A DNA stretch of 31,875 bases, taken from IMG/VR virus record IMGVR_UViG_3300025151_000171, positions 1 to 31,875 of that record. One strand, given 5' to 3'. Position numbers and translations under genes: made by a program. This stretch comes from a virus. Shown here piece by piece: positions 1 through 31,875 of this stretch. The first letter of the stretch is position 1. The number at the start of each line of letters is the position of its first letter. The notes beneath the pieces were generated by a model. That model worked only from the letters and a program-made list of their open reading frames with translations. It was not told the DNA's origin and did no database searches.

Positions 1-89
1 AACTTACCGACTCTCTGCCCAGCTCCGTTGCCTTCGTAAATCACAGGGAAGAAATGTTCTTCGCCATTTGGTATTGTTGGTGTTGCCAT
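1..89 (-). CDS. Tail-associated protein, N-terminus only (cut by window start)
   Basis: An open frame starts at ATG 89-87 and runs off the window at base 1, giving about 29 residues beginning MATPTIPNGEEHFF and continuing with a Gly-rich stretch. A GGGAGT Shine-Dalgarno lies inside the end of the upstream gene, and only one base separates the upstream TAA from this ATG, so it is the next gene of the tail operon. The fragment has no catalytic motif. By position, after two tail-fibre genes, it is probably another receptor-binding or tail-appendage protein. Function is inferred from context only. Confidence 0.6.
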   Translation of the reverse strand, partial: MATPTIPNGEEHFFPVIYEGNGAGQRVGK

Positions 90-90
90 A

Positions 91-1506
91 TTAACTCCCT
101 ATATTCTTTGTACACAGTGCTTGATACCCTGTTGGCACTGTAAAATAAAAGTTACCCACTCCATTAGCATCTGAATTACCTTGTGCTGTTTCTGTTCCAC
201 CAAAAGTTCCATCTTGTCCAAAGTTCCAACATACTATAGAACTACTATAATGACTGTTGCCAAAAATTACATCATCAGCAAAAGCTATTGTATTAGCTTC
301 ATTACTTCCTGCTGATGGATTTCCACTAGCTTGCCATACAAAAGAACCACTATTATTATGTCCAAACCAAATTTTTTTATTATCCATATCAACAGCTAAA
401 GCACCAATTTTTCCATCACCAACAGCATTACCCCAACTAGAAGTATCGGTAGCATTTTCTCTCCGTATGCCATCTGCACCAAAACCAATATCTTTATCAC
501 CACTTGTGTTGCCTGGATTTAATCCAGACGTACTTAAATTTTTAATAGTATTATAAATTCCTATCATTGGATATTCACCTGCACTTGCATTATTATATCT
601 CATCTCAGCATACCATTTTCCTGTACTTGGTAATAATATTGATGCACCACTTCCAGTAAATGCTGAGGCAGTTGATTGTAAATTACCATTACTTAAAGTA
701 ATACTTGAGTGAGTATTAAGAGGATTCATTACACAAAAATTATTGGTAGGTGAGTCAGCCACTTGGTCATGTGCGGCAAGTCCACTTGTCGTAAAATCAT
801 TACCTTGTCCAGACTCATCATCTCCTAAATCAGCACTATCTCTACCATCAATATGAAAACCATTAGTGCCAAATGTTAGGCCACTTACATCTTTTGGAAT
901 CCATATTCCAGAATCGTTTGTTTCACCAAAATTTTCTGGACCATAAGCAGTTCCATCAATATAAACAATTTCTGCTGCATAGTATTCACCATTATAAGCA
1001 CTACCACTAGGGTCAATGCCTATCCACATTTTTTCACCACTAAGATTCCAATCTGTATCTGTATTTTGACTTGGATAGGCTTCTGATGAAAAATTAGTTT
1101 CTCTTTGTCCGTTAACATAAATTTGGATTCTTTCAGTCGGAACCGCTTGAGTTGTGTCAACGACTATAACAAAATGTAGCCATGCTGATGGATCACGAAA
1201 AACTCTAGTACCTACTAATAACCCAGACCAAGAACCTGCATAGTAAATATATGCATTTAAAACATTTGCTGTGGTTAAAGACAAACCACTTGAACCTATG
1301 CCATGTGTAACTCCAGGCATTGGTAAAGCTGTATTTACACCAAGTTTCCCAAGTTTAACCCAAAAACTACTTGTAAAAGTTTTTCTATTTCCAGTGCTTG
1401 ATGGTGTTCTGTGCATATAGGCAGTATCATCAGAATTAAACCTAATTGATTGGTCTATAGAGTATGTACTTACTCCAGATTTTTGCCATAATTCGTTACT
1501 AAACAT
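91..1506 (-). CDS. Tail protein with LamG-like and SPRY-like domains
   Basis: This 471-residue protein has two beta-rich parts. Residues about 40-200 look like a concanavalin/LamG fold (SSFWVKLGK, then RIQIYVNGQRE and WIGIDPSGSAYNGEY). Residues about 285-420 look like a SPRY-type sandwich (GKWYAEMRYNN, DIGFGADGIRR, GALAVDMDNKKIWFG). The C-terminus (FTVPTGYQALCTKNI) resembles a short ending I associate with tail proteins of marine phages. Such domains bind glycans or surface proteins, so the likely role is host recognition at the tail tip. The ATG directly follows the stop of the tail-fibre gene with no gap, implying translational coupling. There is no signal peptide or enzyme motif. The domain calls are by eye and the family assignment is moderate. 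Confidence 0.72.
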   Translation of the reverse strand: MFSNELWQKSGVSTYSIDQSIRFNSDDTAYMHRTPSSTGNRKTFTSSFWVKLGKLGVNTALPMPGVTHGIGSSGLSLTTANVLNAYIYYAGSWSGLLVGTRVFRDPSAWLHFVIVVDTTQAVPTERIQIYVNGQRETNFSSEAYPSQNTDTDWNLSGEKMWIGIDPSGSAYNGEYYAAEIVYIDGTAYGPENFGETNDSGIWIPKDVSGLTFGTNGFHIDGRDSADLGDDESGQGNDFTTSGLAAHDQVADSPTNNFCVMNPLNTHSSITLSNGNLQSTASAFTGSGASILLPSTGKWYAEMRYNNASAGEYPMIGIYNTIKNLSTSGLNPGNTSGDKDIGFGADGIRRENATDTSSWGNAVGDGKIGALAVDMDNKKIWFGHNNSGSFVWQASGNPSAGSNEANTIAFADDVIFGNSHYSSSIVCWNFGQDGTFGGTETAQGNSDANGVGNFYFTVPTGYQALCTKNIGS

Positions 1507-3054
1507 CTAACTAAATGCAAGTTGTGGTGATCCAATTAATATACTGTTATCTGCTTTTACTACATAAGGTACAATGTCATAAGCACTGTTTGTACTACTT
1601 AATGTTAATCCTGCACCACCTATTGTTTCATAATCTGTACCTAAACTTACTGTTCCTGCACTACCACTACTTGGTTGTATAATTATCATAACACCTGTTT
1701 GTCCTACTTGACTTGCTTCTGTTGTAGGATTAGCCAATGTATTTGAACCACTACCAAGTGTTAATATAAAATTTTGATATGTGTCAAAATCTAGTGTTTT
1801 AGTTGTAGATATTGTAGCTGTTTCTGTAGATGCTACTTGTGATTTAGTAAATGTAGTTTGTACATCTTTTTGTACAATTTCACCTTCTACTGCTACTGTT
1901 AATGTTTCATTACCACCATCACTACCTTCTGTTAAATCAATACCATCTCCTGCTACTAGCTTACCATTTAAATATCCTGCTGTTGTGTCATTACTAGATA
2001 CTGCTACCTTAACATCTGTATCTGCTGCTATTGCTGTCCAAGATGATCCATTCCATACATTTAATGCATCTGTAGTTGTATTAAAATATAATGCACCTGT
2101 TGCTAATGCATCTCCATCATTATCTACAGATGGTGCAGAACTTTTTGCTCCTAAATATGTATCATCAAAATCATCAAAACTATTAGCTGCACTTGTTGCA
2201 CTAGATGCTGCAGCAGTTGCCGAACTAGCTGCTGCTGTAGCTGAACTTGCTGCTGCACTTGCAGAAGATGACGCTTCAGATGCTTTTGTTGATGCTGTAC
2301 TTGCACTACTAGCTGCTGCTGTTGCACTACTAGCTGCTTCAGATGCTTTTGTAGTCGCTGTACTTGCAGATGTTGTAGCGCTAGCTGCATCAACTAATAA
2401 TGACCATTTAGCATTATCTGTATTACTTGTTAATGGTTGTGAGCCACTTGATGTATGACTTGTTGTACAAATAAATATATTATTAGTAGATGTGTCTTTT
2501 ACTATATCCCTTGCATTATATGCTGTACTTGCTGCCCAATTACCTCTATATGTACCTAATTCTTGTGTAACCGATATTTCACCTGCACTATCAAATGCTA
2601 ATATTTTACTTGCTCTATCTGTTGCACTATTTGTAAAATCAGTAGAGGTCATTGTATTTGTTCTACTAATTTTTATTGATCTATCTACTTGTTCTTGCAA
2701 TTCTTGTGTTATAGATAAATTTTTATCAAACGCTCCTTCAACACTATCTGCTGTAAATGGATCATTTTCAACTAAATCTAATGTTTGTGTTTTAGTAGTA
2801 TCACGTCTTATAACAACTGTTTCTGTAGCTGTAGGTACATTACCAGTTGTAAAGACTACATTACCTCCACTTGCACCACCTGCACCTGTTACAGTATAAT
2901 GTGTTGTTAATGATTTTACAGTTTCTGTACCTGCTGATGATCTAATAATAACTTCTATGTCTGCATCTGCAGATATTTTAAAAGTATACGCAAAAGTATC
3001 TTGCGAACCATCACCAGAATAACTGTTTTTAATTGTTGTTGTTGTAATAGTCAT
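1507..3054 (-). CDS. Tail fibre protein with T7 gp17-type N-terminal domain
   Basis: The 515-residue product has the hallmark N-terminus of T7-like tail fibres, the domain that docks to the tail (residues about 1-140: SYSGDGSQDTFAYTF, VIRRDTTKTQTLDL, ENDPFTADSVEGAFDKN, LQEQVDRSIKI). Residues about 219-290 are an Ala/Ser/Thr-rich run with repeated SSATAAA units, probably a long coiled or fibrous shaft. The C-terminal 200 residues are Gly/Ser/Thr-rich and beta-like, ending SPQLAFS. It follows the giant internal protein as in T7 and precedes the LamG tail protein, so it probably links lectin-like subunits to the tail. The Shine-Dalgarno is not at the usual distance from this ATG (see the start-stop element upstream). 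Confidence 0.88.
   Translation of the reverse strand: MTITTTTIKNSYSGDGSQDTFAYTFKISADADIEVIIRSSAGTETVKSLTTHYTVTGAGGASGGNVVFTTGNVPTATETVVIRRDTTKTQTLDLVENDPFTADSVEGAFDKNLSITQELQEQVDRSIKISRTNTMTSTDFTNSATDRASKILAFDSAGEISVTQELGTYRGNWAASTAYNARDIVKDTSTNNIFICTTSHTSSGSQPLTSNTDNAKWSLLVDAASATTSASTATTKASEAASSATAAASSASTASTKASEASSSASAAASSATAAASSATAAASSATSAANSFDDFDDTYLGAKSSAPSVDNDGDALATGALYFNTTTDALNVWNGSSWTAIAADTDVKVAVSSNDTTAGYLNGKLVAGDGIDLTEGSDGGNETLTVAVEGEIVQKDVQTTFTKSQVASTETATISTTKTLDFDTYQNFILTLGSGSNTLANPTTEASQVGQTGVMIIIQPSSGSAGTVSLGTDYETIGGAGLTLSSTNSAYDIVPYVVKADNSILIGSPQLAFS
2190..2400 (-). repeat. Ala/Ser codon repeat inside the tail-fibre gene
   Basis: A tract of degenerate GCTGC/GCAGC-type units encodes the SSATAAA-like repeats of the fibre shaft. 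Unit length is irregular, and the tract opens a long antisense reading frame that is an artefact. Slippage in this tract could change shaft length. Confidence 0.7.
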
Positions 3055-3058
3055 ATTG

Positions 3059-3069
3059 CTACATTATAC
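3059..3069 (-). promoter_or_regulatory. Shine-Dalgarno plus start-stop (ATG-TAG) before tail-fibre gene
   Basis: On the minus strand AAAGGAG is followed after 4 bases by ATG and then directly by TAG (3064-3059). The tail-fibre ATG (3054-3052) comes 4 bases after the TAG. No in-frame upstream fibre start exists because a TAA precedes it in frame. Ribosomes recruited by this strong site may stop at the minimal two-codon frame and restart at the fibre ATG. The layout is directly visible; the regulatory role is inference. Confidence 0.4.
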
Positions 3070-3079
3070 TCCTTTATTC

Positions 3080-6000
3080 TTAATTTTCCAATTCTTTTTC
3101 TTTTTGTTTTTCTTTTGCCTTTTTTATAGTTTCTTGCACTTTCTCAAAATATTGAGGGTAATTATAACGGAAATATTCCATTGCTTTTAAAGTATGTAAT
3201 TTCTGTTGTCTATCTCCATTCAAAAATTCTGCTACTAATTCATTTGCTCCAAATTGTTGTACTAATTGTCTTATAAATTCATTATTATCTGTTAAATCTT
3301 GTTTTAATAATCCTAATGAATTTTTTTCATCTCTGTTTAATTCTGACACTCTACCACTTAAAATTTTATTAATAGCATCTTGTCTTGCAACTAACATTTT
3401 ATTTTGATGATCTGCATTTATTTTATCATATTCTCTTTTTTTATCTACTATAACTTGTGGTCCTACTTTTACAAACCTAGAAAATAATGCATCTATAGGT
3501 CTAAATCCTGTTATTTGTTCATATTCTTTTAATATTTTTGCCTTATCATTATTATGAAATTTATATACCCAATTTGGACCATATACATTCCAATTATGTT
3601 TTAGTAGAGCTTTTAATTTTTTTCCTTCTAAATCTGTAATGTCTAACTTCATAACATCTTTATCTAATAACGGACTTCCAAATGTATTTGTAACATCTTC
3701 CCCAAATACTACTCTCATTGTATCTACCATCATTTTAACTGCAGGGTTTATTTGTCCTGTAGGCAAACCACCATTTATTCCTTTCCAAAACATTCTTATT
3801 CTTTCTCCATTATTTTTAGCTTGATCTAACCCAAATGCTGTTTCTAATGACATATTTGTTAAACTTGCAATCATTTGAGATGTAAAGTCCATTGGAATAC
3901 GAATATAAACAGGTCTGCCATCTGGCGTATAACCCATAGGAATAATATTAAAATTTTGTCTATCGTGATCTGGAATAGTGTCCATCAATACTGCATATGC
4001 ACCGCCCAATAATCCCATTCTTACCATCCATTTTAGTATTTCTGGAAAAACTGTATATGCAAAAAATCGTGAACCTACACCAGATTTATCTTCTATTGCC
4101 GCTCCTATATCACCCCTATATCCTTCTTTATTTGCATTGTAATATAAAAACATAGTATTAAGAACAGGATTAGATTTACTTTGTCTTAAATAATTTGGTG
4201 ATCCAACATTAGCTTGAACAAAACGCATTAACTGCCCTTCTGTCATATCTATTTCACCTTTTTCTATCATATTTTTAAGTATTTTATACCCTGCAATTTT
4301 ATGACTTCTATCTAATAATCGTGCTATATTTCCAGAATGTCTTAAATATTTTCCTAATGTTTTATCGTGTATTTTTCCAAACTTTCCTTTGCTTTCATAT
4401 TGTTCCCATACAAAATTTTTTAATGCAAAACTTTCTTCATCCATTTGTAATCTATTTCGTTTCATTCCTGCATCACTTTTATATGCTTCTTGCAAACCTA
4501 TAAGAAATCCGTGTTTTTCCATATGTCGTGTAATTTCTGTTCCATCTCCATATATGCTTTTTTGAGCATCTTTTAATGATTTAAATACTTCTTTTACATA
4601 TTGTGCTCTTGTTACTACAGATTTCATTGGCTTTCCATTTGGCAATATAATTGCCGATCTACGCATATCTCTAAACCCCCAATTCCAAATCCAAAACAAT
4701 GGGTTGTGTTCTGTAAATATTCCTCTCCATAAAGAGGTAACACTATTTGTAGTTTTAAATAATATATTTTGTGCTAACGGATTAGATTGCATAGCTTCTA
4801 CAATTTGTTTAGGAATATCTACAGTATGCACTTCTCCTTTATGCATATAAGATACCCTTGATAAACCAAGAGGAACTACAGGATCTAATTTTCCTTTTGC
4901 TATATATTTAGGTATATTTATAATATTTAAAGGTGGTGCATCTTTATCTGCTCCAAATGTTGATAATTGTGTTTTATATGTTTTTAAAAAATCTACGAAT
5001 GATTTATATAATGTTTGCCTTTTCATTTCTGCTAACATCATCATATCTTGCATAACTGTCATATCATAAACATTAACAATTTCGTCAAATGAACCGATTG
5101 TTTGTCTAATTTGCTTTGAACCCCAACTATGCATACCAAATTTACCAAATCTTTCTATTAATTTTTCTGCAGGTTGAAATTTTATATAATTTATATTATC
5201 CAAAAATTCTTGTTTTTGAACATCACTATACACCTCATAATCCATAAATCTTTGCACTACTTCTGTTCTACGCAATTCAAAAAACTCATCTGCTATTCTT
5301 GCTAAATTTGGTTGCTCTGCGGAATATCTTTCATATTGTTCTACTAAACTACCTTCAGAATCTTTTAATGATTGTTTTATATCTTCTGGTAAAGGATAAT
5401 ATCTCCAAGTAATTTTTCCTTCTCTTTGTTTACTATAAGCTAGATTTTTTAATGTCATCATATATGCTAAATCGTGTTTGTTATATCCAAAATTTTCTAA
5501 CTGTCTATCTATTTTATTTTCTATTGTTCTTTGATACAACTGACCTTCTGCCCATCTATGTCTAAACCCTTCTAATTCATCTAACAAAGTTTGTGATAAT
5601 GGAGATTTTCCTTTTTGACCATCTATTTTTAATCTGGTTAATGACCACCAAAATACATCTATTAATTCTGTACCCAGATCATCATATTTTTTTTGTTTTT
5701 GATGCTTCGCTAATCCTTTAATATGATCTCTAATTTTATTATCTTGTCTTATTAACATTGCCTTAAAATCATTTGCTCGTTGTGCATCCTTTTCATTACG
5801 AGGTGCATTTAACTGACTTTGTATTGTTCGCCACATATCATAAACTTCTGGTCTTTCCGACATATAATATTTCCACAATTCAAATGTTTTAGGAGCATTT
5901 AATTTTGTCCATTGTGGTCTTAATAAAAACGCCATTTGAAACTCTGCCATTAATTCTGGTGCAGAATCTCTATATTTTACATATGATGGTTTTTCTGTTG

Positions 6001-9000
6001 CTCTATTAAATGGATGCCATTTCATTGACAATGCTTTTAATTCATTCATTATTTCTTCTTTACGAACAATATTTCGTTTTAACATTTCCGCTTCAAACAT
6101 TTCTTTAAATAATTGAGCCGCATCTCCACTAATTTCTGGAGCATCTTTATTATTTATTTTATCTACTATTTCTTTAAGATGAGGACTTGTTAATCCTTTC
6201 ATAGCATCTTTCATTACTTCTTTTTTTGCAATATCAGATAATTGAGCAAATGTTTTATATAACTCTGGATCTATTTTTTTTCGTATATTAGGATCTCTAA
6301 CAATATCTAAAATTGTTTCTGGAGTTACTTTTAATTCTTTTATTTCTACTTCTGTTACCTCTTTATTTGCTTCAGCTATTTTTTCAGCTTCTTTCATCAT
6401 TTCTTTTTTTTCAACATCACTTAAAGGTTTTGCTCCATCATTTTTCCCATCTATCCAATCTTTCATATATCTACGCATACCTTTAATATGACCTAAAATA
6501 TTACCTCGTCTTGTTGATCGGTCTGGAACAAAATCAATAAGGTGTCCTAATTCGTGTGCAAGTGTTTTTATAAATTCTTCTGGATTTTTTTGTAATTCTC
6601 TATTTATTACTAATTCAGCTTGTTCTTTTATTGGTTTATTAAAATCTTGTTTTGTTAAATGTCTAAATACACCTAAATTTCCTCTCCTCATTTTACTCAT
6701 TTTAGGTGCCGCTCCTAACAAATGCTCAACTAATACTGTTAAATCATAAAATTTTAATCCAACACCACTATCGTATAATTCTTTCCAAGTATCTCTATTT
6801 CCTGTTGCTCGTTGTCTTGGTGTGTAAGGTTCATTTGGAATACCTGCACTATCTCCATCTCTTGTGCTTCTGCTATAATTAGATGTTCCGCCTTTAAAGT
6901 TTTGTGAAAATTCATCATAATATTTATTGTATTGCGTATTAAATTCTGACTCTTGTTTTCTTACCATTAATGTACCAATAACTTCTTGATTATTAGGATT
7001 AATAAACAATACTTTATTATTTTGTAATACTACATCTGCTTTTTGCTCTTTTCCTTCTAATGCTGTATTAATTTTTTCTATTTCTTTTTTTATTTCTGCA
7101 ATTTGTTTTTCTGCTGTAATGTCCGTTCTTCCTGTCATTACTCTAAATTCTTTTGCTTGGTCTTGAAAATATTTAAGCTGTCTTTTTGCTTTTGTGCTTT
7201 GCTTTAACAAATCTTTTTTTGGTAAACCTCGTGCTACATCTTTAAAAGTATGTAACAAATCAAATTTTGCTTTATGCACTTCTATATTATCTTTTGTTAC
7301 TTTATTTTTTAAAACAAGAACTTCTACACCTTCATTTGTATATTGTAAATAAGGTTCTAATTTTGCATTAGTTTTTCTTCGCTCTGATTTAGGATAAATT
7401 TTATCATAAAATGTTTTTTGCGTTTCTTTGTGAATAGCAGGTATTGTATTTTTTGAATATTGTTTTAACCCTTTTTCTACATTTGGATAATATTTAGTTG
7501 TTACTGCAAATACCCCATCTGTAAATACTTTTCCATCTCCTGTGTAATCATAACGAAATTGTGATAAACCTTGAACATCTGGCAATTTTTGTTCTTTTTT
7601 TATTATAGCCAAATTATCTTGAATAGTTTTTGGTTGCTCTCCTTTTATTACAACATCTTTATTTTTAGTTACTTCTACTTCTTTAAAACTAGAATGAAAT
7701 TCTCCATCAGTTTGCCTTGATTTAAATGATTGAGGACTTTCGTCTGGAATTTTTTTATCTTTAATATCAAGTTTACCTTCTGGTGTAACTTCTACATCTA
7801 TATCTTTTTGCGGATCTAATTTTCTAACTTGTGATTCTAATACAGGAAAGACATTCCCTCGTGCATCTTGAACTACAAATACTGAATCATTACCAACGAT
7901 TTCTTTATTTATAATAGTAACTTTATCTCTGCCAGATACAGTTGAATTTATTGTTTCATTTATTTGAAAATCTGGAACTGTTAATAATTTTTGCCCTGTT
8001 ACATTCTCTGCTTTTCTCCCTGCCATTTCTTGAGCCATATCATAAAATTCTGGTATTTCTGATTTTCTTAATGTTTCTTTATATCCAGAATTTGCCTGTG
8101 CTTCATTAAAAACATCTTCTGGTCGTCTACCATATTTTTTATAAATATTTATTAAATTATGGACTTGTTTCATTGTTGTATGTAAACCAAACATTAATAT
8201 TGCACTATGCACAAAATCTTTTAATGCAGGAACTTCACCTTCTAATGCAAATCCAAGTTGTGTCATTATTCCTGCTTCTGCCATTAATTTTGACATTTCT
8301 GTTTTAGTTCTTGTAAATTTTAATCTTCTTGATGCTATATTTTTTACTAAATGACCACCTACACTTGTTGCCGCACCTATTGTTCCTGCTTTTAACATTA
8401 CTTTTCCATTTTCAACACTAACAAAATCATCCATAAATTGACCAAATGTATTGTATTTTCCGTCAATATATCCTTTCATTAATGGTGCTCTTAACATTTC
8501 TGGCAACATAAATGCTCCCATCATAGCTGTCATAGGCGTTAATGGAGCGGCAACTCCTGCTGTTATTGTATTTACAAATGTAGGAAATGCTAACGCTCCA
8601 CCAATCATAAGCGGTATATCTGGAATAATTTGCCCTACACTTTTAATTACATTATCTCCAAAAGTTTGGTTTTCATTAAACATTATTAATTCTTTAAACA
8701 AATTTGTTAATTCTTCATCTGTCATACCACCATCTGCATTTTCCAAATATTTTTGAAATAACCCTGCAACTGATTGTTCATACCCTTTTGAAAATGCGTG
8801 TATATTACCTTGACCACCCATATAATATTTTAAAGGTTTTGTTATTTTCTCTCCGTATTTTCTTAATTTTTTTCCCAATTTTGTTCTGGGTTGATTGTCA
8901 ACAGGAAAAGTTGCTAATTTTGGACTTACAAATTTTGTTAATCCTGCTCTATTATTCCAATATGAAAAATATTTATCTACTCTTTCTACTAATGCAGGAT

Positions 9001-10153
9001 TCTTTTTTTTCATTTCTGCTTCTGTTAATGCACCTTTATCTCTATAATGAAAGCGATAGTAAAAATCTTTCATAGCTTGTACATCACCTTGTGCTATTTG
9101 TCTAATAAATTCATCTGAACCCTTTGCGTCTAAATAATCAGCTATTACTAACGCCATTTGTTTATCTGGCATTAAAGCTGTCATATCTTTATGCTCTCTT
9201 AATTCTGATACAAATTCTGGCGATTCCCAAGTTCTATCATATGTTGATCTCCATTTATTAAATGCATTTATAACTCTTGGAACAGAAAATCCATTTACTT
9301 GCCATAATCCTGCGGCCGTTGAATCTGGATTTGCACTATGAATATTACGATTATCTGATTCTATACCTGCAATTATACTTAACATCATTGCAAAATTATT
9401 ATATTCATACTCTTGCAATTTAAATCTATCCATAACTATTTCTTTCATAGCTTGTGATTCTTTTCCATTTACAAGATTAATAGTATCTAATAATGGAAAT
9501 GCATCTTCTAAAATTCCTTCTTCTATATTTTCTTCTAATTTTTTTAATTGCCTTTTATCGTTAGCAATTTTTCGCTCTGATTGATTTTTCTTTATTAAAT
9601 CTTCATAATATTTTATATCTGGTTTATCTTCATTTAATGCTGTTTGCATTAATTCTACATCTCTGTTATCTGGGTATTTCATATCAAAACCCCTCATATC
9701 TTTTAACCCATATTCTTCTTCTGGAATTGGTGTTAAACTTATTCTACCTTCATCATCTGTAAAAAATTCTTTAAATACTTCGTTAAACTCTTTTTGCATT
9801 ATAGTTTGAGTATTAGGATCTAATTGCATCCAACTTTTCATTTGCTCTGAATTAAATTTAAATTCATTCTGAATTGCTAATTCATTCAAATTATCTGGAT
9901 CATTTTTTACTAATTCTTGTTTTAATAAATTATTTGGAAATGGCTCTGTTTGTTTTTTGTTATAAACTTGAGGATCTTCTGCTATTATTTCGTGTTCTAA
10001 TAATGATTTATTTGGAACTATACCATAATGCTTATTTATTTCGTGATCTGTAAAACCTGCAGATTTAAATATAGGGCGTTGCCTGTCTATCATTTTATTA
10101 ATAGCTTCTCTGCTAAAACCTGCTTCTACTAATTGTGATGCTTTTATTACCAT
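3080..10153 (-). CDS. Giant internal virion / DNA-ejection protein (lytic transglycosylase + HExxH)
   Basis: At 2357 residues this is by far the largest gene. Residues about 255-310 match a goose-type/Slt transglycosylase core: IAGIESDNRN with likely catalytic Glu265, then AAGLWQVNG. Residues about 511-550 are hydrophobic (DIPLMIGGALAFP onward) and could enter the membrane. A zinc-metallopeptidase motif HELGH occupies residues 1200-1204 (LAHELGHLID). Residues about 1950-2180 resemble the C-terminal domain of phage large polyvalent proteins (VLNTMFLYYNANKEGYR, GYTPDGRPVYIRIPMDF). The C-terminus is charged and coiled. It sits where T7 gene 16 lies, after two smaller internal proteins and before the tail fibre. 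It probably is ejected first, opens the cell wall and forms part of the DNA channel. The protease may process virion proteins; that is inference. Confidence 0.85.
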   Translation of the reverse strand: MVIKASQLVEAGFSREAINKMIDRQRPIFKSAGFTDHEINKHYGIVPNKSLLEHEIIAEDPQVYNKKQTEPFPNNLLKQELVKNDPDNLNELAIQNEFKFNSEQMKSWMQLDPNTQTIMQKEFNEVFKEFFTDDEGRISLTPIPEEEYGLKDMRGFDMKYPDNRDVELMQTALNEDKPDIKYYEDLIKKNQSERKIANDKRQLKKLEENIEEGILEDAFPLLDTINLVNGKESQAMKEIVMDRFKLQEYEYNNFAMMLSIIAGIESDNRNIHSANPDSTAAGLWQVNGFSVPRVINAFNKWRSTYDRTWESPEFVSELREHKDMTALMPDKQMALVIADYLDAKGSDEFIRQIAQGDVQAMKDFYYRFHYRDKGALTEAEMKKKNPALVERVDKYFSYWNNRAGLTKFVSPKLATFPVDNQPRTKLGKKLRKYGEKITKPLKYYMGGQGNIHAFSKGYEQSVAGLFQKYLENADGGMTDEELTNLFKELIMFNENQTFGDNVIKSVGQIIPDIPLMIGGALAFPTFVNTITAGVAAPLTPMTAMMGAFMLPEMLRAPLMKGYIDGKYNTFGQFMDDFVSVENGKVMLKAGTIGAATSVGGHLVKNIASRRLKFTRTKTEMSKLMAEAGIMTQLGFALEGEVPALKDFVHSAILMFGLHTTMKQVHNLINIYKKYGRRPEDVFNEAQANSGYKETLRKSEIPEFYDMAQEMAGRKAENVTGQKLLTVPDFQINETINSTVSGRDKVTIINKEIVGNDSVFVVQDARGNVFPVLESQVRKLDPQKDIDVEVTPEGKLDIKDKKIPDESPQSFKSRQTDGEFHSSFKEVEVTKNKDVVIKGEQPKTIQDNLAIIKKEQKLPDVQGLSQFRYDYTGDGKVFTDGVFAVTTKYYPNVEKGLKQYSKNTIPAIHKETQKTFYDKIYPKSERRKTNAKLEPYLQYTNEGVEVLVLKNKVTKDNIEVHKAKFDLLHTFKDVARGLPKKDLLKQSTKAKRQLKYFQDQAKEFRVMTGRTDITAEKQIAEIKKEIEKINTALEGKEQKADVVLQNNKVLFINPNNQEVIGTLMVRKQESEFNTQYNKYYDEFSQNFKGGTSNYSRSTRDGDSAGIPNEPYTPRQRATGNRDTWKELYDSGVGLKFYDLTVLVEHLLGAAPKMSKMRRGNLGVFRHLTKQDFNKPIKEQAELVINRELQKNPEEFIKTLAHELGHLIDFVPDRSTRRGNILGHIKGMRRYMKDWIDGKNDGAKPLSDVEKKEMMKEAEKIAEANKEVTEVEIKELKVTPETILDIVRDPNIRKKIDPELYKTFAQLSDIAKKEVMKDAMKGLTSPHLKEIVDKINNKDAPEISGDAAQLFKEMFEAEMLKRNIVRKEEIMNELKALSMKWHPFNRATEKPSYVKYRDSAPELMAEFQMAFLLRPQWTKLNAPKTFELWKYYMSERPEVYDMWRTIQSQLNAPRNEKDAQRANDFKAMLIRQDNKIRDHIKGLAKHQKQKKYDDLGTELIDVFWWSLTRLKIDGQKGKSPLSQTLLDELEGFRHRWAEGQLYQRTIENKIDRQLENFGYNKHDLAYMMTLKNLAYSKQREGKITWRYYPLPEDIKQSLKDSEGSLVEQYERYSAEQPNLARIADEFFELRRTEVVQRFMDYEVYSDVQKQEFLDNINYIKFQPAEKLIERFGKFGMHSWGSKQIRQTIGSFDEIVNVYDMTVMQDMMMLAEMKRQTLYKSFVDFLKTYKTQLSTFGADKDAPPLNIINIPKYIAKGKLDPVVPLGLSRVSYMHKGEVHTVDIPKQIVEAMQSNPLAQNILFKTTNSVTSLWRGIFTEHNPLFWIWNWGFRDMRRSAIILPNGKPMKSVVTRAQYVKEVFKSLKDAQKSIYGDGTEITRHMEKHGFLIGLQEAYKSDAGMKRNRLQMDEESFALKNFVWEQYESKGKFGKIHDKTLGKYLRHSGNIARLLDRSHKIAGYKILKNMIEKGEIDMTEGQLMRFVQANVGSPNYLRQSKSNPVLNTMFLYYNANKEGYRGDIGAAIEDKSGVGSRFFAYTVFPEILKWMVRMGLLGGAYAVLMDTIPDHDRQNFNIIPMGYTPDGRPVYIRIPMDFTSQMIASLTNMSLETAFGLDQAKNNGERIRMFWKGINGGLPTGQINPAVKMMVDTMRVVFGEDVTNTFGSPLLDKDVMKLDITDLEGKKLKALLKHNWNVYGPNWVYKFHNNDKAKILKEYEQITGFRPIDALFSRFVKVGPQVIVDKKREYDKINADHQNKMLVARQDAINKILSGRVSELNRDEKNSLGLLKQDLTDNNEFIRQLVQQFGANELVAEFLNGDRQQKLHTLKAMEYFRYNYPQYFEKVQETIKKAKEKQKEKELEN

Positions 10154-10155
10154 TA

Positions 10156-11928
10156 TTATTCAAAAATAGGTATTATCATTTGTGATTCGTGAAATCTATC
10201 AATTACATTATACCCTGTATTTACACTTAATTCTTGTGGAATTTTTATTCGTTTTTGCCATTCTTCTAAAGTTTCATCTGTTTTTCTTTTAGGAACATTC
10301 CATAAAGGTGTTTTATTATTTAAAAATATATCAGCTAATCCTTCATACTCATATGTTGCTGTTTCATCTATTTTTAATGGTCCAAAAGTAAACGCAATAT
10401 CTTTTATTTTATCTTTTGCCTTTACTTGTTTTGCATACTCTAAATAATCTTTACTAATAGAATTAGAACCTCTGCCTAATAATTCTTTAATTGAAAATCC
10501 TTTTTGCTCACCTTCTGTTAATAATTGATCTAAATACATTATTGCATCATATGTTTCTGGATCATATCTTCTATCTAATGATGCTACTATATCTCCCATT
10601 CCCACATCTTCGTTTTGAAAACTAAATAATTTATTAACTGTTTCTGCTATATCTGGTTTACCTATTGTTTTTGAAATTAATGAAACAAATTGTCTATATG
10701 CTTTTTGATCTGCTTTTGTTGCTGTTTCCATATTTTTCCTAGATCTAGTTAATAAATCTTTATATGATTCATCATCAATTAAACTATTTGCACGAGCTTC
10801 GTGTATTATATTCATTTCTGAACGAGTATCTATATATTTTGTTCCAACCATTAAAGTTAATACTGTTTGCATTGCTCTCCCTTCTGGGGTATCTGCTTTA
10901 TTTTTTGTATTTTTTATTATTGTGTTAAATGCTGTCGCTAAAGTTCTTTTTAATTTTCCACTTACATTTGATTGCTTTAATTCGTCTAAAAATGTTTTCA
11001 TATATACAATACCTTCTGGTGTTTGTGATTGTATTGCTAGTAATTGATCTGAAAATTTTAAACTTCCGTTGAGATCTTGTTGTGTTACTATTCCTGTAAT
11101 GCGTTGTTTTTGTGCATCATTTTTTTCTGTCAAATGTTTTATTATTCCAGACCTTAAAGTATCATCTGGTGATAATTCATTACCTTCTATATCAAGTAAT
11201 TTAAATTTTGTATTTGTTGCATTTTTTAATGCATTACCCCAATCTATTTCTTCTTGACCACCAACTGTTGTTGTTTTAGATTGAGCGGTTTGAAATTGCA
11301 AATATTTTAAATTAGTTGTATCTTTAGCACTTTGTACTACTTTAGTAAATTCAGCATCTCCATATAATCCTTTTGCTTTAAAATCTTCCATATTTGCTTG
11401 AAATATTGTCCAATTAGATAAAAATTCTTGTGGTCGTCTATAATTATCCATTTCGGTTAAATAGGTATTAGTAGTTGTTTCTGCTGCAGTTTTTTGATTT
11501 TTTAATATTTGATTAAATACAATTTCTTGTGTCCCAATTCTACCTTTTGTTGTTTGCTCTATAAATGTTGGAGCAAGATATTTGTAATCATCTCCTAATT
11601 CTGTTTTTAGTTGTTCTGTTTTGTTTTTTATATAATCATTAAATTTTGTTGTATATGTTCTAGGTGTTAAATAATCTGGATTTGCAGGATCTTTAAATTC
11701 TAATAATTTATTTGAAATTTCACTACCTATTTCTGCAGCTTTTATTTTTACTCTTGCATCTCTTTCAGCTACTTGCATTTTCATTTGGTAATCTAAAAAT
11801 TTAGTACCTATATTAGATAAACCTTTTGATATTTGACCACCTAAACTTGATGTTTGTACACCTGCAGTTAAAGAGCGTGATGCTCTTCCTAACCCTTGTC
11901 CTTGTCGTTCATATCTTGGTAATCTCAT
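10156..11928 (-). CDS. Internal virion protein (T7 gp15 position)
   Basis: The 590-residue product starts with a basic, Gly/Ser-rich segment (RLPRYERQGQGLGRASRSL) followed by a long helical, charged stretch (YQMKMQVAERDARVKIKAA) and remains mostly alpha-helical throughout. No enzyme motif or membrane segment is seen. Its start overlaps the stop of the gp14-like gene (TAATG) and its stop lies 2 bases from the start of the giant protein, so the three are translated together. By order it corresponds to T7 gp15, a core or ejected protein lining the DNA channel. Sequence similarity to gp15 itself is not recognisable by eye, so the assignment rests mainly on synteny. Confidence 0.72.
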   Translation of the reverse strand: MRLPRYERQGQGLGRASRSLTAGVQTSSLGGQISKGLSNIGTKFLDYQMKMQVAERDARVKIKAAEIGSEISNKLLEFKDPANPDYLTPRTYTTKFNDYIKNKTEQLKTELGDDYKYLAPTFIEQTTKGRIGTQEIVFNQILKNQKTAAETTTNTYLTEMDNYRRPQEFLSNWTIFQANMEDFKAKGLYGDAEFTKVVQSAKDTTNLKYLQFQTAQSKTTTVGGQEEIDWGNALKNATNTKFKLLDIEGNELSPDDTLRSGIIKHLTEKNDAQKQRITGIVTQQDLNGSLKFSDQLLAIQSQTPEGIVYMKTFLDELKQSNVSGKLKRTLATAFNTIIKNTKNKADTPEGRAMQTVLTLMVGTKYIDTRSEMNIIHEARANSLIDDESYKDLLTRSRKNMETATKADQKAYRQFVSLISKTIGKPDIAETVNKLFSFQNEDVGMGDIVASLDRRYDPETYDAIMYLDQLLTEGEQKGFSIKELLGRGSNSISKDYLEYAKQVKAKDKIKDIAFTFGPLKIDETATYEYEGLADIFLNNKTPLWNVPKRKTDETLEEWQKRIKIPQELSVNTGYNVIDRFHESQMIIPIFE

Positions 11929-12389
11929 TATAATATTTCTTTCATTATTTTATAATTCATACCTGCCGAAGCTAAATCTCCAACACCACCTATAACTGAA
12001 CCAATCATATTATTAGTTTCATTTGCTAATAATCCTTGAGTTTCTATATCTAAACTTGTGCTTTGTGATTGTGCTATTCTTGCTACATTATGCATATCAC
12101 TTAAAAAATCATTATAATCTTCTTTAACAGCTAGTAACGGAGATCCTGTGTATTGAACACCAGACATTCCTATTCTTGCTCTTTGTTCACTCATTAATTT
12201 TGTTTGTTCTCTTAATCTTCTTTGTTTTTCTATTTCTAATTCCATTTTTTGATTATATGCTTCCCAAGCGGCATTTGCTTGTATTTGTTTTTTATTTTGT
12301 CGTGCTTGCGATATGCTCATAATTGTAGAGCCAACAGTTGTTACACCACTAAAAATAAAACTTGCTAATGCCCAATTAAATCCTGCCAT
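11928..12389 (-). CDS. Internal virion protein (T7 gp14-like)
   Basis: This 153-residue protein begins with a hydrophobic helix (FNWALASFIFSGVTTVGSTI), followed by a charged Gln/Lys/Glu-rich coiled segment (residues about 25-70) and the motif RIGMSGVQYTGSPL, typical of gp14-type core proteins in many podoviruses, where a Gly-x-x-x-x-Gly-Ser-Pro-Leu stretch precedes a helical part. A second Gly-rich hydrophobic segment (GSVIGGVGDLASAGM) lies near the C-terminus. In T7, gp14 is ejected into the outer membrane as part of the DNA conduit. Placement between tail tube B and the 590-residue internal protein fits. The call is well supported by motif plus order. Confidence 0.8.
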   Translation of the reverse strand: MAGFNWALASFIFSGVTTVGSTIMSISQARQNKKQIQANAAWEAYNQKMELEIEKQRRLREQTKLMSEQRARIGMSGVQYTGSPLLAVKEDYNDFLSDMHNVARIAQSQSTSLDIETQGLLANETNNMIGSVIGGVGDLASAGMNYKIMKEIL

Positions 12390-12391
12390 AA

Positions 12392-14839
12392 TTAATCACT
12401 CGTTACTAATGTTCCTGTTATTCCTAATATTGTCATAGGTAATGGTTGTGTTTGCTCTACAGTAATTTGACCATCTCTATCCCATCCTAAATTTGTTACT
12501 CGTTTATCTCCTGTAAACTCTGGAATATTCTGACCCATAGGTGTAGATGATGTTCTAAATGGCAATTGATCTCCATTTATTGTTGCTCCTACTGTATTTA
12601 ACAATCTCACCATAACTTCATTATATCTTTTTTTACGACCTTGTGAAGTGCCTGTTTGTCCACCTGCTTCTACTCTTAATGTTTTTAATGTAGATGTATA
12701 ACCTAATCCTACTTCAACAGTTTTTGTTGAGGTAGTTGATGGTAAACTAATTGTAATTGCACCGCTAGTAACTGTTTGTTTTGGATATATTGCATCTCCT
12801 ATTAAAATAGTAGAACTTTCACCTTCTAAATGATCTAATGATGTTAAACTACTAGAATCTCCATTTACAACACCAACTAATGTTGAGTCAGTATTAATAG
12901 TTTTATCCAAATATTCTACATATTGAACTATATTTCCATTTATTCTTCTTTTAACAATACACCATACTTGATCCTCACCACCTTCTGGAATACTTGCTAC
13001 ACTCATTGTTTTAGCAATACTTGCAATACTATGACTTGCTCCACTACCATCAGCTAATTGTATAACTGTTCTATCTATAGCTTGTTTATAAGTTAATGCT
13101 AACTCTATAGTATTTGCATCTCGTGCATATACATAATATTCTTTACTATCTTCAAGACCATCTATTGCAGTTCCCCCTCCTGTTTCATAAGTAACCTTAT
13201 CTCCTGTACTAAATCCATGTGAACTTATTGTTATATATCCATTATTATTTGCATCATCTGTATTTGTTGTAACCGCACTTGCTCCGTTAAAAGTATATTT
13301 TATTTCACCACCAAATTCATGTCTATGCCATGCTACAACATCTTCTTCTCTATTAAATGTCATTCCTAATAATACACCATCATTTCTAACTGCCCAATAA
13401 ATAGCATCTGGTTCTTGCGCATAATCTACTTCTTTAATACCTGTATCTGTAATATGTTCTGCTAATATTGTCATATCTGGAGCAGTATAAGCATCATCTT
13501 CAAATCTATAATAAAATTGTCTTACTTTACGCTGCTGCCTTTGTACAAATAAAATTAAATTACCAATTTGTATTGGTCTTAACGGATATACACCATACGT
13601 TGTTTGTTGTTGTATATTAATATTATCTGGTTGTAATGGTTCACCTGTAGGTCGGCTTACTTTAAATTCAGATCCTGCTGTTCCTACAATTAAATCTTTA
13701 GAAGGTGCTAACCATCTTATAGCATTTACTTTGTTAGCTGCAATAGTATATATAAATGCATCTGCTGCTTCTGCATCCCCTTCATCAAAATTTTCATATA
13801 TTCCAGATTGCGATCCCCATATTGTTTGCGGATAACTTGTTGATCCTGCAAATATTAATCGTTGTTCAAAAAAACTAACTGCTCTTGGAAATCCTGTTGT
13901 ATTAGAATATGCTCCTAATGACCATTCTTTTGTAGCACTACCTGTACCTACTGCTGTAAATATTTCATAAGTTACAACTGTAGCACTTGTAAAAGCTGTA
14001 ATTTTTCCATGACCATTTTTTACTTTTACTAATCTTCCAACATCTGTACTTGCAAATAAATCGGCACTTGCAGTTAATGTTCTTCCTGTACCTACTGTTG
14101 TTGCACTAGATGTTAGTGTTGTATCAGTTGTATTTTGATCTAAATAAGGTCCTTTTTCAAAATCAACATCTGTTATACTCCAACTTGTATGCCCTGTTCT
14201 TGTTAATTTAGTTGGTTCATGTGAAGGATGCACTATATACATAACATCTGCAGATTGTGCAAATTGTAATTCTGATAATTGTGCTGATGTATATTCTGTT
14301 GCTATTTCATATACTTTAGCTGCTGTACCACCAGAAGTATAAGTTGTGTAACTACTTGAATTTACTCCAGATAATTCAAATGTATTTGTAGTTTTATTTG
14401 CAACTGTAAATCGTCTACCATTTAGTTCTGTCATACCTCCAACATCATTAATCCATACATGATCTCCATTAGAGTAACCATGAGATGCTGCTGTAACTAC
14501 TGCAGGATTTGCTTTTGTAATAGCTGATATACTTTTTGTAGCTTCTGTTATTTGCCCACTATCTTTATAAAATCTTATATATTGATTACCAAACTCTAAT
14601 ATATATGTTTGTTCAATATTAAATTCAAAAGGTATTAATCGTGTCGCATTTGCAGAATTTTTTACCTCACATACAAATCTTGATCCATATCGTCTTGTTG
14701 CTCCGCCTTGCGGAAACACAATCATATTTTTTAATGTTTCTACACCATTATTATATTTTTTAAAATCAACTTGACCATGTAATTTTGGAGATAACTCTCC
14801 TGCTGTAAAATTAGTTTGAAAGGGATGAACTCTTGCCAT
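12392..14839 (-). CDS. Tail tubular protein B (T7 gp12-like nozzle)
   Basis: The 815-residue protein opens with the characteristic FTAGELSPKLHGQVDFKKY and FPQGGATRRYGSRFV of gp12-type nozzle proteins. It continues with beta-propeller-like material (TYILEFGNQYIRFY, FFEQRLIFAGSTSYPQTIWG). Two modules resembling the FCCH fold of ubiquitin-activating enzymes are inserted, at about residues 100-170 (SHGYSNGDHVWINDVGGMTE) and 525-590 (SHGFSTGDKVTYETGGG); these are common adhesin-like inserts in gp12 proteins. Its ATG overlaps the TAA of tail tube A. The role is the distal tail tube through which DNA leaves the virion, binding gp11-like protein above and tail fibres at the side. Confidence 0.92.
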   Translation of the reverse strand: MARVHPFQTNFTAGELSPKLHGQVDFKKYNNGVETLKNMIVFPQGGATRRYGSRFVCEVKNSANATRLIPFEFNIEQTYILEFGNQYIRFYKDSGQITEATKSISAITKANPAVVTAASHGYSNGDHVWINDVGGMTELNGRRFTVANKTTNTFELSGVNSSSYTTYTSGGTAAKVYEIATEYTSAQLSELQFAQSADVMYIVHPSHEPTKLTRTGHTSWSITDVDFEKGPYLDQNTTDTTLTSSATTVGTGRTLTASADLFASTDVGRLVKVKNGHGKITAFTSATVVTYEIFTAVGTGSATKEWSLGAYSNTTGFPRAVSFFEQRLIFAGSTSYPQTIWGSQSGIYENFDEGDAEAADAFIYTIAANKVNAIRWLAPSKDLIVGTAGSEFKVSRPTGEPLQPDNINIQQQTTYGVYPLRPIQIGNLILFVQRQQRKVRQFYYRFEDDAYTAPDMTILAEHITDTGIKEVDYAQEPDAIYWAVRNDGVLLGMTFNREEDVVAWHRHEFGGEIKYTFNGASAVTTNTDDANNNGYITISSHGFSTGDKVTYETGGGTAIDGLEDSKEYYVYARDANTIELALTYKQAIDRTVIQLADGSGASHSIASIAKTMSVASIPEGGEDQVWCIVKRRINGNIVQYVEYLDKTINTDSTLVGVVNGDSSSLTSLDHLEGESSTILIGDAIYPKQTVTSGAITISLPSTTSTKTVEVGLGYTSTLKTLRVEAGGQTGTSQGRKKRYNEVMVRLLNTVGATINGDQLPFRTSSTPMGQNIPEFTGDKRVTNLGWDRDGQITVEQTQPLPMTILGITGTLVTSD

Positions 14840-15423
14840 TATTGAAATTTACGAAAATCTGTAAAAGTATCTGATACAATATCATCCGTAAACCCTTCTG
14901 TTGAATCTATACTTCTCGCTTCTGTAAGTTTTAATTTATAAATTCTTTCCATTTCTTTTTGCAATGCAGCACTATTTGTAACAGGATATGCCATTTCAGA
15001 TGCTAATTTTGCAGTTAATGTACTTACAAATATAGAATCAAATAATTTTGGGTCAGTAATTCTTGCAATATATATTATATTAGCTGTACCTTCATTTGTT
15101 AATAATACTCTTCCTTGTCCTGCTAAATTTTCTATTTTAAATTCATAATCATCAAACTCCATTTTTAACACTCTCAAACAAAATGGATCTGTAGGCAATG
15201 CATATTGATATGAATATTCAAATGCAGGTGTTGATGAAATTTGAGCCAAACTTGCTCTTGTAATTGCAAAATTCCATGCATGCGATCTTAATAAAGAATC
15301 CCTTGCAGGTTCGTACAAAGCATTACACAACCTTGCTCTTTCAGTATCTTCGGTAAGTGATGCTATTGGACTATCACCTAATTTTCTTAATGCATTCGAA
15401 CAAATTGAAACTTCTGTAGCCAT
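14839..15423 (-). CDS. Tail tubular protein A (T7 gp11-like gatekeeper)
   Basis: This 194-residue protein carries the family signature at its N-terminus: ICSNALRKLGDSPIASLTED followed by CNALYEPARDSLLRSHAWNF. This is the helical bundle that attaches under the portal. Length matches T7 gp11 (196 residues). It ends with TAA overlapping the ATG of tail tube B, so the pair is coupled. It is the first gene after the intrinsic terminator that closes the capsid segment, so tail expression depends on read-through or on a promoter I could not identify. Identification is secure. Confidence 0.92.
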   Translation of the reverse strand: MATEVSICSNALRKLGDSPIASLTEDTERARLCNALYEPARDSLLRSHAWNFAITRASLAQISSTPAFEYSYQYALPTDPFCLRVLKMEFDDYEFKIENLAGQGRVLLTNEGTANIIYIARITDPKLFDSIFVSTLTAKLASEMAYPVTNSAALQKEMERIYKLKLTEARSIDSTEGFTDDIVSDTFTDFRKFQ

Positions 15424-15439
15424 AACACCCTTAATATAA

Positions 15440-15474
15440 CAATAAAAGGGGTTCTCTGCAATAAAAAACCCCTT
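15440..15474 (-). terminator. Intrinsic terminator after the head genes
   Basis: On the minus strand AAGGGGTT (15474-15467) pairs perfectly over 8 bases with AACCCCTT (15453-15446) around a 13-base loop, followed by TTATTGTTAT. It lies in the 65-base gap between the 181-residue head protein and tail tube A. Partial termination here would give more capsid than tail mRNA. Confidence 0.75.
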
Positions 15475-15488
15475 CTATTTATCTATTG

Positions 15489-16034
15489 TTAGTCAGTAAC
15501 GTAAGTAACTACCATAGTAATATCTCCTGCCGCTGCAGTTGCCGCAGCATTTGACATAGTTAATGCAACCCTTAATGGAACTTTAGGATCTGCTGACAGA
15601 CCTCCATCTTCCCAAACATGGTTTGCAATGGCATTTACATTTCTTGCTTCAAATGCAACTTCTACACCTGCAGTATTTGCTGCTTGTAAAGTTGTTATTG
15701 CAGTTGCATAACAATCTTCATCAACAACAGCACTTGCTTCTGTAGTTGTTCCACCAATAGTAAACTTTGTAGTTCCATTATATAGACCCACATTAGCTGC
15801 TAATGATGGTGAACCATTTGAATCAAGGTCATCATTATAAAGTTTAATTGACATAATTTTTGCATTAGATGGTACTTCTGCCATCATAATAACATCATCA
15901 TTATCAATATCGCCTGTACCTGCAGCAATAGTATCTGCCCATACACGCATTTTTCCATGAACATTTCCAACCTCAGAAAGTGTTCTAGGTGTAGAATCCA
16001 TATTAGTAATTTCTACTGATTTTGCTGTAGCCAT
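15489..16034 (-). CDS. Putative head decoration / structural protein
   Basis: The 181-residue product is rich in Ala, Thr, Asp and Gly with alternating beta-like segments (KIMSIKLYNDDLD, ANVGLYNGTTKFTIGGTT, ITMVVTYVTD) and no cysteine cluster or enzyme motif. It has a strong GGGGG Shine-Dalgarno, lies 9 bases downstream of the capsid gene and is directly followed by an intrinsic terminator. It thus shares the capsid transcript and is likely made in bulk. Position and composition suggest a capsid decoration or head-stabilising protein. No family is recognised with certainty; a minor capsid or spike role is also possible. Confidence 0.6.
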   Translation of the reverse strand: MATAKSVEITNMDSTPRTLSEVGNVHGKMRVWADTIAAGTGDIDNDDVIMMAEVPSNAKIMSIKLYNDDLDSNGSPSLAANVGLYNGTTKFTIGGTTTEASAVVDEDCYATAITTLQAANTAGVEVAFEARNVNAIANHVWEDGGLSADPKVPLRVALTMSNAAATAAAGDITMVVTYVTD

Positions 16035-16043
16035 AATTACCCC

Positions 16044-16907
16044 CTACGATTCTGTACAAGCAATTTCTACCATCTTTTCATCTTCGATACGAGTAGCACC
16101 GATAGTCATAGATAGAAATACTTGTGTTGCATAGTTCTTATCTGCTCTTTCAGAAATTTTTGTAGAAATATCTGAACCAACAGCAAGACCTAATGCTGAT
16201 TGACAAAAAGCTAAAACTTGTCGGTTTGAATCACCATCAAGTCCTAGACGCTCACTTCTAATGAATTTAAATCCTAGATATGTGTCAACTTCACCTTGCA
16301 CTAATGCTTTGATTGTGTTGAAATCTGAAGATTTTACTTCACTAATATTTAAGAAATCAGATAATTGGTTTGCAGTACAAATCAAATATCTTTGTTCTTC
16401 TGGATCTGTTTCAGCTTCATCCAAAATCTTTTTTGCATCTAACAATTTTGCAATCGTTAAATTAGCTGATCCATGCACAACTTTTTGAGTAGATGGTAAT
16501 GCTACTGTTGTACCGCCACTAACACCGCCATATGCGTTGCCTGTAGCTGCAGCAATAATTGCATCATCCATTGCTCTTCCCATTGCCCATGCACCTGCTT
16601 GTGCATATTCAGATTGTGGAGAGATTAACATTCTCACTTTATCCTCTTGGTCAACTAAATCAGCCCAATCATAGTCATCCATAGTAACCTTACGTCTTGA
16701 ATGTGGAGTATCAACACGAGGGGTATCACTATGTCTTGACGTTCTCTTTAGAGCCGCAGTATCTCCGATTCTTTCAAAGAAATGTGATTTACCTGTAACA
16801 GTTTCACTTCTTACTGCATCTCTAAGTCTTGAACCTTTTTGTTGTGCCAAATGGAATACGTTGCTTTTATACTGTTCTACAAAAGCTGTAGTAATTTGAA
16901 CACTCAT
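16044..16907 (-). CDS. Major capsid protein
   Basis: At 287 residues it sits between scaffold and decoration genes. It has the phage-capsid pattern: an N-terminal segment (FVEQYKSNVFHLAQQKGSRL), a hinge with Arg/His-rich residues (SRHSDTPRVDTPHSRRKV), then DYDWADLVDQEDKVR and GRAMDDAIIAAATG, and a C-terminal beta part ending in ATRIEDEKMVEIACTES. This resembles the HK97-fold capsid family used by several marine podoviruses. Translation starts behind a near-perfect AAGGAG. A 146-base leader separates it from scaffold; that leader holds weak dyads but no promoter I would defend. The call is secure by context and good by sequence. Confidence 0.87.
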   Translation of the reverse strand: MSVQITTAFVEQYKSNVFHLAQQKGSRLRDAVRSETVTGKSHFFERIGDTAALKRTSRHSDTPRVDTPHSRRKVTMDDYDWADLVDQEDKVRMLISPQSEYAQAGAWAMGRAMDDAIIAAATGNAYGGVSGGTTVALPSTQKVVHGSANLTIAKLLDAKKILDEAETDPEEQRYLICTANQLSDFLNISEVKSSDFNTIKALVQGEVDTYLGFKFIRSERLGLDGDSNRQVLAFCQSALGLAVGSDISTKISERADKNYATQVFLSMTIGATRIEDEKMVEIACTES

Positions 16908-17053
16908 AGAGTTCTCCTTATTTAAAAATTAATATTATTATTTTTTTTGCAGTTTTTGTCCTTATAAAAGGGAAACCTATTTAAAGTCGTTAGACTAATT
17001 TAGTTGTTATCCGTTAGGGCAACCTTATTGCAAAATATAATAACACAAAAAAT

Positions 17054-17893
17054 TTAACTTGGGAATACCTTTTCGTGTAATTGTCTTACTCTTTCTACCG
17101 CAGCGGCATGATCTCTATGTTTTGGATCATGATATGCGTGTTCTGGGTCATCATAAATACTCGTAATTTCATCTTGAGCATCTAATGGAGATACTGCTAA
17201 ACTATTATTTTGAGTATTTCTAGCCATATCTTCTGTTACATCTTCACCAAGTCTTGCAAACATTTTAATAACTGCAGGGTGATTTCCTGCTTCTGTATTC
17301 ATAAGTTCCATAATTTCTGGATCACCATAAACTTGTAATGCTCTTTTGGCTTTAGATACGTTTTTATCGTAGTTATATCCCCATTCTTCTTTTAATGTTT
17401 TTTCAGATTCTATACGACTTGCTTCAATTTGTGCAGGTTGATTTTCCATTTCATAATTAATAGTATTAATTTGATAATCTACTAATGCTTTCACCTGTTC
17501 ATTATTTAAACCAATTTTATGTGCTACATTTTTAAATTCATTTAAATTTTGTTCTGGTATATATGATTGATAATCATTAGGTATAGATACCTCATATTTA
17601 TCTGCTGTTTCTGGTCTACCTAATTTATTATATACTTCTAATTTTTCTTCATCAGTTTTAGGTATAGGCATTCTGCTTCCTAATACTTTTTGTTGATGTA
17701 CTACTGTTTTAGCTAATGACTCTACATCTTTAAAATTAGATAATGTAGGATCATTTTTTAAATCATCAGATAATGTTGATTTCCAATCTTGATTATCACT
17801 TTCAGTAGATCCTAATACAGTAGTTTCTGCAGTTGTTTCTGCAGGAGTTTCTGCAACAGGATTATCTTCTGTTGTGGTCGTTTCTTCAATCAT
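17054..17893 (-). CDS. Capsid scaffolding protein
   Basis: The 279-residue acidic protein starts with a disordered Thr/Glu/Pro-rich tail (EETTTTEDNPVAETPAE). It continues with the typical scaffold segment of T7-like phages (LKNDPTLSNFKDVESLAKTV, GSRMPIPKTDEEKLEVYNKL, GRPETADKYEV) and ends in a helical basic segment (HAAAVERVRQLHEKVF). Scaffold proteins guide capsid assembly and leave or are degraded before packaging. Its ATG lies inside the last codons of the 66-residue gene (8-base overlap), and the capsid gene follows, as in T7 gene 9/10. Assignment is firm. Confidence 0.9.
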   Translation of the reverse strand: MIEETTTTEDNPVAETPAETTAETTVLGSTESDNQDWKSTLSDDLKNDPTLSNFKDVESLAKTVVHQQKVLGSRMPIPKTDEEKLEVYNKLGRPETADKYEVSIPNDYQSYIPEQNLNEFKNVAHKIGLNNEQVKALVDYQINTINYEMENQPAQIEASRIESEKTLKEEWGYNYDKNVSKAKRALQVYGDPEIMELMNTEAGNHPAVIKMFARLGEDVTEDMARNTQNNSLAVSPLDAQDEITSIYDDPEHAYHDPKHRDHAAAVERVRQLHEKVFPS

Positions 17894-18086
17894 TTTTTTG
17901 CTCCTTTAGTAGATTGATTATTCGTATAATAACAGATCGTTGACCTTCCTTAAAAGCTGTGTCGTAAGGATCTTTGGTAAACGAACTCCTATGATAATAA
18001 GCAGATGTTAAATCTGCTAATACTTGTTGACCCTCATTAGAGTCAAAAGTAATTCTATACATTTTTTGTAATTCTTTTAATTCCAC
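17886..18086 (-). CDS. Bbp19-like small phage protein
   Basis: This 66-residue protein contains the pattern of the Bbp19-like phage domain: FDSNEGQQVLADLTSAYY, then the DPYDTAFKEGQRSVIIRIIN segment (a DP..TAF.EG.RSV..RI core) in residues about 13-60. It is encoded between portal and scaffold, overlapping the scaffold start by 8 bases and touching the portal stop. That position is where these small proteins are found in other podoviruses. The biochemical role of the family is unknown to me; a helper in procapsid assembly or head structure is a reasonable guess. Confidence 0.72.
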   Translation of the reverse strand: MELKELQKMYRITFDSNEGQQVLADLTSAYYHRSSFTKDPYDTAFKEGQRSVIIRIINLLKEQKND

Positions 18087-19729
18087 TACTCAAGACCTGC
18101 AACTTGATTCATTAATTCTTGAACTTGTGGTTTAGATGCAGTTTCTGCGGCTTTTGAAGTTTCATTCATTGCTTTAGCTTGATCTAATGCTTGTTGTTGT
18201 TGCATAGCCATTTGTTGTTGCTCTGCTCTTTGTTGCCTTATATTGTTAACTTCCGCTTCTCCTCTTAAAATATTTTTAGGAACGCCTAATAATTTTGCTC
18301 TTAATCTTACTGCTCTATCATGATCAATTAAATCCATAATAGTAGGATCTGCTTGACCTATTGTCATTGCTAATTGATATAATCTTTCTACCGCAACAGC
18401 TTCTTCCATACGTTGCGATCTTGCTAATGGACCTACATACTCAATATCCATATTAGCTTCACTTATTCCCTCTGGCGGTGTCATAAACTGACCTTTTCTA
18501 AACATTAATCCAAATACTCTTTCAATTAATGGATTTAAAAATTCGGTTTGAAATCTACCTAAAGTAGGACCTAATAATCTTTGCATTAATTCGTATCTAA
18601 CTTGCACTTCTGTAGCAGTCATTTGAGGACCATCTTGTAGTTGTAATTGGTCAGAATAATACGCTTGTCGTATTGCAGTTCTAAGTTGATTTTCTTTCAT
18701 ATCTGTAACTTGCCAGTTACTAGCAACTTGTAATGGTTTTACCGCACCATCACTTCTAACTACTGTAATTCCTGCAGGTGTCATTCTAACTCTACCAATA
18801 ACACCATCATCTGTTACAAGTAATGGTGGATCAATAGCTTTTGCCCATGCTTTTAATCCTATTTCTACCGCTTTATTTAATGTTTTAATATCTGGCAATG
18901 CATTATAACTAGGTGATCTACCAAATATCTCACCTGTTGCTTTAGACCATCTAGGCACTAAATATGGAAATTCTTGATAACCACTTGTTCTAACAACCAT
19001 TTGATCTTCTTCACATACATGACAAGAATGAAATGGTAATTTAGTTTTTGATTTTCCTAATGCTCTTTCATAATCTGAAGTAGGTTCTACTGCGTGTATA
19101 AATGTAAAACTTTTGTCTGGTTTTTCTTTTGCGGCTTTTAATACTTTTTCCCCTAGATTTTCTTCTCCAAATTCTTGTACAGCTTGTCGTGCTGTCATTG
19201 CATATTTTCTATATAATGTATCTACCTGTCCATTTATGTTTTCTTGTATATAGTATTCTGCAATATGTAATGTTCTAAAATGCACACCTTCATCTGGTAA
19301 TCCTACCTCCCCATCTTCTACTAACATTGCACCTGTACCAATAGAAGTTAAATCAAGATACATCTCATGTACTTCTGTATTAAAATTAGATTCATTAAAC
19401 ATATCGTACATACGTCTTGCAGTATCTTCTAACCAAAGCTGTACTTCCCTTTGATTATTTAAATCGTCATCTCTAAGTTTTAAATGAAACCATGCTAGTG
19501 ATGGTGATGTTAATGTGCCTTGTAAACTTGCAGCTAAAAGATTATTGGCTGTAATTGCAGTTGAATCAAATAAAATATCTGTGCGTGCTTCACCTTGTGA
19601 TCGTGTAAAAGTTATATCGGCTTTTCTTGGCATAACATAATCTAATATTTGTTGCCAATGCTCTTCCCATGTTTGACGATCACCTTCCATTCGTGATTGT
19701 CTTTTCTTTATATAATCAAAAACTTCCAT
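18086..19729 (-). CDS. Portal (head-to-tail connector) protein, T7 gp8-like
   Basis: This protein has 547 residues, close to T7 gp8 (536). Recognisable family segments are YVMPRKADITFTRSQGEART and DILFDSTAITANNLLAASLQ near the N-terminus, EVHEMYLDLTSIGTGAMLVE in the middle, and YNALPDIKTLNKAVEIGLKA before a C-terminal crown helix that is Gln-rich (QQRAEQQQMAMQQQQALDQA). The dodecameric portal forms the DNA entry/exit channel and binds terminase during packaging. Its stop overlaps the start of the Bbp19-like gene. It starts 1 base after the stop of the preceding 75-residue gene and has no evident Shine-Dalgarno of its own, so translational coupling is likely. Confidence 0.93.
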   Translation of the reverse strand: MEVFDYIKKRQSRMEGDRQTWEEHWQQILDYVMPRKADITFTRSQGEARTDILFDSTAITANNLLAASLQGTLTSPSLAWFHLKLRDDDLNNQREVQLWLEDTARRMYDMFNESNFNTEVHEMYLDLTSIGTGAMLVEDGEVGLPDEGVHFRTLHIAEYYIQENINGQVDTLYRKYAMTARQAVQEFGEENLGEKVLKAAKEKPDKSFTFIHAVEPTSDYERALGKSKTKLPFHSCHVCEEDQMVVRTSGYQEFPYLVPRWSKATGEIFGRSPSYNALPDIKTLNKAVEIGLKAWAKAIDPPLLVTDDGVIGRVRMTPAGITVVRSDGAVKPLQVASNWQVTDMKENQLRTAIRQAYYSDQLQLQDGPQMTATEVQVRYELMQRLLGPTLGRFQTEFLNPLIERVFGLMFRKGQFMTPPEGISEANMDIEYVGPLARSQRMEEAVAVERLYQLAMTIGQADPTIMDLIDHDRAVRLRAKLLGVPKNILRGEAEVNNIRQQRAEQQQMAMQQQQALDQAKAMNETSKAAETASKPQVQELMNQVAGLE

Positions 19730-19730
19730 A

Positions 19731-19958
19731 TTAAGACATTGTTGATGTGCCGCCTAGTGTAGTTTTTTGTGTTTCTACAGGTTCATCTAAACCTTCACCA
19801 GATGTTAATATTGTCGCATACTGTCCTTTTTTTTTAGTATCTAACATTCTTTGTTTTTCCGCAGCTAATTTTGCTTCTTCTTCTGCAGTTTTATCTGTTA
19901 CATCTGTCATTGGTGGTGGCATTTGTGGTGCTGACATTTTTCCCATTCCTCCGCCCAT
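19731..19958 (-). CDS. Small structural-region protein with TLGG ending
   Basis: A 75-residue, Met/Gly/Pro-rich protein (MGGGMGKMSAPQMPPP) with a charged helix (KTAEEEAKLAAEKQRMLDTK) followed by YATILTSGEGLDEP and ending KTTLGGTSTMS. The pattern of a basic segment, ATILTS-type turn and TLGG tail recurs in small proteins encoded beside portal and terminase genes of many podoviruses; its function is unknown to me. The GGAGGAT Shine-Dalgarno is formed by the two Gly codons and stop of the upstream gene, so expression is tied to it. The next two upstream small genes share the T-x-L-G ending. Confidence 0.7.
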   Translation of the reverse strand: MGGGMGKMSAPQMPPPMTDVTDKTAEEEAKLAAEKQRMLDTKKKGQYATILTSGEGLDEPVETQKTTLGGTSTMS

Positions 19959-19959
19959 A

Positions 19960-20193
19960 TTATCCTCCTAATACTGTTTTACCACCATCTTCAAGTGAAG
20001 TGCCTGTTAATGATGCTTTTTGTTGTTTTTTAGTTTGTTCTGTTTTTTTTCGTTGCGTTGTCATACCAATTTGTTCTCTATCTGGTTCTGGTTTTTTTTC
20101 TTGTACAGTAGGTGGTGTTTTAGTTTTGCCAAATTTACCACCACTTGCTAATGATTCCATACCTTTTTGTCTAGCATTTGCATTACCTCCCAT
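19960..20193 (-). CDS. Small basic protein ending in TVLGG
   Basis: The chosen ATG (20193-20191) overlaps the TAA of the acetyltransferase-like gene in a TAATG junction, with AGG 8 bases upstream; a longer start at 20208 is possible. The 77-residue product begins MGGNANARQKGMESL, is Lys/Gln/Pro-rich and probably disordered (TKTPPTVQEKKPEPDRE, QRKKTEQTKKQQKAS), and ends TSLEDGGKTVLGG. The last two Gly codons are the Shine-Dalgarno of the next gene. No family is recognised. The shared ending and neighbourhood suggest a head- or packaging-associated small protein. Confidence 0.62.
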   Translation of the reverse strand: MGGNANARQKGMESLASGGKFGKTKTPPTVQEKKPEPDREQIGMTTQRKKTEQTKKQQKASLTGTSLEDGGKTVLGG

Positions 20194-20618
20194 TACAAAT
20201 ACCTGCATTCTTTTCTTAACAATCCGTATATCAAACCATCTGAATATTGTAAGTTTTCTTTTATCACTTTTCTTATCCTACCTTCTTTTTTAAACCCTGC
20301 TGATTCAATTAATTTTATGCATCTAACATTGGTTGGTTTTGTCATTGCAGTTATTCTAACACATTTACAAGTATAAAAGCAATACTCAAATACTTGTTTA
20401 GCATAACTTCTTCTCATTGCTCTAGGATTATCTAATGCAAGATGCATCCAAATATTGTGTCCGTCATAATGTGAAAATATTACACCGCCTACAATTTTAT
20501 TATTTTTATAATATCCAATATGTGAAAATTGATCTTGAACACCTTGTATCATTGCTCTCGGACTAACAAAACTTAAAACTTCTTTTGCTAATTCTTTATT
20601 AGTCTTAGCAATAATCAT
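20193..20618 (-). CDS. GNAT-family acetyltransferase-like protein
   Basis: A 141-residue protein with the GNAT layout: an N-terminal part ending in beta strands (HIGYYKNNKIVGGVIFSHY), a strand with WMHLALDN, then the acetyl-CoA-loop region PRAMRRSYAKQVFEYCF (a degenerate R-x-x-x-x-A motif), followed by RITAMTKPTNVRCIKLIESA and GFKKEGRIRK, the characteristic N-x-x-x-x-x-x-x-x-GF-x-x-E-G motif. Phage GNATs beside portal and terminase genes are common; some may modify host or virion proteins. Start overlaps the upstream stop (ATGA) and stop overlaps the downstream start (TAATG). The fold assignment is good; the substrate is unknown. Confidence 0.78.
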   Translation of the reverse strand: MIIAKTNKELAKEVLSFVSPRAMIQGVQDQFSHIGYYKNNKIVGGVIFSHYDGHNIWMHLALDNPRAMRRSYAKQVFEYCFYTCKCVRITAMTKPTNVRCIKLIESAGFKKEGRIRKVIKENLQYSDGLIYGLLRKECRYL

Positions 20619-20818
20619 TGCCCAAGAATAGTTCTTGCTATACTTGCACTTTCGTCAGTGCCACCAAGTGTACTACCTTGACCATATCCCATACCTCTCA
20701 CTTTACCTGCTTTTCTTCTCTCTTTAGCAGCAGATTTTTTAGGATCTTTTTGCTTTAAAGGAGGTGGTGGTGGTGGTGGGGGTGGTGCTCGTCTCTTAGG
20801 TGCGGAAAAAAATCCCAT
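20615..20818 (-). CDS. Small poly-proline protein with TLGG and TILGQ motifs
   Basis: A 67-residue protein starting MGFFSAPKRRA, followed by nine prolines, then a very basic segment (KQKDPKKSAAKERRKAGKV) and a Gly-rich tail containing GSTLGGTDESASIARTILGQ. The T-x-L-G endings match those of the two neighbouring small genes. It is probably disordered and able to bind DNA or an acidic partner. It starts 3 bases after the stop of the 24-residue microprotein and overlaps the acetyltransferase start by 4 bases. No named family is known to me. Confidence 0.65.
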   Translation of the reverse strand: MGFFSAPKRRAPPPPPPPPPLKQKDPKKSAAKERRKAGKVRGMGYGQGSTLGGTDESASIARTILGQ

Positions 20819-20821
20819 AAC

Positions 20822-20896
20822 TTACCCTTTCTTTTTTTTCTTTTTCATTGGTGGTCTACCAATTTTTTTTCCATATGTTCCTTTTCCTTGTGGCAT
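20822..20896 (-). CDS. 24-residue basic microprotein (GKGTYG...GRPP motif)
   Basis: ATG (20896-20894) overlaps the TAA of the preceding microgene (TAATG), and the stop lies 3 bases before the poly-proline gene. The peptide starts MPQGKGTYGKKIGRPP and ends in Lys residues. The GKGTYG-x-x-x-GRPP arrangement resembles, from memory, tiny proteins seen near terminase or portal genes of other phages, and GRPP is also an AT-hook-like minor-groove motif. Tight tiling with neighbours supports a real gene. Its role is unknown; DNA binding during packaging is a guess. Confidence 0.6.
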   Translation of the reverse strand: MPQGKGTYGKKIGRPPMKKKKKKG

Positions 20897-20958
20897 TATT
20901 TTTTACCCTTTCCTTTTTTTTTCATTTTTTTCATCATTTTAGATTTAGTTTTATACAC
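20896..20958 (-). CDS. 20-residue lysine-rich microprotein with GTG start
   Basis: A GTG at 20958 follows a perfect AAGGAG by 6 bases; that Shine-Dalgarno overlaps the stop of the large terminase gene. The 20-residue peptide is mostly Lys and Met with a KMMKKMKKKGKG core and ends KK. Its TAA shares a base with the ATG of the next microgene. An alternative is that this is only a leader peptide coupling translation to the next gene. The strong ribosome site and gap-free tiling argue that the region is translated. Confidence 0.5.
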   Translation of the reverse strand: MYKTKSKMMKKMKKKGKGKK

Positions 20959-20967
20959 AGTATCTCC

Positions 20968-22380
20968 TTAAAAAAGATTAAATTCAGAATCAGATTCTAT
21001 CTGGATCGGTTCGGTATTTTTAACCCTAGCTTTTCGTAATGACATTACTGCATATCGCATTGCAGAAATAACATCATCATTCATAGGAATAATTTTACCT
21101 TCCTTTCTATGATACATTCTAATTTCTTCCATAAGTTTATTCTGATTTGCAAAAATTTTCAACCTTTTTGTTTGAAATCTTGTTAACATTTCCATTACCC
21201 CTGCTTCAACACTTATACCCCCACTACCTTCTTTCATTCCTTGTTGCGGTGGATTTGTAAAATGTTCTTTTAATAAATTAACACCTTCTTCTCTATATTG
21301 CATAGCTAAACTTTTACCACTACCTTTATCTGCTTGCCTACCATCCATAGGGTATATAACAGGAATCCATCTGTTTCTTGATTTTATTGCAGATGCATGA
21401 ACAGGTACAGTTTCTTGTCGCATACTATAACTATCATACACATATACTATATCACTATCTCTATCCCATGCTAACCATGCGCACGCTGTTGGGTGATCCC
21501 AACCAAAATCTATTCCGCATATTCGTGGATAATAGTCTGGTATATCAAATGGATCACATACAATATCTTCTTCAGCTACAGGAAATACTAAACCAGATCC
21601 TAATTGTGGTATTCCTTTTTCACGCATTTTTCTTTCATGCGGTGGTAATGCCTGTAAAATTTGATCTCGTACTTCTTTAGTCATATGTGGAGCATCATCC
21701 CACGTTGCCTGTATAAGGTCTTGGCTATCTTTTAAATTATTTACAAACTGTGCAACTGTTTCTGTCATACCTTGCTCTGGAGTAAATGTCATATATACAA
21801 TACCACCTTTATCCGCAGTACGAGTTAATGCTTGTGAGTATATAGCTTGTGGCGGTTCTTCATCTAACCAGATAACATCTAATGACTCACCCATCCATTT
21901 TTCTTTACCCATCTCATACGCTTTAAAACCTATTCTACTGTACCCTCCGTTTTTATGTTTTATAACTAAACTATTCATTGCATTAGGTACACCTGCTTTT
22001 CGTACAGTATCTCCAATAAGTTTTAACGGAATACTTCCTTTACCTCTAGCACTAGGATCGTCTGGTTGCCCTACTAATTCTTTTTGACATACATCTCGTG
22101 TTGTTTCATTAGATACCCCACCTGCCCAACATCTTACAGGCCTATCAAACCTACGACCTTTCCACCACTCTGGATATAACCCTGTACAATGATATGCCAT
22201 CTCCATAGCACCGCAAAATGATTTACCTACCCTATTACCTGCCATTAACAATCGTTGCGTTGCATTACTGTTATGAAACTTTATTTGATAGTCATATGGT
22301 TTATACAATTCCATTTGATTTGTTTCTTGACGATATTGCAATTCTTTAGCAATTTCTACTGCTCTAGCTAAATCGTTCAT
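20968..22380 (-). CDS. terL: Terminase large subunit (packaging ATPase/nuclease)
   Basis: I choose ATG 22380, which has AGGG 9 bases upstream; a GTG two codons earlier is possible. The 470-residue protein has a Walker A-like AGNRVGKS at about residues 47-54, a Walker B with catalytic acid VIWLDEE at about 169-175, a coupling segment VYMTFTPEQG, and an RNase H-like nuclease with ICGIDFGWDHP (Asp about 291) and a late acidic residue in NDDVISAMRYA. It drives DNA into the procapsid and cuts concatemers. It overlaps the end of the ribbon-helix-helix gene by 17 bases. Confidence 0.95.
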   Translation of the reverse strand: MNDLARAVEIAKELQYRQETNQMELYKPYDYQIKFHNSNATQRLLMAGNRVGKSFCGAMEMAYHCTGLYPEWWKGRRFDRPVRCWAGGVSNETTRDVCQKELVGQPDDPSARGKGSIPLKLIGDTVRKAGVPNAMNSLVIKHKNGGYSRIGFKAYEMGKEKWMGESLDVIWLDEEPPQAIYSQALTRTADKGGIVYMTFTPEQGMTETVAQFVNNLKDSQDLIQATWDDAPHMTKEVRDQILQALPPHERKMREKGIPQLGSGLVFPVAEEDIVCDPFDIPDYYPRICGIDFGWDHPTACAWLAWDRDSDIVYVYDSYSMRQETVPVHASAIKSRNRWIPVIYPMDGRQADKGSGKSLAMQYREEGVNLLKEHFTNPPQQGMKEGSGGISVEAGVMEMLTRFQTKRLKIFANQNKLMEEIRMYHRKEGKIIPMNDDVISAMRYAVMSLRKARVKNTEPIQIESDSEFNLF

Positions 22381-22534
22381 TAACACTTTCCCTAATTATA
22401 TCGGCTATAGATATTTGTTGATTTTCTATAACACTTCTATCATGAGCAATTTTAGATAACTGCTCTTTCATTTTTATAGGTATAACTAAATTATAAGTAG
22501 TATATGGAACATTTAATTTATTTGGTCTAGGCAT
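22364..22534 (-). CDS. Ribbon-helix-helix DNA-binding protein (CopG/Arc type)
   Basis: A 56-residue frame starting MPRPNKLNVPYTTYNLVIPI. It shows the RHH layout: a short beta strand (YNLVIPI), helix A (KMKEQLSKIAHDR) and helix B (ISIADIIRESVNERF), with the usual S-x-A-D-x-I pattern before helix B. It overlaps the nuclease gene stop by 8 bases and the large terminase start by 17 bases, a density typical of coupled phage genes. RHH proteins bind operators as dimers, so this could regulate the late operon, mark the packaging site, or assist terminase. The fold call is good; its target is unknown. Confidence 0.75.
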   Translation of the reverse strand: MPRPNKLNVPYTTYNLVIPIKMKEQLSKIAHDRSVIENQQISIADIIRESVNERFS

Positions 22535-22829
22535 CCTTATCTCTTATTTTATCAAGATCATCACTATGCACCATTACCCAAAACCCTGCCCTGCCCTTTT
22601 CACATAATGCAATAACTGGGGTCTTACCCTCTTTCTTTGCCATTGCATTTGTGTCATCCCAAAGGGTAATAGCTGTGTGCTTCTTGCGTAACTTACATTC
22701 TATAAATAATTTGTCGTGGATTACATCTGCTCTTGTAATCTTACCATTGCCACCACTTAATGGAGTCCTCTGACCACCAAAATAAGCAGCTACTTGTCGT
22801 TCTCTTTGTTTCCATGCTTTATCAGCCAT
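22527..22829 (-). CDS. PD-(D/E)XK nuclease (resolvase-like)
   Basis: Starting at ATG 22829 the product is 100 residues. It begins MADKAWKQRERQVAAYFGGQ and continues with RTPLSGG, then ITRADVIHDKLFIECKLRKK, giving the nuclease triad Asp35, Glu44 and Lys46 (D...E-x-K). Small phage proteins of this type are thought to act as Holliday-junction or branched-DNA nucleases that clear replication forks before packaging, which fits its place before terminase. A GTG start six codons upstream exists. No Shine-Dalgarno is seen, but a predicted promoter puts the transcript start at this ATG, so the mRNA may be leaderless. Confidence 0.78.
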   Translation of the reverse strand: MADKAWKQRERQVAAYFGGQRTPLSGGNGKITRADVIHDKLFIECKLRKKHTAITLWDDTNAMAKKEGKTPVIALCEKGRAGFWVMVHSDDLDKIRDKDA

Positions 22830-22835
22830 ATCTTG

Positions 22836-22864
22836 TATATAACACACAATTAACTTACGTTCAA
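22836..22864 (-). promoter_or_regulatory. Predicted sigma70-type promoter before nuclease gene
   Basis: Minus strand TTGAAC (22864-22859), 17-base spacer, TATATA (22841-22836). The expected start falls 6-7 bases further, at 22829, exactly the ATG of the nuclease gene. An operator-like dyad lies immediately upstream (22869-22884). Identified by eye in AT-rich DNA. Confidence 0.45.
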
Positions 22865-22868
22865 CCCA

Positions 22869-22884
22869 TTAACTTAGGTTAATA
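22869..22884 (-). promoter_or_regulatory. Operator-like site O4
   Basis: Read on the minus strand this is TATTAACCTAAGTTAA, sharing an uninterrupted 11-base core (TTAACCTAAGT) with the site at 30745-30760. It sits about 5 bases upstream of the -35 box of the nuclease promoter, a position where a bound protein could activate rather than block. Overlapping it is a perfect TTAGGT-TAAT-ACCTAA hairpin (22874-22889). Confidence 0.45.
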
Positions 22885-23079
22885 CCTAAAAATACCCACC
22901 GCTGTGGGATGGAATCCATATTATTATAGAAGGGAAACGTTTTTTGGGGGGTCGGTGGCCTGAAATAGGCAGTTTTCCTCATCTTTTATATAAATCACAA
23001 AGGAGATCTCCTTTTTTTTTGATCTGAGAGAGAGTGTGTGTGTAGAAAACGATATTCTCAAGATATATTATATATGTTC

Positions 23080-23126
23080 TGTTGTCTAAAAGTTTGACTA
23101 GGTAATATGTATTGTTGTCTAAAAGT
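23080..23126. repeat. Two 14-base direct repeats TGTTGTCTAAAAGT
   Basis: Exact copies lie at 23080-23093 and 23113-23126, 33 bases apart, or about three DNA turns. They are bracketed by an inverted pair TGTTCT (about 23075-23080) and AGAACA (about 23133-23138) with TATATA flanks. Iteron or terminase-recognition repeats have such spacing. Function not established. Confidence 0.6.
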
Positions 23127-23179
23127 GTTATCAGAACAATATATATATAAATGTACTAACTATTATATAAGTAATCATA

Positions 23180-23593
23180 TTAGTTAAGCTTCTCTGGTTC
23201 TGTTATTGTACCTAATAAGTATTGCAGTTCTTTTTGTAGTTCTTCTGTACTCTTCTCATTGGTTACATCTTTATGAAGTTGTACAGTTTGATGACCTGTT
23301 CTATCTAAAAGCGAATTCACCGCATTGATTTTGGTGGACGCATTGCATTTTGGATCTGATAAAACATCTGACAGAACTTGGATCGCTTTTGGAGTTAAAC
23401 TGTTTAACATACTCTGTTGTTTCTCAAATATCTCATTAGCATATCTTTTCTTTAAATATGCGCCCTGTTGTTCCGCAGTCTTTTCTGAATATCCAGAACG
23501 TATTGCAGATTGTTTAGCGTTTCCAGATTCCGCAAAATACTTAATAAAAGCATCTTTACAAGGTTGTTGCTTTTCTTGGGTTTTATTAGACAT
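23180..23593 (-). CDS. terS: Terminase small subunit
   Basis: A 137-residue protein with a typical small-terminase N-terminal HTH segment: CKDAFIKYFAESGNAKQSAI followed by RSGYSEKTAEQQGAYLKKR, the A-x-x-A-G-Y-S-x-x-T pattern that binds packaging sites. Its helical middle (LTPKAIQVLSDVLSD, STKINAVNSLLDRTG) and acidic C-terminal tail (EELQKELQYLLGTITEPEK) likely mediate oligomerisation and contact with the large subunit. AAGGA sits immediately before ATG. It is the first gene of the leftward arm but is separated from the large subunit by the non-coding region and two small genes. Confidence 0.85.
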   Translation of the reverse strand: MSNKTQEKQQPCKDAFIKYFAESGNAKQSAIRSGYSEKTAEQQGAYLKKRYANEIFEKQQSMLNSLTPKAIQVLSDVLSDPKCNASTKINAVNSLLDRTGHQTVQLHKDVTNEKSTEELQKELQYLLGTITEPEKLN

Positions 23594-23612
23594 TCCTTAT
23601 ATTAACACCTTA

Positions 23613-23640
23613 ATAATAAAAAAGATATTGACTTAACCAA
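23613..23640 (-). promoter_or_regulatory. Predicted leftward promoter for the late arm
   Basis: Minus strand TTGGTT (23640-23635), 16-base spacer, TATTAT (23618-23613), just upstream of the small terminase gene. Its -35 box lies within operator-like site O1 and overlaps the spacer of the rightward promoter. The -35 match is poor; called mainly because of the divergent layout. Confidence 0.35.
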
Positions 23641-23655
23641 AGTAAATTATATTAT
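23628..23655 (+). promoter_or_regulatory. Predicted rightward early promoter
   Basis: TTGACT (23628-23633), 16-base spacer, TATTAT (23650-23655). The expected start, 23662, coincides with an ATG in frame with the first early gene. Operator-like O1 covers the end of the -35 box and most of the spacer. Confidence 0.5.
23631..23646 (+). promoter_or_regulatory. Operator-like site O1 between divergent arms
   Basis: ACTTAACCAAAGTAAA, 15 of 16 bases identical to the site at 30745-30760. It overlaps the -35 elements of both the leftward and rightward promoters, so one bound repressor dimer could silence both arms. Confidence 0.5.
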
Positions 23656-23721
23656 AAAGTTATGAATAGGTCTTTTAATATTAACTGTTGTATTTTTGCA
23701 ACAACAACACTAGGAGAAAAT

Positions 23722-23982
23722 ATGTTCAAACATATAGAAGAAAGAACTACTGATTATTATTTAACTGAAGATAGATATAATCAGATAAAAAAAAACTATC
23801 CTAAATGTAATCAAACAATCCCATATTCTGATAGACATTTATTTAAAAGAGATTTTTATCAAAAATATATTGAATTGGATTGTATGGAAAAATCAGATAT
23901 TGGATTTGAGTTAACTGCTCAATCTGAATGTACATATAAACAATTTAAAGGGGTTAAAAAAAGCAAATCTGACGAGTCTTGA
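23722..23982 (+). CDS. Early protein of unknown function (86 aa)
   Basis: The start at 23722 has an ideal AGGAG 5 bases upstream and the same leader (TAGGAGAAAATATG) as two later genes. A longer frame opens at ATG 23662, the predicted transcription start, and would add 20 residues. The product is charged and Tyr/Lys-rich (HIEERTTDYYLTEDRYNQI, FKRDFYQKYIELDCMEK) with four scattered cysteine or histidine-type residues, and ends in KKSKSDES. No family is recognised. It is the first gene of the rightward arm and is followed by a hairpin, so it is likely expressed first; host takeover is a common role for such genes. Confidence 0.72.
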   Translation: MFKHIEERTTDYYLTEDRYNQIKKNYPKCNQTIPYSDRHLFKRDFYQKYIELDCMEKSDIGFELTAQSECTYKQFKGVKKSKSDES

Positions 23983-23991
23983 TTAGACGAA

Positions 23992-24013
23992 ACTACCCAT
24001 AAATTTGGGTAGT
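23992..24013 (+). other. Intercistronic hairpin 1
   Basis: ACTACCCA pairs with TGGGTAGT over 8 bases around TAAATT. It is followed by CATTTGCAATATTAATT, not a U-run, so it is unlikely to terminate; more likely an RNA-processing or stabilising element. It is matched by hairpin 2. Confidence 0.6.
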
Positions 24014-24046
24014 CATTTGCAATATTAATTTTAACTAGGAGAAAAT

Positions 24047-24250
24047 ATGCAAAAAGAAATAATAAAAAACCCTGTTGGAAATGTCATGCAGATGATTAGA
24101 TTATATTCATCTGTTGATGCTAAAGGTAAACAATTAATATTGGATTCAGTTCAAGAGGTTATGGATTCAATGTATAACCATTATTTAGCATCTGTTAAAT
24201 ATAAAGAAAAAATGGATTCTGTTATTAACTCTCAACAGGCAGGTAAATAA
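24047..24250 (+). CDS. Small early protein, unknown function (67 aa)
   Basis: ATG follows AGGAG by 6 bases, within the shared leader sequence. The 67-residue product is predicted to be mostly helical (VMQMIRLYSSVDAKGKQLI, DSVQEVMDSMYNHYLASVK) and has no cysteine or enzyme motif. The stop overlaps the start of the zinc-ribbon gene as TAATG, so both are made together and may act together. No similarity is recognised. Confidence 0.7.
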   Translation: MQKEIIKNPVGNVMQMIRLYSSVDAKGKQLILDSVQEVMDSMYNHYLASVKYKEKMDSVINSQQAGK

Positions 24251-24540
24251 TGGGTACAGTTGTTAAATGTCCAGATTGCCATAGCACTAATATTTATTTT
24301 TATTATCATGAATATGTAAATTGCGGTGCAGATGATAAAGTTACTTTTGAACAAAATAAAAAAGGTGAATGGCTCGCAAAATTTCCAAAATTAACATATG
24401 ACGATATAACACAATACGAATACATGGGTTGCAGAAATTGTACATCTGAATTTATTATTGATAATTGTCATTATGAAGATGAAAACGGAGATTATCAAAA
24501 CGAGTGTTTTCCAGAAAAAAGCAAATCTGAAGAAGTTTAA
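24250..24540 (+). CDS. Zinc-ribbon early protein (96 aa)
   Basis: The N-terminus has CPDC (VKCPDCHSTNIYFYYHEY) and residues about 58-61 have CRNC (YMGCRNCTSEF), a two-knuckle C-x-x-C pair spaced like a zinc ribbon with an acidic insert of about 45 residues between. The C-terminus is acidic and ends EKSKSEEV, whose DNA matches the end of the first early gene. Zinc ribbons often bind nucleic acid or RNA polymerase, so a transcription-modulating role is possible but not shown. It is coupled to the 67-residue gene by TAATG and followed by hairpin 2. Confidence 0.7.
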   Translation: MGTVVKCPDCHSTNIYFYYHEYVNCGADDKVTFEQNKKGEWLAKFPKLTYDDITQYEYMGCRNCTSEFIIDNCHYEDENGDYQNECFPEKSKSEEV

Positions 24541-24547
24541 TACAGAA

Positions 24548-24569
24548 ACAGGGAATTAATTTTCCCTGT
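24548..24569 (+). other. Intercistronic hairpin 2
   Basis: ACAGGGAA pairs with TTCCCTGT over 8 bases around TTAATT. The bases after it (CATTTGCAATATTAATT) are identical to those after hairpin 1, while the stem sequence differs, which suggests conserved structure. Confidence 0.6.
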
Positions 24570-24603
24570 CATTTGCAATATTAATTAAACACTAGGAGAA
24601 AAC

Positions 24604-24930
24604 ATGACAAAAAAAGAAAGCAAAAAATGGCAACGAATTAAATGTATTGAAGAGGTAAGAAAATTATTTAAAAAAGGTGATACCCTTTATACCCAATTAC
24701 ATAGAAGAACAAGAAGCGGTGCTATTTATTTTTCTGTAAGATACATTAAAGATAATAGACCATTACAATTAAATTTTCATACATCAGAAATTTTAGACAT
24801 GAAATTTGATAAAGAATGGCATTGTTTAAAACAACCCTTTGGCAATATGGACATGGGGTTTAATACTATTTATACTTTGTGTAATGTCGTTTTTAATGAT
24901 GGATATTATTTAAAACACGAATGGTTGTAA
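24604..24930 (+). CDS. Early protein of unknown function (108 aa)
   Basis: ATG follows the ACTAGGAGAAAAC leader. The product has a basic N-terminus (TKKESKKWQRIKCIEEVRKL, FKKGDTLYTQLHRRTRSG) and then a beta-like part (AIYFSVRYIKDNRPLQLNF, TLCNVVFNDGYYLKHEWL), which could be a small nucleic-acid-binding barrel. No named family is recognised. It stands alone between hairpins 2 and 3, so it may be an independent translation unit in the early transcript. Confidence 0.68.
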   Translation: MTKKESKKWQRIKCIEEVRKLFKKGDTLYTQLHRRTRSGAIYFSVRYIKDNRPLQLNFHTSEILDMKFDKEWHCLKQPFGNMDMGFNTIYTLCNVVFNDGYYLKHEWL

Positions 24931-24958
24931 ATCACTATTGATGAAGGTTAAACCAGAA

Positions 24959-24980
24959 ACAGGGCGAAATTTTGCCCTGT
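24959..24980 (+). other. Intercistronic hairpin 3
   Basis: ACAGGGC pairs with GCCCTGT (7 bases) around an AT-rich loop that can pair partly. No U-run follows. A wider inverted pair, AAGGTTAA (24944-24951) and TTAACCTT (25041-25048), brackets this gap, which also holds AGCGATTTTAA and AGCGATTTAAA direct repeats. Confidence 0.55.
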
Positions 24981-25067
24981 CTAGTGATAATTAAGCGATT
25001 TTAAGAGCCATACAGAGCGATTTAAATAGTTTGATGAATATTAACCTTAACTAAAAACGGAGAAATA

Positions 25068-25295
25068 ATGTACGAAATGTTTTATAGAACACATAAAATA
25101 AATAAAAAAAAATTGTCTAAAGAATTGACCACAGAACAAATTGAAACTATTGAAAAGGCGGTTAATATTATAAATGACATAAATTGCGAAATAATAGAAA
25201 TGCAGGATTTAAAATTGTCTGATATGCACAAATTAAATGAAATTTTTTGGCAATTATATCATAAATTTAATTTTCAACAGGATAAGGAAAAATAA
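25068..25295 (+). CDS. Small early protein, unknown function (75 aa)
   Basis: A GGAG Shine-Dalgarno lies 5 bases before the ATG. The 75-residue product has a basic start (MYEMFYRTHKINKKKLSKEL) and two helices (TTEQIETIEKAVNIINDIN, EIIEMQDLKLSDMHKLNEI). No cysteine pair and no motif that I recognise. It is followed after 2 bases by another helical gene. It is probably a small protein-binding factor of the early phase, but nothing in sequence fixes its target. Confidence 0.65.
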   Translation: MYEMFYRTHKINKKKLSKELTTEQIETIEKAVNIINDINCEIIEMQDLKLSDMHKLNEIFWQLYHKFNFQQDKEK

Positions 25296-25297
25296 AA

Positions 25298-25543
25298 ATG
25301 AAAAAAATACAGGACATTTTAGAAAAATTAATAGACGAGTTAAACACTCACGAAAATATCGATCAGTATGTTTATGATTTAATTCAAGAAATAGAAATAG
25401 AATTAGTACAACCTATTGAAATATATAGAAATGAAGAACGATTTATTTATGACGTTCAACCAGATTATAATTGGACAACTATTGATAAAAAAGAAACGAA
25501 TGAAACGAAATCTAAAATTAATCTTGAAAAATTAACAGAATAG
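25298..25543 (+). CDS. Acidic helical early protein (81 aa)
   Basis: The 81-residue product is strongly acidic and rich in Ile/Glu/Asp/Tyr (KKIQDILEKLIDELNTHENI, YVYDLIQEIEIELVQPIEI), with a Lys/Thr-rich tail. Such acidic small phage proteins can mimic DNA, but no specific family is recognised. It is the last gene of the first early operon: an intrinsic terminator begins about 30 bases after its stop. AAGGA upstream gives a moderate ribosome site overlapping the previous gene. Confidence 0.65.
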   Translation: MKKIQDILEKLIDELNTHENIDQYVYDLIQEIEIELVQPIEIYRNEERFIYDVQPDYNWTTIDKKETNETKSKINLEKLTE

Positions 25544-25571
25544 GTTAAAATTAATTATATTTCTTCCTAGT

Positions 25572-25609
25572 AATCCCCTAGATTTTAACGAGTTTAGGGG
25601 ATTTTTTTT
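25572..25609 (+). terminator. Strong intrinsic terminator closing the first early operon
   Basis: AATCCCCTA (25572-25580) pairs perfectly with TAGGGGATT (25595-25603) around a 14-base loop and is followed by TTTTTT. Classic Rho-independent structure on the plus strand, immediately before a new promoter. Confidence 0.9.
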
Positions 25610-25627
25610 GACTAAATAAAAAAAAGT

Positions 25628-25656
25628 TTGACAATACATTTTTAAATACTTAACAT
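25628..25656 (+). promoter_or_regulatory. Predicted promoter of the second early operon
   Basis: Perfect -35 TTGACA (25628-25633), 17-base spacer, TAACAT (25651-25656). The expected start, about 25663, is two bases before the ATG of the first gene. A second TTGACT lies at 25608-25613. Operator-like O2 covers the -10 box. Confidence 0.5.
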
Positions 25657-25663
25657 AGGTAAA
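25648..25663 (+). promoter_or_regulatory. Operator-like site O2
   Basis: ACTTAACATAGGTAAA, 14 of 16 bases matching the site at 30745-30760. It spans the -10 box and start of the predicted promoter, where binding would block transcription of the replication operon. Confidence 0.45.
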
Positions 25664-25664
25664 T

Positions 25665-25820
25665 ATGGTAATAGATGATAAAATAAGAATTAAACAATTA
25701 GAAAATGAAAATGCACGTTACAAAAGAGCATATCATATTTTAATGGATTATTTTGATTATTTAGATGATGATTTAAAAGAAGAATTAGATAGAAGATTAG
25801 ACGCAGAGGTTGATTTATGA
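25665..25820 (+). CDS. Acidic coiled-coil protein (51 aa)
   Basis: A 51-residue frame with a short coiled start (IDDKIRIKQLENENARYK) and an acidic, aromatic helix (DYFDYLDDDLKEELDRRL). It ends with TGA overlapping the ATG of the next gene, the usual coupling here. The predicted promoter leaves only about two bases of leader, and AGG lies 6 bases before ATG, so it may be read from a nearly leaderless mRNA. No family known. Small size and helical character suggest a protein-interaction role. Confidence 0.6.
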   Translation: MVIDDKIRIKQLENENARYKRAYHILMDYFDYLDDDLKEELDRRLDAEVDL

Positions 25821-26068
25821 TGACAAAAGAAGATTTACATATGCACATGGCTCATATGCAGTTAGTAAAAATGAATAAAGTTTTAAATGGATATTGCGCT
25901 TTAATTGATTATTTAAAAACGCAAATCAATAATTTAGAAGATTTAGGTATAGATGAAAATAAGGATAGTTTACATGGATTGGCTTTGATTCATCAAGATT
26001 TATGCAACGCTAAAGATTATTTTGAAAAAGAATACGAGATGCAGAAAACTATTTGTGAGAATATGTAA
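25817..26068 (+). CDS. Small helical protein, Met/His-rich start (83 aa)
   Basis: Starts at ATG 25817 or the adjacent 25820. The 83-residue product begins MMTKEDLHMHMAHMQLVKM and continues as helices (YCALIDYLKTQINNLEDL, LIHQDLCNAKDYFEKEYE). The H-M-H-M-x-H cluster could bind metal, but that is speculative. It overlaps both neighbours (ATGA-like and TAATG junctions), placing it firmly in the second early operon. Function not recognised. Confidence 0.65.
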   Translation: MMTKEDLHMHMAHMQLVKMNKVLNGYCALIDYLKTQINNLEDLGIDENKDSLHGLALIHQDLCNAKDYFEKEYEMQKTICENM

Positions 26069-26229
26069 TGAAAATATCAAATAAAAAAGCTAGTTTAAAA
26101 TGTCATAGATGCCACTATTATTACAAATATACGGAAATGTACGCTATTGGACATAAGTATGGGCAAGTGTGCGGTCGTTGTCATGACATAACAATGGAAG
26201 AGATGATTAATGAACAAAAAAAAACGTAA
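26068..26229 (+). CDS. Zinc-knuckle microprotein (53 aa)
   Basis: A 53-residue protein with two C-x-x-C knuckles: CHRC near residues 12-15 and CGRC near 35-38, both followed by His, which gives a compact treble-clef or zinc-ribbon shape. The start shares a base with the previous stop (TAATG) and the end overlaps the next gene by 20 bases. It is below common length cut-offs but the four-cysteine pattern supports a folded protein. A role in nucleic-acid or protein binding is likely; the partner is unknown. Confidence 0.68.
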   Translation: MKISNKKASLKCHRCHYYYKYTEMYAIGHKYGQVCGRCHDITMEEMINEQKKT

Positions 26230-26356
26230 AGTTATTAAGTTTAAACCTAATTTTAATTATGGCGGTTATGATCGCTCTATTTGGTTAGATAAAGTAAAGG
26301 CAGATGAACATATAGACGCTTTACCTTGTGATACTGAGAGAAAAGATGATGAATAA
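26210..26356 (+). CDS. Small basic protein (48 aa)
   Basis: A 48-residue frame beginning MNKKKRKVIKFKPNFNYGGY, basic at the start and acidic at the end (DTERKDDE), with a central RSIWLDKVKADEHIDAL. No family is known. The 20-base overlap with the zinc-knuckle gene and 8-base overlap with the following frame fit operon tiling. It lies directly upstream of the candidate origin. Confidence 0.5.
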   Translation: MNKKKRKVIKFKPNFNYGGYDRSIWLDKVKADEHIDALPCDTERKDDE

Positions 26357-26486
26357 GTTTATAGCGGTGCTATGGCAGTGCTACAATCATGCTATCATTT
26401 TGCTAATGGCAAAAAATAGCTATACATATACATATACCTATACCAATACTTATACCAATACATACAAGATAGTAACAACAGAGTAA
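26349..26486 (+). CDS. Doubtful ORF across the candidate origin (45 aa)
   Basis: A frame from ATG 26349 (or 26346) crosses the iteron-like boxes and the TATACA tract without a stop. It gives a hydrophobic start (FIAVLWQCYNHAIILLMAK) and a low-complexity Tyr-Thr tail (SYTYTYTYTNTYTNTY). The tail is a translation of the hexamer repeat, so the open frame may be a by-product of DNA structure. It may still be translated, since its start overlaps the previous gene. Its interpretation depends on whether this segment is an origin. Confidence 0.3.
   Translation: MNKFIAVLWQCYNHAIILLMAKNSYTYTYTYTNTYTNTYKIVTTE
26367..26470 (+). other. Candidate replication origin: 11-base iterons plus AT-rich tract
   Basis: TGCTA occurs at 26368, 26379, 26390 and 26401, each exactly 11 bases from the next, so all four boxes face the same side of the helix. 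They are followed by AAAAAATAGC and a TATACA/TATACC tract (26421-26465), an easily melted element. The next genes are replication proteins (YdaU-like, RepB-type primase, helicase). Boxes plus melting tract next to initiator genes is the layout of iteron origins; function here is inferred. Confidence 0.5.
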
Positions 26487-26492
26487 ACCAAA

Positions 26493-26864
26493 ATGCGGAA
26501 AACTACTAGAGAAGAACAATCACCAATATTTAGATTTTATGCAAAAGATTGGATAAGCAGTCCAGATAGACTGAGATTATCTTTAGAAGAGCAGGGTGCA
26601 TATATCTTGTTGTATTGTTTTTGTTGGAGGGGTTTTGAAATTGAGTTAGATTTTGAAGTTTTAAGTCGTATGTGTAATTGTAGAACAGAAAAGATTGAAA
26701 AGATATTCCCACGAATAGAGCATTTATTTAGCAAAATAGAACGTAATAACAAAACTTATCTTGTATGCATTCAAGCGGAAGAAGAAAGAAAAGAGCAAGC
26801 TATAAACAGAATTAAAAAACAAAAAGCAGGGAAACTTGGCGCTAAAATTAGGTGGAGTAAATAA
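26493..26864 (+). CDS. YdaU/DUF1376-family replication-associated protein
   Basis: The 123-residue product carries the family pattern from residue 12 on: IFRFYAKDWISSPDRLRLSL followed by EEQGAYILLYCFCWRGFEI (F-Y-x-x-D-W and E-x-x-G-A-Y), then a winged-helix-like part (VLSRMCNCRTEKIEKIF). It ends in the typical basic KKQKAGKLGAKIRWSK. DUF1376 proteins occur in prophage replication modules in the place of lambda O-type initiators. It is the first gene downstream of the iteron-like boxes, so it is the best candidate to bind them. It lacks a strong Shine-Dalgarno. Confidence 0.78.
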   Translation: MRKTTREEQSPIFRFYAKDWISSPDRLRLSLEEQGAYILLYCFCWRGFEIELDFEVLSRMCNCRTEKIEKIFPRIEHLFSKIERNNKTYLVCIQAEEERKEQAINRIKKQKAGKLGAKIRWSK

Positions 26865-26929
26865 TGGAGATAATTATAGTGTACATGATTATAGGAATAT
26901 CTTGGTATTATTGGGATAATTTAAAATGA
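26864..26929 (+). CDS. 21-residue membrane microprotein
   Basis: ATG 26864 shares a base with the previous TAA (TAATG) and the TGA (26927-26929) overlaps the ATG of the primase gene. The peptide is a single hydrophobic helix (MEIIIVYMIIGISWYYW) with an acidic and a Lys residue at the end. Gap-free tiling between two certain genes suggests it is truly translated. It could be a membrane anchor or a small regulator, or serve only to couple translation. Confidence 0.55.
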   Translation: MEIIIVYMIIGISWYYWDNLK

Positions 26930-27720
26930 TGTACAGAGATTTTTTAACTGCGTTTGGAGATCAACATAGTTTCCAAACTTTTGACGATAAAGGCAAAAAC
27001 AAAACACTTATAAAGCAATTACATGGTCATATTGATGAACATATTGACCAATTAGCTATGTTAAACCAAAAAGGTGCAGGAGTATATTTTACTGTAAACA
27101 AAACAGATTTGCAGGGTAGAACAACAAAAAACATAGAGCAAGTAAGAGCGGTATTTTGTGATTTTGACGGAACACCACTTCCAGAAAATTTTGATGTATT
27201 ACCGCATTTAATTATTAACACTTCTCCAGATAAATACCATGTGTATTGGTTGGTTAAAGATTTACCTTTAGAAAGTTTTACTTTATATCAACAAGCATTA
27301 GCTAGTAAGTTTGGAAGTGATCCTGCGGTAAAAGATTTACCTAGAATTATGAGAGTTGCAGGATTTTATCATAATAAGAAGAGTGCATATCCTGTAAAAA
27401 TAGTAGAAGAACGCATTATGGGTGCATACACAAAAGAGGAAATAAGAGATGGTTTAAATTTAGTTAGACCAAAAAAAAGAGTGTTTAAATTTGATCCAAA
27501 TTATAAGCATACATATAATGGCGGAGTTACAGGAGCAACGGAAGGCGATAGACACGCACGTTTAGTTAGAATGGTAATATCAATTATTAAACGTGGTGAA
27601 GATTATCAATATGCAAGAGGAGAAGTTTTAAAATTTAACAGTATGTGTAATCCGCCAAATTCTCAACAAGAGGTTTTATGGCATTTAGACGATATGTGGA
27701 GTAGATATGCAACTGCGTGA
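26926..27720 (+). CDS. RepB-type DNA primase (archaeo-eukaryotic primase fold)
   Basis: The 264-residue protein matches the RepB/AEP primase domain of mobile elements. The key features are GAGVYFTVNKTDLQG at residues 50-64, VRAVFCDFDG at 73-82 with metal-binding Asp79 and Asp81, LIINTSPDKYHVYWLV at 95-110 with the conserved His105, and LPRIMRVAGFYHNKK at 138-152. A C-terminal helical part (GDRHARLVRMVISIIKRGED onward) resembles PriCT domains. It synthesises primers for replication restart or initiation. Start is 26926 or 26929. The helicase gene overlaps its end by 14 bases. The phage appears to have no polymerase here, so host polymerase probably extends the primers. Confidence 0.82.
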   Translation: MMYRDFLTAFGDQHSFQTFDDKGKNKTLIKQLHGHIDEHIDQLAMLNQKGAGVYFTVNKTDLQGRTTKNIEQVRAVFCDFDGTPLPENFDVLPHLIINTSPDKYHVYWLVKDLPLESFTLYQQALASKFGSDPAVKDLPRIMRVAGFYHNKKSAYPVKIVEERIMGAYTKEEIRDGLNLVRPKKRVFKFDPNYKHTYNGGVTGATEGDRHARLVRMVISIIKRGEDYQYARGEVLKFNSMCNPPNSQQEVLWHLDDMWSRYATA

Positions 27721-29191
27721 GTATCAAGATTTTGCAATAGAACAGATAAAACAAAAATTTCAACAAGGAAATAAAAAAGTTTTATTAGTTGCCCCAACAG
27801 GTAGTGGCAAAACTGTTATTGCAAGTCGTATGATAGAAAAAGCAACGCAAAAAAATAAAAGATGCCTGTTTGTTGCGCATAGAAGAGAATTAGTTACACA
27901 ATGTTCGAACAAATTACATGAGTTTGGAATAGATGCAGGAGTAATAATGGCAGGCATTACAGGTAGTTGGGTTCATGACACGCAGGTTGCAAGCATACAA
28001 ACTTACAATGCTAGAAAAGATCGAGATGATTTTCACAAACCAGATGCGGATCTAATTATTTTAGATGAAGCACATAGATCAACAAGTGATACATTTAAAA
28101 AGTTACTAGAAGAATATCCAGATGCTTATGTCGTGGGATTAACTGCAACACCAATTAGAAATGACGGAAAAGCGTTAGGCAATATTTATGATGAATTAGT
28201 AGAAAGTAGTAATATAAGAGATTTAACTGCGCAAGGTTATCTTGTTAAAAATAGGGTTTTTGCTCCTAGTATTCCAGATTTGCAAGGATTAAAAATTTCT
28301 ATGGGCGATTATGATAAAAGACAATTAGATAAAAGAATGAACAAAACAAAATTAGTTGGCGATACTGTAAGTCATTGGATCAAGTTTGCAGAGAATAGGC
28401 CAACAGTTGTTTTTGCTAGTAGTATTGCTCATAGCAAATATATAGCCAACATATTTAATCAAAATGGTGTACCCGCAGGACATATTGATAGTGAAATGAA
28501 TGATGAAGATAGAGAGCAAGTGTTAAAAGATTTACAGGAAGATAAAATTAAAGTGTTGTCAAATTGTATGATACTGACGGAGGGGTGGGATTGTCCTAAA
28601 GTTTCTTGTGTGGTGATTTGTCGCCCTACAAAATCTTATGGAATGTATTTACAAATGGTAGGTAGATCATTAAGACCGCACCCAGATAAAAACGACACAT
28701 TAATAATAGATCATAGCGGTTGCATATATGAACACGGATTCCCAGAAGATGTGCCTAAATGGGAATTAAAGCGTAGAGAAGAAAAAGAAAGAAAAAAGAA
28801 AGAACCTGTACCTATTGAAAAACAACCTTATACTTGTGTTAAATGTGATTTTGTTTACAAACCTACAAAAGAAGAACCAGAATGTCCAAACTGTTCTCAC
28901 ATACCAACTAAAAAAGAACAGATTATGTTAATAAAACAAGGTAGATTAATAGAATTACCAAAAATGAAAGAAACAAAAGCAGAAGATAAGAAAAGGTTTT
29001 ATGCCCAACTATTGTTTATTGCAAAACAAAAAGGGTATAAAGAGGGGTGGGCAAGTCATACTTTTAGAGAAAAATACCATCATTTTCCCCATTCTAAAAT
29101 GGTCTTGCCCATACCACCTACTAACGAAGTGCATAATTTTATTAAGCATTTACAAATTAAAAAAGCTAAATCAAAAGGAGTAAGATTATGA
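27707..29191 (+). CDS. SF2 DEAH-box DNA helicase with C-terminal zinc finger
   Basis: The 494-residue protein has all core SF2 motifs: Q/RQ-like LREYQDFAIEQI at the start, Walker A APTGSGKT (29-36), DEAH (120-123), TATP (146-149), and motif VI QMVGRSLRP (316-324). A four-cysteine zinc site (Cys377, 380, 393, 396) lies in the C-terminal part, followed by a basic tail. Such helicases unwind DNA for origin opening or fork restart. GGAG is 5 bases upstream and the start lies within the primase gene, so the two proteins are made in step. Confidence 0.92.
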   Translation: MQLREYQDFAIEQIKQKFQQGNKKVLLVAPTGSGKTVIASRMIEKATQKNKRCLFVAHRRELVTQCSNKLHEFGIDAGVIMAGITGSWVHDTQVASIQTYNARKDRDDFHKPDADLIILDEAHRSTSDTFKKLLEEYPDAYVVGLTATPIRNDGKALGNIYDELVESSNIRDLTAQGYLVKNRVFAPSIPDLQGLKISMGDYDKRQLDKRMNKTKLVGDTVSHWIKFAENRPTVVFASSIAHSKYIANIFNQNGVPAGHIDSEMNDEDREQVLKDLQEDKIKVLSNCMILTEGWDCPKVSCVVICRPTKSYGMYLQMVGRSLRPHPDKNDTLIIDHSGCIYEHGFPEDVPKWELKRREEKERKKKEPVPIEKQPYTCVKCDFVYKPTKEEPECPNCSHIPTKKEQIMLIKQGRLIELPKMKETKAEDKKRFYAQLLFIAKQKGYKEGWASHTFREKYHHFPHSKMVLPIPPTNEVHNFIKHLQIKKAKSKGVRL

Positions 29192-29418
29192 ATGTACGAT
29201 ATTTAAAAATTAAAATATCAGATGTTAAAAGATATATTAAATATTACGAAAAATTTTATAATATGGAATTAGATAAAGATGGATATAAGTATGTAATTGA
29301 AAATCTTATGTATGATTTGGATTTAGATATATATGCAGATAACAAATATTATAATGATATATTATCTTCATTACATAACTTTGTAAAAGGTGGAAAATTT
29401 AATCGTATAGAGGAGTAA
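29188..29418 (+). CDS. Small protein, unknown function (76 aa)
   Basis: ATG overlaps the helicase stop (ATGA) behind AGGAG at 29176-29180. The 76-residue product is Lys/Tyr/Asp-rich and helical (RYLKIKISDVKRYIKYYEKF, YKYVIENLMYDLDLDIYAD). No motif is recognised. Its leader is a 16-base exact copy of that before the next gene. Co-transcription with helicase suggests a replication accessory role. Confidence 0.65.
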   Translation: MNVRYLKIKISDVKRYIKYYEKFYNMELDKDGYKYVIENLMYDLDLDIYADNKYYNDILSSLHNFVKGGKFNRIEE

Positions 29419-29422
29419 GATT

Positions 29423-29644
29423 ATGATTGAACCTACTACACAAGATTATATATGGGCAAGTAGTCGTTTTTTATTAAGACCATTACCATCAGATTATGAT
29501 AAATGGAAAGAAAAAAAATTTTATAAATTCCTTGAGAAAAATGCGTCGTCTTCTTATGAATGTGCTGACCCCATAGATATATGGAATCAAATTGAATCTC
29601 TAGCGTGGAGTATGAGATATTATATTGGAGGTAAAAATGAGTGA
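29423..29644 (+). CDS. Small protein, unknown function (73 aa)
   Basis: The start lies in a second copy of AGGAGTAAGATTATGA. The 73-residue product is rich in Trp and Tyr (QDYIWASSRFLLRPLPSDYD, KWKEKKFYKFLEKN, WNQIESLAWSMRYYIGG), a composition common in protein-protein contact surfaces. No family is recognised. Its end overlaps the coiled-coil gene by 8 bases. Confidence 0.65.
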   Translation: MIEPTTQDYIWASSRFLLRPLPSDYDKWKEKKFYKFLEKNASSSYECADPIDIWNQIESLAWSMRYYIGGKNE

Positions 29645-29978
29645 AGTCGAATTAGAAAAACGTATGCATGAGATTAGAAAAATTGGTGAGTCCTACGCAG
29701 AAGCTAAAGCTAACCTAAATTATCTTGAACATTATCGTAAAATAAAATTGGCTCAAATGATGAAACAAAAATTGTCAGAAGCTAATAATATGTCAGTTGC
29801 AAAAGCTGATTTAGAATCAAGGGCGGAAGAAGAGTATGTTAAATTATGTCAAGATTTAAAAGATGCGGTACAACAAGAATCCAAACTTGCATGGGAAAAA
29901 AAAATGGTAGAACTTAAATTTGAGTTTTGGAAAACAAATCAAATCTCTGCTATGAGTGAACGTAAAAAGTATGGGTAA
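29637..29978 (+). CDS. Coiled-coil protein of the recombination/replication module
   Basis: I choose ATG 29637, which follows GGAGG by 5 bases; a TTG four codons earlier lacks a ribosome site. The 113-residue protein is a continuous charged helix (EVELEKRMHEIRKIGESYAE, KADLESRAEEEYVKLCQDLK, WEKKMVELKFEFWKTNQIS). Proteins of this composition are frequent next to ssDNA-binding or annealing genes in phages, but I cannot name a family with confidence. It overlaps the HNH nuclease start by 8 bases. Confidence 0.7.
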   Translation: MSEVELEKRMHEIRKIGESYAEAKANLNYLEHYRKIKLAQMMKQKLSEANNMSVAKADLESRAEEEYVKLCQDLKDAVQQESKLAWEKKMVELKFEFWKTNQISAMSERKKYG

Positions 29979-30273
29979 AAAGAAACCAACACTTAAAGAG
30001 CGAAAACATATGGAGAAAGTTGCAAGCATTGGTTGTATAGCTTGTCGTAAATTAGGAATTTATGATTCACCTGCGGAGATTCACCATATAAAAAATTTTA
30101 CAGGAGCAGGAAAACGATCAAGTCATATGCTAGTTTTACCTTTATGTCCTAATCATCATAGAAATTCTAACGAAAGTTATCATCATTCTCCTAAAAAATT
30201 TGAAAATCGTTTTGGAAGCCAAATAAAGCTCTTAGAAGAAGTTTTAGATCTTTTGGGAAGTATCAACCATTAA
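29971..30273 (+). CDS. HNH nuclease, Ref (RecA-dependent nuclease) like
   Basis: From ATG 29971 the product is 100 residues; a GTG five codons earlier is less likely. It has a Zn pair CIAC (Cys22, Cys25), the HNH core IHHIKN with His38-His39, and PLCPNHHR with Cys59, His62 and His63, followed by YHHSPKKFENRFG. This arrangement matches the small Ref/RecA-dependent nuclease family and similar phage HNH proteins. It likely nicks or cuts DNA during recombination. It is the last rightward gene before the reverse-oriented repressor island and overlaps the end of that island's second gene by 11 bases. Confidence 0.8.
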   Translation: MGKKKPTLKERKHMEKVASIGCIACRKLGIYDSPAEIHHIKNFTGAGKRSSHMLVLPLCPNHHRNSNESYHHSPKKFENRFGSQIKLLEEVLDLLGSINH

Positions 30274-30475
30274 ACCATTGCAACCATTCTCCAGAGGTCT
30301 TATTTTGATGCCATTTTCTCCAATGATACTCAGTTATACATACATACCAATTAAAATCGTGTTTTTGTTTTAATTTGTATATCGCAACATCACAACTAGA
30401 ATATAAATGATTAAAAACTACCGCTTGCTCTTTTGGAGAAGTAAGTAAGGCGACAACAACAAATAATGTTTTCAT
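30263..30475 (-). CDS. Small membrane or exported protein, co-transcribed with repressor
   Basis: A 70-residue leftward protein with a short hydrophobic N-terminus (MKTLFVVVALLTSPKEQ), which may be a signal anchor, followed by a soluble part with two cysteines (28 and 46) and many aromatic residues (HDFNWYVCITEYHWRKWHQ). It starts one base after the repressor stop, so the pair forms an operon. Small exported proteins next to phage repressors can give superinfection immunity; that is inference. No family is recognised. It ends convergently over the HNH gene. Confidence 0.6.
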   Translation of the reverse strand: MKTLFVVVALLTSPKEQAVVFNHLYSSCDVAIYKLKQKHDFNWYVCITEYHWRKWHQNKTSGEWLQWFNG

Positions 30476-30476
30476 T

Positions 30477-30677
30477 TTAAAAAATTAAATCTGGTCTAAT
30501 ATACTCTAATTTGTAATCACCAAAACTTGCAATTTGATATGCTCTTAATTGTGGTATAACTTCCCACTTAGAAACTGCAGGGTGAGATATATTTAATTTT
30601 TCAGATAAATTTTTACCACCATACTTAGCTACAATTTCTTTTTTTCTTTGTATTGCTAAATCGTATTTATTACTCAT
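30477..30677 (-). CDS. Cro/YdaS-like HTH repressor
   Basis: A 66-residue protein with a helix-turn-helix in residues about 23-40 (NLSEKLNISHPAVSKWEV), followed by RAYQIASFGDYKLEYIRPDL, the R-A-x-Q-I and L/E-x-I-R-P-D pattern typical of Cro/YdaS-type regulators. Such proteins bind dyad operators as dimers. It reads against its early-operon neighbours, divergent from the NGO0469-like gene, with operator-like O3 in between. A predicted promoter starts transcription at its own ATG with no leader, like the leaderless mRNA of lambda cI from PRM. No Shine-Dalgarno is present. Confidence 0.85.
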   Translation of the reverse strand: MSNKYDLAIQRKKEIVAKYGGKNLSEKLNISHPAVSKWEVIPQLRAYQIASFGDYKLEYIRPDLIF

Positions 30678-30683
30678 AATGTA

Positions 30684-30712
30684 AATCTATAAAAAAAATT
30701 AACATATGTCAA
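30684..30712 (-). promoter_or_regulatory. Predicted repressor promoter, leaderless
   Basis: Minus strand TTGACA (30712-30707), 17-base spacer, TAGATT (30689-30684). The expected start is 30677, the first base of the repressor ATG. The -35 is perfect, the -10 weak, as expected for a promoter that may need help from an activator. Confidence 0.45.
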
Positions 30713-30719
30713 TATTTAG

Positions 30720-30747
30720 TTGACTATATAATTAATAAATATATACT
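30720..30747 (+). promoter_or_regulatory. Predicted promoter of the ssDNA-protein operon
   Basis: TTGACT (30720-30725), 16-base spacer, TATACT (30742-30747), giving a start near 30754 and a 26-base leader with AAGGAG before ATG 30780. O3 overlaps the -10 box. Confidence 0.5.
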
Positions 30748-30760
30748 TAACCTAAGTAAA
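30745..30760 (+). promoter_or_regulatory. Operator-like site O3 (reference copy)
   Basis: ACTTAACCTAAGTAAA. The core ACTTA-ACC-TAAGT is a perfect 5-base dyad. It lies between the divergent repressor and NGO0469-like genes and overlaps the -10 box of the rightward promoter. O1, O2 and O4 are near copies. Confidence 0.55.
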
Positions 30761-30779
30761 AAATATATAAGGAGTTATA

Positions 30780-31349
30780 ATGAGTTTAGTAATATCAGAA
30801 GAACAAAGTGAATCTAAGTACCCAACAATACCTTTAGGAGTTAGTAAAGCTAGATGCGTGAGTGTGATAGATTTAGGTACACAGGAAAATAATTGGCAAG
30901 GAGAAATATCTTGGAAAAGGCAAGTGTTGTTTGAATGGGAAGTTCCAGAGCATACTAATAATAATGGCGAGCCATTAACTATAAGTAAATTTTACAACGT
31001 ATCTTTTTTTGAGAAATCAAATTTATCAAAAGATTTAACCTCATGGAAGGGTAAGCCATTTAGTCCGCAGGAAAAGAAACAATTTAATATGGGCGATATG
31101 TTAGGTCAAACTTGTCAAATACAAATAATGGAAAAAGATAATGGTAAACAACAGATTGTAAGCATTATGCCATTAAAAGAACCAATGACGGAACAATATC
31201 ATAAGTCTAAATTATTTAGTATAGAAGATTACCAAAACGATAGAAAAGAAGTATTTAATCAGATTAGAGAGGGTATTAGAAATATTATATTAAGATCTAA
31301 AGAATTAACTACTGAAGATGCAGATACTAGTGGCAACGTACCATTTTAA
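30780..31349 (+). CDS. NGO0469/DUF669-like replication protein (probable ssDNA binding)
   Basis: The 189-residue protein has the pattern of the phage replication protein family typified by NGO0469: IPLGVSKARCVSVIDLGTQE, WKRQVLFEWEVPEH, LTISKFYNVSFFEKSNLSKD, LTSWKGKPFSPQE and MLGQTCQIQIM, forming an OB-like beta domain, then a helical, acidic tail ending in DTSGNVPF, as in ssDNA-binding proteins that use an acidic C-terminal tip ending in Phe. It probably coats single strands and recruits the exonuclease encoded just downstream. A strong AAGGAG lies before the ATG. It begins a third early operon. Confidence 0.8.
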   Translation: MSLVISEEQSESKYPTIPLGVSKARCVSVIDLGTQENNWQGEISWKRQVLFEWEVPEHTNNNGEPLTISKFYNVSFFEKSNLSKDLTSWKGKPFSPQEKKQFNMGDMLGQTCQIQIMEKDNGKQQIVSIMPLKEPMTEQYHKSKLFSIEDYQNDRKEVFNQIREGIRNIILRSKELTTEDADTSGNVPF

Positions 31350-31356
31350 GGACGGC

Positions 31357-31485
31357 ATGATTGAGTACATAAATAAAAACGGATATATCGTGGATCATTT
31401 TGGCACAATAGTAAAAGACCATAAAGGTAGAGATATTTTTGTGCCAGAGGATTATAGAAAATATTATAAAATATGGGGTAGATAA
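31357..31485 (+). CDS. Small protein, unknown function (42 aa)
   Basis: A 42-residue frame (MIEYINKNGYIVDHFGTIVK, KGRDIFVPEDYRKYY) with a beta-hairpin-like pattern, ending in a TAATG overlap with the next gene. The ribosome site AAGGACGG is moderate. The overlap and frame conservation between two genes suggest it is translated. No family is known; a role beside the ssDNA protein and nuclease is plausible. Confidence 0.55.
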   Translation: MIEYINKNGYIVDHFGTIVKDHKGRDIFVPEDYRKYYKIWGR

Positions 31486-31700
31486 TGGTTGAATACATAA
31501 TACTTACAATATGGATTGAATATAATAATAAGATACATGAACGCTATAAACTAGCACCTGCACCATGTGAAACTGCGGTTAATAAAGTTTATAAGGATTA
31601 TAAAAACAAACAAGCAAGAGTTGTTGCGGTAAAATGTGATGGATATAAAACTTTTGAAATAAACAAACCACTTATGGAGTATTATCGTGAAAATAACTAA
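31485..31700 (+). CDS. Small protein, unknown function (71 aa)
   Basis: The 71-residue product has a hydrophobic start (MVEYIILTIWIEYNN), two cysteines (28 and 51), and a helical basic middle (ETAVNKVYKDYKNKQARVVA) before a Tyr-rich end. It resembles the 70-residue repressor-operon protein in length, hydrophobic start and a cysteine at position 28, though the sequences otherwise differ. It overlaps the previous stop (TAATG) and contains the start of the exonuclease gene in its last codons. Function unknown. Confidence 0.6.
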   Translation: MVEYIILTIWIEYNNKIHERYKLAPAPCETAVNKVYKDYKNKQARVVAVKCDGYKTFEINKPLMEYYRENN

Positions 31701-31875
31701 TCATTCAAACTTACCTGCTTGTTTAGTAAGAGCAGTAGAAAACGATCCTTATGATGCGTCAAAGTCAGATATATCTACAACACGCATAATTGCACCACCA
31801 CGAATAAGGATCTTGGAAAAACGTAATTGGGATTTATTAGAAGAAGATGTATCAGATAGAATATGGTCATTACTT
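31687..31875 (+). CDS. PD-(D/E)XK exonuclease, N-terminus only (cut by window end)
   Basis: A GTG start at 31687 follows GGAG by 7 bases. The 63 visible residues (KITNHSNLPACLVRAVENDP, TTRIIAPPRIRILEKRNWD, EEDVSDRIWSLL) match the N-terminal region of phage PD-(D/E)XK nucleases of the Cas4/exonuclease type, in which the P-P-R-I-R-x-L segment precedes D-x-x-D-R-x-W-x-L-L. The catalytic acid-Lys motifs lie beyond the window. With the ssDNA protein upstream it would form a recombination pair making 3' overhangs. Confidence 0.72.
   Translation, partial: MKITNHSNLPACLVRAVENDPYDASKSDISTTRIIAPPRIRILEKRNWDLLEEDVSDRIWSLL

What the first reader, a model, noticed from the sequence alone, without database searches (positions are those of the whole stretch)
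22869..30760. A four-site operator regulon spanning both arms of a small podovirus
ACTTAACCTAAGTAAA (dyad ACTTA-ACC-TAAGT) occurs at 30745-30760, with copies at 23631-23646 (15/16), 25648-25663 (14/16) and, reversed, 22869-22884 (shared 11-base core). All four are intergenic and sit on or beside predicted promoters; a Cro/YdaS-like gene lies next to the reference copy. Lytic T7-like phages normally time expression with their own RNA polymerase, whereas this one appears to use a lambda-style repressor acting on dispersed operators. Seen: the copies and positions. Inferred: that the 66-residue protein binds them.
Basis: partly seen in the sequence, partly recalled or inferred. Interest (0 to 1): 0.82.

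Follow-up and report, generated by a model that had tools for sequence, protein, structure and literature searches.

The report
Cro-only operator network in pelagiphages
A lineage of apparently lytic ocean phages, related to a phage of the marine bacterium Pelagibacter, carries a tiny lambda/P22-type Cro repressor gene and a conserved 14-base binding palindrome on its early, late and cro promoters, so it probably times its genes with one small repressor instead of its own RNA polymerase.

Summary
The four copies are real, but the dyad was read in the wrong register. The operator is TTAAC-N4-GTTAA with a central TA (rTTAACnTAnGTTAAy), not ACTTA-ACC-TAAGT. In an unbiased search of all 5-mer dyads with gaps 0-10 over 91 cro-bearing records, this dyad ranks first (35 of 56 distinct contexts intergenic; background 7.8%). 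It lies above the 99% genic level upstream of ssb/cro in 54 of 62 distinct relatives and upstream of the late operon in 17 of 17. Nine related HTVC010P-type phages lacking cro have essentially none. The 66-aa protein is a P22_Cro member. Several exceptions have an altered Cro: one clade re-spaced both examined sites from N4 to N5, another has TTTAC half-sites and a changed recognition helix. No tyrosine integrase, T7-type RNA polymerase or bacterial-genome copy was found. Best reading: a CI-less Cro autorepressor acting on dispersed operators at host-type sigma-70 promoters. Binding and repression are inferred, not shown; how late genes escape is open.

The parts
30477..30677 (-). cro gene, 66 aa, P22_Cro family; HTH with recognition helix around SHPAVSKW (residues 31-38)
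   Evidence: Pfam PF14549 E 5.7e-12, 45.7 bits over cut-off 30.2; only PDB sequence relative is P22 Cro 1RZS; AlphaFold model mean pLDDT 88.9, five helices, best fold match 1RZS
30699..30712 (.).
   Evidence: second-best matrix hit in window; TTGACnnnnGTTAA on the cro -35 in 31 distinct upstream sequences, mostly 34/35 or about 57 nt before the cro ATG; promoter TTGACA-17-TAGATT
30747..30760 (.).
   Evidence: promoter TTGACT-16-TATACT 30720-30747
30780..31349 (+). ssb-like gene (phrog_862/6599, unknown function), first gene of the rightward operon; in relatives followed by nuclease-like, holin-like and lysozyme-like genes
   Evidence: the names ssb/nuclease/holin/lysozyme are inference from annotation, position and sequence
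23633..23646 (.). O3, operator TTAACCAAAGTAAA between -35 (TTGACT 23628-23633) and -10 (TATTAT 23650-23655) of a rightward early promoter, divergent from terS
   Evidence: conserved upstream of terS in relatives
23180..23593 (-). terminase small subunit
   Evidence: Pfam Terminase_2 E 5.9e-8
25650..25663 (.). O4, operator TTAACATAGGTAAA covering the -10 (TAACAT 25651-25656) of a second rightward early/middle promoter (-35 TTGACA 25628-25633)
   Evidence: conserved in the sister genomes G001 and G003
22869..22882 (.). O1, perfect operator TTAACTTAGGTTAA immediately upstream of the late promoter -35
   Evidence: best matrix hit; a strong site upstream of the late operon in 17/17 distinct relatives with this first gene
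22850..22863 (.).
   Evidence: position read from the sequence; a second, weaker site downstream of O1 recurs in relatives. The simple promoter scan did not list this promoter
22527..22829 (-). Holliday-junction-resolvase-like gene, first gene of the leftward late operon (then terL, portal, capsid, tail)
   Evidence: phrog_2002 E 7.9e-10 for the 22527-22847 ORF; left-arm annotation; start at ATG 22829 is inference

Best explanation
The window is most of the genome of an apparently obligately lytic phage related to Pelagibacter phage EXVC032P Baldr. It is transcribed by host sigma-70 RNA polymerase. It encodes one Cro-type repressor and at least six dispersed copies of its operator, TTAAC-NTAN-GTTAA. 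A Cro dimer would bind these dyads, which sit on or beside the -35, spacer, -10 or start region of the cro promoter, the divergent ssb/recombination/lysis promoter, two early promoters and, as a pair, the late-operon promoter. By blocking RNA polymerase it would limit its own synthesis and damp the early operons. Through the strongest, paired sites it would also hold back the late operon, until replication multiplies the operators and dilutes Cro. Shown: the sites, their conservation, their positions relative to promoter-like hexamers, and that the protein is a Cro. Inferred from covariation and autoregulatory placement: that Cro binds them. Inferred from geometry: repression. Speculative: release by replication-driven titration.
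For: Protein is P22_Cro. A matrix trained on other clades finds the six sites as the top hits, all intergenic (six of top seven). The dyad ranks first of all 5-mer x gap dyads over 91 cro-bearing records: 35/56 distinct contexts intergenic against 7.8% background, binomial p 5e-25; second is ATTAA-N6-TTAAT, the same motif widened. Relatives: sites above the 99% genic level upstream of ssb/cro in 54/62 distinct sequences, upstream of terS in 19/32, upstream of the late operon in 17/17. The operator overlies the cro -35 at near-constant geometry. Nine related HTVC010P-type phages have no cro and only two perfect dyads between them. Covariation: the two N5 genomes G014 and G018 have both their cro-promoter and terS-promoter sites as TTWAC-N5-GTWAA and carry Cro WIVIPL/WAVIPL where relatives have mostly W[EKQ]VIP[PQ]; they form a nested clade. 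L067/L068, with ITPG in place of ISHP in the recognition helix, have TTTACnnnnGTAAA at cro and TTTACATAGGTATA at terS. No tyrosine integrase and no T7-type RNA polymerase (the search finds it in T7).
Against: No binding or expression data. Covariation rests on two small clades, and other relatives without a clear site (L063, L064, L069, L087) are unexplained. Overlap with TTGACA partly explains the TTGAC half of the cro-promoter sites. Repressing the late promoter needs a release mechanism, and none is seen. O1 lies upstream of the -35, where an activator could also sit. Some perfect dyads lie inside predicted ORFs in G019 and G007; ORF calls were mechanical. Other regulators may lie in the missing remainder of this genome, and many early genes match no Pfam family.
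Confidence: 0.74

Rival explanations
1. Cro binds the dyads but is a dual regulator: it represses early promoters whose sites cover -35/-10, and activates the late promoter from the upstream perfect operator O1, making the early-to-late switch.
For: The strongest, perfect site lies upstream of the late -35, which is a poor hexamer (TTGAAC; TTGTAC in related genomes) in the window and close relatives. A 63-residue Cro-derived protein has been engineered as a dual activator-repressor (PMC7286687, abstract). Late expression needs some trigger and no other candidate was found in the proteins scanned.
Against: The distance of O1 from the inferred start is not fixed: about -47 in the window, about -60 in other relatives (read). 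A second site covers the -35 or spacer, which suits repression. Natural P22-type Cro proteins are not known as activators (own knowledge).
Confidence: 0.15
2. The dyads are sites of a host regulator (for example CtrA, TTAA-N7-TTAA, which regulates other alphaproteobacterial phages), or are extended promoter elements, and Cro binds elsewhere.
For: The motif shares TTAA halves with CtrA sites; CtrA sites occur in alphaproteobacterial phages (PMC9437464).
Against: Spacing is N6 between TTAA, not N7, in the bulk (101 distinct intergenic contexts at N6, 27 at N7), with inverted C/G flanks. No ctrA ortholog was found in Pelagibacter (PMC2877005). HTVC010P-type phages isolated on Pelagibacter lack the sites together with cro. 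The motif covaries with Cro. Position relative to the -10 differs from promoter to promoter.
Confidence: 0.07
3. Chance AT-rich palindromes in intergenic DNA.
Against: First place among all 5-mer dyads, clade-excluded recovery, and conservation at the same promoters across some sixty distinct relatives.
Confidence: 0.02

Closest known systems
P22 / lambda Cro with OR/OL operators
   Same: Small Cro protein of the P22_Cro family, operator dyad on its own promoter and on early promoters; half-sites separated by four A/T-preferring bases, as for P22 operators (geometry from own knowledge; A/T-centre requirement of P22 c2 and 434 repressors in PMC3711457)
   Different: No CI partner seen and no tyrosine integrase; operators dispersed over both arms as single or paired sites, including the late-operon promoter, instead of tripartite OR/OL; half-site TTAAC
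Cluster A mycobacteriophage repressor with dispersed operators/stoperators (L5, Bxb1)
   Same: One phage regulator with many dispersed sites; operator and regulator specificity diverge together (PMC6550527)
   Different: Those are 20-30 oriented sites, mostly not at promoters, used by an immunity repressor of temperate phages; here at least six, all at promoters, in phages without a tyrosine integrase
Telomere phages N15 / PY54 / phiKO2 Cro
   Same: P22-like all-alpha Cro acting as lytic repressor (PMC4997575)
   Different: Those Cro proteins favour a single operator in an immunity region next to a prophage repressor
HTVC010P-type pelagiphages
   Same: Portal protein 41-44% identical; no T7-type RNA polymerase
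   Different: No P22_Cro gene and no operator set

Membership tests
P22_Cro (PF14549) transcriptional regulators | Sequence match above the curated cut-off | tested here: met
   45.7 bits vs 30.2; also above cut-off in the 13 other records and the five relatives
P22_Cro (PF14549) transcriptional regulators | Cro fold with HTH, like P22 Cro 1RZS | tested here: met
   Predicted model mean pLDDT 88.9; 1RZS first in the fold search (prob 0.98, though E only 0.13), and the only sequence match
P22_Cro (PF14549) transcriptional regulators | Binds operator dyads including one on its own promoter | tested here: inconclusive
   Conserved dyad on the cro -35 and covariation; binding itself not testable here
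Lambda-type CI/Cro lysis-lysogeny switch | CI-type prophage repressor next to cro | tested here: inconclusive
   The divergent neighbour is the ssb-like gene, not cI; one P22_Cro match per record; no dedicated CI/S24 search was made
Lambda-type CI/Cro lysis-lysogeny switch | Integrase / temperate life style | tested here: not met
   No tyrosine integrase in 14 records; no relative of the protein in a collection of 84,980 bacterial and archaeal genomes. Serine integrases not searched
T7-like phages (Autographivirales) | Single-subunit phage RNA polymerase | tested here: not met
   PF00940 absent from 14 records and five more relatives; T7 control found at 1e-109; the window's end is missing but the complete relative Baldr also lacks it
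YdaS | Pfam PF15943 match above cut-off | tested here: not met
   16.3 bits vs 30

The most novel reading that the evidence does not exclude
A natural 66-residue Cro is the sole temporal regulator of a lytic phage lineage and acts both ways: it represses early promoters and activates the late one from the perfect upstream operator, so early-to-late switching needs no phage polymerase, sigma factor or antiterminator.
Probability: 0.15. Interest if true: 0.8.

Novelty: new variant of a known kind. Interest (0 to 1): 0.57.

Why it matters
How podoviruses of Pelagibacter without their own RNA polymerase time their genes is poorly known: in the first SAR11 infection transcriptomes, all early genes of the lytic HTVC023P-type phage HTVC027P (a different group) have unknown function (PMC12753301). 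Here the circuit can be read from sequence: one regulator, a defined operator, named target promoters, and a cultured relative (Baldr) in which to test it. The clade that changed spacer length at both its examined sites gives a natural experiment on how Cro proteins change operator geometry.

Tried and rejected
Host CtrA: wrong spacing, and no ctrA ortholog in Pelagibacter. YdaS: below cut-off. Temperate phage: no tyrosine integrase, no bacterial-genome copies. T7-type polymerase: absent; the first search had no positive control (nothing rang), so T7 was added and found. Passing the handle G018 to the search for related loci failed; a late-operon Pfam batch failed on wrong coordinates and was not repeated. 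Papers naming EXVC032P were not found; the HTVC010P-type genome paper PMC8477408 is not held.

Full report
What the window is. It is a 31,875-base linear virus record. The portal and large terminase are 76-79% identical to Pelagibacter phage EXVC032P Baldr (39.5 kb, circular); next come HTVC010P-type pelagiphages for the portal (41-44%) and Vibrio podoviruses for the terminase (about 55%). The left arm (minus strand) is the late operon: HJ-resolvase-like gene, terL, portal, capsid, tail tubes, a 2357-residue ORF and tail fibres. The right arm carries early genes: a primase, a helicase, a Ref-like/HNH-type nuclease, cro and an ssb-like gene. It is not T7-like in regulation: PF00940 is absent here and in all relatives tested, while T7 itself is found.

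Observation. The four copies exist but are only marginally significant as a 16-mer, and the dyad as described is not enriched. Comparing them shows another symmetry, TTAAC-N4-GTTAA: 22869 is a perfect copy, and 23633, 25650, 30747, 30699 and 22850 have 9 of 10. At that stage the window alone was weak (7 sites of at least 9/10 against 3.45 +/- 1.9 expected), so the case rests on relatives.

Relatives. 27 loci were found with the protein, and 190 candidate relatives (80 kept) with an alignment of it, none in a collection of 84,980 bacterial and archaeal genomes. Over 91 records (1.28 Mb), testing every 5-mer inverted repeat with gaps 0-10 and counting distinct contexts, TTAAC-N4-GTTAA is the most frequent and most significant intergenic dyad (35 of 56; second is the same motif extended to ATTAA-N6-TTAAT). 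The base counts give rTTAACnTAnGTTAAy with an A/T centre, as expected for P22/434-type operators, whose centres must be narrow (PMC3711457). A matrix trained without the window's clade ranks the six window sites first to sixth, all intergenic; with another pseudocount, six of the first seven. Upstream of ssb/cro 54 of 62 distinct relatives exceed the 99% level of genic windows, upstream of terS 19 of 32, upstream of the late operon's first gene 17 of 17. The matrix was trained on strict dyads of the whole set, so the terS and late-operon figures are partly circular; the ssb/cro figure is less so, because most of those sites are not strict dyads. Nine HTVC010P-type genomes without P22_Cro have two perfect dyads between them.

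Why Cro. The gene's own promoter carries the dyad on its -35 at near-constant geometry (34/35 nt to the ATG in one large group, about 57 nt with a Shine-Dalgarno in another). Several relatives that lack the standard motif have an altered Cro. G014 and G018 (WIVIPL/WAVIPL after the recognition helix) have N5 dyads at both the cro and terS promoters and are nested among N4 phages. L067/L068 (ITPG instead of ISHP) have TTTAC half-sites. In the predicted structure the recognition helix is residues 32-36 and the next helix starts at 43, so the half-site change goes with residues at the start of the recognition helix and the spacing change with residues 39 and 43 just after it. This fits but is only two clades. 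L063, L064, L069 and L087 remain without a clear site.

How it most likely works. O5 covers the cro -35; O6 the end of the -10 and the start region of the divergent ssb-like promoter; O3 the spacer and O4 the -10 of two early promoters; O2 the late -35, with O1 just upstream. The late promoter was read by eye and is not in the simple scan's list. These positions suit repression by occlusion. In relatives the ssb-like operon continues into nuclease-like, holin-like and lysozyme-like genes, so replication, lysis and late genes would all answer to one autoregulated repressor. Release by operator multiplication during replication is my proposal. Activation from O1 is the main rival, weakened because O1's distance to the inferred start is not constant among relatives.

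Known or new. The protein is an ordinary P22_Cro member. The arrangement is a variant: Cro without a CI partner in sight and without a tyrosine integrase, with dispersed promoter operators including the late promoter, in phages that seem obligately lytic. Not shown: binding, repression, the host of this particular phage, and absence of CI (no dedicated CI search; one P22_Cro match per record).

Noticed in passing
22829, 23662, 25665, 30677: Start codons lie 6-8 nt after the -10 hexamers at the late, two early and cro promoters, suggesting leaderless mRNAs; 19 distinct cro upstream sequences keep 34/35 nt from the -35 to the ATG without a Shine-Dalgarno.
   Followed up: partly
22895-22990: Block upstream of the late promoter with a G run (ttttttggggggtcggtgg) and, on the minus strand, GGATTC..ATC..GGGTATTTTT, resembling a conserved block upstream of terS in other relatives; possibly a packaging site. 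A terminator-like hairpin lies at 22913-22895.
   Followed up: no
25572-25603: Strong 14-bp terminator-like hairpin just before the O4 promoter, marking an early transcription-unit boundary.
   Followed up: no
26926-29191: RepB-type primase followed by an SF2 helicase; no DNA polymerase seen in the proteins scanned here or in Baldr's annotation.
   Followed up: no
3080-10153: Very large 2357-residue late ORF; Baldr has a 7-kb hypothetical protein at the equivalent place.
   Followed up: no
L034 12987-13006; record G007 26614-26633: In one clade the ssb-side site is an extended palindrome TTAACTTTAAATTAAGTTAA (N10 between half-sites), possibly two overlapping operators.
   Followed up: no
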